A stretch of DNA of 64,000 nucleotides from a virus, in IMG/VR virus record IMGVR_UViG_3300017527_000515, positions 1 through 64,000 of that record. One strand, 5' to 3'. Made by a program: the position numbers and the translations under genes. Positions 1 to 64,000 of this stretch are shown piece after piece. Under the pieces are notes generated by a model. That model saw only the letters and a list, made by a program, of their open reading frames with translations, did no database searches and had not been told where the DNA came from. The first letter of the stretch is position 1; each line of letters opens with the position of its first letter.

Positions 1-390
1 ATCTTCTTCTGTAGCTGTGTGTGGAAACCCTAAATATTTAGGGTATCTCAACATATCTTTCTTCATTTGATTGCCTGCGTGTTTACCCTGTACAGGTGCA
101 TGTATAACGGGTTCGGCATAATCATGCTGTATCTTATCTATTGTGCCTGGTACTACAGTACTATGAATAATAATATATTTTGGGCTGGCATAAGCATATA
201 TCTTTTTAATCTCTTCGCTAATGTTCAGGTTCCCTGGTATACAGACATGTAAAAAAGTACACGGTGCAGCTTCGTTGTCTGGGTAATTAATTGGGTCCAG
301 CGGTAACGTTTTGTACACACCATTAAATAGTTCATACAAAGGCTTTCCAATCTCTCCTGTACCCATACATATCACGTCATAACTTTCCAT
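1..390 (-). CDS. Nucleotide-sugar dehydrogenase-like protein (3' part cut by window edge)
   Basis: This gene starts at ATG 390 and stays open for all 130 codons to the window edge, so its C-terminus is missing. The ATG follows AAGGAG at good spacing. The N-terminus carries a Rossmann nucleotide-binding loop (MGTGEIGKP, residues 9-17). Further in are HVCIPGN and IIIHSTVVPGT, the latter very close to the STVPPGT motif of the UDP-glucose/GDP-mannose dehydrogenase superfamily. Members oxidise the C6 hydroxyl of a UDP-hexose to a carboxylate with NAD+. The catalytic Cys domain lies outside the window, so substrate and activity cannot be judged. Its place at the end of a glycan cassette that also holds WlbA- and WlbB-like enzymes makes a UDP-HexNAc dehydrogenase role attractive, but this is inference. 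Confidence 0.7.
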   Translation of the reverse strand, partial: MESYDVICMGTGEIGKPLYELFNGVYKTLPLDPINYPDNEAAPCTFLHVCIPGNLNISEEIKKIYAYASPKYIIIHSTVVPGTIDKIQHDYAEPVIHAPVQGKHAGNQMKKDMLRYPKYLGFPHTATEED

Positions 391-402
391 ATTAAATCTC
401 CT

Positions 403-1077
403 TTATTCCGGTATAAATTCATAGGTATCTGATGAGTTGAATCGTTTACCTATTTTATAATTAAAACTATTTAATAGATCTATGACTATTTTTTTATTAT
501 TTGGATCATCAATTTCAATGAACAGTATCGGGCGATGTTTACTTAAAAGATTAGAGGCGCCCCTCAAAGCCCTAACCTCATTGAATTCAACATCCATCTT
601 CATCAAAGATATATTTTCTAATTTTTGCTCGGTCACTATACTATCTATAGTTTTTACTGTAGTATCATCACCCTCTGTTAATTTATGCATTCCACGATTA
701 CTTCTACCACCAACAAAGAATTTCTCCATACTACCTGAACCATTAGCATCAGACACTGCTAAATTCAACGCGATAACTTTATTCTCAACAGAATTAAGAT
801 TTATATTCCCAACTAAATAATTATATGAAGAATTAACAGGCTCTATAGATACGACTTTATCTGTCTGACATACTTTAGCAAAAAATAAAGTGTGGTTGCC
901 GATGGCTGCGCCAACATCCATAAATGTGCCGCCCAAATCGTAATTGCTCTTTATATAATCTAACATTTTGCCTTCATAAAAACGCAAACGCTGCCAGTCT
1001 TTCTGTAAATGCTCGGTAGGCTCACTAATATTAAACTTTACAACCTGACCAGCCTTTTCTATATTAACTACTCTCAT
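403..1077 (-). CDS. FkbM-family SAM-dependent methyltransferase
   Basis: This 224-aa protein has a typical class I methyltransferase core. The SAM-binding motif I reads FMDVGAAIGNHTLFFAKV near residues 52-69, followed by an acidic strand end (VVSIEPVNSSY), and a later strand gives LMKMDVEFNEVRALRGA, the hallmark of FkbM-type sugar O-methyltransferases. Length and motif order fit the family. It probably methylates a hydroxyl on a sugar made or transferred by the neighbouring glycosyltransferases. The start ATG at 1077 follows AAGGAG. It lies 12 bp from each neighbour and so belongs to the same operon. The acceptor is unknown. Confidence 0.85.
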   Translation of the reverse strand: MRVVNIEKAGQVVKFNISEPTEHLQKDWQRLRFYEGKMLDYIKSNYDLGGTFMDVGAAIGNHTLFFAKVCQTDKVVSIEPVNSSYNYLVGNINLNSVENKVIALNLAVSDANGSGSMEKFFVGGRSNRGMHKLTEGDDTTVKTIDSIVTEQKLENISLMKMDVEFNEVRALRGASNLLSKHRPILFIEIDDPNNKKIVIDLLNSFNYKIGKRFNSSDTYEFIPE

Positions 1078-1088
1078 AATTAATCTCC

Positions 1089-2165
1089 TTATATAATATT
1101 ATTCCCGTAAATTACTTTTTTCCCTTCCCTAAGCAACTGTTCTACTAAAGAGGCTATGCTCCAATAAGTCCACCAACGGCCTGACTTGGTGTAATTAGGC
1201 GAATAATTAAAATCCCCAGTGTTAATATATTTAAATAGAGTAGAATTCTCAAAATCCCCAACAATTTTTCTAAACACAATATCAGGGAATACTTTATTTG
1301 GATTGTGTCCTTTTCTAGGTAAATCAGCCAACTTAGAGTCCAACCTTTTCACTAGATTATATCTAAGATCATTTACAGCACGGTTTGGCTTAAAACTAAA
1401 AATTGTATCCACTAATTTGGGATATAAAAAAGGAGTTCTTCTATAGAAAGGGAGCGACGCATCAAGTCTAGCATTTCTTGTGTAATACCATTCCTTGAAG
1501 AATTGATCCACAGTACCTCTAGCCTCCAACAATTCATTCTGGTAACTCGAAACAAACATAACTAAATTTTCTTTTGGAATTTTATCTATAGATTGTAGAT
1601 AGTTAACGCAGTGATAAAATCTAAATACTGGATAATCTGACGGTCCATTTAAAGACTGCCACGCCGTTTTAAAATTATATGTTTGTGGGTCTTTGTGAAG
1701 ATCGTATATAAACAAATCCTGTTCGGCCCATCCCTTATAGAACATAATATCCTTGAACAGCCGGGCCTCATTTGGAAAACTAACAAAAAGTATACCCGCT
1801 GGCGCAGCAGTACTATATAATTTATCAATGAAATAAGAAGTAATTCTACTATCATAACCAGATGAATGGAAGATCAAATAAAACTTACCGGGGTCCCATA
1901 AATTACGTATTGACTCCTCTAAAACATCAAAATATAAATCATAATCAAAGGCTTTTACTCTGTTTATTTCCTTTATATAATCAGAAAACACTGTTCGATA
2001 ATCTAATATATCTATATCCTTAAAGGGGGTAGTTGTCTCAGGTTTGCCCTTAGCTACAAACTTAGGATCTATGACAACATCACCTGAAAGGACGTCTTTT
2101 ATATTGTTAGACACCAGTCCAGTTATATTATTTATATACTTCCTTTCGATAGAAAAATGTGACAT
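1089..2165 (-). CDS. PP-loop / asparagine-synthase-like protein
   Basis: This is a 358-aa protein without a confidently assigned family. The best clue is FHSSGYDSRITSYFID (about residues 99-114), which resembles the SGGxDS pyrophosphate loop of asparagine-synthase-like and other adenylate-forming PP-loop enzymes, followed by a strand FVSFPNEARL and a helix-rich C-terminal half. In glycan clusters such enzymes amidate or transfer amino groups to uronic acids, for example WbpG/WbmI-like amidotransferases; that role here is inference. The first loop glycine of SGGxDS is replaced by serine, so activity is uncertain. The start at 2165 has a strong GGGGAG five bases upstream. Confidence 0.45.
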   Translation of the reverse strand: MSHFSIERKYINNITGLVSNNIKDVLSGDVVIDPKFVAKGKPETTTPFKDIDILDYRTVFSDYIKEINRVKAFDYDLYFDVLEESIRNLWDPGKFYLIFHSSGYDSRITSYFIDKLYSTAAPAGILFVSFPNEARLFKDIMFYKGWAEQDLFIYDLHKDPQTYNFKTAWQSLNGPSDYPVFRFYHCVNYLQSIDKIPKENLVMFVSSYQNELLEARGTVDQFFKEWYYTRNARLDASLPFYRRTPFLYPKLVDTIFSFKPNRAVNDLRYNLVKRLDSKLADLPRKGHNPNKVFPDIVFRKIVGDFENSTLFKYINTGDFNYSPNYTKSGRWWTYWSIASLVEQLLREGKKVIYGNNII

Positions 2166-2175
2166 CTCATCTCCC

Positions 2176-2946
2176 CTAAATATACTTTAATTTATGTAGA
2201 ACTTCTATGGCTTCTGGCGCCAGATCTTTTTTCCAATTAGAAATCCATTTTTTATAATAGCCAATATGTGCAGTGTCTCTTTTTATCAGGTGATCTTCGG
2301 ATTTTCTCAAGGTGCCCTCACTTATCCCGGTAAATATGGACAATTTTTGCGCATTCAAATAAGGGCTTACAATAAAATCCTCAAATCTAATCTCTAAATA
2401 TTGATTGGTCTTTAATTTTTCTCTAATATCAAACCATATATTTAATTTCTCTGCCCAATGCAATGAGTTTTTATAGGCACTAGTAGTTGCCCACGGTCGA
2501 TGGTTCTTGCCGCCTTCACTATGCCTCAGACCAGAGGCAGTACTATCCCTACCATCTCTGTAAATATGTATTATCTTCACGTCCTCCTTTAATATACTTA
2601 CAATATCAAGAAGGTAATATCCAACCCCGCTTTTATCACCAAAAACTTCATATTTATCACCAAACAAAACCTTTTCAACCGAATAAAGTCCTTGAAGCAT
2701 ATTTTTACCTGTGGTATTAGTCTTACATCTACGTAGAAATTCCTGCGGAGTAACATGCATGGGTATTTTGTTACGTGGCCCTAATTTAGTAGATAGAAAT
2801 TTAAAATAATTATTTACATCTGTTTCAACAGTTAGTTGGTTGTAAATTCTCATTTCATTAGTTATATGTGAATTTGGAGGATGACTTAAAACATCTCTAA
2901 GTATAGTTGTGCCACTCCTAGATCTACCTGCTACTATCAGTCTCAT
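2176..2946 (-). CDS. PAPS-dependent sulfotransferase-like protein
   Basis: This 256-aa protein begins directly with the 5'-phosphosulfate binding loop RLIVAGRSRSGTTILRDVL (residues 2-20). About residues 127-147 carry the 3'-phosphate motif IIHIYRDGRDSTASGLRH. Both are signatures of the sulfotransferase family, which moves sulfate from PAPS to hydroxyl or amino groups of sugars, lipids or proteins. The C-terminal half ends in the family-typical helix with YYKKWISNWKKDL. The start overlaps the stop of the upstream gene as ATGA and is preceded by GAGGAGG, so the two genes are translationally coupled. Acceptor unknown; a sulfated glycan is the natural guess from context. Confidence 0.82.
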   Translation of the reverse strand: MRLIVAGRSRSGTTILRDVLSHPPNSHITNEMRIYNQLTVETDVNNYFKFLSTKLGPRNKIPMHVTPQEFLRRCKTNTTGKNMLQGLYSVEKVLFGDKYEVFGDKSGVGYYLLDIVSILKEDVKIIHIYRDGRDSTASGLRHSEGGKNHRPWATTSAYKNSLHWAEKLNIWFDIREKLKTNQYLEIRFEDFIVSPYLNAQKLSIFTGISEGTLRKSEDHLIKRDTAHIGYYKKWISNWKKDLAPEAIEVLHKLKYI

Positions 2947-3863
2947 AGAACCTCCTCAAATATCTTTTTGTATACTTTATAACAAGCATGTTGGCTGTGG
3001 TATTTTAATGCCCACTTACGCATTTTTTTGCCATAAATTTCCCTATTCTTCTCATAAGAAAAAAATTCTAACATTTCTGGTATTTTTTCACCTCTTCTAC
3101 CTATGTCGTAAACAGGGTATTCGCCGCCTAACAAAACATGTTTTTTATCTTTATCCAATATACTACCAAAACAAGGTATTCCCATCATTCCCGCCTCTAT
3201 TAAAGTGTAACCATAAGCATAATAAATACCATGAGTAAATATATCACAACCAAAGATTCTATCCAAGATCGTAGGATAATCCTGGAACTCAGAAGCCATT
3301 ATACATCTAAAATTTTCTATTTTACTTTCGATGTATGACACCCCTTTAGCGTCTTTTTGCCGTAACCAGCCAGGAGCGGCCGCGGCCACTAACTCTGTAG
3401 TATTATAGTCGGTTTTAACTCTAAAAATATTTTCATCTACTGGCTGTAGCCCCAATTTTAAACCACTAATGGGGTAATTTATTGTAAGAGCTACATAAAA
3501 ATCTGCTAGTTGTCTTACCCTTTCAAACCACTCTGGATTTTTATAATAGACGCTGGAGTTTACTACCATACCTGTAGGTTTGTTTCTTTTAAATCCAATC
3601 TTTTTTAGAAAACTAAAGTCTAATTTACCTTTATAATTTACACATCCACTCTCACATATCATGTATATATCCGCCGCTTCTATTAAAGACATCGCTTTAT
3701 CTTTTTTTGTCCAAAAAGGGACGTCATACCGCGCAGTAAAACCCTCAGTAGTTCTTTCCTTGGTCATAATAACATTAGAAGTAATACCATATCTATTTAG
3801 CGCGTCAGATATATTATGCACCGCATTTGCGTAATCTTTGAAAGCTATAAAGACAACCCGCAT
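2943..3863 (-). CDS. GT-B glycosyltransferase-like protein
   Basis: This 306-aa protein looks like a diverged GT-B (GT4-like) glycosyltransferase. The N-terminus (RVVFIAFKDYANAVHNISDA) resembles a Rossmann acceptor domain. The C-terminal third carries YYAYGYTLIEAGMMGIPCFG, equivalent to the nucleotide-sugar binding signature with the conserved glutamate (EAGMMGIP). It is shorter than the usual 350-400 aa, and the linker between the two domains is compressed, so the assignment rests mainly on the C-terminal motif and the context. The ATG at 3863 shares one base with the upstream stop (TAATG) and follows GGAAGGGG. Donor and acceptor are unknown. Confidence 0.6.
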   Translation of the reverse strand: MRVVFIAFKDYANAVHNISDALNRYGITSNVIMTKERTTEGFTARYDVPFWTKKDKAMSLIEAADIYMICESGCVNYKGKLDFSFLKKIGFKRNKPTGMVVNSSVYYKNPEWFERVRQLADFYVALTINYPISGLKLGLQPVDENIFRVKTDYNTTELVAAAAPGWLRQKDAKGVSYIESKIENFRCIMASEFQDYPTILDRIFGCDIFTHGIYYAYGYTLIEAGMMGIPCFGSILDKDKKHVLLGGEYPVYDIGRRGEKIPEMLEFFSYEKNREIYGKKMRKWALKYHSQHACYKVYKKIFEEVL

Positions 3864-4669
3864 TATTTAACCCCTTCCTTATGAGAACTTAAGTGTTGGC
3901 GACAATCCATTAGATTATCCAAAATATCTTTTGGTATATATCTAGATAAATCTACGTCGCACTTGGATCTAGGTGAGCGTATATTATTAAACCAAGATTT
4001 TTGAGCATGGGATATGTTGTTTAAACCTTTTATATTTAATCCTCGTTTCCAACTATCAGTTTTATCAAAATATATTTGTATTGGCTTTCCTAATGCTTTC
4101 TTATAAGACTCACGAACCATTGCATCGCAGCCTTTTTCTTTATTAGTAAAATATTGAGTAGCTTTTTTTAGAACAGGTGTTCTAAAAGCTCTAGCCGTAC
4201 TATCATCTTTTCGTCTTTGCTTTGTCGCCCAAACATCATAAACTAAGGTGCGGCCATCCTTTATGTTATAGAAAATAGTTTTTGGTATAGAAAACCAATC
4301 TTTGTCCTTGTTGTTCTTTAAAACATGATATGCCGAGCTTAAAAGTCTTGGCGGGGCGTAATAATCATCTGGATTCCAAATAGCCACCTCGGTATCTGAA
4401 AACAAACTAACTAGTTTCTTTAATTTTTTACCTAAAGGAATCCAGCCAACAAGCGGAACGTAATTAAAACTAACACAACCTACTGAATTTAATCTAGGTA
4501 AATATCTTTCTATTTCTTCTCTGCCCATAACCTCTGTGTTATTCTGCTCTTCAATTACAACAAGTTCCCATTCAAAATCTATATGCTCTTGTCTACATAG
4601 TGATTCTAACGCTGCCCAGCCTATATACTTAGATCTAAAAAATGGTAAACCTACCGATAGTTTAATCAT
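3863..4669 (-). CDS. GT2-like glycosyltransferase (GT-A fold)
   Basis: The N-terminus IKLSVGLPFFRSKYIGWAAL is the first strand and helix of a GT-A glycosyltransferase. The acidic metal-binding cluster appears as VAIWNPDDYYAPPRLL (about residues 97-112), a DxD-like motif. The protein is 268 aa from the chosen start. An in-frame GTG lies one codon upstream (4672), but AGGAG sits six bases before ATG 4669, which decides the start. It probably transfers one sugar residue during assembly of the phage-encoded glycan. It overlaps the upstream acyltransferase by 8 bp. Substrates cannot be told from the sequence. Confidence 0.68.
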   Translation of the reverse strand: MIKLSVGLPFFRSKYIGWAALESLCRQEHIDFEWELVVIEEQNNTEVMGREEIERYLPRLNSVGCVSFNYVPLVGWIPLGKKLKKLVSLFSDTEVAIWNPDDYYAPPRLLSSAYHVLKNNKDKDWFSIPKTIFYNIKDGRTLVYDVWATKQRRKDDSTARAFRTPVLKKATQYFTNKEKGCDAMVRESYKKALGKPIQIYFDKTDSWKRGLNIKGLNNISHAQKSWFNNIRSPRSKCDVDLSRYIPKDILDNLMDCRQHLSSHKEGVK

Positions 4670-5117
4670 CACGTTCTCCTATTTTAACAGCCGGGTTTCC
4701 GGCCCAAATCTCATATGGCGGTACATTCTTAGTAAGAACTGAGCCAGTACCTACTACAGCACCATCACCTATGTTACTAACAGTAACTATAATCGAATTC
4801 ATACCTATAAATACATCTTGACCTATAATTAAATCTATTGCTTCTATACGCTGTATATCTTTCCTTCTTCCTCTTGAGTGGCGCCAGTAATGTTTATGGG
4901 TAAACACCTTAGTGTCATCAGATATCTCACTGTATTTACCAATCTTTATATTACCTGTAAGATCAAACCAACAACCTCTACCTATGTGTAAAGGTTTTTC
5001 TAGAATTATTCTACCGACACCTATGTCTACATGTTGAGCTCTAATCTTGTAGGTCGGGCTACCCATAGATTCATTATGTTTAATCGCTTTTATATTCTCT
5101 AATGTTTGTTTATCCAT
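4662..5117 (-). CDS. Left-handed beta-helix (hexapeptide) acyltransferase
   Basis: This 151-aa protein shows repeated hexapeptide turns ([LIV]GxxxxI): GNIKIGKYSEI, LIIGQDVFIGMNSII, NIGDGAVVGTGSVL, followed by the family C-terminal signature PPYEIWAGNPAVKIGER. Between them is a putative catalytic histidine loop (FTHKHYWRHSRG). This is the maltose/galactoside/serine O-acetyltransferase type fold, which acts as a trimer with acetyl-CoA. It is probably a sugar O- or N-acetyltransferase in the glycan cassette. The start at 5117 lacks an obvious Shine-Dalgarno sequence, unlike most genes here. It starts only 6 bp after the upstream stop, so translation may depend on coupling. Confidence 0.82.
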   Translation of the reverse strand: MDKQTLENIKAIKHNESMGSPTYKIRAQHVDIGVGRIILEKPLHIGRGCWFDLTGNIKIGKYSEISDDTKVFTHKHYWRHSRGRRKDIQRIEAIDLIIGQDVFIGMNSIIVTVSNIGDGAVVGTGSVLTKNVPPYEIWAGNPAVKIGERDD

Positions 5118-5123
5118 AATAGT

Positions 5124-5756
5124 TTAATCTGGCCAGATGTTTTTCCCCCTCTCTTTTCTTCTCAGATGTTCTAAATCATCATAAAAAGCACGCTTTTTCT
5201 CCGGGTCTTTTCCTAATTTTTCCATCCAATAAAATCTAAAATGGTGTTTGATTAAATCTTCTTCAGTTCTAAAACCTTTATAGCCCTGAATAGCAGCGTG
5301 GTAATACTTTTTAGTATGTATCCTTGGATAACCATTGCTTTTACAGACTCTTGGCGGAGTTTTTCTTACCGCTATGGGCTCACCAGTCATTTCAAGATTA
5401 TCCCACTCTAAACGAACAAGACCTAAACACTCAATGCCTGCCAAGTCCGCCTTCTCCACCTTATTTCTTAGGAGAGGGCCTGATTTAGAATCAAATATCT
5501 CGTCGCCGCCCAGAAGTATGTGCCAATCGGATACTTCTTTCATCCACGCTAAGGAAGTGTTCCTGAGTTTACCAAAATTAGCAAAAGCAAATTTTCTAAT
5601 CTCACAGCCGTAGTCTTTACATATTTCCTCTGTTCTATCAGTTGTTAAATCATCTATTAATATATAACCAGCGTCTACAAAAGGCATTATACTTTTAAGC
5701 ATAAACTCTATACAATGCTCTTCGTTTTTAACAAAAGAAACCATAGATAGTCTCAT
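5124..5756 (-). CDS. Glycosyltransferase family 2-like protein
   Basis: This 210-aa protein has the GT-A start RLSMVSFVKNEEHCIEFMLK, the second strand ILIDDLTTDRTEEI (equivalent to DDGSTDxT) and the metal-binding region WHILLGGDEIF near residue 80. It corresponds to only the catalytic core of a GT2 enzyme, without membrane segments, and so acts as a soluble or peripheral transferase. The start ATG 5756 overlaps the upstream stop as ATGA and follows AAGGAG. It is closely related in organisation to the next GT2 upstream (5753-6481), and the two may add successive sugars. Specificity unknown. Confidence 0.75.
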   Translation of the reverse strand: MRLSMVSFVKNEEHCIEFMLKSIMPFVDAGYILIDDLTTDRTEEICKDYGCEIRKFAFANFGKLRNTSLAWMKEVSDWHILLGGDEIFDSKSGPLLRNKVEKADLAGIECLGLVRLEWDNLEMTGEPIAVRKTPPRVCKSNGYPRIHTKKYYHAAIQGYKGFRTEEDLIKHHFRFYWMEKLGKDPEKKRAFYDDLEHLRRKERGKNIWPD

Positions 5757-6481
5757 AGTATAACTCCTTTTTTGTAGAGTATATTAGGATATTTTATTTT
5801 TCTAAAATAATTATTATCCTTAGTCTTTTGGAAGCCGGGCTTCTTCACATAATCTTCAGTCATATAGTGCCCTGGCCCGTTGCGTCTATCAAACTCTGGT
5901 TGGTGGCCTCTAATGCCTATACGGTGCATGTGGTGAATAAGATATTTAGTATTAGTCACGTCTGATCTATCATACATTCTCTTACCACCATAACATAAAA
6001 AATTATGAGCGTTGTTAGTTTCCCACTGCATACCTGCCACATTCCTAAAGATCCTGACCTCTCCACCGTTAGCTGGCTGATGTATAGGTTTATGGTGATC
6101 TAAACTGTATATATAATTTATTCTATAGAATCCATAACCTAATATACTTGGGTGCTCGTTCAGCCAGTCATGCAGATTCTCCCACACATCATCGTCTAAA
6201 AGCTCGTCGCAGCCCAAACATAAAATCCAATCACCATACGCTACGTCCTGTATTATATTACGCCGGTCTCCCTCGTTCCAACCAACACCACCGCGCTCCA
6301 CAGTAGGTTGTGGTATAGTATAATATCTTACCTTGTCATACTTGCTTAGTATAGATATAGTATTATCAGTACTACCACCATCTAGACATACAATCTCATC
6401 TACATGATCATACATATGCTCTATACAGAGGTCAATCCATCTATCTTCATTCAATGTTAATAAACACGCTGATAATCTCAT
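5753..6481 (-). CDS. Glycosyltransferase family 2
   Basis: The chosen start is ATG 6481, which overlaps the upstream stop as ATGA and begins exactly with the GT2 core (RLSACLLTLNEDRWIDLCIE). The longer reading from 6523 lies inside the neighbouring gene and adds a non-conserved basic stretch. Core motifs are EIVCLDGGSTDNTISIL (donor-binding DGGSTDxT) and WILCLGCDELLDDDVW (metal-binding acidic cluster). The 242-aa length fits a soluble GT2 catalytic domain. A His-rich stretch near the C-terminus (YLIHHMHRIGIRGHQPEF) is typical of this phage and bacterial GT2 subgroup. It belongs to the glycan operon. Confidence 0.8.
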   Translation of the reverse strand: MRLSACLLTLNEDRWIDLCIEHMYDHVDEIVCLDGGSTDNTISILSKYDKVRYYTIPQPTVERGGVGWNEGDRRNIIQDVAYGDWILCLGCDELLDDDVWENLHDWLNEHPSILGYGFYRINYIYSLDHHKPIHQPANGGEVRIFRNVAGMQWETNNAHNFLCYGGKRMYDRSDVTNTKYLIHHMHRIGIRGHQPEFDRRNGPGHYMTEDYVKKPGFQKTKDNNYFRKIKYPNILYKKGVIL

Positions 6482-6924
6482 TCTATATCTCTCGCTCCCT
6501 TTCTGGCAGGATTGCCGTACCACAATTCATTAGCAGGGACATCTTTAGTTACAACTGACCCTGCCCCTATCATAGCGTTGCTGCCGACAGTAATCCCCGG
6601 ACAAATAGTAGTATTAGCACCTATACTAACACCATCCTCAATCTTTGTTTTATATGTTTCCCACTGTCCCTCTGTTCTTGGGTACATATCATTAGTAAAA
6701 CATACATGTGGGCCTATAAATACATTGTTGCCTATTTCTATACCTTCAGGTATAAATGCGAAAGCTTGTATCTTACATCCATCACCGATAACTACAGTCT
6801 TCCTGATCTCTACCATTGCACCTATGTTACAGTAATCACCTATAGTACATCCATAGATATTAGATGTTTCCGGGTGCCAGATACCGGTAAAATCCCCTAT
6901 AATTACATCATCTTTTATAGCCAT
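6478..6924 (-). CDS. WlbB/WbpD-like sugar N-acetyltransferase
   Basis: This left-handed beta-helix acyltransferase has hexapeptide repeats through most of its 148 residues. IEIGNNVFIGPHVCFTNDMY, followed by PRTEG, is the diagnostic loop of WlbB/WbpD-type enzymes, which acetylate the 3-amino group of UDP-GlcNAc(3NH2)A. The C-terminal NELWYGNPARKG signature is also present. The start is ATG 6924, preceded by GGAG four bases upstream; 15 further upstream codons are open but lie in the sulfotransferase gene and have no ribosome site. Its near neighbour 7543-8535 is WlbA/WbpB-like, which supports a shared pathway. The exact substrate is inferred. Confidence 0.78.
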   Translation of the reverse strand: MAIKDDVIIGDFTGIWHPETSNIYGCTIGDYCNIGAMVEIRKTVVIGDGCKIQAFAFIPEGIEIGNNVFIGPHVCFTNDMYPRTEGQWETYKTKIEDGVSIGANTTICPGITVGSNAMIGAGSVVTKDVPANELWYGNPARKGARDIE

Positions 6925-7552
6925 ATTTCTCCATCGCTTCTCCGGCCTTTTGCCAGAAATACTTCTCATCTTCCTTAGTAAAATGATTTTTCCAGTCGCC
7001 TTTTATGCCCCTTCGTGGGGCATGACCCACAAGCTTATTAACGGTGTGTATTTCACTATTCTTAGTCGGCGCGCCTAATTCCGATGAGCATCGGGTAATT
7101 TGCGCCTGCTGGCCGTCTTTTAGATCCTCAAATTTAATTGTAGGTAGTTGACCACACCAACTATCAATGTAATTTGCCCAGTACCCTATAGGATCTGTAT
7201 ACATCTCAGGTTCTGGTTTGTGTCGTTTATAGTCCTGCTGGCCGCCATTATACATCCAGTCCGATGGCGGTATCTGAATCCTTCCATAGATAAAATCTTG
7301 GAAACTTCTGTTCATAAAATAAGGACCAGTACCTCTCTGTAACTTCCACCAATAGTACGAAGATACCATAACATCCCTACCATCTCTGATCATAAATACA
7401 GAAGACGTCTCTTTGATTAGCGCTGCTATGTGATCGTCGAAGGGCCAGTGGACATTTGTCACCTTACCGTCAAAATTTAATCGAAAACATTCTTTCAGGA
7501 AATTATTACCAGACCTTCTATGTCCCCATATTTTAAACTTTCTTACAGACAT
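6908..7552 (-). CDS. Second sulfotransferase-domain protein
   Basis: This short (214 aa) sulfotransferase-like protein has KIWGHRRSGNNFLKECF at the N-terminus as the 5'-phosphosulfate loop and SVFMIRDGRDVMVSSYYWW as the 3'-phosphate motif. LVGHAPRRGIKGDWKNHFT, the conserved RKGxxGDWKNxFT-type PAPS-binding loop of cytosolic sulfotransferases, follows near the C-terminus. All three landmarks are present despite the small size, so activity is plausible. ATG 7552 is preferred to GTG 7558 because GGGGGAG lies five bases before it. It overlaps both neighbours. With 2176-2946 it gives the cassette two sulfotransferases, probably with different acceptors. Confidence 0.85.
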   Translation of the reverse strand: MSVRKFKIWGHRRSGNNFLKECFRLNFDGKVTNVHWPFDDHIAALIKETSSVFMIRDGRDVMVSSYYWWKLQRGTGPYFMNRSFQDFIYGRIQIPPSDWMYNGGQQDYKRHKPEPEMYTDPIGYWANYIDSWCGQLPTIKFEDLKDGQQAQITRCSSELGAPTKNSEIHTVNKLVGHAPRRGIKGDWKNHFTKEDEKYFWQKAGEAMEKYGYKR

Positions 7553-8535
7553 ACCCACTCCCCCGTCTCCAAAGACCTCAGAGCAGCATCTAGAACCTTA
7601 ACTACTTCTATACCGTTAACTCCGTCGGTCAACGGTACTTCTTTCTTATTGACACACTCTATGAAATGCTCACACTCTCTCTGTAGTGGTTCCCATACCT
7701 CAGTATATGGTGAGTAGACATCTCCATGTCTATAGGCCAACATGTAAGCACCGTGGTCGCTAGTATCTCTAACATCCACACCTTTATTATATATCTTAAT
7801 CTTTTCTTCAGCCAACATATTATATACTAACATCTTCTTTGTGCCGACCACAGTAGTTACTCGTTTCTTTCTGGGGTCTAACCAACTAAGATGTAGATCA
7901 CACACAGGACCTTTCTCATATTCCAAAGTAAGTTTAGCGACCTCAACCACACCCTTGTCTATAAATCCATAACCATTAGCGTGTACTCGAGAGACTTTAT
8001 CTCCTAATAAATAGTTAAATATAGATATATCATGAGGCGCCAGATCAGAGACCACGTTGGCCTTCTGAAATTTACCCAAGTTTAAGCGGGATGCATGTAT
8101 ATACACCACCTCACCTAACTCACCGCTGTCTATGATTTCTTTAATCTTAAGTACTTCTGGCACATACATAAATATATGACCGACCATAACAATTTTTCTC
8201 AGTGTTTTGGCACGATCTAATATCTCCTCAGCCTCTGCTACATCCACAGTCATGGGTTTCTCTATAAAAACATTCTTCTGGGCCATTAAAGAAGCCATAG
8301 CAATGTCATGGTGTGATGATGGAGGGGTTGCTATGAATATACTATCTATGTCGTTACGTCCTAATGCTCTTCGCCAGTCATTATTAAAGTATACCCCCTT
8401 ATATGTGGGGTCATCTCTAAACTTCTTGGTCTGTTCATAATCTATATCGAAAGCGGCGGCCAATACACCTAGCTTATTCAAAACTCTAAGTAGATTGGGG
8501 CCCCAATATCCTAAACCAACTAAAGCTGCTTTCAT
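7543..8535 (-). CDS. Gfo/Idh/MocA oxidoreductase, WlbA/WbpB-like
   Basis: This 330-aa NAD(P)-dependent oxidoreductase starts with the Rossmann loop VGLGYWGPNLLRVL. It carries the catalytic-lysine signature NVFIEKPMTVDVAEAEEIL (about residues 88-106). The C-terminal domain begins with GHIFMYVPEVLKIKEIIDSG and contains SRLNLGKF and SDLAPHDISIFNYLLG. These match WlbA/WbpB-type enzymes, which oxidise C3 of UDP-GlcNAcA before transamination. GATTAGGAGG precedes ATG 8535. Together with the acetyltransferase at 6478-6924 and the dehydrogenase at the window edge it suggests production of a UDP-diacetamido-uronic acid. The transaminase of that pathway is not in the window. Confidence 0.88.
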   Translation of the reverse strand: MKAALVGLGYWGPNLLRVLNKLGVLAAAFDIDYEQTKKFRDDPTYKGVYFNNDWRRALGRNDIDSIFIATPPSSHHDIAMASLMAQKNVFIEKPMTVDVAEAEEILDRAKTLRKIVMVGHIFMYVPEVLKIKEIIDSGELGEVVYIHASRLNLGKFQKANVVSDLAPHDISIFNYLLGDKVSRVHANGYGFIDKGVVEVAKLTLEYEKGPVCDLHLSWLDPRKKRVTTVVGTKKMLVYNMLAEEKIKIYNKGVDVRDTSDHGAYMLAYRHGDVYSPYTEVWEPLQRECEHFIECVNKKEVPLTDGVNGIEVVKVLDAALRSLETGEWVCL

Positions 8536-8543
8536 AAAGCCTC

Positions 8544-9416
8544 CTAATCATCAAACCCGAATTCCATACCCACTTTGTTTGGATTCGCTTTGAAATTATA
8601 CTTCTCATCTGTCTCTGGATTAAATTGTATGAGCCTATTCCGGGACGCGAACCATTTGTATATCGGGTCCGGGTGAGTCCCCTCAAACTTATCCAAATTC
8701 TTCATATATTTTAGTAATTGGTAGTTAAATGGGACATCTACATCAAGTTTTCCATCGAAATATTCCTTGTCGTCCTCATACCAACTCCTAAATTTCTTCA
8801 ATTTTATACCCGCTACGCGTGCGTCTCTGATCCAACCATAGTGATAGATCGGCGTATCCTTCGGCAGCCAAACAGCATCCTTGCCCCTGTAACCATGACA
8901 AGCACTGCCCTTAAAACATACATCAGACACACAACCATTAGGGGAATTCCGTATACGGAAATCCATACTCTTTCTGCCCATGCGAGCGTGCCTATGATAC
9001 CATGTAGGATTAGGATTAGTGTAGCACGGTAAGCCGTAAAAATGAAGTACTTCGAAGTTGATTAGGTTGATGCGGGGGTGAGCACAGATCTCTTTAATCT
9101 GGTCTGCGTCATCCTCGTGGAATAAATCATCAGCATCCTGAATAACTATCCAATCACCAAGTGCCTTATCTATAGCAAAGTTTCTTTCTCGCTCCTGCCA
9201 TCCCCTATCATGCTTCCATTCACGTCTATATATACGTACAACGTCCTTACCAAACTCGTCTTGTAGCATCTTTAGGGTGTCGTATGTATCATCGAACGAC
9301 ATCCCCTCATTAACCACAACTTCATCGGCGAATTTTAAAGAACTTCTTATCGCTGCCTCAATACAATAGTCTAGATAATTACAGTTATATGCAACCATCG
9401 TAACAGAAATAGCCAT
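8544..9416 (-). CDS. Glycosyltransferase family 2-like protein
   Basis: This 290-aa GT-A protein has a first strand ISVTMVAYNCNYLDYCIEAA. Next comes ADEVVVNEGMSFDDTYDTL, which corresponds to the DGSTDxT loop but with EGMSFDD. The metal-binding motif is GDWIVIQDADDLFHEDDADQ, with a clear DADD near residue 95. The C-terminal part, rich in Tyr, Trp and His, probably binds the acceptor. The start follows AAGGAG with a nine-base spacer. The gene is the fourth GT2-like transferase in the cassette. Donor and acceptor are unknown. Confidence 0.72.
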   Translation of the reverse strand: MAISVTMVAYNCNYLDYCIEAAIRSSLKFADEVVVNEGMSFDDTYDTLKMLQDEFGKDVVRIYRREWKHDRGWQERERNFAIDKALGDWIVIQDADDLFHEDDADQIKEICAHPRINLINFEVLHFYGLPCYTNPNPTWYHRHARMGRKSMDFRIRNSPNGCVSDVCFKGSACHGYRGKDAVWLPKDTPIYHYGWIRDARVAGIKLKKFRSWYEDDKEYFDGKLDVDVPFNYQLLKYMKNLDKFEGTHPDPIYKWFASRNRLIQFNPETDEKYNFKANPNKVGMEFGFDD

Positions 9417-9428
9417 TGTTTCTGCTCC

Positions 9429-10550
9429 TTATATCTTTTTAATTTCCTTTACAATACGATCGCCTATGTGATCCCACGTAAGGTTCTCCTTGATGTATTT
9501 TCTCAACAATCTACCACGCTTGGAGGCCTCATCCTGCTTATTATAACACTGACGCATAAGCTGAGCGCCGTGAAGCACATCAGGCTCGGCCCACAGCTGA
9601 TCGCCGCGGTACCAAGGGCTCCAAGGCATACCAAACACCGGAGTAAGCACATACTGTACCAGATAACTGTTGTTATCCTTAGCGTACTCTCTCGCTCCTC
9701 CATAGCCTGTTACTATGATAGGATTACCACATGCACCTGCTGTAAACGGACTTAAACCAAAGCCCTCTCCTCTGTCCAGGGACACATAACAGTCACCCCG
9801 TGCATGTAAACCACTCATCTCCGACTCACTTAACATATTCGGTAGAAGATAAATAGGAGGATAATAATCCATAGGAGTGACCATCTTAAGACGTTTAATA
9901 GTGGTCCGAATGGCTTCCTTTTCGGCGTCCGCATAGGAACTTCTGTATGTTTTAAGTACCAGAGCCACATTGTCTTCCTCCTTGAACTCATGCCAATAGG
10001 CTTTAATCAACGCTAGAGGATGTTTTCTCTCTGTCCATTGGAAGATGTCGTAGAACATATACGCATCGTCCGGCACCCCAGCTACAGGGAATGGTTTAAT
10101 GTCTTTGAAATCATCTAAATTTATACCGTGCGGTACCACCCCGATGGGCTTCTCCACACCACACAATTTAAATGTTTCTTTGTTCCAATGACACCCCACA
10201 AGCACCTTATTAACCCCACCTATATTCATATAGTCAGGCCAGTCTGGGTGTAACTTACTAGTTTCCCAGATGGTGTAGCCAACATTAGTCTTTTCGTGCT
10301 CCACATGTTTACTCCAGAACTCAGGAGTCAGGTGAATAAACACTATATTGTAGTCGATTTGTTTGTTGACCAGGCTTTCTAAAATAGCTCCGTCTTCACC
10401 TAGATCGGGGCGGGCTTGTTCGAAGGATACGGGACTTAAAGTCAGGGGAATCCCCAGCTTATGTAAAGCTAAGATATTCCCCCTCGATGCTTTAGCGTAT
10501 CCTGAGTTGTCAAAGGTAGGTGATATATATTTTATACCTTTTATTTCCAT
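9429..10550 (-). CDS. Glycosyltransferase family 4 (GT-B)
   Basis: This 373-aa protein is a GT-B glycosyltransferase. The N-terminal domain contains the acceptor side, and residues around 115-140 read NKVLVGCHWNKETFKLCGVE (the SxxxKxxL-like linker). The C-terminal domain carries DRGEGFGLSPFTAGACGNPI, the canonical EGFGLxxxEAxxxGxPV nucleotide-sugar motif with the second glutamate position altered (TAGACG). Retaining transfer from a UDP- or GDP-sugar is expected. GGAGG lies nine bases upstream of ATG 10550, and the start overlaps the upstream gene by 10 bp. Confidence 0.82.
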   Translation of the reverse strand: MEIKGIKYISPTFDNSGYAKASRGNILALHKLGIPLTLSPVSFEQARPDLGEDGAILESLVNKQIDYNIVFIHLTPEFWSKHVEHEKTNVGYTIWETSKLHPDWPDYMNIGGVNKVLVGCHWNKETFKLCGVEKPIGVVPHGINLDDFKDIKPFPVAGVPDDAYMFYDIFQWTERKHPLALIKAYWHEFKEEDNVALVLKTYRSSYADAEKEAIRTTIKRLKMVTPMDYYPPIYLLPNMLSESEMSGLHARGDCYVSLDRGEGFGLSPFTAGACGNPIIVTGYGGAREYAKDNNSYLVQYVLTPVFGMPWSPWYRGDQLWAEPDVLHGAQLMRQCYNKQDEASKRGRLLRKYIKENLTWDHIGDRIVKEIKKI

Positions 10551-11119
10551 GGCTCTTCGCCTCCATACCTTTTCGTTAGAAGTTCAGGATGTTCTAACTG
10601 ATTTAATACTTCTTCTATGAAATAATGCCACTCATGTAGCACATGTTTCTTTCTCTGGGCTATCATATTGGCCAGTACTTTGTAGTTTGTACAAACCATT
10701 CGCTTCTGGAGATAACCTTCCGGCAAGTTAGCCTTGATTTGGTTGAACCAGATCTTCTTATTGTCTCCGCCCTTGTTGTACCGATCTATTAACATATTTA
10801 CATGATCGATAGTCTCAATAGGAACTGGGTGTGCAAAGTCCTCTCGGCTCAACGGTTTCTTAGCTATAGTGTGGATGGTAGATTCTGATTGTTTTGTGGT
10901 ACCAACGCGGTAGGTATCAAACTCCTGCCACCAGTAGCGGGCAGCATTGATTTCAATCCAGACCTGGATGGACTCTAAAAACTTATTGTGTCCTCCGTCT
11001 TTATCACAAAGCTTAAAAGCTACGCCTTTTAGGCGCTCAAAATCTGTAATCCCGAAGCTATATCCGATACCCTCGACTGCGGCATCGTAGCCACTTTCGT
11101 TCTTAATAATTACTTCCAT
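10541..11119 (-). CDS. Uncharacterised protein, possibly ThyX-like
   Basis: No function can be assigned with confidence to this 192-aa protein. It has two blocks that recall flavin-dependent thymidylate synthase (ThyX). ARYWWQEFDTYRVGTTKQSE (about residues 60-79), continuing with a serine, sits where ThyX has RHRxxSxNExSxR. LPEGYLQKRMVCTNYKVLAN, followed by an arginine and EW, resembles the ThyX substrate helix. The canonical RHR triad is not conserved, so the protein may have lost or changed this activity. It sits between two GT-B genes, an odd place for a nucleotide enzyme. AGGTG precedes ATG 11119. Confidence 0.4.
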   Translation of the reverse strand: MEVIIKNESGYDAAVEGIGYSFGITDFERLKGVAFKLCDKDGGHNKFLESIQVWIEINAARYWWQEFDTYRVGTTKQSESTIHTIAKKPLSREDFAHPVPIETIDHVNMLIDRYNKGGDNKKIWFNQIKANLPEGYLQKRMVCTNYKVLANMIAQRKKHVLHEWHYFIEEVLNQLEHPELLTKRYGGEEPWK

Positions 11120-11152
11120 TCTCTCACCTCTACCTAATATAAAGTTAGATAA

Positions 11153-12493
11153 TTAGAACTGTTCTGACTCAATTTCTTGCTTGACGACCTCTGCTACCTC
11201 GTCGTCGGGAGCGTTCATCTCTTCCTGAAACTGCTCGTACATCTTATCGAAAATCTTTATCCAACGATCAACGATGGGACCACCAGAACCCCATGCTAAC
11301 TCAGTGGTTACCCACTCATAAGCACGTTCTGCTCTGGCCATAGCCTCTTCGTAGTCGGCATGAATGTCCAACATCTTCTCTACCATGTCCTCTACATCCA
11401 CCAGTGGGCGGATAACCTCATTGTCATGGGGTAGGATGGTAAGCAGACTTGGGTTGCTGCCACTGTTCACAAGGTACCCCTTGTCTTCGTCGATAGCTTC
11501 AATAAGAGCTGTGTTTCTCGGCATGATAACCGGTGTCTTAGTAGCCATAGCCTCAGACCATGACAACCCCCAGCCCTCACCAAGAGTAGTACTGATGACA
11601 ACATCAACACAGTTGTACAGCATGTTGACTATCTGACGTGGATAGCCCTGATTAGGACCGAAATTCTGCGGAAAGATGACATCTTCTGATGTGCTTAACC
11701 CATAAGAGTTAAGAACCTCAGGTAAATCCCAACCTTGATCCTTCTGTGCCATATGTAGGTACAGTAGGGATTCAGGAACTTCTTTACGGAACTCTACGAA
11801 CGCCTGAATTGTGCGCGGAATGTCTTTTCTCTGCTGATTTCTATTCAAATTCATAAAGATGAACTTCTCGGCATGTTTACCGAAGTATCTCTGTCTGAAT
11901 TCCTCTACCTGCTCTTTAGGTAGTGGGAAATAGTCCTGCACATTGACACCGTGAGGAATAATATCCAGCTCAGGCACGTCAGGGTACACCTTCTTTGCCA
12001 TATCAGCGCCAAACTGTGAGTAAGCTACTGGGTAGTCTACTGCACTGATGTTCTTAATCCATTGTTCCTTAGGCTCACCATCAATCGGAAAGTAGCAGAT
12101 TGATTTAAACTTTTTGCCCTGATTCTCCAAGAACGGGATCAGTTCCGGCAGAAAGTCCATAATAAAGGTGTCCTGTAGGAAGAACAGGATGTCGTATTCC
12201 ATCTGTGGAATCATACTACAGATCTTTTTACGGCCATAAGGGTCCTTCTGAGCATTGGTACCGGTGGGCCAGATTCTGTATGGAAACTGATGGGGGTCTC
12301 CCCAGTAGTTAATTCCCAGAACATCAACCTGGTACCTACCAGTAGCCTGTAAACCCTCGAAAATGTTTCGGCTGACTGTACCAAAACCAGTAGCACAGGT
12401 GGGGCTATCACAATATGCCAGCACCTTAATCTTGGGTAGATCTACATTCCAAGATTTCTTCTGAGTCTTTTTCTTTTTACCACGTTTTGCCAT
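11153..12493 (-). CDS. Glycosyltransferase family 4 (GT-B)
   Basis: This 446-aa GT4-type protein has a highly basic N-terminal tail (AKRGKKKKTQKKSW) that could hold it near nucleic acid or membrane lipids. The GT-B acceptor domain starts at KIKVLAYCDSPTCATGFGTV. The donor-domain signature is TLGEGWGLSWSEAMATKTPV (E-x7-E fold type), followed by NTALIEAIDEDKGYLVNSG. A DIIPHGVNVQDYFP linker, the usual GT4 hinge, is also present. The gene overlaps the nuclease gene upstream by one base (TAATG) and is the first glycan gene after the replication genes, with no gap that could hold a promoter. Confidence 0.85.
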   Translation of the reverse strand: MAKRGKKKKTQKKSWNVDLPKIKVLAYCDSPTCATGFGTVSRNIFEGLQATGRYQVDVLGINYWGDPHQFPYRIWPTGTNAQKDPYGRKKICSMIPQMEYDILFFLQDTFIMDFLPELIPFLENQGKKFKSICYFPIDGEPKEQWIKNISAVDYPVAYSQFGADMAKKVYPDVPELDIIPHGVNVQDYFPLPKEQVEEFRQRYFGKHAEKFIFMNLNRNQQRKDIPRTIQAFVEFRKEVPESLLYLHMAQKDQGWDLPEVLNSYGLSTSEDVIFPQNFGPNQGYPRQIVNMLYNCVDVVISTTLGEGWGLSWSEAMATKTPVIMPRNTALIEAIDEDKGYLVNSGSNPSLLTILPHDNEVIRPLVDVEDMVEKMLDIHADYEEAMARAERAYEWVTTELAWGSGGPIVDRWIKIFDKMYEQFQEEMNAPDDEVAEVVKQEIESEQF

Positions 12494-13659
12494 TACTTAG
12501 TCTCCTTTCCCTTACGGACCTTTTTGGTCGCCAAAAAGGGTGTTGTGAAATTGACCTGAGCAGACTGGAGGATTAGATCTCTCGCTGCTGGGTTCTCATT
12601 AGCGTAATCCTCGACAGCTTTCTTGTTTAGATTCATCATCTTCACCAATCTGTCGTGTGGAATCACTTTTGATACTATATCAAGGTCATACATTGTTCGT
12701 GAATTCTGTCTGATATAAACTTCTTTGTCTCCCCATGTGGGGTTAGAGTCTTCGCGCTTGATCTTTTCCATGAGTATCATAGAAAGCTCTCTATCACGCT
12801 CTTCGAGTATCTTTTTGATGCTTTTTACGTCCTGCCACTCCTGTACAAGCTCTTCTTCTGGGAGGGTAGTGGCTGACTGAAACTTATAGTCAGACCGCTT
12901 ACATGCCTTCTCGTATGTAGGACAATACTCCTTATAATCACACCACGGACAGAACATATTCAGCTGTGCCCTGGCATCTTTCTTAGTGAAAGAGTTCATT
13001 TGGTCATACAATTCCTTAAGATAGTGCTCGAAAGCCTCTCTTTCCTCTGGAGTACGATAGGTGTACAGCATTTCAGACTTTAATAGGTCCAAGCTCAAGA
13101 TAATTCGCTTGTATTGGGGCCATTTATAGCTTGCCACAAGGTCATAAATTGCTAACTGGTTGTCTACCTTCATCTGATCTGCGGTAGGAGCTGTCTTAGA
13201 GGTCTTATAGTCCACGATGAGTAAGGTTTCGTCATCTACCTCTACTACCTTATCTATGGCGCCTATCAACGGGACACCATCGGCCGTAGTCACATCCTCT
13301 GCTCCCCTAAAGCCAAACTCTATCTCCAAGCCCATGATCTTACCCAAGTCAAAGCTATTAACTCGTTTGTTTATGAGTTTCTTTCCCTCAGTGTGAATGA
13401 TCATGTCCTGAATGCCCTCTCTAATAGAGACCTCTTCGTACTTATCAAGTATCTTTTTCTTGTCGGCTTTAGTAAATTTCTCTTTCTTCATCCAGATATT
13501 ACCAGCGAGTTCTAACGCCTCATGAACTGCTGTACCAAGACGAAAAGCAGGACTGGCTACCTTAGGCATATGTTCTACATAATTACACCAGTACTTGTAC
13601 TTGCACTCTAAGAACGAACTAATTCTTGTTGCGCTTATTTTAATTTCTTTCTTCGCCAT
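12493..13659 (-). CDS. RecB/Cas4-like PD-(D/E)XK nuclease with probable Fe-S cluster
   Basis: This 388-aa protein of the RecB/AddB/Cas4 nuclease superfamily has the early motif ISSFLECKYKYWC, the histidine motif FRLGTAVHEALE, then LIGAIDKVV (catalytic Asp) and LLIVDYKTSK (Asp-x-Lys). The C-terminus has FCPWCDYKEYCPTYEKAC, whose cysteines, with the N-terminal one, fit the 4Fe-4S arrangement of AddB and Cas4. It likely resects DNA ends in phage recombination or degrades host DNA. ATG 13659 is chosen over GTG 13662 because GGAG sits seven bases before it. It lies downstream of another PD-(D/E)XK gene (13640-14032) with which it overlaps. Confidence 0.85.
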   Translation of the reverse strand: MAKKEIKISATRISSFLECKYKYWCNYVEHMPKVASPAFRLGTAVHEALELAGNIWMKKEKFTKADKKKILDKYEEVSIREGIQDMIIHTEGKKLINKRVNSFDLGKIMGLEIEFGFRGAEDVTTADGVPLIGAIDKVVEVDDETLLIVDYKTSKTAPTADQMKVDNQLAIYDLVASYKWPQYKRIILSLDLLKSEMLYTYRTPEEREAFEHYLKELYDQMNSFTKKDARAQLNMFCPWCDYKEYCPTYEKACKRSDYKFQSATTLPEEELVQEWQDVKSIKKILEERDRELSMILMEKIKREDSNPTWGDKEVYIRQNSRTMYDLDIVSKVIPHDRLVKMMNLNKKAVEDYANENPAARDLILQSAQVNFTTPFLATKKVRKGKETK

Positions 13660-14032
13660 CACATATCTCCTTCAATGCTAGTTCGTATAATTCAAAAAAG
13701 TCTTCTACCTTCATTGCTGCATAGGTGTCAGATCTATTTCGTTTGAAGAACACTATGGGTTTGCCACCGTGCTCCTCAGCCTGTGCCAGAGCCTTCCAGA
13801 TGTTCAGGGCCTCTTGATTTTTACACTCAATACCGTGAAATATGAACAACTCTTTAGCTTTGCCACGCAGAATCACATCCCTACCGTTTTGGCCCATCGG
13901 TCTCGGTTCAATATCGCCGTCTTTCTCCACCGGGGTATTGGTGATTTTGGATATGAGCTCTGCAATTTGCTTTTGTAGCCGTCTACCCTTGGCTTTACGA
14001 GCAGCTACACTTATTGGTTTCTTTTTTGCCAT
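13640..14032 (-). CDS. Small PD-(D/E)XK endonuclease-like protein
   Basis: This 130-aa basic protein carries an endonuclease-fold core: a helix with Glu or Gln, then GRDVILRG with the catalytic Asp, and IFHGIECKNQE with the E-x-K pair, followed by KPIVFFKRNRSDTYAAM. The spacing fits Holliday junction resolvase-like or VRR-NUC-type phage nucleases. A resolving role is plausible, as RecA and a RecB-like nuclease are encoded nearby, but a restriction-like role cannot be excluded. GGAG lies three to four bases upstream of ATG 14032. It overlaps genes on both sides. Confidence 0.7.
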   Translation of the reverse strand: MAKKKPISVAARKAKGRRLQKQIAELISKITNTPVEKDGDIEPRPMGQNGRDVILRGKAKELFIFHGIECKNQEALNIWKALAQAEEHGGKPIVFFKRNRSDTYAAMKVEDFFELYELALKEICDGEERN

Positions 14033-14346
14033 ATCTCCAAGTCCTTACCATATTTTCTTGCTGCCATCATTCTCTTAATTTGACCCATTTTATGCCATAC
14101 TACGGTATCCTCACAGCCACAGGCACATAAATCTGGACTCCAACTACCACCACCTGTGAAGAATCGTTCGTGCCTATAACATTTAGCACAGAATATATCA
14201 TAGGATTTACCATCTGCCTGTATAGTTAGATATGGTTTACGAGAACTTCGTGGTTTTGGATCTCTGCGAGGCGCCAACCTCTGTTCAAGCTTTCTCATAA
14301 ACTCGCGGTGTTCTTTTTCTTTTGTACACTTACAACAATCACACAT
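14011..14346 (-). CDS. Small cysteine-rich, probably zinc-binding protein
   Basis: This 111-aa protein of unknown function has Cys clusters at the very N-terminus (CDCCKC) and in the middle (FCAKCYRHERFF and LCACGCEDTVVWH), able to form one or two zinc ribbons. The rest is strongly basic with Arg/Lys-rich segments, which suggests nucleic-acid or protein binding. GGAGGGG precedes ATG 14346, which shares a base with the dnaJ stop codon, so it is probably coupled to DnaJ. No enzymatic motif is visible. Confidence 0.6.
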   Translation of the reverse strand: MCDCCKCTKEKEHREFMRKLEQRLAPRRDPKPRSSRKPYLTIQADGKSYDIFCAKCYRHERFFTGGGSWSPDLCACGCEDTVVWHKMGQIKRMMAARKYGKDLEIWQKRNQ

Positions 14347-15116
14347 TACAACCCCTCCAGTACTTTACGTTGCTCCTCAGTAACCTCTTCAGCCCTGGGT
14401 ATAACCATATATAACTTGACTATTAGATCACCGTTAGGACCACCGTTCAGGCCTATATGTCCCTCATACTGTAGCCCAACAACATGTCCCTCTCTGATGT
14501 TAGGTGGTATATCAAGTGTTAAATTCTTATCAATACCGCGGGTAGATGACCCATTACATGCCCCACACTGCTTCTTAGCTGTGAAGCCTCTGCCATGACA
14601 TGCTGGACACGCTCTTGCGGACTGTACAAAAACTCCCTGACCATGTTTAGCCTCTATTATCTGGCCTATACCATTACAATTGGAACAGGTTTCCTTCTCC
14701 TCAGCGCCAGTGCCCTGACAATCAGGACAGGCATCTCTGAACGAAAAGTTCACTCTAAATTTACCACCAAAGATAAAATATTTCAGTGGAACTTCATGCT
14801 CCAACACTATATTCTTACCTCTTCTCGGTGCATTAGGATTAGGTGGACTAAAGGGGGGCCTTCCACCAAAAGGATTGCCAAAGTTACCAAAACCGCCTGG
14901 CATACCCCCTGGCATCTGCCTCATGGGGTTGTCATAATCTGCACGTTTCTCAGGGTCTGATAGAGTAGAGTAGGCTTCGTTGATTTCTTTAAACTTCTCA
15001 GCGTCGCCACCACGATCAGGGTGATGCTCCTTGGATAGCTCGCGGTAGGCTTTTTTAAGCTCTTCCTTATCAGCTCCCTTGTCTACACCCAATATTTCAT
15101 AGTAATTTTTACTCAA
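14346..15116 (-). CDS. dnaJ: DnaJ/Hsp40 co-chaperone (short form, TTG start)
   Basis: Residues 1-63 form a J domain ([20 protein letters not shown]) with the essential HPD at the loop (KEHHPDRGG). A short Gly/Phe/Pro-rich linker follows. Then comes a zinc domain with [24 protein letters not shown] and CGACNGSS, three exact CxxCxGxG and one variant. The protein is 256 aa instead of about 370 and stops within the substrate-binding C-terminal region, so dimerisation is probably lost. The J domain begins at a TTG codon (15116) with GGGAGG nine bases upstream inside the preceding gene; no in-frame ATG is suitable. It probably recruits host DnaK for replication or virion assembly. Confidence 0.93.
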
Positions 15117-15531
15117 ATCTCACTACCTCCCACTCAAAACCACAGTCTGTACACTTATATGTTCCATCATGTACATCGACTGCTGTAGATTCACATTGTA
15201 AGCACTTATGTACATAATCTGCCATGGATGCCTCACCACGTTCCATCTTATCTATCTTGGTTAGGTGCTCCGTGATATTATCCATGATAGCCGAGTCTTC
15301 TTCCGACATCTCTGGGGGTGCCTCTCCCGTCATAAGACCAGCAAAATCCCCTATATCCTGGATATGCATCTGCGAATCTTCCATGGGCACACCGTTTACC
15401 GAGCGCCACATCCAACCACAGTCTGGGCAGATGTTGTACTCAATCACGTTCTCCTCGGTGCAGTGGGCACAGGGGAAGGCTTCTCTGAAAAATGACGATT
15501 CCTGTCCGTTTTCACACTTAAAACAATTCAT
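15109..15531 (-). CDS. Protein with two zinc-ribbon-like ends
   Basis: This 140-aa protein has CFKCENG plus CAHCTEE and CPDCGW in the N-terminal half and CLQCES plus CTDCGF at the C-terminus. Each is a CxxC pair able to form zinc ribbons. The middle is acidic ([14 protein letters not shown]). Start ATG 15531 is chosen because AAGGAG lies just before it; the longer reading from 15588 has no ribosome site and adds a non-conserved basic leader. It overlaps dnaJ by 8 bp. The zinc-ribbon layout recalls transcription or replication accessory factors, but function is unknown. Confidence 0.6.
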
Positions 15532-15541
15532 GTTGCTCTCC

Positions 15542-15961
15542 TTACTTAGTCGCCGTAGATTTTGCTCTCTCTGGCGGTAACATTTCAATTATCTGCCCTA
15601 TGATATGCACTTCATCGTCGTCGATTAGCAGTGCAATAGGGGCAAACAGCTGATTTGACTCCAAATCAGGGTACTTGTTGACTGCGAATAAAATCTTGGT
15701 GATTGCAGGTAGATACATCACTGCGTTGTCCTCATCATACACCATGAAGTCGCCGTCCTCTTCTGTGAAGAATTCTGGTGCTATCTCATGGTAGTTGCCC
15801 TTACGAGGGATTACGATCTCGTGCTCGTTTTTAGCCACCCTAAAGTGGAAATTGCGGGCTGGAAACATAACCATCGTAGGTGTTCCAAGTTGAGCATCAC
15901 CGACCACCCATTCATTCAGATCAGCTGGCGCTTCTTTAACTGTTTTCTTTCTCTTAGCCAT
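15542..15961 (-). CDS. Hypothetical protein of replication module
   Basis: This 139-aa acidic protein is of unknown function. It has a basic N-terminal tag (AKRKKTVKEA), a beta-rich middle (GTPTMVMFPARNFHFRVA) and an acidic run IALLIDDDEVHIIGQII. No catalytic motif is evident. It lies directly downstream of the SSB-like gene with a 2-bp gap and has a GGAGG ribosome site, so it is a real co-expressed gene. A role as a binding partner of the replication proteins is only a guess. Confidence 0.5.
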   Translation of the reverse strand: MAKRKKTVKEAPADLNEWVVGDAQLGTPTMVMFPARNFHFRVAKNEHEIVIPRKGNYHEIAPEFFTEEDGDFMVYDEDNAVMYLPAITKILFAVNKYPDLESNQLFAPIALLIDDDEVHIIGQIIEMLPPERAKSTATK

Positions 15962-15963
15962 AA

Positions 15964-16281
15964 TTACTCCTCCACTATAATAAAGTTATCGATGACAACG
16001 TTCGTCCAGTAAACCTTAGAGTACCCACTACAGTGGCGGCACTTACCATCATAGGATCTCTCCTCTATGTGGCCGTGTACTTTAATAAACGTGTCCTTTG
16101 GTAGTTCTGCAATTGCCTCGGCTGTGCTGCCCCAAGCAGCCACCTTGACGTACTGATGCTTACCAGTACCTGTAGGTACAGCTATCTTAGCATTAAGCAG
16201 ACTACTATTATTCATACCCACAGTTTTAAGATTTGGGTAGTGAACTTTTCCTGTTAAAACTACAAAATTTTCGCCAATCAT
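15964..16281 (-). CDS. Single-stranded DNA-binding (OB-fold) protein, SSB-like
   Basis: This 105-aa protein resembles a compact SSB/OB fold: NFVVLTGKVHYPNLKTVG (strand 1), LLNAKIAVPTGTG (strand 2), YVKVAAWGSTAEAIAEL (the conserved W and following helix) and DTFIKVHGHIEERSY (strand 4). Canonical SSB also begins N-x-V-x-L-x-G and has a V-x-A-W-G-x-x-A motif. Two cysteine residues (GKCRHCSGY) lie in the L45-like loop. The acidic end VIDNFIIVEE stands in for the SSB acidic tip but is short. ATG 16281 is preferred over 16317 because an AGGTGA site sits upstream and it follows the primase stop. Confidence 0.72.
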   Translation of the reverse strand: MIGENFVVLTGKVHYPNLKTVGMNNSSLLNAKIAVPTGTGKHQYVKVAAWGSTAEAIAELPKDTFIKVHGHIEERSYDGKCRHCSGYSKVYWTNVVIDNFIIVEE

Positions 16282-16285
16282 TTTA

Positions 16286-17308
16286 TCACCTATTAAGATA
16301 GGGAGAGAGATACTCATATATGGTATCTTTATCCAAATCTGCGGGGTCTTTCCCCTCTTCCGTTATAAATACAGGCCATACGTCCATTCTATAGCGTAGA
16401 GCCTCGTATGCTGCCATTGCTCCCTCAATACCTGCTACATCACAGTCAAAAAATATCACTGCTCCGTGTAATGCATTGGAAAACAACAGCTTTTGTTGTC
16501 CTTGAGTGATCTTAGAGCCCATTGCGGCCACTACATCCTTGATGCCGTACTCCCATAGTCTCCAGACACTCTTGAACCCTTCTACTACTATGATTGGGCC
16601 ATCGACTGGCACTATACTATTAAGGTTATACAGTACATTATCCTTATCAAAGCCTGGAGTTATCCAATATTTGGACTCATATTCAGCATCTGGCCTAATA
16701 TCCCTCAGACTGTAGGCCACGAGCTTACTATCTATATCTCTAATGGGGATCACATCCCGGATGAGATCATCACTGGTCCTATATCCACCACCAATTTCGA
16801 AATAATCCAACGTTTTACTGTCAAATCCGTCATCTCTGAACAAAGTTGAACGGTTGCCCAGGTACTTTGACAGCCTCTCCTCGGAGACTTTAGGATGAAT
16901 GTAGGGCTCTGTCTTAGTATTGTTTATAAACTCCTTCTGCTCCTTCTCACGCCTATATTTTAACGCTTCTATAGCAGAATCGAAGTCCCCCACCAGTCCA
17001 CTGAGGTAGTCCACAGCGCCCATGAAATCCATCTTCATCATGCCGCGGATCAATCCTATGACATCATTGCCATACACATCATGGCACTTGTGAGAGAAGC
17101 AAACCCACGTCTTTTTGTCCTTATTGAAGCGAAATGACGTAGGGTTATCGCCTCCATGGACAGCACAGTTTCCTCGCAGTTCTTTGGGAGTTTCTCTGGT
17201 GACCACAATCCCCATAGATTCTGCCAAATACCTTGGATCTACCATATCTTTGAGATAATCAAGCTTTAGCTTGAATTCTGCCCATCTTTCTTCCTTACTT
17301 GACTGCAT
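16286..17308 (-). CDS. DnaG-type DNA primase (CHC2 zinc finger plus TOPRIM)
   Basis: This 340-aa primase-like protein has an N-terminal zinc module with NCAVHGG and WVCFSHKCHDVYGNDVIGLI (equivalent to CHC2) and a central region. The TOPRIM domain shows GPIIVVEGFKSVWRLWEYGI (first Glu) and GAVIFFDCDVAGIEGAMAAY, the DxDxxG-like metal motif with D-C-D. It is shorter than bacterial DnaG (about 600 aa) and lacks a helicase-binding C-terminal domain, as usual for phage primases. It overlaps the helicase gene by 14 bp. Start ATG 17308 has GGAG nine bases upstream; ATG 17350 has none. Confidence 0.87.
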   Translation of the reverse strand: MQSSKEERWAEFKLKLDYLKDMVDPRYLAESMGIVVTRETPKELRGNCAVHGGDNPTSFRFNKDKKTWVCFSHKCHDVYGNDVIGLIRGMMKMDFMGAVDYLSGLVGDFDSAIEALKYRREKEQKEFINNTKTEPYIHPKVSEERLSKYLGNRSTLFRDDGFDSKTLDYFEIGGGYRTSDDLIRDVIPIRDIDSKLVAYSLRDIRPDAEYESKYWITPGFDKDNVLYNLNSIVPVDGPIIVVEGFKSVWRLWEYGIKDVVAAMGSKITQGQQKLLFSNALHGAVIFFDCDVAGIEGAMAAYEALRYRMDVWPVFITEEGKDPADLDKDTIYEYLSPYLNR

Positions 17309-18689
17309 CTTCGCTGTCTCCGTGATTGTATACCTTGTCGCCGTAGTCATGTATCTGATCTGGTGGCTCTGCTTCCTTAATGCTTAGGGTTGTCTTGTGA
17401 AATAGGTACCCAATACCCTCTTCTGGGGTCATACCACCACGTCTGGTCTCTCTCACCACTAATTTGTACTGGCCGCCAGCGTCCCCTTTGATCTCCTGCT
17501 CGTCTTCCGTCTTATATGTCCACTCCATGATGGTGTCAGCGTATCTGACGATCCTATCACTGTCTGCTACTGACCCCTCACGGTTGACCTGCACCGCGGT
17601 AAGACAGGGAATGTTAAGAGAACCAGCTAAATCCTTCAATTTAGTGGTAACATCACCTAAAACCTGGTATTCTTTACGATTTCTCTCTATACTATTAGAA
17701 TCTGGCTCTTTGATGTAATCAAAGATCATCAGCCCTATGTTGTGCTTTAGTTTATATTTCTTATATAGTGCTGTTATCTTGTCAACGGTGTATCCAGGCA
17801 TGAATTCATGGTACAATCTGCCTTTTTCTATGATTCCTATGGCAACTTGAATCTTCTGGTATTCCTCTTTGCTGTACCCACCGTGCTTGATCTGTCGCTC
17901 GGGTATCCCTGTCATCTTAGCAACGATTCTATCACGCCACTGGTCGAATGGCATCTCAGTATCTACATATAATATAGGTATTCTCTCATTAGCAAGGTAA
18001 GCTAAGAACGATGCCACGTTAGATAAGAATGTACTCTTACCTCTCTTAGGACGTGCTGAGATGATGTTCAGTGTTCCAGGCACTAACCCGTCAATTTGCT
18101 TGTCAAGGATGGGAAATCCAGTAGAAAGTCCCATCTGTACTACAGGGTTAGCCATACGCTCCTCGATCAGTTCTCTTAGGCCATCTGCCAAGTCCCGAGG
18201 CTCGTGTATAGACTTACTTTCGGTCGATAAATCCAGTATTTTACGCTCTATACTGCCTATAAGGTCCTCACTGGTGAGTCCTTCCTTAGCGTTCTCTGAG
18301 ATCTTATTTAGATCATCCTGTATAGTATAGTATAGTTTATATTTAGTACTGGCTTCTAACACATTCTGCAGATATATCTCATAATTACTACGATCTACTC
18401 TCATTTCGTTTATAGATTGCAGATAGTCTATACCACCTACACTGATTAGATCACCGAACATTTGTTGGGCGGTGTTCATTACCATAGGGAGATCGAATGT
18501 CTTAACATCTTGCTGTGCCAGGGCCCCCAAAAGTGTAAATAATGTGCTATGATCTACATGTAAGAAGTCTCCTGCATCCATCTTACTGACCAGATCATAA
18601 AAGCTATCCATGTCCTTAAAACAATACGAAAGTAAGGCTCGTTCATCTGTTGGTTTGCAGAATAATTCTTTCATTTCTACATTATTCAT
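17295..18689 (-). CDS. DnaB-type replicative helicase
   Basis: This 464-aa protein has the DnaB layout. A helical N-terminal domain (about 1-120) begins with ERALLSYCFKDMDSFYDLVS. A linker follows, and then the RecA-like ATPase core starting at GLSTGFPILDKQIDGLVPGT. Walker A is SARPKRGKST (residues 211-220), a variant of GxPxxGKS; ILYVDTEMPFDQWRDRIVAK provides the sensor region and GLMIFDYIKEPD the Walker B strand. CLTAVQVNREGSVADSDRI matches the QLxR region of family 4 helicases. It unwinds the fork as a hexamer and partners the adjacent primase. AAGGAG precedes ATG 18689, which overlaps the upstream stop. Confidence 0.92.
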   Translation of the reverse strand: MNNVEMKELFCKPTDERALLSYCFKDMDSFYDLVSKMDAGDFLHVDHSTLFTLLGALAQQDVKTFDLPMVMNTAQQMFGDLISVGGIDYLQSINEMRVDRSNYEIYLQNVLEASTKYKLYYTIQDDLNKISENAKEGLTSEDLIGSIERKILDLSTESKSIHEPRDLADGLRELIEERMANPVVQMGLSTGFPILDKQIDGLVPGTLNIISARPKRGKSTFLSNVASFLAYLANERIPILYVDTEMPFDQWRDRIVAKMTGIPERQIKHGGYSKEEYQKIQVAIGIIEKGRLYHEFMPGYTVDKITALYKKYKLKHNIGLMIFDYIKEPDSNSIERNRKEYQVLGDVTTKLKDLAGSLNIPCLTAVQVNREGSVADSDRIVRYADTIMEWTYKTEDEQEIKGDAGGQYKLVVRETRRGGMTPEEGIGYLFHKTTLSIKEAEPPDQIHDYGDKVYNHGDSEDAVK

Positions 18690-19147
18690 TAACGTCTCTC
18701 CTTACGAATGGTATATAACTCATTATCTCTACGTGTCATCTCACGTTTGAAAGCTGCTATAAGTTCTGATACTGATCTATCTATACCATCTACCCTTATC
18801 AACTCAGCCTGTAGCTTACGTAGTTTGTCATCCATTAATGACGACGATGCGTTGCCTCGTATAATGTATTCTCGGGCGGCCGTTTGAGTTTTGTATTCTT
18901 TTAATATCTTTTCATTCATACATGTAGACACAATGACATTCAAATCACTTTTAAGTTGGTTAATCTGAGCCTTGGTCTCGTTGACCTGAGATTTAAGATA
19001 TACTAACCACTGGCTTAGAGCTATAACATACTGACTTAATGTTGGGTCAGCTAACGCATGTAAATTTACCACATCAAATGCCCAAATCTCATCAATTAAG
19101 TCTTGTCTGGGCTGAACCTTAGTAAAAGATAATACACCTTCATCCAT
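18689..19147 (-). CDS. Hypothetical coiled-coil protein
   Basis: This 152-aa protein is mostly helical, with long heptad-like stretches (LKSQVNETKAQINQLKSDLN) and a basic C-terminus (FKREMTRRDNELYTIRKERR). It has no enzymatic motif. It sits immediately before the helicase gene (TAATG overlap), the position where phages often encode a helicase loader or accessory factor; that function is speculation. The ribosome site is weak (AGGGGG). The gene is credible because of polarity, overlap and length. Confidence 0.55.
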   Translation of the reverse strand: MDEGVLSFTKVQPRQDLIDEIWAFDVVNLHALADPTLSQYVIALSQWLVYLKSQVNETKAQINQLKSDLNVIVSTCMNEKILKEYKTQTAAREYIIRGNASSSLMDDKLRKLQAELIRVDGIDRSVSELIAAFKREMTRRDNELYTIRKERR

Positions 19148-19159
19148 TTGTCAATCCCC

Positions 19160-19480
19160 CTAAGAAACTTTTTCGTCCTCAATTCGCTCTTTTAGTGATC
19201 TTAGATCATACATACCAGTACAGAAAATCTGATGTTCTATGATCGCTCCTGTTTCATCCGCTACGGGCAGTAAATTACCCTCCATAGGCATGGCCTCACC
19301 GTTCGGAAGTATGTCTATCTGCCTACACATGAGGCTAAGATCACAATAACGACACTCTCTGGTGATGGTACCATCTTCCAGACAGACGAAGTCGTCGCAG
19401 TCCTTCTTATATTTTATAGCGTCCTGAGTACGGCCGTCTTCCCTCTCATCATTGGGGACATTTATTAATAATTTACTCAT
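19160..19480 (-). CDS. Small four-cysteine protein
   Basis: This 106-aa protein starts at ATG 19480; the longer reading from GTG 19495 lies inside the upstream nuclease gene. The central region ECRYCDLSLMCRQI, with nearby CDDFVCLEDG and a late FCTGMYDL, gives six cysteines that could bind zinc or an iron-sulfur cluster. The pattern is not assignable to a known domain. It is one of four small Cys-rich genes in the replication module. Function unknown. Confidence 0.5.
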   Translation of the reverse strand: MSKLLINVPNDEREDGRTQDAIKYKKDCDDFVCLEDGTITRECRYCDLSLMCRQIDILPNGEAMPMEGNLLPVADETGAIIEHQIFCTGMYDLRSLKERIEDEKVS

Positions 19481-19838
19481 AAAAACACTCTCCACTTAAA
19501 ACCTTATTGATTTTCTTCTTAACAAGGGCCTTAGTTATTTTTTCATTGAAATTGAATCGAACGAGGCACTGCCCGTTCTCCTCTACATACTGTATCTTGA
19601 GGTTATCTCGCATCTTTTGGGCCTTAAATGCCTCTTTTTCGCCGTGAAAATGCTTAACAAACTCTGTATGTTGCCGCCCTTGGACCTCCACGTACACCCC
19701 TATTTCTTTTATAAAGAAATCAAAGAACAATTTCTGTCCCTTGTATCTTATATAAATTTCTTTAGATATTCTGGGGGCCGAAAGCCTTGGGAATATACCC
19801 TCTAATATATCATATATTTTATCAGCTATTTTGCTCAT
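19473..19838 (-). CDS. Vsr/EDxHD-like small endonuclease
   Basis: This 121-aa protein has the endonuclease core LFFDFFIKEIGVYVEVQGRQ followed by a His and then EKEAFKAQKMRDNLKIQYVE. The layout matches the Vsr/DUF559-like PD-(D/E)XK family (D near the first strand, E-x-Q-G-x-Q-H on the second, conserved Lys/Arg on the following helix). Members cut mismatched or branched DNA or act as homing-type nucleases. It overlaps recA by 17 bp and so is likely co-expressed for repair. The ribosome site is weak (GAGAT). Which substrate it cuts cannot be told. Confidence 0.7.
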   Translation of the reverse strand: MSKIADKIYDILEGIFPRLSAPRISKEIYIRYKGQKLFFDFFIKEIGVYVEVQGRQHTEFVKHFHGEKEAFKAQKMRDNLKIQYVEENGQCLVRFNFNEKITKALVKKKINKVLSGECFYE

Positions 19839-20868
19839 ATATCTCAGTCAGTCCTACCATATCCACGACTTTAGCTCGGATTTCATCGTAGATCTTTTCA
19901 TTTTCCTCAGACTTTAAATACGCAGCGGCGTTGGGCTCACCTTGAGCAATATTAGTACCCTCATAAGAGTACCACGCTCCCTTCTTATCTATGATTCCGA
20001 AATCAACCGCTAAGTTCAGCACTTCCCAATGAGTATCATAACCCTTACCGTAGATTAAATTAATCTCTGTTTTCTTAAACGGTGGGGCTAATTTGTTTTT
20101 AACAATTTCAAATAGGGTAGTGTGGCCTATAATCTCACCAGACATTGGGTCTGGGATACGGCGGGCCTTAGCTTCTGGGCCTCTGATAGAAATTCTGCCA
20201 GTAGTGTAAAATGCGAGAGCTTCACCGCCTGTAGTAGTCTCAGGATTACCGTAACCACCTACTTTCATTCGTAATTGATTAATAAAGATGATTAAACACC
20301 CTGCTCTATTTGCGATGGGAGTAATTCTTCTTGTTGCCTTACTCATAAGCCTGGCTAACAGTGCTATATGATCGTCGCCGATCTCTGCTGCTGCTTCGTT
20401 ACTGGGTATTAGGGAGCTGACACTGTCTACTACTGCTACTTTAAAAGCTCCTGAGGACACCAACATCTCTAAAATATCAAGATTGTCTTCCCCATTATAC
20501 CCCTGTACTAATTTAAGAGCCTTAGTGTCGACACCGTAATCTTTAAACAAACGTGGGTCTACTGCGTGTTCAGCATCTATATAACAGCATCTTAGCCCTC
20601 GTTTCTGGGCCTGAATAACAACATTGGCTGCCAAAGTCGATTTACCACCACTGTTGGGGCCAAATATCTCATAAATTCTGCCGAATGCCATACCACCTCG
20701 CCCCAGAGCTACATCTAAACTAATGGAACCAGTAGACACAGTGGGAATTATCATGTCCTCATGATCACTTAGGTTGGTTATAACATCGCCATACTTCTTA
20801 GTGATAGCAGCCATGATTATATCAAGACTATCACCCTGCGACTTATCATTTTTCTTCTTTTTTGCCAT
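19822..20868 (-). CDS. recA: RecA recombinase
   Basis: This 348-aa RecA homologue is almost full length. Walker A is FGPNSGGKST (canonical GPESSGKTT with E to N and S to G changes), and Walker B is FKVAVVDSVSSLIPSNEAAA. Loop L1/L2 regions are INQLRMKVGGYGNPETTTGG and GEALAFYTTGRISIRG, where the conserved NQxRxKxGxxxGxPExTxGG pattern is kept. The N-terminus is Lys-rich. GGAGG lies six bases before ATG 20868, so the in-frame ATG at 20874, which overlaps that site, is not used. It pairs homologous DNA during replication repair or recombination-dependent replication. Confidence 0.96.
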   Translation of the reverse strand: MAKKKKNDKSQGDSLDIIMAAITKKYGDVITNLSDHEDMIIPTVSTGSISLDVALGRGGMAFGRIYEIFGPNSGGKSTLAANVVIQAQKRGLRCCYIDAEHAVDPRLFKDYGVDTKALKLVQGYNGEDNLDILEMLVSSGAFKVAVVDSVSSLIPSNEAAAEIGDDHIALLARLMSKATRRITPIANRAGCLIIFINQLRMKVGGYGNPETTTGGEALAFYTTGRISIRGPEAKARRIPDPMSGEIIGHTTLFEIVKNKLAPPFKKTEINLIYGKGYDTHWEVLNLAVDFGIIDKKGAWYSYEGTNIAQGEPNAAAYLKSEENEKIYDEIRAKVVDMVGLTEIYEQNS

Positions 20869-21475
20869 CTTCATCCTCCAGTCTTTTGCTGATAGCCAGT
20901 AGATCTTCCAGAGAATGCCCTGTTTTGTAGGTTTTCTCTATTCTTGCGGTCATTTTATCTACTGCCCTCTCAGTTCTTGTAGCCTCTTCCTTGGCCAACT
21001 CTTTGTTAATTATTTGAACTGCTCTCTCAGTAACCCAGGCCATATTTCCCTGGCCGAAGATACCAAACGATGGAGCAGAGTCAAACTTAAACACATCAGA
21101 GCGGTTGAATACAACTTTAACTATAAGACCACACTGCTTGAGTGCCGTCTTTCTATCTATACCGCCCGCCGCCATGCGATTCTCCACAAACGCCTTCGCT
21201 ATGGCTCTGTCCTGCTTTTTGTTTGGATATGACCACATTTGTTTTGGGTAGATGTTACGCATAAAACTATAGAATGTAGATATAAGCACATCTAAGCTCT
21301 CTATTTCAATAGGATATTCATATGGCGGGCCAACACTGTATCCTTGACCTTTTAAATAGGCAACGCACACCTTCTCCGCTTTGGTGGCAAGTGCGGCCTT
21401 GTTCCCAAACAAATCCCCCTGCTGAGATGAGACTATTAACCTCTGCATCTCACCCAAAAACTTGTCGAAATCCAT
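20846..21475 (-). CDS. Hypothetical protein between clamp and RecA
   Basis: This 209-aa basic protein has no recognisable domain. The N-terminal third is helical. The region QMWSYPNKKQDRAIAKAFVE suggests an alpha/beta fold with basic residues. The C-terminal third is a long charged helix ending in Lys/Glu-rich sequence (KRLEDEDGKKEEK). Because it lies between the sliding clamp and RecA with 1-bp and 23-bp overlaps, a replication or recombination-mediator role is plausible. GGAGAAGG precedes ATG 21475. Confidence 0.55.
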   Translation of the reverse strand: MDFDKFLGEMQRLIVSSQQGDLFGNKAALATKAEKVCVAYLKGQGYSVGPPYEYPIEIESLDVLISTFYSFMRNIYPKQMWSYPNKKQDRAIAKAFVENRMAAGGIDRKTALKQCGLIVKVVFNRSDVFKFDSAPSFGIFGQGNMAWVTERAVQIINKELAKEEATRTERAVDKMTARIEKTYKTGHSLEDLLAISKRLEDEDGKKEEK

Positions 21476-22608
21476 TACCTTCTCCTGATAGGAGTAATAA
21501 GCGCCTTCTGGTCTTCAAAGTTGCCAGAATCAAATATTAAAACACTGTCGTCGTCAGAGAATCTAATCGTAATCTTGTCGTCTTTGATAACCTCTACTGT
21601 CTGTATCATAGATTGACCATTAATATCAATCACGAAAGCTCCTGGGTAGTCCACAGCACCGTCGTAGGTAAATTCTGCCACATCACAGCTCAAAACCATC
21701 TCACCTTTAGACAGTGAGAATGTCAGCCTGTAGTTATCATCTGGGTTCAGAACGTCAACGAACGGAAGTAAGCTGCTCATTAGAACTTCCTTATCCAGCA
21801 CGATAGAACTCTCAAATGTGGACAAAATTGGCTTATACTCAGGAAAATCGTGCCCTATAATGGTACGGCCCCAGAAAACTACGTTATCGAAGGTGGCCTT
21901 AACATTACGATCTTCGAACTCAAACGCTACTTGGCTCTCCGAATCCACAACTCGGCGCAGTCCCATGATAAAATCATACCTAAGGAGGAACATTCCCTCA
22001 CTTAAATCACTGATATTCTTGACCTTATATTCTGACAGACGCTGTCCGTCAGTACCAACAAAACAAATCTCATCCTCTGCGAACACCACGTTCATACCAC
22101 GTAGAAATACCTGGTTGTGGCCTGGATCTATAGCATACAGCACTTTATTAGTGGCTGTTCTAAAGATGTTGGAGTTCAGCACGAAGTTGGGGTTGCCAAA
22201 CTTTTTAGGCTCACGCACCGTATAAACATCATACACCTTAAGCTTTAGATTTCCCTTGGAAACCTTGTCATTCTCGTAGGTATTCACTACAGATACGTTG
22301 AGGAAGTTGTTGGTGAGGTCAAAATGAAAATCCTTTACGCCGTATTTATCATTCCAGGCATGGAATGACGACACAAAGGACTTGATTTTACCGTATTCTA
22401 TTACGGCGGCGCCTGGAGTCCTAACCTCTGCTTTGTTAGAGGAGAAGGACAGCGCAGTGGAATTGTTGTTGGATAAGAATGTTATAACACCATCCTCTCC
22501 AGCGGTTATGAGAACCATTCCTGTTGAATCTAAGACGTTTACCTTGGCAGTAACGCTTAGAAGCTTGATGGCCTTCTGGAGGTCACCAGTCTCAATAGAA
22601 AAATCCAT
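21475..22608 (-). CDS. dnaN: DNA sliding clamp, DnaN-like
   Basis: This 377-aa protein is the length of bacterial beta clamp (about 370). Landmarks are an N-terminal clamp domain with a strand-helix pattern (GDLQKAIKLLSVTAKVN), a middle-domain signature FVGTDGQRLSEYKVK (bacterial DGHRL), a Pro-containing loop IIGHDFPEYKPIL (FPDY in bacteria), and a C-terminus ending KALITPIRRR, which parallels the VMPMRL end of DnaN. It encircles DNA and tethers the polymerase, which is not encoded here. This is the first gene after the tandem promoters, 52 bases downstream of the proximal -10 hexamer, and it has AAAGGA before ATG 22608. Confidence 0.9.
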   Translation of the reverse strand: MDFSIETGDLQKAIKLLSVTAKVNVLDSTGMVLITAGEDGVITFLSNNNSTALSFSSNKAEVRTPGAAVIEYGKIKSFVSSFHAWNDKYGVKDFHFDLTNNFLNVSVVNTYENDKVSKGNLKLKVYDVYTVREPKKFGNPNFVLNSNIFRTATNKVLYAIDPGHNQVFLRGMNVVFAEDEICFVGTDGQRLSEYKVKNISDLSEGMFLLRYDFIMGLRRVVDSESQVAFEFEDRNVKATFDNVVFWGRTIIGHDFPEYKPILSTFESSIVLDKEVLMSSLLPFVDVLNPDDNYRLTFSLSKGEMVLSCDVAEFTYDGAVDYPGAFVIDINGQSMIQTVEVIKDDKITIRFSDDDSVLIFDSGNFEDQKALITPIRRR

Positions 22609-22660
22609 ATCGTAAATCCTTTCTTTAATTTTTTACGGTCGAATTGTTCGGCCTAACAGT

Positions 22661-22688
22661 AATATAATACATCTTTTTGATTTGTCAA
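22661..22688 (-). promoter_or_regulatory. Promoter P2 (proximal), sigma70-like
   Basis: On the minus strand the -35 is a perfect TTGACA (22683-22688), followed by a 16-bp spacer and TATATT (22661-22666). Transcription would begin near 22654 and read the sliding clamp gene and the following operon. The region directly upstream is AT-rich (UP-element-like). The hexamers and surrounding bases match promoter P1 closely. No competing Shine-Dalgarno or coding sequence lies in the region. Confidence 0.85.
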
Positions 22689-22689
22689 G

Positions 22690-22718
22690 GGAAAAATTAA
22701 CTTTTTTTTATTTTTTCC
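22690..22718. repeat. AT-rich inverted repeat between the tandem promoters
   Basis: An imperfect inverted repeat with two 11-base arms (GGAAAAATTAA at 22690-22700 and TTATTTTTTCC at 22708-22718) matches at 10 of 11 positions around a 7-base loop. It fills almost exactly the space between the -10 of P1 and the -35 of P2. It could be an operator, an AT-rich UP element for P2, or a weak transcript hairpin. It has no GC stem and so is a poor terminator. Confidence 0.55.
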
Positions 22719-22725
22719 TGTGAAT

Positions 22726-22753
22726 AATATAATACACAATCTGCATTTGTCAA
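22726..22753 (-). promoter_or_regulatory. Promoter P1 (distal), sigma70-like
   Basis: On the minus strand the -35 TTGACA (22748-22753) is followed by a 16-bp spacer and TATATT (22726-22731). The -35 starts one base after the stop codon of the 691-aa gene, leaving no room for a terminator. Over its length P1 matches P2 in two blocks (9 and 12 identical bases) separated by 8 divergent bases, with the same spacing. Initiation is expected near 22719. Confidence 0.82.
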
Positions 22754-22754
22754 G

Positions 22755-24830
22755 TTAAAATTCTAAATATCCTACTCCGTCGTCTGTGTATGCAATTATA
22801 ACATCGTAATCATGTGTTGCCTTTCCATTAATATAAGAGGTTAGATTATTATCCTCTGTAAAGTATCTTGTGGCTCCTATTCTAGCCGTTAGATCAGCGT
22901 CTCCGTCTGGGGCAACTGAATTGATGTAGGCACTTAGCTCTTTCGTAGGCGTTGTTGTAACGTACCATATAGCATAGCGCATGGCCTCATCTGTTGTGGC
23001 GAAATGACGCATGTCATATAAATATTTAACCTTGTGTAGCTTTCTATTAAGTATGCGGCTCCTGGTGGGTGAGTAATATGATGCAACTTTGGTTACAAAG
23101 TGGGTGTATTTGTCCACTTTGGCAACCACATCGCTGCCTGAGCTGTAGAAATAGTCCTTCACAATAGTCTGAAACGATATATCGACCTCCTCATAATCCT
23201 GGAGCACCTGTGTGTATGAAGTATCGAAGACCTTCTCTGAGCCCTTCCAACTTTCAAAGTCGTACGGTAATACATCACGAGCAACTATCGACGCAGTTAG
23301 ATCTACTGGTAGTGTATAACCAGTAATAGACGCTCCTAAACTTAAACCACTACGGAATACACTTATGTCAACATTAAACTTGTCTTCTGTCCTCCAACCC
23401 AAAGGTTCTATGTGGATATTTATATTAAGTTTGTCCGTTACTACTGTATCAGTTGCGTAACCAAAGGTAGCGCTAAGATTATTTTGGGCCCACACATACC
23501 CCTTAGGATAAATCTGGGCGGATAAATCTCTCTGATATACAGGACGTATGTAACTAGACAAATCTTTAAAATTAGAGTAAAAACATGGTATACTTATTGT
23601 CGCAGACAAATCACTGTGCTCCATGGTAACAACCCCTAAGATACCTGTCAAGCGTATTCTCTTTGGGTAAATTTCTGCAGTAAGATTACCGATGTCCTGG
23701 CCCGGATCAATATAGGCGGTAAGGTTTCTAGCCTGTTGGGCCCAGAGCTGTGCTGGTAAATCGGTAACACCTTGAGTTACTAGTATATAGGCACTCAAAT
23801 CCGTCGGCAGAGCTAGAAATCTCTTACCTTCAATAGACGCTGGTAAGTGTGTATATCCACCAGTAATATTAATAGATGCCGGTAAGTTCCATGGATAAGC
23901 GGTTGGATTTATAATACCACCTAAATCAGCTTCTTGCCAACCATGTATGAAAGCTGAGATATTTCTTGGTTGTACAGGAAATAAATACGCAGGCAGCTGA
24001 GCCATTTCTGTTGCTCTAATAAACGCTCCTAAATCTTCGAGTGCAAATGAATGCACAGCCGCTCCTAAATCATACGTCGCCTCACGTACCCATCCTTTAA
24101 TTAATGCACCTAGATTCCTCGGTCTATGACCACCTATAATAGCTCCTAGATTTCTAAATCCTATCATATTTATGTAGGCACTTAGATCAGCTTCTTGCCA
24201 ACCATGTATAAAACCAGGTAAGTCTTCTTGTGGCCACACCTTTAAATACGCCGACAGGTCTTCCGGTGGTATACCAAAGAGCGAGGCTGTTAAATTTTCC
24301 TCGTGTATAGATGTAATATATGCAGGCAGATCTCTAAAAGCAAAACCACGGATGTACGCAGTAATATTCTCCGGGTCATGCATATCTATGTAAGCGCTAA
24401 GATCTCTAGGTAAATGGGCACCTATCTCTGCCGACAAATCATCATCACCATGACGAATAAACGCTGCAATATATGCTGGCAGGTCAACTGCTACCAAACC
24501 ACCAATAGTGGCAGGCAGATTGACTGGATCATGTGCAGCAATTGTAGCACCTAAGTCTCTTATACCGCCGTAATGACACTTACCTTTGATCACTTGTACG
24601 CCGTGTTGGCTGTACCCAACTATGTATGTTTCACAATATTTTAAGAAGGTGAAGGTCTCATGTTGATACGTACGAATACCTTTAATGGCAGCACCAAAAC
24701 TAGCCATCTGTTGCTTGATTTTACCAGTATCAAAATTAGCACTGATGTTGTTGAAATCAGGTGACTGATAACCGCCAGTATTAAAACTAAATGGTATATT
24801 ATTTTTGGGTGGTGGAGTATATTCCGCCAT
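22755..24830 (-). CDS. Virion protein built from a 12-residue repeat
   Basis: This 691-aa protein begins with two YxPPxxN-type turns (EYTPPPKNNIPFSF, GYQSPDFNNISANF), shared with the gene at 26743-27090. From residue 92 a repeat of about 12 residues, [DN]-L-[SPGT]-A-x-[IL]-x6, runs almost unbroken to about residue 320 (for example DLSAYIDMHDPE, NITAYIRGFAFR, DLPAYITSIHEE) and continues irregularly to the C-terminus, some 30 copies in all. The L-x-A-x-I alternation suggests one short beta-strand per repeat and a solenoid or fibre. No known family is recognised. It is the last gene of the structural block and has a GGAG ribosome site; a tail or fibre role is inferred. Confidence 0.75.
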   Translation of the reverse strand: MAEYTPPPKNNIPFSFNTGGYQSPDFNNISANFDTGKIKQQMASFGAAIKGIRTYQHETFTFLKYCETYIVGYSQHGVQVIKGKCHYGGIRDLGATIAAHDPVNLPATIGGLVAVDLPAYIAAFIRHGDDDLSAEIGAHLPRDLSAYIDMHDPENITAYIRGFAFRDLPAYITSIHEENLTASLFGIPPEDLSAYLKVWPQEDLPGFIHGWQEADLSAYINMIGFRNLGAIIGGHRPRNLGALIKGWVREATYDLGAAVHSFALEDLGAFIRATEMAQLPAYLFPVQPRNISAFIHGWQEADLGGIINPTAYPWNLPASINITGGYTHLPASIEGKRFLALPTDLSAYILVTQGVTDLPAQLWAQQARNLTAYIDPGQDIGNLTAEIYPKRIRLTGILGVVTMEHSDLSATISIPCFYSNFKDLSSYIRPVYQRDLSAQIYPKGYVWAQNNLSATFGYATDTVVTDKLNINIHIEPLGWRTEDKFNVDISVFRSGLSLGASITGYTLPVDLTASIVARDVLPYDFESWKGSEKVFDTSYTQVLQDYEEVDISFQTIVKDYFYSSGSDVVAKVDKYTHFVTKVASYYSPTRSRILNRKLHKVKYLYDMRHFATTDEAMRYAIWYVTTTPTKELSAYINSVAPDGDADLTARIGATRYFTEDNNLTSYINGKATHDYDVIIAYTDDGVGYLEF
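23780..24557 (-). repeat. Protein-coding tandem array of 12-aa (36-bp) repeats
   Basis: This stretch encodes the most regular part of the dodecapeptide array, residues 92 to about 350 of the 691-aa protein, with about 20 copies. The protein pattern is well conserved but the DNA is strongly diverged between copies, so it is an old duplication rather than a recent slippage array. Occasional insertions of one to three residues occur (after REATY and TAYPW). Confidence 0.8.
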
Positions 24831-24839
24831 TCATATCTC

Positions 24840-26732
24840 CTATGGTGTTATCCAATCATAAGTTATAGCATTTGTTCCGCTAGCTGTATAAAGTGCTGTT
24901 ATATAATGCTCCTCATCGTACGGTGTGTCTATTGTAAATAGCCCGCCGCTATGGGTAGTGTCAGAGCCTGCCAATTCACCTGTTGATCTTCGATATAGCC
25001 TGACTGGTATACCATCTGTCAATAAAGCATCTACAGTTACAGTACCCGACGCTGTAAAAACAGGTTTGAATTCTGCAGATATAACCATCAGGTTATCAAA
25101 TGTTGTATAATAAGTGGCCTTCATCCAGGATTCTGACCTAATAATATTTGAATATCGAGCCTCAATTAGAGGACCTGTATGGTAAGTAGCAGAACCAGTA
25201 AAGATATTTCCCGTTCCTATTTCAAGATTTTGATTAGAATCTGTTATCCCATTTAACGCGCCCGAGCCGCCATTAGAAACTACACTGATATTTTCTAACC
25301 AATCATTAACTACAACAGTCGGTGATGATCCGTCGCCGATATATGAAAATCCAATATAGTAGTAGTCAGCTGTGTTGAATGCTGTATTACCAGCAACGCC
25401 TGTGTAATCACTGCCGGTCTTTTTAAACCCCAAAAACATATTAGTATCAGATCTTATTTTAAATCCCCAACCTTTGGAATTTCCAGAGTCTGTTTTTGCA
25501 AATATAGCATCAGACGCAGGACTTGTAGTCTTAAACACACATTCGGCGGTAAGGTTAGATGTTAGTTGTAAACTAGAATCATTACCACATTGTACGTATT
25601 CATTTACACCATCAGTATTTATACCTATAAACTTACCTTCATTTATAGAATCTGAATTTTCCATATTTACAGATGTACCATGATTGCCCGTATCAGTGGA
25701 ATCTTTTAGGCTAGATGCTGTATTATCCGGCACACCGGCCAAGTGCCAAACACCAACATAGTTATCATCCCAAACTTCCATCGCTGGGGCAGTGCCTGTG
25801 TCGCCTACCCATAGGTCATTATCTAAATGATTTTTATCATAGTAAAGGTATAACGTGGTATCTGTACCACTGACTATAGTGGGAACTTTTGTCCATAAAT
25901 TAGCCAACTCCTCATGAAAATTAAATTTTTCTATTTCTACATATAATTGATTAGTTCCTGTGTAATCAGTAACAGCTATTCTTTTATCATACCCAGCAAT
26001 TAATATATCAGTAAGTACCACATCATCAAAACCAGAGCTATTAGAGTTGCGCGTCAAGAATGACACGTGACCTTGCGTTGGGAAAGCTACAACATGTTCC
26101 CCTATATAATCCCATAGTTCAGGCTCAACCTCCCCTTGATACCAATGTTTAAAATATAAAACATTACCTGTTTTGCGAGCCCGGACATAAAACCAACCGG
26201 CACTAGCATTATAGTTGTATTTACTACTGCTTACTGGCTGGGTATTTACTCCTGATATACGGAAACCGAAACGGAATCTATTTATAGAACTATATCTTTG
26301 GAGATGCACATAAAAATAATCGTTAGTTGCTGGTGTGTCAGAATTCCAATAAAGCAAACAATCAGAATTACCACTGTTACTACTGCCTTGATATAGTCTA
26401 AAAGTCATTTCCCAATCAGTAACGCTATAAGTACCACTAGTAGATACTACCCCGTCATTATATATCCTCATATAACCAGCAGGATCTACATTTAAAGTGC
26501 CAGATTCAGCATACCAACCTTCGCCGTTACTTCCTGTAAAATCATCTTCGAATATTACACCACTACCCGTAGTGTAAATAAGTTCATCAAAAACTATACC
26601 AGCATTGAAATTATTACGGCCGGAGCCAGACGTCAATGTCAAACTCACAGGAAAATCAGTTAGATCTTCGTCTACTCTCTCATGATCTATTGTGTATTTT
26701 AACCTATTATCCCAACCAGCTAACCAGGCCAT
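24840..26732 (-). CDS. DUF2341 plus LamG-like virion protein
   Basis: This 630-aa protein has an N-terminal DUF2341-like domain: RLKYTIDHERVDEDLTDFPV at residues 11-30, then KRIAVTDYTGTNQLYVEIEK and TTLYLYYDKNHLDN. A concanavalin/LamG sandwich follows (about 320-545) with VGVWHLAGVPDNTASSLKDS, the sequence ADFDG-like FIGINTDGVNEYVQCGNDSS and a final NLEIGTGN block. Residues from about 556 form a carboxypeptidase-regulatory-like module (IPVRLYRRSTGELAGSDTTH) shared with two other genes. LamG and DUF2341 modules bind glycans or proteins. It is likely a tail or surface adhesin. AAGGAG precedes ATG 26732. Confidence 0.82.
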   Translation of the reverse strand: MAWLAGWDNRLKYTIDHERVDEDLTDFPVSLTLTSGSGRNNFNAGIVFDELIYTTGSGVIFEDDFTGSNGEGWYAESGTLNVDPAGYMRIYNDGVVSTSGTYSVTDWEMTFRLYQGSSNSGNSDCLLYWNSDTPATNDYFYVHLQRYSSINRFRFGFRISGVNTQPVSSSKYNYNASAGWFYVRARKTGNVLYFKHWYQGEVEPELWDYIGEHVVAFPTQGHVSFLTRNSNSSGFDDVVLTDILIAGYDKRIAVTDYTGTNQLYVEIEKFNFHEELANLWTKVPTIVSGTDTTLYLYYDKNHLDNDLWVGDTGTAPAMEVWDDNYVGVWHLAGVPDNTASSLKDSTDTGNHGTSVNMENSDSINEGKFIGINTDGVNEYVQCGNDSSLQLTSNLTAECVFKTTSPASDAIFAKTDSGNSKGWGFKIRSDTNMFLGFKKTGSDYTGVAGNTAFNTADYYYIGFSYIGDGSSPTVVVNDWLENISVVSNGGSGALNGITDSNQNLEIGTGNIFTGSATYHTGPLIEARYSNIIRSESWMKATYYTTFDNLMVISAEFKPVFTASGTVTVDALLTDGIPVRLYRRSTGELAGSDTTHSGGLFTIDTPYDEEHYITALYTASGTNAITYDWITP

Positions 26733-26742
26733 ATTATTCTCC

Positions 26743-27090
26743 TTATGGTGTGTCTACATTCAAATCTCTTGTGTCGTTATTAGTCAGAGTCTCCTCTGCG
26801 CGGCCGCCATAATTCTGAGTATAGTGGTCGTATAATCTTTTATCATCTAAATTTAAAACGCTCAGTGCTGTGCCAGGTCCCCAAGACATGGTATATACCT
26901 TACCGTTTGTTAGGCTGGCGTCGGGGTCAGCCCAGATACCTGTAAATATATTAGAGAAACCTGCCAGTACATAATATACAGATAGAGCGAAGTCCATGTC
27001 AGCTTGGTTACCTTCAGGCGGACTGTACCCGGCTATATCAAAATTAATATTTGCGTTGTTTGCCTCTGGTGGGCTATATGCTTCCGCCAT
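26743..27090 (-). CDS. Small structural protein with YxPPxxN turns
   Basis: This 115-aa protein starts at ATG 27090, nine bases after GGGGAG; the open frame continues upstream only within the overlapping larger gene. It begins with two copies of a turn motif (AYSPPEANNANINFDIAGYS and PPEGNQADMDF) also found at the start of the 691-aa protein. It then has FTGIWADPDASLTNGKVY plus a beta-propeller-like strand, a module that recurs at the C-terminus of the 1176-aa protein. It probably joins a fibre assembly as a small connector. Function otherwise unknown. Confidence 0.55.
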   Translation of the reverse strand: MAEAYSPPEANNANINFDIAGYSPPEGNQADMDFALSVYYVLAGFSNIFTGIWADPDASLTNGKVYTMSWGPGTALSVLNLDDKRLYDHYTQNYGGRAEETLTNNDTRDLNVDTP

Positions 27091-30000
27091 CGTATCCATC
27101 TCCCCATACAGTGTCTTGTGTAATTGGATATGGGTCCATTTTACCAAGCACTAAGTGATTGTAGTCCACTGGTAGATCATCGTCCTGACATACTATATAA
27201 TGAGTACCACTATAAGAAGTTTCTAATCTATAATAGCCAGTACCACTGGCTGACACCGTGTAGTCCACGCGCTCATTAGTGTCTGCTCTAAAACATGCTA
27301 CTGGTCTAGATATAGGCACGTCTCTCTCAGTAATAGTACCTTCGAAATAATGAGTCTTATACTCAGGCCACTCTATCCATTGAAACCAATTCCAACTAGA
27401 ATTACCGCCATTATAGTTTGTTATGGTGGCTGTATTACTATCAGTTAGTACTACCTTATGACAGCTGGCATTGCTATCATTAGCGCCTGTACCATCGGCG
27501 CTGCCTTGGCTACTTACCATCGACATGCAAGCTACAGATCTGTCCATATTCCAATAATGACCTATAGACCCTTTAGTTTCTGATGTTACACCGCTGGATA
27601 AATCAGTCCAATAACCGCCATTTCTTATACCGTAAGCGGGGTTAAACTGTATAACTTCACAAGCGCGGCGATATAAAGCATCAGCACTGCTAGATTTGTT
27701 CCATTGTATTCCGTGGTCTTGTCTTGGGTATAATCTATAGTTTGCTCTGTCTGTATAATAGTTGTCTGTAGTAGGAGTATAGGAGCCAATTAGAAATCTA
27801 ACATGTTGTCCCCAACCACCACTAAAGTTAGCGTAGTCATAAAAATTAGTGTTACTGCCCGCGCTAGTATCATTAACGACGTGAGATACATACCATTGGT
27901 CTTGTAAACATTCTACTATATAAATACTTACCATGACAGCGTTAGCGCTGTTTTCTCTTTGGAAATGTAAAGTAGAAGAATCGGTAAACTTACCCCTAAC
28001 CTTATTTCTACTCTGGTAAGCCCCCCAGTCATCAGAAACCATGTGGAATTGCATAAATGTTTTAGTTAGGTCTACCGCCTCAGGTATATTTACTGCGGCA
28101 CTGGTACCAGTAAACACATATTCAATTCTCTGAATTTTTACTTGTCGCGGGTCAAACTCTACTATGTATACAGACTCGTCTGTGGTACCGCCACTACCTG
28201 CGGCCTCAGCACTACCTATCACAGCACTATTCACAGTGTCCATGTGCCACTTTCTCTGTAAATAAACCTGGTAGCCATTACTGGCGCCTGCTCGCCAACT
28301 AGCGAACGGCACACAATTATCAGCGTTCATACCATTGGGTAGATAGTTATATCTGACTGAACCTGTGGTGCCTTCAATATGATGTATATTTCTGACTAGA
28401 GAATTAGTAGGGTTACTAGTATTTACCAATGAATTAAATTTCTCATCAGCGTCTGGATGAGCATAACCAATCCAATCTATTAATCCGCCATATGAAGGAT
28501 TTAAGTTCGTTCCGGCAGGCGTATCTCTAGAACATTCCACCTGGGTATTACTAGTTACTAATCTATAGACATGAAAAGCACCGCGGAAATCATTAGAACC
28601 GGTGCCATCGGTGCGACCAACATTATTTAAACTTGCATTAAAAACAGTCCAGGCATCTTCATTTCCTAAGTGTCTAGTAGGTATAGTTCCAGTTTCTTGC
28701 GACTCTCCGGTGTCAAGAGTAGGAGCGTATAGATATAAATGCCGTCTGTTATCTAGAAACGTAATAACTTGAACATGTGAATACATTGTGTCAGCATTAG
28801 TAATACGATTGGTGAATACTCTATGACCACTAGGAGTATGACCAACCCTGGCAGTTGCTCTATCTGTGTAATAGTTATCTGTCGAAACAGCATATGATCC
28901 TAGTTCAAATCTAGAATAATAAGACCCCCATGAAGGCGTGTACACATTTCTATAAGTAGTTACATTCCCTGTATTATGATATACGTCTATCCAATTCCCA
29001 GTTAGATCCTCTACTACCCAGTAAACACCGTGAACTGAATTTCCAGCATCATTTCTATAGAATTCCACCTGGTCGCCGCTTGACACAAATCTAGATCTAA
29101 TAGAACTTCTACTGAACCAAGTCCCTTCATTTTGTTCCCAGTTATTTAGTATGAATGCTTTAGAAGTATCAACCCCACTAGCCAACGTCATAGTTTCTGT
29201 TGTGCTGCCCCAATTTGTAAACTCCCCGTATTCCACTTTAACCTGGTCTGGATAGAATTCCACCACACTTATGTCCACATAAGCATCCCCTGTAGCATCT
29301 GTTCTATGGGTTATTGCAACTCCTGGCTCTCTCAGCCAGGTTACACATTTATGTTCTCGTATCTGACTACAGCCCTCACCACGAGATGCTGCGAATACCG
29401 CACAGTTAGATATGTCCTGCCCTTTAGTTAGATCGTAGTAGTCCCAATAAGTATAATTATATATTCTAAAAGTCTCTACTGATTTAACTGGTGTTATGTC
29501 TGGGTCAAGTGGGGAGGGATTGGTTCCTGTGTTAATCACTATACCGCCCCAATCTATTACAGTTGCACCTTCGTAACTAGTATTACCACCGCCGTCTGAA
29601 TTTCTTTGCCTCTGTGCTTGGGTGGTGCTGTTGAACTTGTGTGACACCCACAAAGAATCTATCTGAGTAGTAGCGGTGGTCGTACCTCGTGCCACATGGC
29701 CGTTTGTGACTATCATGGCCTTGTTTAAATTGACTGGTCGATTAAAATTCCAAACACCTGTAGTGACTCCAGAGGCACCTAAGCTTAACTCCCTTTGATC
29801 TGATATATATACCTTACTATCGTCATTAAAGGTTATAAGTTGCCATGATGGGTATATAGTTCCGGTGGAATTGATTCTATCACATCGCCAAAAAGTTTTA
29901 AAGTAGGACCAAACTCTTACTGTACTACGGTCACAATAATAACCGTCGTCAGTAGGGGCCCAGGAAAATATAACCCAGGTCTTGGTGGGGTCATTTCGGT

Positions 30001-30610
30001 CCGAAGTAGCACCTGCTGGCCTCTTATCTTGTGCAGTGCCAGTAAAAGAAGAAGAATTATGTGTAACATTAAAATGTTCGTTAGTGGCACTTATGTCCTC
30101 AAACAAAAAATAGTGGCCAGAGACTGTCCCTGACCCCTCATTACGGTACATATCTACATATGTTCCGCCAGAATCCACCCTTCCTCTGACCATACACGTA
30201 TCCCAACGTCTATTGCCTGAAGAAGATCTCCAGTAATGTTTCATAGCAGTTTTATTCTGTGTAAATGATGAGGGGGTAGTGTAATTAGTAGTAGTTCCAC
30301 CTGGCAGAGATGAGAACGAACCTTGTTGCACCTTAATTTCAGCGGGCTCGAATTCAACTACGAAACATTTAATGTATATATTAGTAGATCTAGTGGTAGC
30401 TCTCTGAAAATTTATTACGCCGGACGCTACAGTCCCGCCGAAATATATATCAGTCAGATGACTATCTTGATAATCCTGCCCGCCATGTAAAGTCATGAAG
30501 GGCACACAATTCTGATAGTTCTGTCCCTTGGTTAGATCTATGGTCGACAACGTAGAGCCGGTGCCCTGTGTTATCTCTATGAATTCAACTGATTTTACCA
30601 TATCTGCCAT
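27074..30610 (-). CDS. Triplicated 350-aa repeat virion protein
   Basis: This 1178-aa protein consists of three units of about 365 residues (near 1-370, 371-733, 733-1085) and a C-terminal module. Each unit opens with a V-[KR]-[SN]-[VI] block (MVKSVEFIEI, PVKSVETFRI, LVRNIHHIEG), then NC[VA]xFxxxRxG, then VEF[ED]PxxVKV and a beta-rich region ending in a xTDNYYTDRA block. The end (VACFRADTNERVDYTVS, SYSGTHYIVC) is the carboxypeptidase-regulatory-like module seen also at 24840-26732 and 31483-32349. The units are not recognised as a known domain. A long tail fibre or baseplate-associated shaft is likely. Confidence 0.78.
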   Translation of the reverse strand: MADMVKSVEFIEITQGTGSTLSTIDLTKGQNYQNCVPFMTLHGGQDYQDSHLTDIYFGGTVASGVINFQRATTRSTNIYIKCFVVEFEPAEIKVQQGSFSSLPGGTTTNYTTPSSFTQNKTAMKHYWRSSSGNRRWDTCMVRGRVDSGGTYVDMYRNEGSGTVSGHYFLFEDISATNEHFNVTHNSSSFTGTAQDKRPAGATSDRNDPTKTWVIFSWAPTDDGYYCDRSTVRVWSYFKTFWRCDRINSTGTIYPSWQLITFNDDSKVYISDQRELSLGASGVTTGVWNFNRPVNLNKAMIVTNGHVARGTTTATTQIDSLWVSHKFNSTTQAQRQRNSDGGGNTSYEGATVIDWGGIVINTGTNPSPLDPDITPVKSVETFRIYNYTYWDYYDLTKGQDISNCAVFAASRGEGCSQIREHKCVTWLREPGVAITHRTDATGDAYVDISVVEFYPDQVKVEYGEFTNWGSTTETMTLASGVDTSKAFILNNWEQNEGTWFSRSSIRSRFVSSGDQVEFYRNDAGNSVHGVYWVVEDLTGNWIDVYHNTGNVTTYRNVYTPSWGSYYSRFELGSYAVSTDNYYTDRATARVGHTPSGHRVFTNRITNADTMYSHVQVITFLDNRRHLYLYAPTLDTGESQETGTIPTRHLGNEDAWTVFNASLNNVGRTDGTGSNDFRGAFHVYRLVTSNTQVECSRDTPAGTNLNPSYGGLIDWIGYAHPDADEKFNSLVNTSNPTNSLVRNIHHIEGTTGSVRYNYLPNGMNADNCVPFASWRAGASNGYQVYLQRKWHMDTVNSAVIGSAEAAGSGGTTDESVYIVEFDPRQVKIQRIEYVFTGTSAAVNIPEAVDLTKTFMQFHMVSDDWGAYQSRNKVRGKFTDSSTLHFQRENSANAVMVSIYIVECLQDQWYVSHVVNDTSAGSNTNFYDYANFSGGWGQHVRFLIGSYTPTTDNYYTDRANYRLYPRQDHGIQWNKSSSADALYRRACEVIQFNPAYGIRNGGYWTDLSSGVTSETKGSIGHYWNMDRSVACMSMVSSQGSADGTGANDSNASCHKVVLTDSNTATITNYNGGNSSWNWFQWIEWPEYKTHYFEGTITERDVPISRPVACFRADTNERVDYTVSASGTGYYRLETSYSGTHYIVCQDDDLPVDYNHLVLGKMDPYPITQDTVWGDGYDGGSI

Positions 30611-30622
30611 TGTAAATACCCC

Positions 30623-31483
30623 TTATTGTGCTGTATAGTAAGTGGTACCTTCGTCAATTTCTTCATCTATTACGAAGATTCCGCTGGTAGTAGCCACAAA
30701 TATGGTGTTGTTCACACCACTATCTGAAGTTCCTTCCGTTACAAATATATCCAGTATATCTACGCCTGCGTTGATGAGGAACGTACCAGTCTCATAAAAC
30801 TTGTCTGGTTGGTCCCAATCCTGATTATTTGCATTCTTTATATTAACACGCCACTTATTCCCATCCCATGTAGTATAGTATATCTTACCACTGGGGGTTA
30901 CAAATACCTTACGAGCTAACTTAGTATGCCCTTCTGCCCTTTGATAATATAAATCTGGCCCTCTATAGTTTACTCCAGAAGCCGTGCTCATAACTAGATG
31001 ACCGTTATTACCGTGTATATATCTAACTTGGTTAGATAATATGTCCGGTGTAGATAAATAATCACTGAGACATATTATCAGCTCATATGGGTTATCTGTA
31101 TCGCCGTCTATGCAAGTCTTGGGGAAGTATTTTACCCCGCTGGCCGGTGTTGCTAGATAAACATAAGTATCATCTGCCCATACTGAATTAAAGCCATGTT
31201 TATATGTTATATGCGCATAAGCTTTCTCTGATTCTAACTCTATTATATTTAATCCATCTGTAGTAGCTGCATATACATAGGTGTCATCTGTCCATATCTG
31301 CTTTAAATAAGTAAAAGGATCTGGACATTTGCCCCACTGTAACTCCGGTGGCCGTTCCCATTGCTCATCTTCATCCAACCATTGGGTAAAACAAGTCCCC
31401 TCTGTTGCACTTGAGAAATTAAACAAGTACGGAGATTGAGGATTCCAGCCTGGATCAGTGAAGTTAAATATATTTTGTGCCAT
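30623..31483 (-). CDS. Beta-propeller-like virion protein
   Basis: This 286-aa protein carries at least three copies of a blade-like strand set: IWTDDTYVYAATTDGLNIIE, SVWADDTYVYLATPASGVKY, and NNTIFVATTSGIFVIDEE. The I/V-W-x-D-D-x-Y-V-Y-x-A-T signature resembles beta-propeller sensor repeats. An N-terminal FNFTDPGWNPQSPYLFNF is unrelated. The whole is too short for a full 6- to 8-blade propeller, so it may assemble with partner proteins that have the same IWADP motif. Start 31483 overlaps the upstream stop (TAATG). Likely part of the fibre or baseplate. Confidence 0.6.
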   Translation of the reverse strand: MAQNIFNFTDPGWNPQSPYLFNFSSATEGTCFTQWLDEDEQWERPPELQWGKCPDPFTYLKQIWTDDTYVYAATTDGLNIIELESEKAYAHITYKHGFNSVWADDTYVYLATPASGVKYFPKTCIDGDTDNPYELIICLSDYLSTPDILSNQVRYIHGNNGHLVMSTASGVNYRGPDLYYQRAEGHTKLARKVFVTPSGKIYYTTWDGNKWRVNIKNANNQDWDQPDKFYETGTFLINAGVDILDIFVTEGTSDSGVNNTIFVATTSGIFVIDEEIDEGTTYYTAQ

Positions 31484-32349
31484 TACGCCCCCGAAAAAGT
31501 AGTTGGGTAAACATTACCTATAATTAAATCATTATATGCATCGCCAGCTGCATCATCTAATGCTACTATGTAATGCGATCCGCTGTAAGAAGTCTCAATG
31601 TAATAACCACCGTCACCGCTTGAGGTTGTTTCTCCAAGTACGCCACCGTTATCTCTTCTGTGTAGCCTTACTGACCTCTCTACCGGCAACCCCTCTTGAA
31701 AAATATAACCGTCAAAATACCCTAATACAAGCCTTTTGTAGTATTCCCCGTATTCAGGACCATAACCAGAGGTGGTAGTGGTGACGTTATCGTTTATGGC
31801 AGCAGAGCCCACACAACTATAACAGTTGTAAGCATTATTAAAATGTGTTTTTAATATCTGGCCGCCTGTTGTCACATTCGGCCAATTAGCGTTTATTATA
31901 TGTGCATAGCCCCTCTGAAAATAGCAATTTTTTATTTCCAAGGTATCAAAAAGCTGGTCCGATGGCTCAAACGGATATTGATCATTACCTGCTACTATGT
32001 AACATTTATTAATATAAAGAGACAGGTCATCATTAGAACTAGTTACATCCACTACTCTGGTCCATGAGCTATTAGGTTTAGTTATTTTAAATCCTTCTAT
32101 ATAAATAGACTGTTCACTGACAGGTGCGTAAGTTATATACACTGAAGAAGACCCACCTGACGGACTACGTATCTCAACGGTACCTGTATAATTATCAGTA
32201 CTCGCCCTAAGACTCACAGCCTTATCTATAGTTACACTTTCAACATATTGAGCAGGATCTACAATTATTAAATCACCATCTGAAGCTGCGTCAATAGCTA
32301 ACTGTATACCTAAATAGTCTTTGCCTACACCTACATATATAAAAGCCAT
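31483..32349 (-). CDS. Right-handed beta-helix (pectin-lyase-like) virion protein
   Basis: Residues 1 to about 205 have the parallel beta-helix pattern, with YLGIQLAIDAASDGDLIIVD and AQYVESVTIDKAVSLRAS, typical of pectate-lyase-like proteins and phage tailspikes. No obvious catalytic triad is visible, so it may be a binding rather than a cutting protein. Residues from about 212 (FQEGLPVERSVRLHRRDNGG to SYSGSHYIVALDD) are the carboxypeptidase-regulatory-like end module shared with two neighbours. AGGAG precedes ATG 32349. A receptor-binding tailspike is a reasonable inference. Confidence 0.72.
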   Translation of the reverse strand: MAFIYVGVGKDYLGIQLAIDAASDGDLIIVDPAQYVESVTIDKAVSLRASTDNYTGTVEIRSPSGGSSSVYITYAPVSEQSIYIEGFKITKPNSSWTRVVDVTSSNDDLSLYINKCYIVAGNDQYPFEPSDQLFDTLEIKNCYFQRGYAHIINANWPNVTTGGQILKTHFNNAYNCYSCVGSAAINDNVTTTTSGYGPEYGEYYKRLVLGYFDGYIFQEGLPVERSVRLHRRDNGGVLGETTSSGDGGYYIETSYSGSHYIVALDDAAGDAYNDLIIGNVYPTTFSGA

Positions 32350-32352
32350 AAT

Positions 32353-35300
32353 TTAAGCTCCTGTATAAATATAATCTGGTAAAGTAAAACTATCTGTTCT
32401 TACATATACTCCATCGGGAGTAGCGCTGCCGAAGTATATCAATATAGTACCGTCATCATTTACTAAGACTGGTTTTGAATTTACATTAGCAGAATTAGCA
32501 GATGATTGTCGGGCTACGTGGTGCCCACCATAGGTACTATCAGTACGATAATATAGATCTTGATTATCATTACTATTATTAATTAAAAAAGTAGCAGCAG
32601 CTTGGCATTTCCACCCTGGAGGAACAACCAGTGTAGTAGAAGTCTCCGAATCAGATGGATTTTGCCAACCGTTAGGGTTGGCTGCTGATCTCCACACCAC
32701 CTCTCCGGCAAAAAGGTCAAAGATAAGTACCTCTGAAGAGTCAGTACTGTAGATAACCCCTATACATCTATCGTCTCCATCATAGTACCCCATGTTTGGG
32801 TAATCTATTGTAGGTATACCTGAAGATGCTGTGAAATTAGAACTATCTAATGTGGATGTAGAACCAGATACATTAGTGTATACATAGTACCATGTATCTG
32901 TTGCTAGTCCAGAAACAGTGACTTCAGTTCTATCATTCAATTCGTACATACCATAGTAACTATCTTTCATGTGTATAGTTCCTGGGTTTATGTATATACC
33001 ACTTGTTGTTGCGTACTCTACCTGTAAGGATTGCTTTCCTTTATCAACTGGTATGTCTGTTATATCTCTCCAGCGATAAACTTTTATAGTACAAGATACG
33101 GCATTAGCTACTGCTATATCTATTGACGTTACGTTATCTTCAGTATTAGACCAATAACCAGCAAAGGTACTTGTTATTCTGTCTGTGTTAGCAGAATCAT
33201 ACACAGTATCTTGGCAATTAACAAATCTTGGGCCTCCTGATTTTAAATACACATCAGTGGTAGCAAATATCTGCCTTGTAGCTAGTGGAGTTCCTAAGCA
33301 GTATCTAAAATCACTGCCAGAAAGCACTGACCCTCCGTCAGCAGAAGAACCATGTTGTGTAATGAGTCCCACACTGTAATTAGAACCTGAATCATTATTT
33401 AATCTAAAAGTAGTGTCAGGGGCCACTGTAGTCATCTTTGTCCACGATGATTCTATCTTTGCTCGCGGCCAATTATCACCATCCCATGGAATAGACTCAC
33501 TGAATGTTTCGTTATCAGCTTCGATAGTTGCCACTAGTACCCAGTTTCCTTCCGCAGGCGGAGCCTCAGTATAACTACCACTTATTTTAGCGATAGCACC
33601 TGTGTTGCCGGAAAGATCTGTGGGGCCAGCAACACCAGTAACCGCCGAACCATCAGAAGCATACGCAAGGAATTCTACATAATCACCGGCATTTAAGTAT
33701 TCTGTGCAGGCATGTGCTCTGGCATCATTGGAACCTTGGCCAGAAATTCTATTAAAATCTAATATTTTAGTGCCATTTACCTGCCACTTAGTTCTTACAC
33801 TAGTGGGGGCAGAACTAGTATTAAATCCTGCGGTAAATACGTACCAACCATCAGACGGAGCAGTTAGTCTAGTTGGGTTACTTACATCCCAATAACCTTC
33901 ATCGTCTCGCAGTGTGGTATCCCAACTTAAAGGTGTGTAAACACCATCAGGTAACGACTGAGTAGTGCTTCTATAAACCCTAGCACCAGATGTACCCAGC
34001 CCTCCAGCGGCCGCGCTAACGAAATCTATACCAGAGCCAGTAGAAACCAACAGTTGCCCTGTTTCACCATAATCATCTGGGGTATCAGTTAAACCAGAGA
34101 ATGTTGTTGGAGATTCAGGTAATTCCTCCCACACAATTCCAGAGCCAGTAGATATTAAGTGTTGATTTTCTGTGCCAGAATACGTTACTGGGGTATCGTT
34201 CAGATCCAAAAAGCTCTCTACATAACTAGGAAATAGTTTGAACTCTAAGGCTGTAGCCGCATCATTTGCTCCTAAATAACCACTAAAGGGAACTTCTGTG
34301 ACTTCATATGTACATAAAGTATTTCTCAGAGAAAAATTAGTAGCTTTTATCCAAGCATCTGTTCTAGCTATCTTAGATATTCTAATGTTATCAACAACGC
34401 CATCAAAGCCATTGGCTGAGTTGCTGTATTCACCACCAATAACAATGGTGTGGGTGTTAACCTCAAAGTTCGTTTCTCCAGAAGCATTGGTTGTGTGACT
34501 GCCGTTGTGGAAACCTTTCATGGCGCCGCTATTCTGGGTCAGGGCTGAATAATAGTAAACATCTTCTGGAACATAAGCATTTGATATGTTTATGCTGTGT
34601 GATGTAGAAGATGGGTGGTAAGTACCACCTAATAAATTATCGGTAGATCCAGTAGCACCTGCACCTGTTTGGAAAAAATAATCAAAAGCTGGGTTAGCAC
34701 CACCGCGCACTACTATTTTTTGGTATCCATCTATAGAAAAATCATCTGGTTTATGTAGTGCTTCTAGAGTAAGTTGTGTGGTTAGATTTTGAGAACTTGT
34801 ATACGGAATATTAATCTCATCGTCGCCGCCATCAAAATCTATACCCTTACCAACCAAGCCATTTACTAAATCCCCGCCACCCATACCACCAGCCGGAGTA
34901 CCGTGGTTGTGATTAGAGGTACTATCTTTTATGCATAAAGAGCCGCCAGCAGGAGACTGTGCCATATTATATACAGCTATGAAATCACTATCCCAAACTG
35001 CTTCAGCCGGTGTGCTATTCACATCCCCAACGTAGGTGGTGTTGTCTGGCAAGTCTGCACTATAAACCAGCCTTAATACCGTATCTTCTACGGAAGATAT
35101 ACTAGGAACTTTAGTATGAAGAACAGCTTTATTACTTCCTTCTTCCCACAATTCTATTTCTGTATAACATTGCTGGCTAGCTTCTGTTAGTATCTGAAAC
35201 TTTTTAGAGTTAGCGCCGAGCTCCGTAAAAACTAAAGAACTATTTAGTACTACTGTTAAAGGAAAATTGGTCAGAGTAGAATCTATTTTAGTATGATCTA

Positions 35301-38300
35301 TGGTTATTACTACTTGCTTTACTACGTCTGGATAAACTGAAGGAGTATCAGTTAGTCCCAAAAATGTTGAACTTCCTGACGCCGTACTGACTGGCGCATC
35401 GTTGACTAGTAAATCATTACCATCAGCCGAAAGTTTTAAATCTCCTATGTACACTGTTCCGCTGGAAGTATAAATATCATTACAATGAATGTCTCCAGTA
35501 CCTGATATAGTACCCGTGCCGAAGTTCCATGGCACATAGTCACTAAGATCCCCGCCTCCTCCTCCTGTATTTTCAGCCATCTGAATAACTGACATTCTGG
35601 CTGGGTGTGTCGCAAATTGTGCTGTTTCTGTCGAACCTTTTTCCTGTCTAACATACGTATCTATATAATCACCAGCAACACAATCCACCAAAGTTGTTAT
35701 TTGTAGACTCTCTACTGATGTAGCAGCAGCTACTCTTTTACCGACCGTTTGGATGGGCACACCGTTTTTGCGGATTGCAATAGTAATAATATCCTGGTCG
35801 CCCATAAGAGTCAAACGTTCGGCAGTAGAGGTAACTAGATACTTACCGTCTTGTTTGGCAGTAACCCTGTTGTTAACTGTATCTGCTATATCACCCACAT
35901 TAAGGTCTACCCCGTTAAAAGGTACCTTATACCATACACCACTATCCATAGAAATACCAGAGTTGCAGGTCATCTTAGCCATGTGTAATGACGCACCCTG
36001 GTCTACACTGGCGTATTCGACCAGCTGTACAACGGAAATGGTTGGTGGTTCTGGCGTCACAACCTCTTGAGCAGAGCCTGTGTTTTGCCACATATGTAGT
36101 TCTAATTCGTCGCCCTCATTCAAATCTAACACGGTGTTTAATTCTACTGGAGCATATCCACCGCCGCCGGAAGCTTCCCATATGTCAAGAGCTACAGAAG
36201 TACCATTTACAAATAAATATAGCCAAGATTCCTTCTGGTCGGTAAATATAGCGCCATAACGATGTTTTAAATTTATATAGTATTTACCATCTCTTTGTAT
36301 GAAAACAGAACCGCTTGTAGTATTAGCCATACCACCGGCATCAAATTCTATAGTGTCTAAAGGTATCTTAGTGTCTGCTCCCCCAGTAGGTAAGCTGAAT
36401 GAAGCCTGTCGGCTCATCTTTGTCATATGCATTATAGTACCACTAGGTACTACGTCTACAAATTCTACACCCGATGCTGTAGTTTGAAGGTATTTACCTA
36501 CCTCACCGGCGTATGAAGTGGGAGTATCATCTAGATCTAAGAACGTTTGAACATCTGATGTACCACCTCCCCCACCTTCAGAGCTGGTAAATTCAGCCAG
36601 TCTCACCACTGACATTTTAGGTTCCCACGATCCAGTGTTTGTGTCACGATCACTACCGTGATTATGATAGATATAATATTCTAAATAATCATCTTTTTGT
36701 AAATCAAGAATATCAACTATCGTAGGGGTGTTATTATTAATATGAGCAGCGCCAGCGCCCGGACTACCATTGACATATATATAAGTTAGTAAATCTCCAG
36801 AAAGACCATCCAGATTACATTTACCAGTGACTAGGTATTTTCCCGCAGTCTTAATAACAAACTTACTGTTATTAATATCTCCTATGTCGCCCATATTATA
36901 TTCTAGAGTATCAAAATCTACTTTTTGTACGGCACCACTGGATATACTTTGCGCACCGGCTCTCGACATACTGGCCATGTCTGATGATATACCAGAAGCT
37001 ACTGGTAATTGTAGATTAACACGTTTATACAACCTAAATGTACCAGTTAGATCTGTGTTGTCTGTCCATAGTCTGAAAGATGTAATTTTATCTGATGTAT
37101 TATCCCAAAAAAAACCCTGATTTGATGACCACCATTTGTCAGTATCATCACTTCTTTGAGCTGATCTGTTATTAAGAATTACCCGCTTCTGGCCAGTATT
37201 TTTTAGATACCATGTAGTTTTTTCAGTTTCTACATAATCATAAGAGTTGGTCAAGTAGAAAAAGGTCGAGCCAGGAGATGTATTTGATACAGGGACGGCA
37301 CCATCCTGTGTAACATAACCAACATCATAATTAGCGCCACTATCGTTATTGAATCTTAATTTAACATTAGATCCACCTGGAATCTCGGCGTTTATAACTT
37401 CGAATATTACCACATCATCTACATCACCGTCCCATGTAAAGGTTTGGTCGATGCCGCCCGAAATTAAAGTCCACTCTTGTACCAGCTCATTAACATAAAT
37501 ATTAGTATCTATATAATCAGGTTCATATATAGGTAGAGATACATTTGTTCTTTTGTATATTTTAACATATCCTGTAATATCATCAGTAGTACTTAAAGTA
37601 AAAGATTCTACCTCATCTGCAGTATTATCCCATATACCAGTCAGTAATACATTATTATGATCAGCCTCATCAACCTCGTATCTCCATTGCTGTGATGCGG
37701 ATACTCTTTTTTTGCCGGACTTTAGAAATAAATTATTTACAGAAGCAACATAACCGTTAAGGACAGTATTTGCCACTGACATATATGTATACGGATCTTC
37801 CGCTCCACCTGACGCGCCATTAGATATTTGCCCTAACCAAGACATAGAATAATTTGTTGAAGTATCATTATTAAATCTTAAATAAGTAGCAGAACCTCCC
37901 GTACCAGTTGCCTGATACTGACACTCTATTACCCATCTATCATCGGTATTTCCTTGTATACCAGACAAAGTAACATTTAAAGTTTCATCATTAGCACTAT
38001 ACTCAGCCACCAGTTCCAGGGCCTCATAATCCGTACCTACAGAGTTTATATTATGTGCCGAAAAATCTATACCCGAACCAGTGGACACCAGTACCTTGCC
38101 TATAGTGTCAATATAGTCATTTGGGGTGTCGTTGTGGTCTGTAAATGCTTCAGCGCCAGGTGCCTCTCCGCCGGAAGCAGTAGTTGGCATATATAACAAG
38201 TCCCACTCTGCGCTGCTAAGCTCCATCATCTCTATTTCACTTAGATGAACCTCTGCTCCGCCAGAGTTGATGGCAGTAATGAATACTCTATAGTATAAGA

Positions 38301-39489
38301 AATCCTCATCATTGGTGAATTCATACTCTTTCCAAACGCTTTCTGGCCATTGGGGCTCACCAGTCACAGTAAAGAATGTAGTTTCTTCACCCGCGAAAGC
38401 GCCTGTGTTTGATCCTCTGAATGAAAAATCCCTTGGGCTTTTAATATCATTTGCTGGATGCATTCTAATCTTTTGTATCTGCTTCTGTGCTGCAAACTGA
38501 TACCCTATCCACACGGGATATGTGGGTGAATTTCCAGTAGACCAACGACTAGTATAAGAAGTATTGTTATCAAATGCTTTAGAAGGAGTATAACTAAGGG
38601 CATACTCACTGCCTTGCGGCGTGCCCCCAGTACATTCATCAGAACCATATGTAAGTATAGTTTTGGCAAATATACTACCTGATATAGTATCTAGATAATA
38701 ATTATTTGGATCGCCCAATGCTCCTGATGGAGTACCTTCACCATTAAGCCAGAGTGTTCCAGCAGGAACCTCCACCCATTTGGTACCGTTAGCTTTAGAA
38801 TATAGGAATTTACCCTCATCATAAGTAGGTGGTGTGTCTGTTAACTCTAACAGCGTAGTGGCTTTAGTGTCCACATAGGATACAGTGGCCATCTCAGTAC
38901 CAGCCACAAATAGATTACCATTAACAGCAGTGAGTTCTACTTCTCCTATATATACTGTACCACTGGCTGTGTATATATCATTACAGTAGATGTCTCCCGT
39001 GCCAGAGATCGTTCCACTCCCAAAATCCCACGGCACGAAGTTATCGTAAGCAGCATGTGTGTGGTCATCAGTACCAGATACGGGTACAAATGCAAACTCA
39101 ACGCCGGATGCTGTAGCGCTGACCATCACAAATTGACCCTCTGATCCTGAGTACGTGGTTGGAGTATCAGTTAAGTTTATAAACTCAGACACTCCGGCCG
39201 CTATTATAGTACCACCACTGCCCTCTGACCCGTCATGATCGTGATCTGGTAGACTGCCGGTGGGGCCTTGAGTTATAACACTATACCAGGCATCTGTTAA
39301 AGAAGCGGTCAGTCCTGACTCATCTATTATTACTGTTGTATAAGGTGAGGAATAAGTTGACGACACGATAGTGGCGTACTTTACCCCGTCCAAACCACAA
39401 TCCAGCTTAACTCGTCTAGTCACAATAAAGTTAGTTGTCTCATTGCCTATGACTTTGAAGCTGTTAGCACTTACATAAATAGCATCCAT
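32353..39489 (-). CDS. Giant modular tail fibre protein
   Basis: This 2378-aa protein is a mosaic of modules. Seven copies of an FLxLxDTPxxY...STGSGIxF linker lie near residues 101, 215, 449, 980, 1375, 1758 and 1795. A discoidin-like F5/8C domain lies near 282-428. Three copies of a LRFNNDSGxNYxVG beta module lie near 485-650, 665-830 and 1980-2140. Four C1q/TNF-like domains lie near 840-968, 1020-1160, 1170-1305 and 1833-1976. A DUF2341 plus LamG pair lies near 1380-1740. A repeated ISGTGDIYCNDIYTASGTVY block also occurs twice. DTP linkers are known from phage tail fibres. It probably forms a long, flexible adhesive fibre. AAGGGAG precedes ATG 39489. Confidence 0.85.
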   Translation of the reverse strand: MDAIYVSANSFKVIGNETTNFIVTRRVKLDCGLDGVKYATIVSSTYSSPYTTVIIDESGLTASLTDAWYSVITQGPTGSLPDHDHDGSEGSGGTIIAAGVSEFINLTDTPTTYSGSEGQFVMVSATASGVEFAFVPVSGTDDHTHAAYDNFVPWDFGSGTISGTGDIYCNDIYTASGTVYIGEVELTAVNGNLFVAGTEMATVSYVDTKATTLLELTDTPPTYDEGKFLYSKANGTKWVEVPAGTLWLNGEGTPSGALGDPNNYYLDTISGSIFAKTILTYGSDECTGGTPQGSEYALSYTPSKAFDNNTSYTSRWSTGNSPTYPVWIGYQFAAQKQIQKIRMHPANDIKSPRDFSFRGSNTGAFAGEETTFFTVTGEPQWPESVWKEYEFTNDEDFLYYRVFITAINSGGAEVHLSEIEMMELSSAEWDLLYMPTTASGGEAPGAEAFTDHNDTPNDYIDTIGKVLVSTGSGIDFSAHNINSVGTDYEALELVAEYSANDETLNVTLSGIQGNTDDRWVIECQYQATGTGGSATYLRFNNDTSTNYSMSWLGQISNGASGGAEDPYTYMSVANTVLNGYVASVNNLFLKSGKKRVSASQQWRYEVDEADHNNVLLTGIWDNTADEVESFTLSTTDDITGYVKIYKRTNVSLPIYEPDYIDTNIYVNELVQEWTLISGGIDQTFTWDGDVDDVVIFEVINAEIPGGSNVKLRFNNDSGANYDVGYVTQDGAVPVSNTSPGSTFFYLTNSYDYVETEKTTWYLKNTGQKRVILNNRSAQRSDDTDKWWSSNQGFFWDNTSDKITSFRLWTDNTDLTGTFRLYKRVNLQLPVASGISSDMASMSRAGAQSISSGAVQKVDFDTLEYNMGDIGDINNSKFVIKTAGKYLVTGKCNLDGLSGDLLTYIYVNGSPGAGAAHINNNTPTIVDILDLQKDDYLEYYIYHNHGSDRDTNTGSWEPKMSVVRLAEFTSSEGGGGGTSDVQTFLDLDDTPTSYAGEVGKYLQTTASGVEFVDVVPSGTIMHMTKMSRQASFSLPTGGADTKIPLDTIEFDAGGMANTTSGSVFIQRDGKYYINLKHRYGAIFTDQKESWLYLFVNGTSVALDIWEASGGGGYAPVELNTVLDLNEGDELELHMWQNTGSAQEVVTPEPPTISVVQLVEYASVDQGASLHMAKMTCNSGISMDSGVWYKVPFNGVDLNVGDIADTVNNRVTAKQDGKYLVTSTAERLTLMGDQDIITIAIRKNGVPIQTVGKRVAAATSVESLQITTLVDCVAGDYIDTYVRQEKGSTETAQFATHPARMSVIQMAENTGGGGGDLSDYVPWNFGTGTISGTGDIHCNDIYTSSGTVYIGDLKLSADGNDLLVNDAPVSTASGSSTFLGLTDTPSVYPDVVKQVVITIDHTKIDSTLTNFPLTVVLNSSLVFTELGANSKKFQILTEASQQCYTEIELWEEGSNKAVLHTKVPSISSVEDTVLRLVYSADLPDNTTYVGDVNSTPAEAVWDSDFIAVYNMAQSPAGGSLCIKDSTSNHNHGTPAGGMGGGDLVNGLVGKGIDFDGGDDEINIPYTSSQNLTTQLTLEALHKPDDFSIDGYQKIVVRGGANPAFDYFFQTGAGATGSTDNLLGGTYHPSSTSHSINISNAYVPEDVYYYSALTQNSGAMKGFHNGSHTTNASGETNFEVNTHTIVIGGEYSNSANGFDGVVDNIRISKIARTDAWIKATNFSLRNTLCTYEVTEVPFSGYLGANDAATALEFKLFPSYVESFLDLNDTPVTYSGTENQHLISTGSGIVWEELPESPTTFSGLTDTPDDYGETGQLLVSTGSGIDFVSAAAGGLGTSGARVYRSTTQSLPDGVYTPLSWDTTLRDDEGYWDVSNPTRLTAPSDGWYVFTAGFNTSSAPTSVRTKWQVNGTKILDFNRISGQGSNDARAHACTEYLNAGDYVEFLAYASDGSAVTGVAGPTDLSGNTGAIAKISGSYTEAPPAEGNWVLVATIEADNETFSESIPWDGDNWPRAKIESSWTKMTTVAPDTTFRLNNDSGSNYSVGLITQHGSSADGGSVLSGSDFRYCLGTPLATRQIFATTDVYLKSGGPRFVNCQDTVYDSANTDRITSTFAGYWSNTEDNVTSIDIAVANAVSCTIKVYRWRDITDIPVDKGKQSLQVEYATTSGIYINPGTIHMKDSYYGMYELNDRTEVTVSGLATDTWYYVYTNVSGSTSTLDSSNFTASSGIPTIDYPNMGYYDGDDRCIGVIYSTDSSEVLIFDLFAGEVVWRSAANPNGWQNPSDSETSTTLVVPPGWKCQAAATFLINNSNDNQDLYYRTDSTYGGHHVARQSSANSANVNSKPVLVNDDGTILIYFGSATPDGVYVRTDSFTLPDYIYTGA

Positions 39490-39500
39490 ACTTAACTCCC

Positions 39501-42500
39501 TTATAATCTTATGTTAAAATCGTCTACTGCTCCTGACAGTGTGGCATAATGAATTAGCTTGTCGAATTCTACAGTACTAAATTTGTCATTAGTAAAATAT
39601 ACAGTGCCGCTGCTTAAAGTAGAAGTTGGGTCGGCCCATATATTATTTATGTAGTTAGTATCTCCATCTAACACTCTCACGTTATAAGCTTCTTCTGAGC
39701 GCTCCACCATCTCCCATTCTGACATCTTAATCTTATCGTCAGCAGCGCGCCAATTATCAACACAGGTTAATTTGTATTGATAATATGACTTAAAATTATC
39801 AAACGAATATCTGCTCCACCTACCATAAGCGTAGTCTGTAAATGGAGTTGGTGTATCAGTGCTAGGCAATAATAAGTCCCAAGTATAGCCGTTGTTACTA
39901 GCACTTAAGGACACCTGCTTCGGGTAATAATATTCATTATCTGTAAAAGTCACTGGACGTAATCTTAGTTGGGATATCACTCTCTTACCCATTATAGGAT
40001 CACGTTCGTATAACTCCCATTCTTGTATGGCTATGTTGCCGCCATGTGTATTCAGAACATCTAATATATAATATTTGTAGTATGTAAGACCTGTACTAAA
40101 ATAGAAAACCTGCTCCTGCTCATTAGGTAAAGCTTCGCCTTCATATAGTAAAACTTTCTCATCCCAACCACTAAATCTAGGATTGTACTGAGAACCATAG
40201 AATTTGAAATCCTTGGCCATTCTACTAGTCGAGCCGGGGACAGCACGTATGGCGAGACATGCTATATCCTTAGTGGTATCAAACTTTATAGCTGCCCAAC
40301 CAGATGTGGTAGTAGTCTGCCAATAGTCTCTGTCGTGCACATCAGCATCATGGTCCGATAATTTAGACGCATTATAGAAATATACACTATTGGAACTATT
40401 ATAGTGTCTGTGATCAACACTGTTTATTGAATTCTCAGTTCTGCCAAAATCTATAGTTATATTACCTGTAGTAACAGAATCATCACTTATAAATACTGTG
40501 GATGGACTGCCAGTAGCATTATCCGACATTCTATACGGGTCCCCGCCCATGTCTGATAGGTGATGGAAATCCACATTCGTAACATCCGGGCCATAACTAC
40601 GACCGTCTAGCGGTTGGTGCCCAATATACTCATGATCTATATATAAATTGCTGGTATTTACTAATAGTTCTTTAGAGGGATCAAAGTCCCTTACTATCAC
40701 CCAATCTATTGCAACACCATTAGCTGAGCTCTGGTCTTCTCCGTATATTCTGAAGTTACTTACCTCTGTATTTCTATGTACCTTACGTTCCCAGCTGTCA
40801 TCATAATCAAATTCGCTTGAGTAGTGAGTTATTTTATACATTTCTACTTCTGGTAAATATGGGCTGCCGCCACTGGGGTATACTATTCTCCAATATAGAT
40901 ATGGAACGGTGTTATCAAAATTTATAATCCACTCATCTACAGCCGATGCTCCACTGCCGGGTACTACAATTATAAGATCCCATACCTTATCATCCCAGCC
41001 CGCTGCTGGATCATTTGAAGCCTCTATTTGATGATCATATATAGGCTGATTGCTCATATAAATTGTGATTCTGGTTATAGGTTGTGCTTCATCGAAATAA
41101 TACCCCCACCACATAGGTGCCTCAGAGCCTCCTATCCACTGTGTAGCAGGATCGCCGTCCACAGCCCGATAGGGTTTCCAATACTCAGGATGCCCTGTGT
41201 TATAGGATAACGCTGTAGCATGGCTGCTCTCTGTAGCCAAATCATCACTATATTGAGGAGTTGCCTCGCCACCTCGGTTAGTCATTCCCTGATAACAACG
41301 GTCGGTGCCTTCGTAATAACCAAAATATGTTTGGTTGTAACTATTTTCAATCAGGCCTTTATTGGTGCCGGGATAAGTTATATACGAACCGGCGTTAACA
41401 AAATCATGATATCTGTCAGTAGCGCCCTCCCAATAATAGTTAATACCCATTACATTTTCGCCGCCATAGCATCTGTATCTATGTGCTGCCACTGATGTAG
41501 AGGTGGGAGATCCTATTCCCCTAATGCCGTCTTCTATTATAAAAGTTCCTGGTTCAGTTAATGTCAAAACATCATCTGCAAAAACTTTAATCTCAGACAC
41601 TCTAATATTACTGCTTGTAGGAGCAAAACCAAACTTACCATTAAATCTAAAATAACGAGCTGTTAGGCCGGGAGCATCTAACACTAAGTCGATGTACCAG
41701 ACATAATCTTGTGCTCTCTGTAAAGGCATCTCCTGGTAAGAAAAGGTATATATAGCTGTCCAAGTACTATTATCATTGGACCAATACGGAGTACACCATG
41801 AAGTGTCATTCCAATATAAGTCTTGCGTTATATGCTCGCTATAGTTCCACCAATATACTCTTAATCTTTTAATGTTGGCTACTTCAGAACCCATATCCAC
41901 ACCCAGGTCGCAGCCTGGAGAAGATATATAAGAGTACGATGTGGTGCCTGAAGTTACTACACCGTCGATTAAACCAAGCTCGTTACCTCCCCAGCCACTA
42001 AAGCCGAGGTAGCAATTACCAGTATGCTGGTGGCTGCCCCAAAACGCATCTATAGGTCTTAATTCATATTCAAAGTTCAGCCAGCTGGATGACTGACCGC
42101 CTAAAACATCTGGTGATCTTATCCAGGCATCAGTCCCTAGGTTTATTTCAGAACTACTTATACTCCAACTACCACCATTTGAGGGCCACTTATTTACATC
42201 TAACGAGCCGCCCAGGAAATCATCTCCGAACCTAAACACTGGAGTAGAAACACTCTCAGCTTCATTGACAGCCATTAACGCTATTTTTTCTACTCTCCAA
42301 TAGACCTGTCCTTTGTCATTTACTATACGATACTTGGAGTACGAATTATCATTACCAAAGTAATACTCCCTATCGTAATGATATATATTATCTGTAATAT
42401 CTACTATTAAAACATCTTCACTGACAAAGTTGTCGTTGGACGCTCTTAACTCAAACCCAGCACCGTAGTAGCCAGAACCATCTCCCCTAGCCACCAGCTT

Positions 42501-43031
42501 AGTTATTCTCTCTGGAGCACTAAGATTACATTGTACCCACCCATCTTTTATTATATCACAATATGCGTCGGTGCCATCGAAAGCATTATCTGGTGAGATA
42601 GTACCTGGTGAAGACCCAGAAGTACTAGCTCCCAACGCTAAATCATCAGTATAAATTATAGACCCTTCTGTTGATTCTCCTAGCAAATATCTTAAATCCG
42701 ACACGCCGGTATCATACTCAAATCCCCAGAAAGCATACAGTGTTCTAACCTCACCACCTAGTATTTCTGGCAACTTAAACCACAAAGTAGCTCTACGCTC
42801 GATGGCATTCCAATAGGCAATCCACATCTGTAAAACACCAGTTCCATTAGAGCTTTCGGCCAATCTAAAGTCTGTGCCGTCTGTCCTAGACAAATCAAAA
42901 TTGAAGTTAGTATCTGTCAAAATCAACTTCAACGGGATATACGTCTGCCTTTCGCCTGAGGGTTCAGTAACATAAATTGGCTGGCGATATTTATATAAAG
43001 AAGTATTCACATCTGAAGAATATTCAGCCAT
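39501..43031 (-). CDS. DUF2341 and multiple discoidin-domain virion protein
   Basis: This 1176-aa protein starts with a DUF2341-like domain (YKYRQPIYVTEPSGERQTYI, then QMWIAYWNAIERRATLWFKL). It contains at least three F5/8 type C-like sandwich domains, near residues 133-255 (PDNAFDGTDAYCDIIKDGWV), 594-740 (YRAVDGDPATQWIGGSEAPM) and 880-1010. The AVDGDPATxW and DNAFDG motifs are the discoidin hallmark. The C-terminus (IWADPTSTLSSGTVYF) is a module shared with two other genes. GGAG sits just before ATG 43031. It is likely a receptor-binding part of the tail that recognises glycans. Confidence 0.8.
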   Translation of the reverse strand: MAEYSSDVNTSLYKYRQPIYVTEPSGERQTYIPLKLILTDTNFNFDLSRTDGTDFRLAESSNGTGVLQMWIAYWNAIERRATLWFKLPEILGGEVRTLYAFWGFEYDTGVSDLRYLLGESTEGSIIYTDDLALGASTSGSSPGTISPDNAFDGTDAYCDIIKDGWVQCNLSAPERITKLVARGDGSGYYGAGFELRASNDNFVSEDVLIVDITDNIYHYDREYYFGNDNSYSKYRIVNDKGQVYWRVEKIALMAVNEAESVSTPVFRFGDDFLGGSLDVNKWPSNGGSWSISSSEINLGTDAWIRSPDVLGGQSSSWLNFEYELRPIDAFWGSHQHTGNCYLGFSGWGGNELGLIDGVVTSGTTSYSYISSPGCDLGVDMGSEVANIKRLRVYWWNYSEHITQDLYWNDTSWCTPYWSNDNSTWTAIYTFSYQEMPLQRAQDYVWYIDLVLDAPGLTARYFRFNGKFGFAPTSSNIRVSEIKVFADDVLTLTEPGTFIIEDGIRGIGSPTSTSVAAHRYRCYGGENVMGINYYWEGATDRYHDFVNAGSYITYPGTNKGLIENSYNQTYFGYYEGTDRCYQGMTNRGGEATPQYSDDLATESSHATALSYNTGHPEYWKPYRAVDGDPATQWIGGSEAPMWWGYYFDEAQPITRITIYMSNQPIYDHQIEASNDPAAGWDDKVWDLIIVVPGSGASAVDEWIINFDNTVPYLYWRIVYPSGGSPYLPEVEMYKITHYSSEFDYDDSWERKVHRNTEVSNFRIYGEDQSSANGVAIDWVIVRDFDPSKELLVNTSNLYIDHEYIGHQPLDGRSYGPDVTNVDFHHLSDMGGDPYRMSDNATGSPSTVFISDDSVTTGNITIDFGRTENSINSVDHRHYNSSNSVYFYNASKLSDHDADVHDRDYWQTTTTSGWAAIKFDTTKDIACLAIRAVPGSTSRMAKDFKFYGSQYNPRFSGWDEKVLLYEGEALPNEQEQVFYFSTGLTYYKYYILDVLNTHGGNIAIQEWELYERDPIMGKRVISQLRLRPVTFTDNEYYYPKQVSLSASNNGYTWDLLLPSTDTPTPFTDYAYGRWSRYSFDNFKSYYQYKLTCVDNWRAADDKIKMSEWEMVERSEEAYNVRVLDGDTNYINNIWADPTSTLSSGTVYFTNDKFSTVEFDKLIHYATLSGAVDDFNIRL

Positions 43032-43033
43032 TT

Positions 43034-45907
43034 TTACTCCGCATTCAGATACCAGTAAGCTCTAATTTTAGAGGTGTAATCACCAGTGTCCTGTGGATTC
43101 AAATACTGTACGTCTGACTTTAAATAATATCTACCATAATTCCCTGGATATATATTAGGTATTTCTATAGCACGTTGTGTGTAGATACCAGCTACTTCAG
43201 GAGAATTAGCAGAGTTGTCTGCACGTAAAGTTATTCTTACCTGGTGATACTGTTCATTAGAAAAATTATAATCTCGTAATGAGACTTTCTGCCACTCAGA
43301 ATGATTGGCCCACTGGCCATCTATTGATATAGGGAAATTAGAAGCGTGGTCATCAGTTAAATCATTATATACCTGTGATCTCACTCCGTACCTATTGTAA
43401 TCAAAAGTTCCCTTTGCGCCACCTTCTACCCTAGGGTAAGCCCAAGTTCTTAATATTCGCTTGTGCTCTTTACTAACATAACTAGCTTCTGGTGCTACAG
43501 ACGAACTGCCGCCAGATTGCTTAGTTATAACGCCGGAATCACACACTGTAAAATGAAACAGATCTGGAATCTCCACGCTGAAATACTCTGTACCGTCCGA
43601 CCTCAGATGTCTGATAACATACCCATCATGCAGCCAAAAACCATCTTCACCGTCACTATATACATAGGATGCAGTATCTGAAGGTATATCTATAGCTGTA
43701 ACAAACTCACCAGCATAGTTCAATCTTTGTAACACTGCGCCCTGTATGAACCAACAACCTCCGTCAGGCAGAGAAAATAACCCACGAACTTCATCTGTAG
43801 CTAAGTAAGAAGCTATTATACTGCCCGTTTTATCTATTTTAAATACGGTGGATAGATCCCTATCTGTATACCACAGTTCACCTGAGCTATCGTAAACAGA
43901 ATCCATGTCGTACAGAAATGTTCCTTGGGCGGCGGTGGCTGATCTCCTATATTGTCTGCTTAAAGAACTATTATAGTAGTCTAAGTAGTAGGAACCTCCC
44001 GATGCTCCATTTCTACTTAAATAAAAATATACCCAGAATCCACCGACATTATTAGGAGTCAGTTTATAAGTACTCCAATAACATGAATAATCGTAGTCAC
44101 CGTCTGATATTTTGAGACTAGTTAGGTTGCCACTTTTTCTTCTGATCCTAAACCATATCTCTGTATCACCGTAATATCCTGTGTAGTAAGGTTTGTCAAC
44201 TATATACTCATCTTCTCTTATGGAATCATACCAATATTCCCAATAGTTACTTGTTCGGCCCCATCTGCCCCAGTCTGAACTTGTTTCTGCTATGGACCCA
44301 TCAGCTGCCCATCTGTGTCTAGTAAATTTAGTTTCGGCAGTGTAATTTCCAGTCATTTCTATATACGACAATCTATCCATGGGCTTAGAATTAGAACTTC
44401 TAATCTCTATATTCTCTAAGGTGTCCTCATCATCAGTGGCTATTATAGACTTGGCTCCAGCAGTAGCGGTGTAATTCTTTATTACTTTCACATTATCTAG
44501 AGAAGTATTTCTAGTAACAGACATATTTTCTACATCCAGTACTATTTTACCGGTCAAATCTATGTCGGTATGTTGAGCTAATACATAAGTATACATCCAA
44601 TCTGGTTCGGGGTCCCCAGAAGGCCAGAATTTTAATCTAACATCATTAAATTCTCTCTGGAATTTAAAATCATACCAAGTATCTAGATTATATCTAGCCC
44701 AATCATTACCATAATAATCCCTCAGGTCCCAAATATGAGTTCCATTTATGTACCATTGAAAAATATCATACTCCGGGTTTCCGTTGTAATGGTTAGTGCC
44801 CGGACTAAATCTCAAGTATAATCCATCTGAAAAAGTCAGAGTACCACCATAATAGGTAGGCCCATAATATACATACGGCCATCTAAACTTAAAGGAGAGC
44901 ATAAAGTCCTGGCTGTAACTGACATCGTACTTCGTTTCTACAGTAGCAGAATCTGGATTAGTATGCTCATCGTATATATTTAAGTTGTTATTGAAAGTTA
45001 TGTTCACATTGTTATCACGAACTATAGTCCATTTTTCTCCGCCGAAGCTAAAATCATCAAAGAATGAGGTCTCCGGTAAGACAATGGGATACTCTCTAGG
45101 TATCATCACGTGACTAAGTCGTTGGTTTTCGTCTAAAAGAAGTACTCTGGTGGTATAAGTACCTTCGGTTTGCGCGGCAGAAAGTTTCAATAACCCAGCG
45201 TCTTCTTCTGTATTATCATACGTACCAGTATCCCATGAGGTACCGGCCGCTATCTCATCTTCATCCCTATACACCCCATACCATGGACCGGCGGATGAGT
45301 TAGATATAGATAGTATATCGTCAGCCACTGTGTCCTGGGGCTCTATTAAAACCTTAGCGTTGGCTCTTATAGGACCACTGTTGTATATAAACATGGTGTT
45401 TATTTCAGTGAGGTCATTCTCTAGAGATAGGTTAACATTATGATCTGTCTTATCTCCATCCTCACCAAAATCTACATAAGTGTCGTCGTTTAATACTTGA
45501 AAACCATTTACAGAGCCGCCTGCGCCGCTTATTACAGTATGCTCTACTCGGATATATCTAGGGGCATCGGTGCCGGACACTATCGTGTACCAGTAAGCAC
45601 CATTATAGTAAGTGTTTAGACTTATATACACATCAAAGCTTTCATTTTTACAGAAAAATTTCACGCCTGAAGTAACTGTGCTGATCGGCGCGACAGTATC
45701 AAAATGATAATTAATCTCATCCACATGCACTCTAGACCCAAGATCACAATCGAGTACTAGGGTGCCTGATACCGTGCCGGAAGCTGGGACTGTAACATTA
45801 GCTGAAGTAGTAGATATAAGCTGTATAACCTCATCAGTGGATAGTTCTATATTACCCTCTGTTGTGTTGGCTATAACCTGTGAATGTGTAGCTAAGTTAT
45901 ACTTCAT
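43034..45907 (-). CDS. Virion protein with NHL-like beta-propeller
   Basis: This 957-aa protein has an unassigned beta-rich N-terminal region (about 1-300) and a middle with WYDFKFQREFNDVRLKFWPS resembling a jelly-roll. An NHL/propeller-like segment lies near 660-810: FLYDMDSVYDSSGELWYTDR, DLSTVFKIDKTG, GGCWFIQGAVLQRLNYAGEF, GFWLHDGYVIRHLRSDGTEY. The C-terminal 140 residues contain ISIDGQWANHSEWQKVSLRD and a probable stalk. It is flanked by giant fibre proteins and has AGGAG before ATG 45907. Likely a fibre or host-recognition component. Confidence 0.68.
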   Translation of the reverse strand: MKYNLATHSQVIANTTEGNIELSTDEVIQLISTTSANVTVPASGTVSGTLVLDCDLGSRVHVDEINYHFDTVAPISTVTSGVKFFCKNESFDVYISLNTYYNGAYWYTIVSGTDAPRYIRVEHTVISGAGGSVNGFQVLNDDTYVDFGEDGDKTDHNVNLSLENDLTEINTMFIYNSGPIRANAKVLIEPQDTVADDILSISNSSAGPWYGVYRDEDEIAAGTSWDTGTYDNTEEDAGLLKLSAAQTEGTYTTRVLLLDENQRLSHVMIPREYPIVLPETSFFDDFSFGGEKWTIVRDNNVNITFNNNLNIYDEHTNPDSATVETKYDVSYSQDFMLSFKFRWPYVYYGPTYYGGTLTFSDGLYLRFSPGTNHYNGNPEYDIFQWYINGTHIWDLRDYYGNDWARYNLDTWYDFKFQREFNDVRLKFWPSGDPEPDWMYTYVLAQHTDIDLTGKIVLDVENMSVTRNTSLDNVKVIKNYTATAGAKSIIATDDEDTLENIEIRSSNSKPMDRLSYIEMTGNYTAETKFTRHRWAADGSIAETSSDWGRWGRTSNYWEYWYDSIREDEYIVDKPYYTGYYGDTEIWFRIRRKSGNLTSLKISDGDYDYSCYWSTYKLTPNNVGGFWVYFYLSRNGASGGSYYLDYYNSSLSRQYRRSATAAQGTFLYDMDSVYDSSGELWYTDRDLSTVFKIDKTGSIIASYLATDEVRGLFSLPDGGCWFIQGAVLQRLNYAGEFVTAIDIPSDTASYVYSDGEDGFWLHDGYVIRHLRSDGTEYFSVEIPDLFHFTVCDSGVITKQSGGSSSVAPEASYVSKEHKRILRTWAYPRVEGGAKGTFDYNRYGVRSQVYNDLTDDHASNFPISIDGQWANHSEWQKVSLRDYNFSNEQYHQVRITLRADNSANSPEVAGIYTQRAIEIPNIYPGNYGRYYLKSDVQYLNPQDTGDYTSKIRAYWYLNAE

Positions 45908-45908
45908 A

Positions 45909-48900
45909 TTAAACTCCTATATCCCAACTTGTTATTATGCCAGCTGTTCTATCTTCCTTACCTGTCAGATCATTTGGAATGATAGATCTTACGTATATTT
46001 GTTCTGAATCACCGGCCGGAACTTTCTCAAAAAAGAACGGCAGCATTGCGTCTCCTACCTTATAATAGGTTACATTATCTTGTGATATTTCAATCATTTT
46101 GGCCGGAAGTAGTAGGTCACTACTGTTGGTTGTGAATGTATTATTCATAGAATCTGTGAAGTCTGATTTACAATAATTATATATCCTAAGATTAGACACA
46201 ACACTGTTAACAGATGTAGTTTTTAGAGAACTAGAATGCTCTACCATAGCCAGTGGAGCTTTACCACCTAGTGTAAATTTCCAAAGCTTTTCATCTGTAT
46301 AAGACCATGGGTCATAATTAGTGGCTACTAGTCCATTATTGAGATAAATTTTTAGTGAACTATTATCACCACCTAGATTTTGACCATTAGCAGAAAATGA
46401 CACTGCTATATGAAAGAGTGCATCAGAAGTACCAGCTATTAATCCTTTAACTGCCATAGCCCTTAGGTCTTCTGCCAGATTACCATAGTATACTATCAAT
46501 CCCTCGGTGTTTATCATACAACCAAACACATCGTTGGCTACGTTACCAAAGTGGAATAAAGATCTATTCCTAAATCTACCATACACATCCAGACCAGCAA
46601 AATCATAGTCTGTTCTGAGCCACATCTCTACAGTACCTGCTTTAAGATCCAACTCACTAATAGGAGTTTCAAAATAATCAGAGCCTGCTAGATAGAGGCC
46701 CGGACCAAACTTAGATTGATCAGCAAAATGGTTTCTACCTATAACACCGCCATCTATGCTCATACTGAAAGCCTCGCCCCTACCTTTAAATTTAATACCC
46801 CATGTCTTGAGAGTTGTATACTCAGGTATCTCGGGTAGTATTATAGAAAATGGGTCGGCATCTTCATTATATATGAACTCGTCGGCCTCTCTTAATCTAA
46901 AGAACGGGAAATTCCAACCAGTGTTTAGCACCTCAACTCCAGACAAAGTACTTAAATACCATCTATATTCTACGGGTTCTGGGGAATTTGTTCCGTCAAC
47001 CCCGCCAAAGAATACATACCCTTCACTTGTGTCCAGTTTGTCTATATCCTCTATATACCATCTAAATGTTAGACCGTCTCTCCACTCTATATCAGAGTCC
47101 ACACCCCAGTCAGACCCCTCTATGAATCTAACTGTGTCTAACGCTGAGGATGCCGGATAATCTATCTTTAACGCGCTGGTGCACATAGTTACTGGCATAC
47201 TGTAATCTCTAGATAACTCACTGATTGTAGATTCCCACCACCATGGATAATCTATGGGATTCTCTTTACTTTCAGATTTTATTATTAAGTGCTTTAAATA
47301 ATCCACACCATACGCTTGATCACTTGCTGGGGTAGTAGCATTAGGTGGCTCCATGTTATGATACGTAGCAGTATCTCTCTTAACTAGTACCCACTGTTCG
47401 TAATCAGGTGTTACACCCCAATCAGTAAACGCTATCTTTTTAGGATCTTGATGAATCTCACCGGACCAAGCATAATTGGAGGAAGAGTTATCCCAGTCCA
47501 TTACATCACTCTCGACATCAAACCCTACCATTTCGTGGCCTAGGATGTAAAACTGATCTCTAAGATTCACTGCTATTATAGGCCATTCCTCACTGCTTAT
47601 TAGAGAATATCCGTAGTCCTCAAATACCTGAATCTCCCTCATACAGGTACCAGACCATCTATAGAAGTTTATCCCATCCTCCTCTTTAATCATGAACTCA
47701 CTGTTGGCTTTATAGTCAGTAATATATAGTCTTATATATCTAGCAACAAATGACGATGCCTTGTCATGGGTTCTAGTAAAAGATGTGTTGCTTGTTATAT
47801 CCCATCTAGTGGTAAATGTCTGACCATCCAAAGAAGATTCTATTCTATAGTCAGTGGCCATGAAATCACTATCACTAGTGCTGTAGCCATGGTATAATTT
47901 AACGCGGTAGATGGTCTTCTCAGATCCTAAATCTACCAACAACCACTGCTCGGATGAATTATCTGACAACCACGCATGTGCCCTCTCGTTATCTATCACG
48001 CCGTCTGTAACATTGACAGGTAGATATGTACCTACTGAGCTAGAGCCAGTTACTGCGGCACCTAACGCTGCATTATTACCGGTGGAGTATCCAGTTACTG
48101 AAGGTCCTAGGTCTACCCACCCATTAGTATTATAACTATGATTATCTGGGGATCTCACTTCAGTCAAGTCTGGGTATAATCCCAGCTTCTTAATGTAGCG
48201 CGAAGTATTATCACCATTTAACATTTCTACCGCTATCCAACGTGCGTCATCATACCAACTACGTTTGACTACTCTATCAGCATAATTTATCTTGAAATCT
48301 CTCCAGTATATCTTGGTAGTTGGGTAAGCGTTATCGCACTTCAATCCTAATTGTAGTCTGAAAACATCTTTGCCTTCGGCATCATGTACTGGTCTATCAT
48401 ATAACTCGTGCCATGAACCATTCTGATAGTACATCACATAGAAATGAAAGCCCTCTCTTATAACTCTTAATCCGACATCACTACTACTTAGAGCAGTATG
48501 TGATGAGGAGGTTGAGCCGCCATCGTAAAACACAGCTTTAGCTCTATAATATGGATTAGCAGTATCAGATCTATATTCCATTCTGGCCGAAACACGGGTG
48601 GTGTCTGTGGTAGTATCCTGCCAGCTAGATAAAACTTCATCAGAAAACTGCACCATTAAGAAGGCCCACCATTGAAAGGTGCTAGGGGCATTTACCTTGC
48701 CGCATTTTATTTCTATATCGAAATCACCTCTGAAGCCAAAGTTGGAAGTGAACCTACCGTCGGTCATATCACTGTCTACTCGTTGCTCTAATCTACCATT
48801 GTGCATACTTAGATATTTAGTTTCTTGGCCTGTAACGCTGTTGCTAATATACCATCTATCTCTATCTATAGGTAGCCCGCCATACCCATAGAAATCATCA

Positions 48901-51900
48901 TCGGTATCGTACTCTGGCTCAGTCATGAAAGCTTCGTGGGGATCATCTGTATCTATATTGGAGTAAATTACATTAGCTGTCTTAGTTATTAGATGATCAT
49001 TAGTAGCACCGTATCTTCTGAGGAAATCTATGTTATATCTATGGCCCAGATCTATGGCAAAATATGTGTTATATTTAGCCGCAAAGCTATTGTCCGGGAA
49101 GTAATACAAGTAAGGTAAATATGTATTATTAGCCACAGGGAATTGAGAGTCTACGTTAGAATGATGACCAAAGAATTGATTGTCATCACTGACATAAAAT
49201 GAAAATGGGTACATTCTTTCATAGGGCTTAATTGGTGTTTGCCACATACTAGCATAGCCCAAAGTAGCACCTGCTCCTGAAGTACTTCCAGTAGCGTATC
49301 TATGCCCACCATGGTCTGTGCCACCATCATAGTTAGCTCTTGACGTTCTTGGCTCACATATCCAGCCATCTAAACCCTTGCCTATAAGTATATCAGAACC
49401 GCCAGGCATAAAATACATAATAGACGAATTGCCTGGGTAAGAACTATCAAATGTGGCTCTACCATCTATATCAAAAAAAGCTAATCTATAGAACCCACCA
49501 TAAGCATACTGTTTGCCAGATGAAAAGACCATAAAATACCACTTGTCTTTTACTATGTTGAAATGGTTTACATACCTACTGTATCCAGTTTGGCCATTAT
49601 ATTCTTGTAGAGACCAATTATAGCTATATGCAGAGCCTTTGTTAACCCACCACTCCCATCTATAATAGCTACCATCACTGGCACAATACAACGCCAACCT
49701 CCATCCTCTATACTGGCTTACAGGGGTAGCACTGTAATCGTACTGCTCCATTATAACCTGTCTTTCGCCGCGGGCAGGTAATGTTCTAAACTTTATCCAA
49801 AAATCATGAGTGTGGTATCTACTAGTTACATCCAGTTCTTTACTATTCGTTACCTGTAAATAGTTGTTGGTACCGGAAGGTATTCTCACGCTGCATTTTT
49901 CATAGTCTTCCAGCTCCTCGTCTCTGAACGGGTAATGTTTAACATCATGATCTACATGTAGTTTTAAATCATATACAGTACCTGTTACAGAACCACAGCT
50001 ATTTTCAGTACCTATTGCCGACGTTATGGGGTGTAAAGCACTGCCACCTACAGCTAACTCATTGGCTTCCCAATATATATTAGTAGTCCTTGTGAGATTT
50101 GCTATACGATTGGTTCCATCTATAGCATCAGTCCATACTTCGGCTCTGTATGTTATAGCGTCCGTATCTCTATGATCGTTATCCCCGCCATAACATGTTA
50201 ACTTACAATAGTATTTAGTATCCATATCTAAACCACTAACATAAGTATTCGAATAGCCATTGGGGCTAGTCACACTATAATATCCAATAGTAAAAGGAGC
50301 ATTCTGTCTTACAGCTAAACCAAACCTACCGGGCCATGTACCATTAGAACCTGACTTTGATGGCGGTCCGAACCACATCTGGACTCCAGCAAAGAAATTA
50401 CTACTTATCCTCCGTCTGGCGCTAATCACTCCTACACTCACTGCTGGTTGGTAATCTGTGTAGGTACCACCGTGTGGGTCGCGGCTTCCTGGAGTATAAT
50501 CATTAAGCTCTATCTCAAATGTCACTTCGAATGGCATCTGCTGAAATAGTTTGTATGCTTCGTAACCAGGGTCCTCTCTCATGTCATAATAATATCTATC
50601 ATTTCCTGTCCGGTAGCATCTTGCTACAAAGTCTACATATCCTGGGAACTCACAAATTCCGCTAGTAACTGTACCGCTAGCTGACACGCCAGTAAAACTA
50701 GTTGGTGGTGCCCCTGCGGCATTAGGATAACTAGAGTCGGTTTTCTTTGCCCATTCTGTTAGTGCTGTTGTGCAGCCCATATCTGCATCCAACGCCACAT
50801 TACTGTCAGCCTCTCCTAGATCTATATATGTAGATCCATGCATAGTTACATCGTGTTCATAGTAACTAACGTCTTGTATATATCTTTCGCCGGTGTTTCT
50901 ATCGAACCAAGAGCGCAGACACATCTTAGTATATTTATCTATACCAGAATAGGGGGTCGATGTTCTTTGGAAATTTATATAATCACTTCTACCATCATGC
51001 CATAATTCTATTCTGCCCAACGATATTTGCTCACCTAAATCCATTGTTATGTATTGATCGCCTGCCAGTGTGTAATAACTACCCACTATAGAAGTGTTCT
51101 CTAAATGAGGAGCACGTTCATTAACTGGAGCATCCTCCCAAGTCTTATTTAGATCATGATAAAACTCTGGGTCCAGTAGGTTACCATCACCATCGTAAGC
51201 CCTCATCTCTCTCACGTTCATTGTAGTTCTTGGGTCCATTAATCCGAACTTCCAATATCTATTACGTGAAAGCTGTGGCACGTAAACAGTAGTCTTAGAA
51301 GACGTAGGTAAATTATAGAAATTTATAGAATCACCATTGCTGAGTTCTCCATACTCAGTCCAGTCCAACATATCATTGTATGTATAATGGGCTGTGGCTC
51401 CCTCTATTAAATCCGCAAGGCCAAAAGTATGACAGTTTATAGCACAGTTATAATCTTGGTTCTTTAAAGCGTAGTTAGGTAATTTATAATAACCTGAATC
51501 TGGGCCAATTACTGGATTAGATATATTTGGTATGTTAGATAAGTCACTGTAATAGATCAGTCCCTCTTCTACTAATTTACCTGGGTCTATATCCACATAT
51601 AAATCATACGGTGCTCCGTAGTTATTCTTAATAGTAACCAGTTGGCCTTCATTTATCTGACCTACCTTAGAGTGCTCAGAGTAATATATATATTCACAGC
51701 CCTTCTCGCCAGCATGTAGGTCTTCAGTTTTAACGTATAAAACTACATCATCATACCTGGTTTCGGTTACTGGTATTATCTCCAGTGTGAAGTGTTGGGG
51801 GGAGTCCCCTACGTATATTTCCACTAAATTTTCAGTTTTCTGTACGGACTCTGTAGGCCACCACTCCTCACCGTAGTCAGAGAAAGTCATAACAATTCCG

Positions 51901-54644
51901 CCGGATAAATTAGAACCTATATCCTCAGCAACACCGTAAAGCTCCATCTCTGTAATCTTTGTAGATTTGTGGAAGTCTGTATAAATTCTCCAACCCTTAC
52001 AGATTATAGGCTCCCATTGGTGCTCTATTATTTGCCAATCTACCCTGCGGGCTGTTTGCCATTCTTCAGCATTTGACACATCGAACGTCTGATAAGTAAA
52101 ATAACCACTCTCCTGGCCGGAGTCTGCTCTGTGAGAATAATCCTGTATAACGTCAGAGTATACTGGGTCCCACTCATAAATCACACTACTGGTGGGAGTA
52201 GCTATCATCTCACCGGTGGTGGGGTTCTTAAATAGATATTCAGCTACCTGATTATAGGTTGGCGAGCCTTCGTAAAATTCCACATTGTCCAATATAATCT
52301 TAGTATATTCTGGTATAAGATCATAACGATAATCATCAGCATCGCCTAGAGTGTAATAGAAACCTCCATATGTAGAGGTAGCAAAGTTTCTAAAATTAAA
52401 TTTTTCTTTGAAATAAATTTTAGATTTATATATCTTCTTCTCTTTCTCGTGTGGGAAATGAATATATATAGCTATAGGATCTTCGTCGAAATCAAACACT
52501 GCCTGACTACCGTGTATGTACGTGGCGTGTAACCACACAGCTAACCACTCTTCATCACCATTGACCCAAAAATAATGAGGATTACTAGGAACAACTCCTG
52601 GTCCGGCGTCGTAATTCCAATGTGTGCTAGACAAATCTGTAGTGAGACTATAACTATCACAAGCCAAGCCATCAGGCACATTGTACACACCGTCACTGAG
52701 ATTATCTAAACCATAGTGCACATTAAATCTTTGATACCAAAACTCTCCTGGCATATCTATACGTTTGTGGAATGTCCAATGAAATTCACCGAAAAGGCTA
52801 ACCTCCCAGTTTATGTCCAAACACCTAGCTATATTATATTCTAAAATATTATTAAGGGCCTCGCCCTTCATCTCTACTTTTTCTATATTATACCTATGTC
52901 CTAGATCTATATCAAGGTATAATCTCTTTTGGGGATCATAACCGTGGGCGTATACCAATAGCCCGCCGCTACCTTCTCCGTATAGCCTAAGGGGATTAAA
53001 AATTTCGCCCTGCTCTGGCTTACCTTCTATCTGATGGTACTGAGCATCCACTTCATTACCGGTAACACTCTTACCCACATACATATTTATATTGTAAAAG
53101 GCAAGCATGTCGCCTTTATTTACAAAAACATCTATATCTATATCTATACCTTCTTGGGTTAATGAATACAAAGCATCGTTATAACCTCTATCGATATCTC
53201 TATCAACTAAGGACCATTCATATATAACCTGCATTGTACCGTCTCTTTTGGGACGTACCACCATAACCTTGGCGCCCGATAACTCATCTCCTTTACGTGT
53301 TCCTGTAGTATGGCCACTTGAGCCAGTTTCATGGGGCGTTTTTCTATAATTTGGAGAATCCAATGAGCACATAGCCCATATTTTTCTTATTCTACCGCTG
53401 GCATTAAATGGATGGTTGTAGTCTATTATAGTGCGATCATCGTTAGTTATCATGTAATATTTACGAATTACTTGACCACTAACATCACCATCATTATTTC
53501 CTATTGCAGAAGACATTACGCCGGTGCTTGAAGATAACCAATCCCTGCGGCCGCCCTCTATACTATATTGAAATGGATTAAATGTTAATGCAGTCCTTTC
53601 ATTGTTATCTAACAATCCAAATGCTTGATGAGTTTTTATTTTAAAACTAGACAGAGGAGAGTACCCATTAACTGGCGTAGTGCCATCCGTTTTAGTGGTT
53701 ACATCTTGCCCATATTTATTAGTAAAGTTTAAATACCTAGCCAGATCATTGTCCACAACCTCAACTGTGGAATCTACGTGAAGTGTACCACTGTGTATTT
53801 TAAAAGTATTATCGCTTGTGTACTCTACTTGTACCTCAGAGTACCCACCTATGTTCGTCCTAGATATACCCCTAGCTAGAGAGTTTGCTACCTCTCTGCC
53901 GCTGCCATTCAGTACTTCTCTAATCTTTACTATTTCTTCACCATAGCCATTTATATTTATTATAAATTCCGTAAGATCTTCTATATTGAATCTTTTATTT
54001 GGTTCATGTGATTGGGATTCACACGTAGCTCTTTCGCCTATCCACGGACATGGGTAGGAATATTCACTAAACTTTTCACAGGTAGTATTTCTACATTCAT
54101 GGGATTCAGTAGAAAATATCTCTATCCCTCTTATAAAAAACTCATCGCCATCTGCGCCGTCCGCAATAGCTGGCCAAAATCTTAAGTCATTGATGTCGCC
54201 CTGCCACCACTGTTGAACTCCCACATTAATAACATAGGTGTGCCACTGATTATCTGCCTCTATATCAAATAGTATTTCTTTATCTTCCCCCCAATTAGCT
54301 GACTGTAGAGTTCTCCATTCTAACTTAGCTTGGGTAGGTAGTGGGTGATTACCTCTCTCGTCTCTGGGCCAAGGGTTATACTTCATCACTATACGAACAA
54401 AGTAATGGGTGATAGCATTAACGGGACGGAATACACTAAACCTACCTATAGTTCCCCATTCTCCTAACAACGTACCGAACAGGAATCCTCCCCAACAACC
54501 ATAGGTATGTATATTTCTGAAATATTCCCAACCATCTACCTCACCATTTCTAGAAAAGTCTGCAGAGTATCCAGTAGTACTGTCGTGTAAGCACTTGAGA
54601 GATTGAGTTATGGTAGCATCCTGTGCTATATAATTAGAACCCAT
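45909..54644 (-). CDS. Giant (2911 aa) LamG and discoidin virion protein
   Basis: At 2911 residues this is the largest protein of the window. Sandwich domains are recognisable along it: F5/8C-like elements (LYLDIDLGHRYNIEKVEMKG, YITMDLGEQISLGRIELWHD, YFAIDLGHRYNIDFLRRYGA), a better-preserved F5/8C domain near residues 2190-2335 (LLVDLGSEKTIYRVKLYHGY), and two LamG-like domains near 1592-1765 (ELDVTSRYHTHDFWIKFRTL) and 2645-2832 (LDLKAGTVEMWLRTDYDFAG). Recurrent W/Y-rich blocks separate these modules. No catalytic site is evident. It probably forms a very large adhesive appendage. It overlaps the upstream small gene by 11 bp and has AGAGG before the start. Confidence 0.8.
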   Translation of the reverse strand: MGSNYIAQDATITQSLKCLHDSTTGYSADFSRNGEVDGWEYFRNIHTYGCWGGFLFGTLLGEWGTIGRFSVFRPVNAITHYFVRIVMKYNPWPRDERGNHPLPTQAKLEWRTLQSANWGEDKEILFDIEADNQWHTYVINVGVQQWWQGDINDLRFWPAIADGADGDEFFIRGIEIFSTESHECRNTTCEKFSEYSYPCPWIGERATCESQSHEPNKRFNIEDLTEFIININGYGEEIVKIREVLNGSGREVANSLARGISRTNIGGYSEVQVEYTSDNTFKIHSGTLHVDSTVEVVDNDLARYLNFTNKYGQDVTTKTDGTTPVNGYSPLSSFKIKTHQAFGLLDNNERTALTFNPFQYSIEGGRRDWLSSSTGVMSSAIGNNDGDVSGQVIRKYYMITNDDRTIIDYNHPFNASGRIRKIWAMCSLDSPNYRKTPHETGSSGHTTGTRKGDELSGAKVMVVRPKRDGTMQVIYEWSLVDRDIDRGYNDALYSLTQEGIDIDIDVFVNKGDMLAFYNINMYVGKSVTGNEVDAQYHQIEGKPEQGEIFNPLRLYGEGSGGLLVYAHGYDPQKRLYLDIDLGHRYNIEKVEMKGEALNNILEYNIARCLDINWEVSLFGEFHWTFHKRIDMPGEFWYQRFNVHYGLDNLSDGVYNVPDGLACDSYSLTTDLSSTHWNYDAGPGVVPSNPHYFWVNGDEEWLAVWLHATYIHGSQAVFDFDEDPIAIYIHFPHEKEKKIYKSKIYFKEKFNFRNFATSTYGGFYYTLGDADDYRYDLIPEYTKIILDNVEFYEGSPTYNQVAEYLFKNPTTGEMIATPTSSVIYEWDPVYSDVIQDYSHRADSGQESGYFTYQTFDVSNAEEWQTARRVDWQIIEHQWEPIICKGWRIYTDFHKSTKITEMELYGVAEDIGSNLSGGIVMTFSDYGEEWWPTESVQKTENLVEIYVGDSPQHFTLEIIPVTETRYDDVVLYVKTEDLHAGEKGCEYIYYSEHSKVGQINEGQLVTIKNNYGAPYDLYVDIDPGKLVEEGLIYYSDLSNIPNISNPVIGPDSGYYKLPNYALKNQDYNCAINCHTFGLADLIEGATAHYTYNDMLDWTEYGELSNGDSINFYNLPTSSKTTVYVPQLSRNRYWKFGLMDPRTTMNVREMRAYDGDGNLLDPEFYHDLNKTWEDAPVNERAPHLENTSIVGSYYTLAGDQYITMDLGEQISLGRIELWHDGRSDYINFQRTSTPYSGIDKYTKMCLRSWFDRNTGERYIQDVSYYEHDVTMHGSTYIDLGEADSNVALDADMGCTTALTEWAKKTDSSYPNAAGAPPTSFTGVSASGTVTSGICEFPGYVDFVARCYRTGNDRYYYDMREDPGYEAYKLFQQMPFEVTFEIELNDYTPGSRDPHGGTYTDYQPAVSVGVISARRRISSNFFAGVQMWFGPPSKSGSNGTWPGRFGLAVRQNAPFTIGYYSVTSPNGYSNTYVSGLDMDTKYYCKLTCYGGDNDHRDTDAITYRAEVWTDAIDGTNRIANLTRTTNIYWEANELAVGGSALHPITSAIGTENSCGSVTGTVYDLKLHVDHDVKHYPFRDEELEDYEKCSVRIPSGTNNYLQVTNSKELDVTSRYHTHDFWIKFRTLPARGERQVIMEQYDYSATPVSQYRGWRLALYCASDGSYYRWEWWVNKGSAYSYNWSLQEYNGQTGYSRYVNHFNIVKDKWYFMVFSSGKQYAYGGFYRLAFFDIDGRATFDSSYPGNSSIMYFMPGGSDILIGKGLDGWICEPRTSRANYDGGTDHGGHRYATGSTSGAGATLGYASMWQTPIKPYERMYPFSFYVSDDNQFFGHHSNVDSQFPVANNTYLPYLYYFPDNSFAAKYNTYFAIDLGHRYNIDFLRRYGATNDHLITKTANVIYSNIDTDDPHEAFMTEPEYDTDDDFYGYGGLPIDRDRWYISNSVTGQETKYLSMHNGRLEQRVDSDMTDGRFTSNFGFRGDFDIEIKCGKVNAPSTFQWWAFLMVQFSDEVLSSWQDTTTDTTRVSARMEYRSDTANPYYRAKAVFYDGGSTSSSHTALSSSDVGLRVIREGFHFYVMYYQNGSWHELYDRPVHDAEGKDVFRLQLGLKCDNAYPTTKIYWRDFKINYADRVVKRSWYDDARWIAVEMLNGDNTSRYIKKLGLYPDLTEVRSPDNHSYNTNGWVDLGPSVTGYSTGNNAALGAAVTGSSSVGTYLPVNVTDGVIDNERAHAWLSDNSSEQWLLVDLGSEKTIYRVKLYHGYSTSDSDFMATDYRIESSLDGQTFTTRWDITSNTSFTRTHDKASSFVARYIRLYITDYKANSEFMIKEEDGINFYRWSGTCMREIQVFEDYGYSLISSEEWPIIAVNLRDQFYILGHEMVGFDVESDVMDWDNSSSNYAWSGEIHQDPKKIAFTDWGVTPDYEQWVLVKRDTATYHNMEPPNATTPASDQAYGVDYLKHLIIKSESKENPIDYPWWWESTISELSRDYSMPVTMCTSALKIDYPASSALDTVRFIEGSDWGVDSDIEWRDGLTFRWYIEDIDKLDTSEGYVFFGGVDGTNSPEPVEYRWYLSTLSGVEVLNTGWNFPFFRLREADEFIYNEDADPFSIILPEIPEYTTLKTWGIKFKGRGEAFSMSIDGGVIGRNHFADQSKFGPGLYLAGSDYFETPISELDLKAGTVEMWLRTDYDFAGLDVYGRFRNRSLFHFGNVANDVFGCMINTEGLIVYYGNLAEDLRAMAVKGLIAGTSDALFHIAVSFSANGQNLGGDNSSLKIYLNNGLVATNYDPWSYTDEKLWKFTLGGKAPLAMVEHSSSLKTTSVNSVVSNLRIYNYCKSDFTDSMNNTFTTNSSDLLLPAKMIEISQDNVTYYKVGDAMLPFFFEKVPAGDSEQIYVRSIIPNDLTGKEDRTAGIITSWDIGV

Positions 54645-55047
54645 ACGGTAGCCTCTTTAATTCGCATTTATTATAAATATGTTGAGGACACGACCCCTTA
54701 CCGTCGTACCCGTTACATTTCCCACAATAATAGAATATTCTATTAGTCTTTCTAAGTCCGCCTGGGTCGGGCATTTGCCCCATAGCAATCCTAGTAAATA
54801 TTCTATCTGAAAGATGTTTTCTAAATACTTTTTCTATTTCCTTCATGGTGTATCTGACTTCTGCATCGCAATCATTACATGTCATTACCAATATATCACT
54901 TATGGTCCCATCTTTTAATTTATCTATATCATCCAGTTTGAATACTTCTGGGTGCTGCCACGCCTCCATAGTTAATCTCTGGTTGTACATAAGCCTTCCC
55001 TTGTCGCAAGAATCACACGGTAAATATCTTATCATATCACTAAACAT
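54634..55047 (-). CDS. Small CxxC zinc-binding protein
   Basis: This 137-aa protein has three CxxC pairs (PCDSCDKG, TCNDCDAE, YCGKCNGY) plus further cysteines (SCPQHIYNKCELKRL). A helix MKEIEKVFRKHLSDRIFTR lies between them. Two zinc ribbons are plausible. It sits between two giant virion genes, an unusual position for a DNA-binding protein, so it may be an assembly factor or a structural zinc protein. AAGGAG lies six bases before ATG 55047. Function unknown. Confidence 0.6.
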   Translation of the reverse strand: MFSDMIRYLPCDSCDKGRLMYNQRLTMEAWQHPEVFKLDDIDKLKDGTISDILVMTCNDCDAEVRYTMKEIEKVFRKHLSDRIFTRIAMGQMPDPGGLRKTNRIFYYCGKCNGYDGKGSCPQHIYNKCELKRLPYGF

Positions 55048-55057
55048 ATCCTACTCC

Positions 55058-58000
55058 TTATACAGCAGTACCAGCAAAAGTACCGCCTCCTAGTCCCCAT
55101 TTATCTGTATACTCAGGATCGCCGCCTGCTAATATCATAGCCCTATCATACTTGGCCTGTTGTGTGTAAAATCTCAAAGAATAATATGAGTTGCCTGGAT
55201 CTATAGGTTTACTAGCATCTCGTTCAAGGGGTGTGCCAATCCCAGCATGATCTACATGTATATACCTACCACTAAATACATTCTCTGGGCCGCCGAATAA
55301 CATACACTTTTCTCTCCTGAAGTTACTGGACCATGTGTAATAGTGACCGCCTGGCCTCCAGAAATCGTACTGCTTAAAGTCTTTGTATCTCCAATGCCTT
55401 TCGAATGGTAATTTTTCTGAATTTATCACCAGATTAGCTGAGGGAAATGACTCGCCTATTGTGTTTAAAAATGCTTCACATTTATAAGGGGCTACTGGAG
55501 CATAGTTTATAGTATCACTAGATGGATCTAAATTATATGCATACTCATACAGATCTCGTTGCTCTTTAGCCTCTGTTTCATGTAGATTATCATATGTAAC
55601 TCCTACTATGCGTTCGTCGTCGGGGTGTGATATTCCAGTAACAATTACTTTAGTTTTATCCATAGCCACAACTTCTTTATCAGCAAATCTAGGAGAGCGT
55701 AGGGAGAAATATTGTCCCATGTTCAGTAGATTATCCTCGTGTTTTAAATGATCTCCAGGACCATCTAAATTAATACCCTGGCCGCCTATATCTGATAATT
55801 GTGAAGCTATATATTTTCTTTCATATGTTTTAATATTTTCGTATTTTATATCCACATATCTAGCGAAATATAACTCTACGCTGTCCACAGATATAAAGCT
55901 GCCTGCATAATTATTTAAAGTTACCTGCACGCTATTTGCTATTTTATTTGCCATCTCATAAGGACCTACCAAGAAATCCATATATATAATATATTCTTCT
56001 TGGCCAGACGCTGGGTATTCTGGGGAACCAGCAGCTGAAGAAAGTCCTTTCGGTGAGCCGGTGCTTCCATCATTGAAATTACATGACACGCGTATACCAG
56101 GTCTAACCACTGTGTGTATGGTAGGCCTTGGTGGGTCCGAATCATTTAGCCCCTGAATATCTCCCCATATACCCCGTACCACAACTCTAGATAAAGGAGC
56201 TACAGACACTGGAGTGTAATCTATCACTACACTTCCAGAATCCCATACAAAAGAGCCGGGTATATTCATATCACCAGCTGTTTCTGAGGCTGTATTGCCC
56301 AGATCCATCTCCTCTATAGTCTCCTCTTTGGGTAGATAATACAGTCTATCTCGTGTCATCTCGGCTATCAATCCTCTGTTGTAATAACCATAAATATATC
56401 CTAGATTTATTCCGGTGTCTGGAGTTTTACCTATTATACCTTTACGTTCGGCAGCATCAGCATCTTCGATGGTAAATGATGCTGAACTATCAAACAGCAT
56501 GTTATCTTCATGTATCCAATCCGATCCGTAAGCCTTCTCATATATGTTGTCCTCGCCCTGGCCTGCATCCGTATCAGCGCCGCCACCTTCATCATTCCAA
56601 TCTACTGGTTGTGATGCCACATACTCATTCTCACCGTACAGTACTTCAAATGCTCTAGGATGTGCACCACCTATGGACAATGTTGGATATACGGACAGAA
56701 ATCCCTCTTCGAACTTCGGCGCTGTATATACTATTTTGTAATCACCTTCATCCAATATAGTTCTATGCTCGTTTTTATAATAATCCCATATGTATGGTGC
56801 CTTCTTTAAATCTACAAAATCTAAGAACCCCACGGCTGTTGTCGTATCAGTGTCGGCGTCCTCATCCTCTCCGGGCTCTGTTACTGGTAATTCATTAGAA
56901 GCATTTCTTTCTATTTCCAGCCAATCCTCCTGCCAGGCCCAAGCAGCCTTTTGTTTTTTTAAATAGTAAAACACAGCTTTAGTTGCTATAGTACCTATGG
57001 GGTATGTGGGAAGTGGATAACTACTATTACCTTCATGATGCACTTCAAACAACTCATCCCATCTGTATCTACCGCCCAAAGCTTCTGGATCATCCTCTAC
57101 TTCCTCTTCGGTAGGCTCGACGGGTTTTCGCTCTTCATTTACAGCTGCACAAGTAGCCATGGTCATTTGATGGAAATATCTAAAAGGTTCGAACCCTTGA
57201 TCTGGGGATATACCTACATACTTATCCTCATAAGCGTCGTCATAAGAGTTAAACCCTGAATAAAAACTGCTATGATCTAACATCAAAGGCATCCAATCAG
57301 CCTTTTGTAATATCCCATTCACTACAAACGGTATTATATGAGTAATATAATCCTCACTTAAATATTTCTCTACGTATTCTCTACCTTCATTGCCAAACGG
57401 AGGTGGATACCAACCATTCTCAGCGTACTCTCCTAAATCTACTGGGCCCCTCTTAAACACCCTACCGGCAAAGATTACTGAAGATGCCTCGGCATCACTA
57501 TACCAAAAATCACAACCGCAGTCACAAGAGGATGCCCAATTACCTCTAACATCACCAAAAGCATCGTATTTATAAGGACCACAGTATCTATAGTCCCATC
57601 TCTTCAGTACTGTTCCACCGCCTACAAATTCTTTTTCTCCAGTAAGTGGGTTAACATTACCGCCAGAATCGGGACCTACATAACCAGCTTGACAATTATT
57701 ACATACAGTAAATTCATCATACATATCATAGCCGCGGCACACATTATAAGGAAACCACATAGGCCCTTCCCATTTTTGCCATGAATGTAGATGATCTCCA
57801 CAGTTAGGTACTTCAACGTGTTTATATGGAGCTGATAGTGGTGCATCCTGCTTGATATCTATACAAAAACCTGATCTAGGCTGTAGTGCGTACTGTCTAC
57901 CTTCCGCGCTATATCTATAGAATATATCCACGCCACGGCAGCCTTCTTTAACAATTTGTGTTACCATTTTAGTTGCGAATGAGTTTATAGTTCTCCCATT

Positions 58001-60712
58001 GTCGTCCTTGAAATGAGCCATGAATTGTACAGAGCCTCTAGATATACCATTTACCTCTAATGACCCTCCGCCGCCGAATATATTATACGGAGTACCCACA
58101 AGAACATTAGTTTCATTTTTACCACCCCCGTATTTTATTACACCTTCGCCAGGATTATTGGTTAATTGTATGTAACCATAATCCAAGACTAGATCCCATT
58201 GGGAATTTCTAAACGTCATCTTGTGCTCTTCATCTACAGGTTGTAATACCGCCATAGCAGCGCCTATGTAATTATCGTCTTCTATAATAGATTCTAACTC
58301 TACCTCATCTGGTAAGCCGCCGGGTGGGTAATCCTCGCCGCCGATATAAACTAACTTGGCATTTATTATTTCCCAGTCATACACATAATTTATGTTTTTG
58401 TCTTCTAATTCTATAAGAATCTTATTTGATTGGCCTATCCCGCCCCAAAACTCACAGGATACATCTGTCTCTTCTACTTGCTCGTATGCGTAATCGAAAT
58501 ACCTTTCGCCAGTCCATAGGTTATCCAAGCTGAATGTTGATACTATTTCTGTGTCTTCGCCAAACCTAGCTCCGCCCATTGATACTATACTTGCAGTGGC
58601 TGTGGCGCCAGGCTCTATAGCTGTAGGAACTTTATTCTCCCAGCCAGTATCATTATCCTCATATAAATGTGTGTACTCTGTCTGTTTTACTACTCCGCCG
58701 TACCAAATACTATTCACTTCTCTCCATCTATATTCCCACGTACCATCTCCTAGATCTACACATACTAGTAATAGGTTAGGATTGCTAGAATAATCTAGTC
58801 TTACTTCTGATGTCATAAAAAATCCAAACTCATCATCAGACGCCGATCTCGCTATATACCCCGGCGCTTCAGCAAATCCTCTAGATACAGTCTCCCTTAA
58901 AAAATTATATACATCTTCTTTTATTATTTTTGCTGGCCGCCCGAATATGTTATCATCTTTAATAGCATATACTCCGGTGAAATAACCCAACATACTTGAT
59001 ATTGGAATTCTGTTAGTGTTTATAACATAAACTTGTTTATTGGTATACGTTTGCCCTATTGTTTTTATACGATCTCCTTTAATATTATTAGATCGTTTTG
59101 TGTATCCTGGGTCCCCAGCATCTCTACAAATCTCAGAATTAAAATAATTATTATCATATGGCGGATACACTACCGTAAGAGGAGCAAAATCAGGGAAAGT
59201 ATGTTCTCTCACTAGATTTGGATAGTGTCTTTGTCCCCCCTCTGTACTAGTTCCTATCTGTGCATGGTGGTACTCAACATCTTCTGCCTCAATATAGGCT
59301 TTGGTAAATTCCCTCATATGTAAAGGAGATGGCTGGCACAACCATAGTTTTTTACCTACCATCTTACTGTCAGTAACTCCACTTTCGCCGGTATCATCCT
59401 CTATCTTTTTCCAATTAGTAAATGTATATATAGCAGGTGTATGTGGGTCATCAAAGTTGGGTTTGATATTATAGAAAGTATCGTATTCATCTTGACTGTC
59501 CCATGTAGATGCCCAGAATCTAAGCTCCAACACCTGGTTAGCTGTAATAGGCATACCAGCTTGTGTTCTAGTAGACGTAACATATATCCATTCACCAGTA
59601 TAGCATGGGCATTCTGGTCGGGCGCCATTACATACTGGTCCGCCACCCTTAGCCCATACACCGTCTAATGCTAATTGTGCTCCTGTGTGGTCTTCCCACG
59701 CGCCGCCTTCTTGTGAAAGGTCCTCTAATACTCGAGTATTAAACGGTACAGCATCTGAGTGTGGGCACTTACAGAACTCTACTCTACCCCCATCATCAAA
59801 TATATCTGGATCGCCTTCCAAGTATATGGTAGCACCGTATTCGTCTATGTGATATTCCCGGCCGGTATCTTCATCCCACCATTGGCATTTTTGAAATCTT
59901 GCGCGGTCGTTGAATAACTTATAGTTTAGTGGTAATCTATATCTATCATCATAACCGTCGTCATTCTCCCATGCTTGGGCTCGTTCCCAACCTTGCTTAG
60001 TGATAGTGATGTTATCAGGTTCTACATCTCCTGGAGATTTGCCAGCGGGGGATATAATACCAAACCCCATCTGATATGGTCTGTATAAATTACATACTAC
60101 AGGAAGTTCCGATAGACGGTCCTCAGCATCCTCACTCTCCGATATTATACTACAACCCTGTTCTCCTCTACCCCAACCATGACAATCACATTTACCGACA
60201 CCGTCGCCCTCTGAATCATTATAGCCCCAAACATCATCGCGTTTTATGGATTTGAATATAGCATCTTTATCACCACCCAGAGATTTTTCTCCTAATCCAG
60301 TAACATATGGGTTAGGTGCGGTACAAATCCATTCCTCTGGATCATGTTCAGCGCCGGGCTCGTACGCACTACACCAACTACGTCTACCTAAGAAGTCACA
60401 TTGGCCAAAATTGAACCCAGATGGTATCTCTGGTTTAGGGTCGTTTGGATTATCTGATGTGTTGTCGGTCTCATAACTACAACTATAGCCTGCACCCTCG
60501 CCCTCGCCTTTCTTAAACCATGCGCACACTGGAGGCATGCCTTTTAGAAAGTACTGACAGGTTCTCCAAGCCCTTGCTCCTTCGCCCGTGGATGCTCTCA
60601 GACCAGTAGAAACATCTGTATAGTTCCAATCAGAGTAAGGAGTTACGTCATCCCAACAATATTCCCATTGGGTTCCGTCCTCAAATTTTACTGATATGCA
60701 ATCTCCTGCCAT
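55058..60712 (-). CDS. 1884-aa cysteine-rich structural protein
   Basis: This 1884-aa protein is of unknown family. Many cysteines are concentrated in the first 400 residues: EYCWDDV, RTCQYFLKGMPPVCAWF, QCDFLGRRSWCSAYEP, KCDCHGWGRGEQGC, EFCKCPHSD and PECPCYTGEW. More follow near residues 1020-1050 (VCNNCQAGY, SSCDCGCDFW). The pattern suggests bound metal or disulfides in an extracellular particle protein. The rest is beta-rich. The start overlaps the stop of the small upstream gene (TAATG); GGAGG lies 13 bases upstream, so coupling may be needed. It is likely a tail or fibre protein by context. Confidence 0.6.
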   Translation of the reverse strand: MAGDCISVKFEDGTQWEYCWDDVTPYSDWNYTDVSTGLRASTGEGARAWRTCQYFLKGMPPVCAWFKKGEGEGAGYSCSYETDNTSDNPNDPKPEIPSGFNFGQCDFLGRRSWCSAYEPGAEHDPEEWICTAPNPYVTGLGEKSLGGDKDAIFKSIKRDDVWGYNDSEGDGVGKCDCHGWGRGEQGCSIISESEDAEDRLSELPVVCNLYRPYQMGFGIISPAGKSPGDVEPDNITITKQGWERAQAWENDDGYDDRYRLPLNYKLFNDRARFQKCQWWDEDTGREYHIDEYGATIYLEGDPDIFDDGGRVEFCKCPHSDAVPFNTRVLEDLSQEGGAWEDHTGAQLALDGVWAKGGGPVCNGARPECPCYTGEWIYVTSTRTQAGMPITANQVLELRFWASTWDSQDEYDTFYNIKPNFDDPHTPAIYTFTNWKKIEDDTGESGVTDSKMVGKKLWLCQPSPLHMREFTKAYIEAEDVEYHHAQIGTSTEGGQRHYPNLVREHTFPDFAPLTVVYPPYDNNYFNSEICRDAGDPGYTKRSNNIKGDRIKTIGQTYTNKQVYVINTNRIPISSMLGYFTGVYAIKDDNIFGRPAKIIKEDVYNFLRETVSRGFAEAPGYIARSASDDEFGFFMTSEVRLDYSSNPNLLLVCVDLGDGTWEYRWREVNSIWYGGVVKQTEYTHLYEDNDTGWENKVPTAIEPGATATASIVSMGGARFGEDTEIVSTFSLDNLWTGERYFDYAYEQVEETDVSCEFWGGIGQSNKILIELEDKNINYVYDWEIINAKLVYIGGEDYPPGGLPDEVELESIIEDDNYIGAAMAVLQPVDEEHKMTFRNSQWDLVLDYGYIQLTNNPGEGVIKYGGGKNETNVLVGTPYNIFGGGGSLEVNGISRGSVQFMAHFKDDNGRTINSFATKMVTQIVKEGCRGVDIFYRYSAEGRQYALQPRSGFCIDIKQDAPLSAPYKHVEVPNCGDHLHSWQKWEGPMWFPYNVCRGYDMYDEFTVCNNCQAGYVGPDSGGNVNPLTGEKEFVGGGTVLKRWDYRYCGPYKYDAFGDVRGNWASSCDCGCDFWYSDAEASSVIFAGRVFKRGPVDLGEYAENGWYPPPFGNEGREYVEKYLSEDYITHIIPFVVNGILQKADWMPLMLDHSSFYSGFNSYDDAYEDKYVGISPDQGFEPFRYFHQMTMATCAAVNEERKPVEPTEEEVEDDPEALGGRYRWDELFEVHHEGNSSYPLPTYPIGTIATKAVFYYLKKQKAAWAWQEDWLEIERNASNELPVTEPGEDEDADTDTTTAVGFLDFVDLKKAPYIWDYYKNEHRTILDEGDYKIVYTAPKFEEGFLSVYPTLSIGGAHPRAFEVLYGENEYVASQPVDWNDEGGGADTDAGQGEDNIYEKAYGSDWIHEDNMLFDSSASFTIEDADAAERKGIIGKTPDTGINLGYIYGYYNRGLIAEMTRDRLYYLPKEETIEEMDLGNTASETAGDMNIPGSFVWDSGSVVIDYTPVSVAPLSRVVVRGIWGDIQGLNDSDPPRPTIHTVVRPGIRVSCNFNDGSTGSPKGLSSAAGSPEYPASGQEEYIIYMDFLVGPYEMANKIANSVQVTLNNYAGSFISVDSVELYFARYVDIKYENIKTYERKYIASQLSDIGGQGINLDGPGDHLKHEDNLLNMGQYFSLRSPRFADKEVVAMDKTKVIVTGISHPDDERIVGVTYDNLHETEAKEQRDLYEYAYNLDPSSDTINYAPVAPYKCEAFLNTIGESFPSANLVINSEKLPFERHWRYKDFKQYDFWRPGGHYYTWSSNFRREKCMLFGGPENVFSGRYIHVDHAGIGTPLERDASKPIDPGNSYYSLRFYTQQAKYDRAMILAGGDPEYTDKWGLGGGTFAGTAV

Positions 60713-61026
60713 TAGAGTTTTTTAACCTCCATAGTCATTTTACCTGTGAATTCATTAACTGTGTACCAAATCTTCACTGGCTTATCATCAACGGTATCGT
60801 AATAACCTATAGACCTTGATTCTATACGAAAACTTTCCGGTACTCCAGGTACAGCAGAACCACGTTTTTTCTGATCGTAGGCCATTTTATTATCTAACGT
60901 CCACTGTCTCCCTTCGAAGTGAAGAGTCACTCTGACTATATTTATCTTTGGTATCTTCTTCCAGCCCATTTGGGTTTCTCTGATTATGGTGCCGTCAGAG
61001 TATTCTACTTCCCAACCTCGTCTCAT
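60712..61026 (-). CDS. Small hypothetical phage protein
   Basis: This 104-aa protein starts at ATG 61026 with TAGGAGG just before it; the six upstream codons, which begin with TTG, contain that ribosome site and are not coding. The N-terminus RRGWEVEYSDGTIIRETQMG and the middle RVTLHFEGRQWTLDNKMAYD resemble a small beta-rich phage family with W-x-V-x-[YF]-x-D-G. Its function is unknown. It lies directly downstream of the terminator and one base from the next gene, so its level depends on read-through or on an unseen promoter. Confidence 0.55.
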   Translation of the reverse strand: MRRGWEVEYSDGTIIRETQMGWKKIPKINIVRVTLHFEGRQWTLDNKMAYDQKKRGSAVPGVPESFRIESRSIGYYDTVDDKPVKIWYTVNEFTGKMTMEVKKL

Positions 61027-61040
61027 ATTGCCTCCTATAA

Positions 61041-61085
61041 ACAAAAATAGGGAACAGATATAGCACTACGCCATCTCTGTTCCCT
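61041..61085 (-). terminator. Intrinsic terminator after the 521-aa gene
   Basis: On the minus strand a perfect 10-bp stem (arms 61049-61058 and 61076-61085; GGGAACAGA pairs with TCTGTTCCC) encloses a 17-base loop. The stem is followed by ATTTTTG, a run of five T residues, as expected for a rho-independent terminator. It lies 77 bases past the stop of the 521-aa gene and just before the ribosome site of the next gene. It may cut the transcript so that the 521-aa gene is expressed more than the genes that follow. Confidence 0.85.
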
Positions 61086-61162
61086 TCCTTAACTTTAGAA
61101 TAGAATTATACAGCGGCATGTAAATGCCTCCCTTTTCCTAAAAAATTCTTAACCTGTCCTAA

Positions 61163-62728
61163 TTACGCGTAGTCGAAATAGATACGGTAATTAATAGTGC
61201 TATTCGCGCCTACTTCTGATGCTCCAAGTTTTATATTGAGCCATACAGGATCAGCTACCATACCTCCTGCGGTGCTAGTTCCTAAGGCTTCACTAGAGTC
61301 TGCGTCTGCTACAACAGCGAGACCTTCTTTGGTTGCATATAAATAGCTAGGTGGTACATCACTGCTTATATCAGCAGCGGTTACATTGGTTCTCCATTCA
61401 TACCCGTCCATGGGGGCAGTGCCAGCATTATTACCTGGACCTACGGTACCAAATCTAAAATAAGTATCATTGTTACCTTCTCCGTGGTGTTCGAAGTTTC
61501 CATGGTTTTGAAGACCAAATTTAACTGTGTCAATCTCCACAGCGCCTGCCATGATTTCAAACAAGACACTCCTAACCGGAGATTCTGTGGATACTGTAAC
61601 ATTACCATAGTTTAAGTTGGTTATATCATATGCTGATGGTTGCGGAGGAGTACAGATTAACATGAATTCATCACCGGCCGTTAAATCGGCACTCAAAGGT
61701 GCTGTAAATTTAACATACAAACCCCTACTACCTAGACGTGTCCAGCCAGTAGATGTAGTGTATGCAGTATCTGCGTCATCCCCCCTACTACTTCCCCATA
61801 TAAATTGAGCTGTTCCTATTGGCGCCGAAGTGTTCGAACCTTCTGCGAATTGAACTTGCTGGCAGGTAATATCCCAAGCAGGGTCACAGGTATTAAAGAT
61901 AGCATCGGTAAACTTAACCATCAGCCCCTTAGTCCCTACCTTGTACCAATAATTTGCATATAACAGTTCTATACCAGTAAGGTTGTCATCCACATTTCCA
62001 GTAGATTCCCAGGTAAGAACAGGTACATTACCAGTACCAGCACCCATAGTAGTACCGTTAGTAGTACTAATTGCTAAGGTGTATTGGATAGTAGTATTCC
62101 AGTTGTAATAACCTCCAGTTGTGATCGTTCCAGTGTAACTATTAGTTCCACCCTTAGAAGGTGTCCCTATACTTACCTCTTTATTAACAACTATGGTGTA
62201 TGTCTCATCAAAAAATCCATTGTATGTACCAGAAACGGAAACATAGTTATTCGTTTCTGCATTGGGTGAGCCAGTTGAGTTATTAACCGAACCACCTACT
62301 TCGGTTTTAGTTCCCCAACCTAACTCTAGATGTGCTGTATTAGTACCACTCCATACAGTCATACTAGCTGAGCTGCCGAGAGTTCCAGAATATAATTTAA
62401 ACTGGTTATCGTCCCAAACACACTGAGCTTGATCCCAGGCTGTAGTGGCCTGGCCTGCATTATGCATGGCTTCTGTAATATCTTTTGCAACAAATCTGGG
62501 GTCAAGGTCTACGCCGCTTGCCAGCGTAATACCAAGAGGGCTTGCCGGGCTTCCATCTATCTTAAGATAGAGTCTATTGTTTGTGGTACCTATATTAAAT
62601 GTGTCATCTACAGGAGCTGTAGCCAACGAATAGCCTCGGGTACCTCTTCCCCAATTGGTTCCTCCACCAGTGCCACCTACACCGGCCTCAGAAATGTCGT
62701 ATTGTACCCATCGAGTTACTGCACTCAT
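61163..62728 (-). CDS. Probable abundant virion structural protein
   Basis: This 521-aa beta-rich protein has few cysteines and a Gly/Thr/Asn-rich composition. It starts with SAVTRWVQYDISEAGVGGTG and has two similar blocks (WYKVGTKGLMVKFTDAIF and WTRLGSRGLYVKFTAPLS) that suggest an internal duplication. AAGGAGG, the full ribosome site, lies eight bases before ATG 62728, and a terminator follows, two signs of high expression. It may be a tail tube, decoration or appendage subunit, but no family is recognised. The neighbouring genes are structural. Confidence 0.55.
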   Translation of the reverse strand: MSAVTRWVQYDISEAGVGGTGGGTNWGRGTRGYSLATAPVDDTFNIGTTNNRLYLKIDGSPASPLGITLASGVDLDPRFVAKDITEAMHNAGQATTAWDQAQCVWDDNQFKLYSGTLGSSASMTVWSGTNTAHLELGWGTKTEVGGSVNNSTGSPNAETNNYVSVSGTYNGFFDETYTIVVNKEVSIGTPSKGGTNSYTGTITTGGYYNWNTTIQYTLAISTTNGTTMGAGTGNVPVLTWESTGNVDDNLTGIELLYANYWYKVGTKGLMVKFTDAIFNTCDPAWDITCQQVQFAEGSNTSAPIGTAQFIWGSSRGDDADTAYTTSTGWTRLGSRGLYVKFTAPLSADLTAGDEFMLICTPPQPSAYDITNLNYGNVTVSTESPVRSVLFEIMAGAVEIDTVKFGLQNHGNFEHHGEGNNDTYFRFGTVGPGNNAGTAPMDGYEWRTNVTAADISSDVPPSYLYATKEGLAVVADADSSEALGTSTAGGMVADPVWLNIKLGASEVGANSTINYRIYFDYA

Positions 62729-62748
62729 AAAACTGTCCTCCTTAATTG

Positions 62749-64000
62749 TTATTCGGGCTCGTCTTCTATTCTAAATTCAAACGTGAATGGTTCCATCACG
62801 TTGCCTGCGAAATCTTTTGCCCTTACTTCTACTCTAAATACCTTGCCATAAAAATAAATGGTGTCCGTAGTAGGAGTGATAGATGCGCCTAAATTTTTCT
62901 CGCTCCAAGGCATGCCGACTATACTAGCGCCTAGACTTATGGACTCTTTAGGCGTCGATCTGAAAAAATAAGCGTCGGTGCCGGTATTAGGACAGCTAGC
63001 TAAATTTTCTGCGGTGCCCCTCACAACTACCTGACTTCCAAAGCCATAATCCTGTGTACGATTATCATACTCTACTATGTAACCAGAGGTTAAATAAAAA
63101 TCTCTCTCCAGGGCATCACCATTATCATTCTCTGTATGTACCGTAACTGTAGTAGCTCCGGTCAGGTCAGCGAAATCATTTGGAGAGTCAAAACACATTG
63201 TATACCCATCTGTTATCGGGGTATAGGTGTTGCCCGAAGTCACAGTCTCACCTATTATAAAATATGATCCTGAGGTTACTACATTATGGACATCATCAGT
63301 TAAATCTACACATATTGTTCCTGATGCGGAAGCATATTCTTCTATATCCAAAGAGAAATTAGAAATCTTTAGAGATAACAAATCTACATCGAAAGTCCAG
63401 CCATTAGTTCCAGACACTCCACTGATAGCTTCGTAATAATAATACCCTATTGTGCCTGATACAACCTCACCCTCAAAGGAGTAAGACACCAAGTCAACTG
63501 GGAAATCTATCCCTGAGAACGATGTGTGGCCACATACACCATCAAAATAATAAAACCCAGACGTTGTAGCGGTAGATTCTATATCTAAAGGTATATCTAT
63601 TACCGATCCTGATATTACTGTAGCTTCCCACTCCGCGGCCTGCCTATCCTTCTCTAATCCATTTAACATGTGAAATCTGTAAGTATATTTATCTGGATGA
63701 AACTCTACAGGATATCCAGCTAAAAATAATTCACAATCTTGTGATTGGGTACCTTCGTAATCCAATGCACCCATCGTAAAATAATGTGTGAAATTTTCTA
63801 TCCCAGAGTTTATAACTTGATCCTCTGGCGGGCCAGGAATTAACGGATCGTAATGCCCACCTGCTGTATAATGAGCTTCATAATCATCGTCTATCTCCTC
63901 ATCACCGAAGATCCAATAAGTTCCTAATATATTATCTGATGATGGATATAATTGGCCACCTGTGTATTTTATTCTGGCATCTAAGGCGCCAGATATCTTA
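62749..64000 (-). CDS. Structural protein, 5' end beyond window
   Basis: The frame is open from the right window edge (first full codon at 63999) through an internal ATG at 63774, so the true start lies outside; the visible part is about 416 residues. The visible part has beta-rich Ig-like regions and carries two [SN]LGASI units (SLGASIVGMPWSEK and NLGASI), the same motif as the 12-residue repeat of the 691-aa protein. No Shine-Dalgarno precedes the internal ATG at 63774, which supports the longer reading. It ends at 62749 in an acidic EFRIEDEPE tail. Likely a fibre or tail protein; family unknown. Confidence 0.6.
   Translation of the reverse strand, partial: KISGALDARIKYTGGQLYPSSDNILGTYWIFGDEEIDDDYEAHYTAGGHYDPLIPGPPEDQVINSGIENFTHYFTMGALDYEGTQSQDCELFLAGYPVEFHPDKYTYRFHMLNGLEKDRQAAEWEATVISGSVIDIPLDIESTATTSGFYYFDGVCGHTSFSGIDFPVDLVSYSFEGEVVSGTIGYYYYEAISGVSGTNGWTFDVDLLSLKISNFSLDIEEYASASGTICVDLTDDVHNVVTSGSYFIIGETVTSGNTYTPITDGYTMCFDSPNDFADLTGATTVTVHTENDNGDALERDFYLTSGYIVEYDNRTQDYGFGSQVVVRGTAENLASCPNTGTDAYFFRSTPKESISLGASIVGMPWSEKNLGASITPTTDTIYFYGKVFRVEVRAKDFAGNVMEPFTFEFRIEDEPE

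Follow-up and report, generated by a model that had tools for sequence, protein, structure and literature searches.

The window, by which we mean the whole stretch of 64,000 nucleotides analysed here, is part of a virus record of 115,457 bases and encodes on its minus strand (22755-24830) a protein of 691 amino acids with some 30 copies of a 12-residue repeat. What does a phage build from such a repeat, and for what purpose?

The repeat and its divergence

The open reading frame starts with ATG and is preceded by AGGAG (ribosome-binding site). The pattern [DNHAQ][LI][SPGTA][AGS]x[IVLF] matches the protein 32 times, as compared with a mean of 0.63 and a maximum of 4 matches in shuffled versions (n = 2000), and the consensus of the motif is [DN]-L-x-A-x-[IL]-x-[GAP]. 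Between residues 91 and 480 the self-identity is 0.196 at a lag of 12 residues and about 0.03-0.10 at most other lags. A trained matrix of nine positions finds 33 units in the protein and 1023 units across 32 homologues versus about 27 in shuffled sequence. Family-wide, position 1 is D or N (89%), position 2 L (91%), position 4 A, G or S (97%), position 6 I, L or V (96%) and position 8 G, A or P (64%; with 34% Gly the most Gly-rich position), positions 3, 5 (often Y or S) and 7 being free, and four weakly constrained positions end the unit. The layout is thus a strand with L, A and I at alternate positions, and after it a loop rich in turns. Cys is almost absent from the protein.

A first-pass annotation, made from the letters alone, had described a 12-residue repeat in about 30 copies, which these counts bear out, and its three example units are present as quoted at residues 143, 155 and 167. 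The regular spacing that it reported is found exactly in 17 of the 32 intervals, whereas the others are mostly of 13-16 residues; the larger breaks measure 48, 25, 62 and 121 residues, and inserted elements occupy most of them. Correct was also its statement that the DNA copies are strongly diverged: the pairwise mean identity between units is 0.42 in DNA and 0.31 in amino acids, and many codons are in use for the conserved Leu, Ala and Ile. The protein pattern is conserved and the DNA is not, in agreement with the selection on the protein that had been supposed.

Layout of the array

The elements of the protein, all encoded on the minus strand, are given here from the N-terminus onwards. Residues 1-36 (24723-24830) form an N-terminal "PP" tag (YTPPP..IPFSF..GGYQSPDF), which most homologues have; in L002 and L003 the tag belongs to the coding sequence that precedes the repeat gene. 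The first unit is separated from the main array by a β-hairpin element (residues 56-91; 24558-24665) of the pattern [YF]xxGYxxxxxQxxxGxxxYxGxRDL, of which the L043/L082 lineage has several copies. The main array (residues 92-462; 23445-24557) consists of about 28 [DN]LxAxIxG units at a spacing of 12 with extra residues at fixed places. It is followed by an insert of about 34 residues with DKLxIxIxI / EDKFxVxIS strands (residues 463-496; 23343-23444), two further units (residues 497-521; 23268-23342), a C-terminal domain of about 109 residues with the motifs YFYxSGxxxVxKxDR ... DEAxRxxIxxV (residues 522-630; 22941-23267) and, past this domain, the final three units (residues 631-673; 22812-22940). 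The C-terminal domain is kept in all homologue groups and matched no known family. In L060 and L058 its counterpart (about residues 535-591) gave weak matches (4.5e-5 and 0.0017, respectively) to phrog_6745, labelled endolysin, which could hint at a shared accessory domain.

Homologues and database searches

Searches with DNA patterns that span two or three units, and afterwards with peptide patterns, gave about 31 distinct homologues, all of them on uncultured viral contigs no longer than 296 kb. Four groups can be told apart, A (that of the window protein), B, C and D, and in all ten viral records tested (92-296 kb) there is one copy per phage. Across 32 homologues the modal spacing is 12 residues (409 intervals) versus 14 (87 intervals); L041 is very regular, with 12 exact units in a row. 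A profile of 24 members from which group C was left out (A7) still matches group C (6.7e-68 in one record, a value of the kind that repeats inflate). The group C members L045, L075, L076 and L079 have about 1230 residues and carry, C-terminal of the repeats, two Laminin_G_3 stretches (6.9e-33, 3.3e-26, 5.3e-30 and 1.2e-19, respectively). L066 and L068, short repeat proteins of 444 amino acids found with a group B query, are without the hairpin region; the clamp and RecA encoded with them are closer to group A, and recombination between structural and replication blocks is possible.

The first-pass annotation did not recognise the repeat as a known family, and neither did the databases: it was unmatched in Pfam, PHROG and the PDB sequences, whether the protein was used alone, as profile or as consensus array. 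In 50,697 phage records tblastn found no match for the window protein or three divergent homologues, the family profile gave no credible match in 395 + 399 cellular genomes of two phyla (a search without positive control there), and the motif strings were not found printed in the literature searched. Matches of hmmsearch and phmmer to nanobody, MopR, isomerase and dehydrogenase chains all had E > 0.05 and were disregarded. Pattern matches in bacterial genomes were rejected as relatives, being low-complexity NI/DI/IP arrays. Also rejected was a 1006-amino-acid protein from a Treponema metagenome-assembled genome (L033) with near-identical DLSADISIDDSV 12-mers, which is like the phage repeat in period and motif, is very homogeneous and probably arose by convergence.

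An old array that changes by single units

At the variable positions, units of the same rank in the window protein and in L002 are 0.53 identical, non-orthologous units 0.11; for more distant homologues the values are 0.13-0.32 versus 0.09-0.12. The additions of 1-4 residues recur at the same places in distant homologues, and the spacing 13-25-16-12, then 13 and about 111-127, of the C-terminal half is shared by groups A and B and partly by C and D. Orthologous units thus resemble each other far more than non-orthologous units do, the units of different phages correspond one to one, and churning of the array is refuted. The array is therefore old and ordered and did not arise by a recent expansion.

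The same comparison bears on the view that the repeat arose by chance or is of low complexity and without structural meaning, a view which could point to the pattern scans, since these also match NI/DI repeats in bacteria. We hold it to be barely conceivable: the DNA copies are diverged and use mixed codons, and unit orthology across proteins that are 30-65% identical refutes it.

Between two fixed landmarks the homologues have 20, 21, 22, 23 or 24 units, and therefore units are gained and lost singly. As read from these counts, the evolutionary step is one unit rather than a pair or a triple.

Gene neighbourhood

The repeat gene is the last of a tail/adhesin gene block. Upstream of it are F5/8 type C genes (45909-54644 and 39501-43031), a C1q/BclA-like and Laminin_G_3 gene (32353-39489) and DUF2341 genes (39501-43031 and 24840-26732), and tail-protein PHROG matches are found among the genes before it. 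The DUF2341 gene at 24840-26732 (minus strand) immediately precedes the repeat gene, at a distance of 9 bp. Directly past the stop of the repeat gene there is a sigma-70-like promoter (22724-22753, minus strand; TTGACA-N16/18-TATATT/TATTAT, 11/12), which likely starts the next transcription unit, and a second, near-identical one in tandem (22661-22688, minus strand; TTGACA-N16-TATATT, 11/12) lies upstream of the clamp gene. Strong TTGACAAAT...TATTATATT promoter-like sequences thus stand in tandem at 22661-22753 (minus strand) and occur again at 19126-19154 (minus strand). Promoter-like sequences fill the same gap in most relatives inspected; these are apparently early promoters of the phage lineage.

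Past the promoters come a DNA polymerase sliding-clamp-like gene (21475-22608, minus strand), which is the first of the replication/recombination block and a constant neighbour of the repeat gene, a small open reading frame, RecA and a DnaB-like helicase. RecA is found downstream in 33 of 34 loci, the exception being a locus that ends early, and, a near-identical contig aside, is 40-88% identical.

With moderate confidence we read the repeat protein as a virion protein of the host-facing tail apparatus, either a fibre shaft or an adhesin scaffold: of the tail/adhesin apparatus because its gene closes the tail/adhesin block, follows an adhesin gene so closely and has the promoters past it, and host-facing because in group C lectin-like Laminin_G_3 domains are fused past the repeats. 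That clamp and RecA genes adjoin the repeat gene throughout the family would suit a non-virion protein of the replication block (with clamp, RecA, DnaB-like helicase and primase). We consider this very improbable, because the strong promoter-like sequences separate the clamp gene from the repeat gene, because the adhesin gene is only 9 bp away and because of the lectin-domain fusions. The repeat protein could also be a structural protein of the tail or baseplate (belt, tube decoration or collar), in which the repeats would form an extended β-ribbon attached to other proteins and no free fibre. That its gene is last in the structural block is compatible with this, and the fixed order of the units together with the inserted domains suggests fixed partners along its length; the C-terminal lectin fusions of group C and the many adhesin genes nearby speak for an exposed part that faces the host, and we regard the ribbon reading as unlikely.

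A protein of 463 amino acids encoded by L046 (8822-10213; about 69.3-70.7 kb of the genome) has a C-terminal Big_1 Ig-like domain and may be the major tail tube or a different protein of the tail.

How the repeat may fold

The first-pass annotation had supposed one short strand per repeat, with which the alternation L2-A4-I6 is in accord, and had taken the whole for a thin solenoid or fibre. A virion fibre or adhesin fits the gene context; a confident solenoid did not appear in the models, which neither confirm nor refute one. AlphaFold2 put strands on many units of the monomer and packed them nowhere with confidence, the pLDDT being 28 with 3 sequences and 34 with 24 diverse sequences; the best-predicted part is the hairpin element (about 60-71). 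Register-shifted repeat rows, meant to deepen the alignment, were returned by MAFFT to the original register. No clear lag for the stacking period emerged from the unit-to-unit residue similarity. A lag-4 signal at unit position 9 probably reflects a few conserved W units. No trimerisation domain was identified in the array.

Single-chain solenoids are usually predicted well by AlphaFold2. The low pLDDT of the monomer may reflect chains that need intertwining in order to fold; a shallow alignment can also explain it, and so can a novel fold of the monomer. The gain and loss of single units agree somewhat better with an oligomer in which each unit is a layer than with coils that comprise two or three units. 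Because of these single-unit changes, the failed monomer prediction and the lack of a lag-2 signal, we favour an intertwined homo-oligomer, probably trimeric, over a single-chain solenoid.

The single-chain solenoid would be a β-roll with two units per 24-residue coil, its strands alternating between two sheets, so that one chain alone is the rod, as in principle in the curli and RTX rolls; the protein would still belong to the tail/adhesin apparatus. Two rounds of a 6-residue strand and a 6-residue loop make a plausible coil of 24 residues around an L/A/I core, and in much of the array the low-confidence models assign roughly one strand to each unit. In such a roll the gain or loss of a single unit (20-24 between the landmarks) would move every unit behind it onto the opposite sheet, the similarity of the units has no lag-2 preference, and AlphaFold2 gave no confident roll with 24 homologues. 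We therefore rate the roll as rather unlikely.

For the intertwined oligomer we propose that each unit forms one layer, with a strand (residues 2-6) whose L2, A4 and I6 would face the core, a loop (residues 7-12) that is at least 6 residues long and tolerates 1-4 extra ones, and the D/N of position 1 forming a ladder through the stack. The layers would follow each other along the axis, most probably in three intertwined chains, and with a rise of 4.8 Å for each layer 33 of them would make a rod of about 15-16 nm. The hairpin near the N-terminus and the domain of about 109 residues near the C-terminus would both be seated on the rod.

Comparison with known β-structures

Pentapeptide repeats have the form A[DN]LxG and the period 5. 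They share with the phage repeat [DN]L followed by small residues, but the latter has no Pfam match and no lag-5 signal, nor one at lag 6. To pentapeptide, hexapeptide (LβH) and leucine-rich repeat solenoids, whose periods are 5, 6 and 20-29 residues, respectively, there was no Pfam match with the protein, its homologues or the consensus array. The antifreeze protein of Tenebrio molitor is a β-helix with the same 12-residue period, but its coils are rich in Cys and Thr and have disulphides, whereas the phage protein would have a core of Leu, Ala and Ile. The triple β-spiral repeat is a two-strand unit of roughly 15 residues; the phage unit has 12 and one conserved hydrophobic strand.

The adenovirus fibre shaft, a triple β-spiral, is a trimeric rod of intertwined β-repeats with a receptor-binding head (PMC8869412). 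The triple-stranded β-helix of the T4 gp5 spike is a trimeric phage tail protein with a short β repeat, one position of which carries an N/D ladder (PMC4576200); its repeat is the octapeptide VxGxxxxx, whereas the phage array has no 8-residue periodicity (self-identity 0.055 at lag 8 versus 0.196 at lag 12). In the left-handed parallel β-roll of YadA-type trimeric autotransporter adhesins three chains share a core, normally of Ile/Val, with one short repeat per layer, N/D hydrogen-bond ladders and a rise of 4.8 Å (PMC9543794). The short layer repeat, the N/D ladder and the adhesin role are the points of likeness, the layering of the phage protein being our proposal. The YadA-type layer differs in having 14 residues with an invariant Gly at position 8, where the phage unit has 12 residues and only 34% Gly; the Pfam head-repeat (YadA-like) models did not match at E up to 1, or 0.1 in a further search, and no autotransporter anchor was seen in the phage protein. 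By analogy the phage repeat would work most like these trimeric β-layer rods, but it should not be assigned to any of them, since it departs from each in repeat length and sequence.

What the array may be used for

We rate the finding as a new repeat family with a known kind of job. The protein probably is an elongated shaft or scaffold in the part of the tail that touches the host, with a shape unseen in solved structures. More specifically, and tentatively, it may be an undescribed, probably trimeric β-roll or β-helix made of 12-residue [DN]LxAxIxG layers, which serves as the tail shaft of a wide and wholly uncultured range of large phages and bears interchangeable lectin tips and domains inserted between its layers. 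A repeat family that the databases do not list, and that many divergent large phages have kept, likely represents a new structural solution to the building of phage fibres. Its structure, once solved, would provide a new modular β-scaffold of adjustable length, to which single 12-residue layers are naturally added and from which they are removed, and the family would mark an uncultured lineage of phages. Owing to its regularity, L041 offers a direct way to test the fold.

The PP tag at the N-terminus may act as a docking element. A tag of the form YxPPxxxxIxFxFxxGGYxxPxxxxxFxF is also found at 26743-27147 (minus strand) of the window, at 6854-7228 of L002 and at the N-terminus of many homologues. 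This short tag moves between neighbouring virion genes and may be a docking element shared within the tail.
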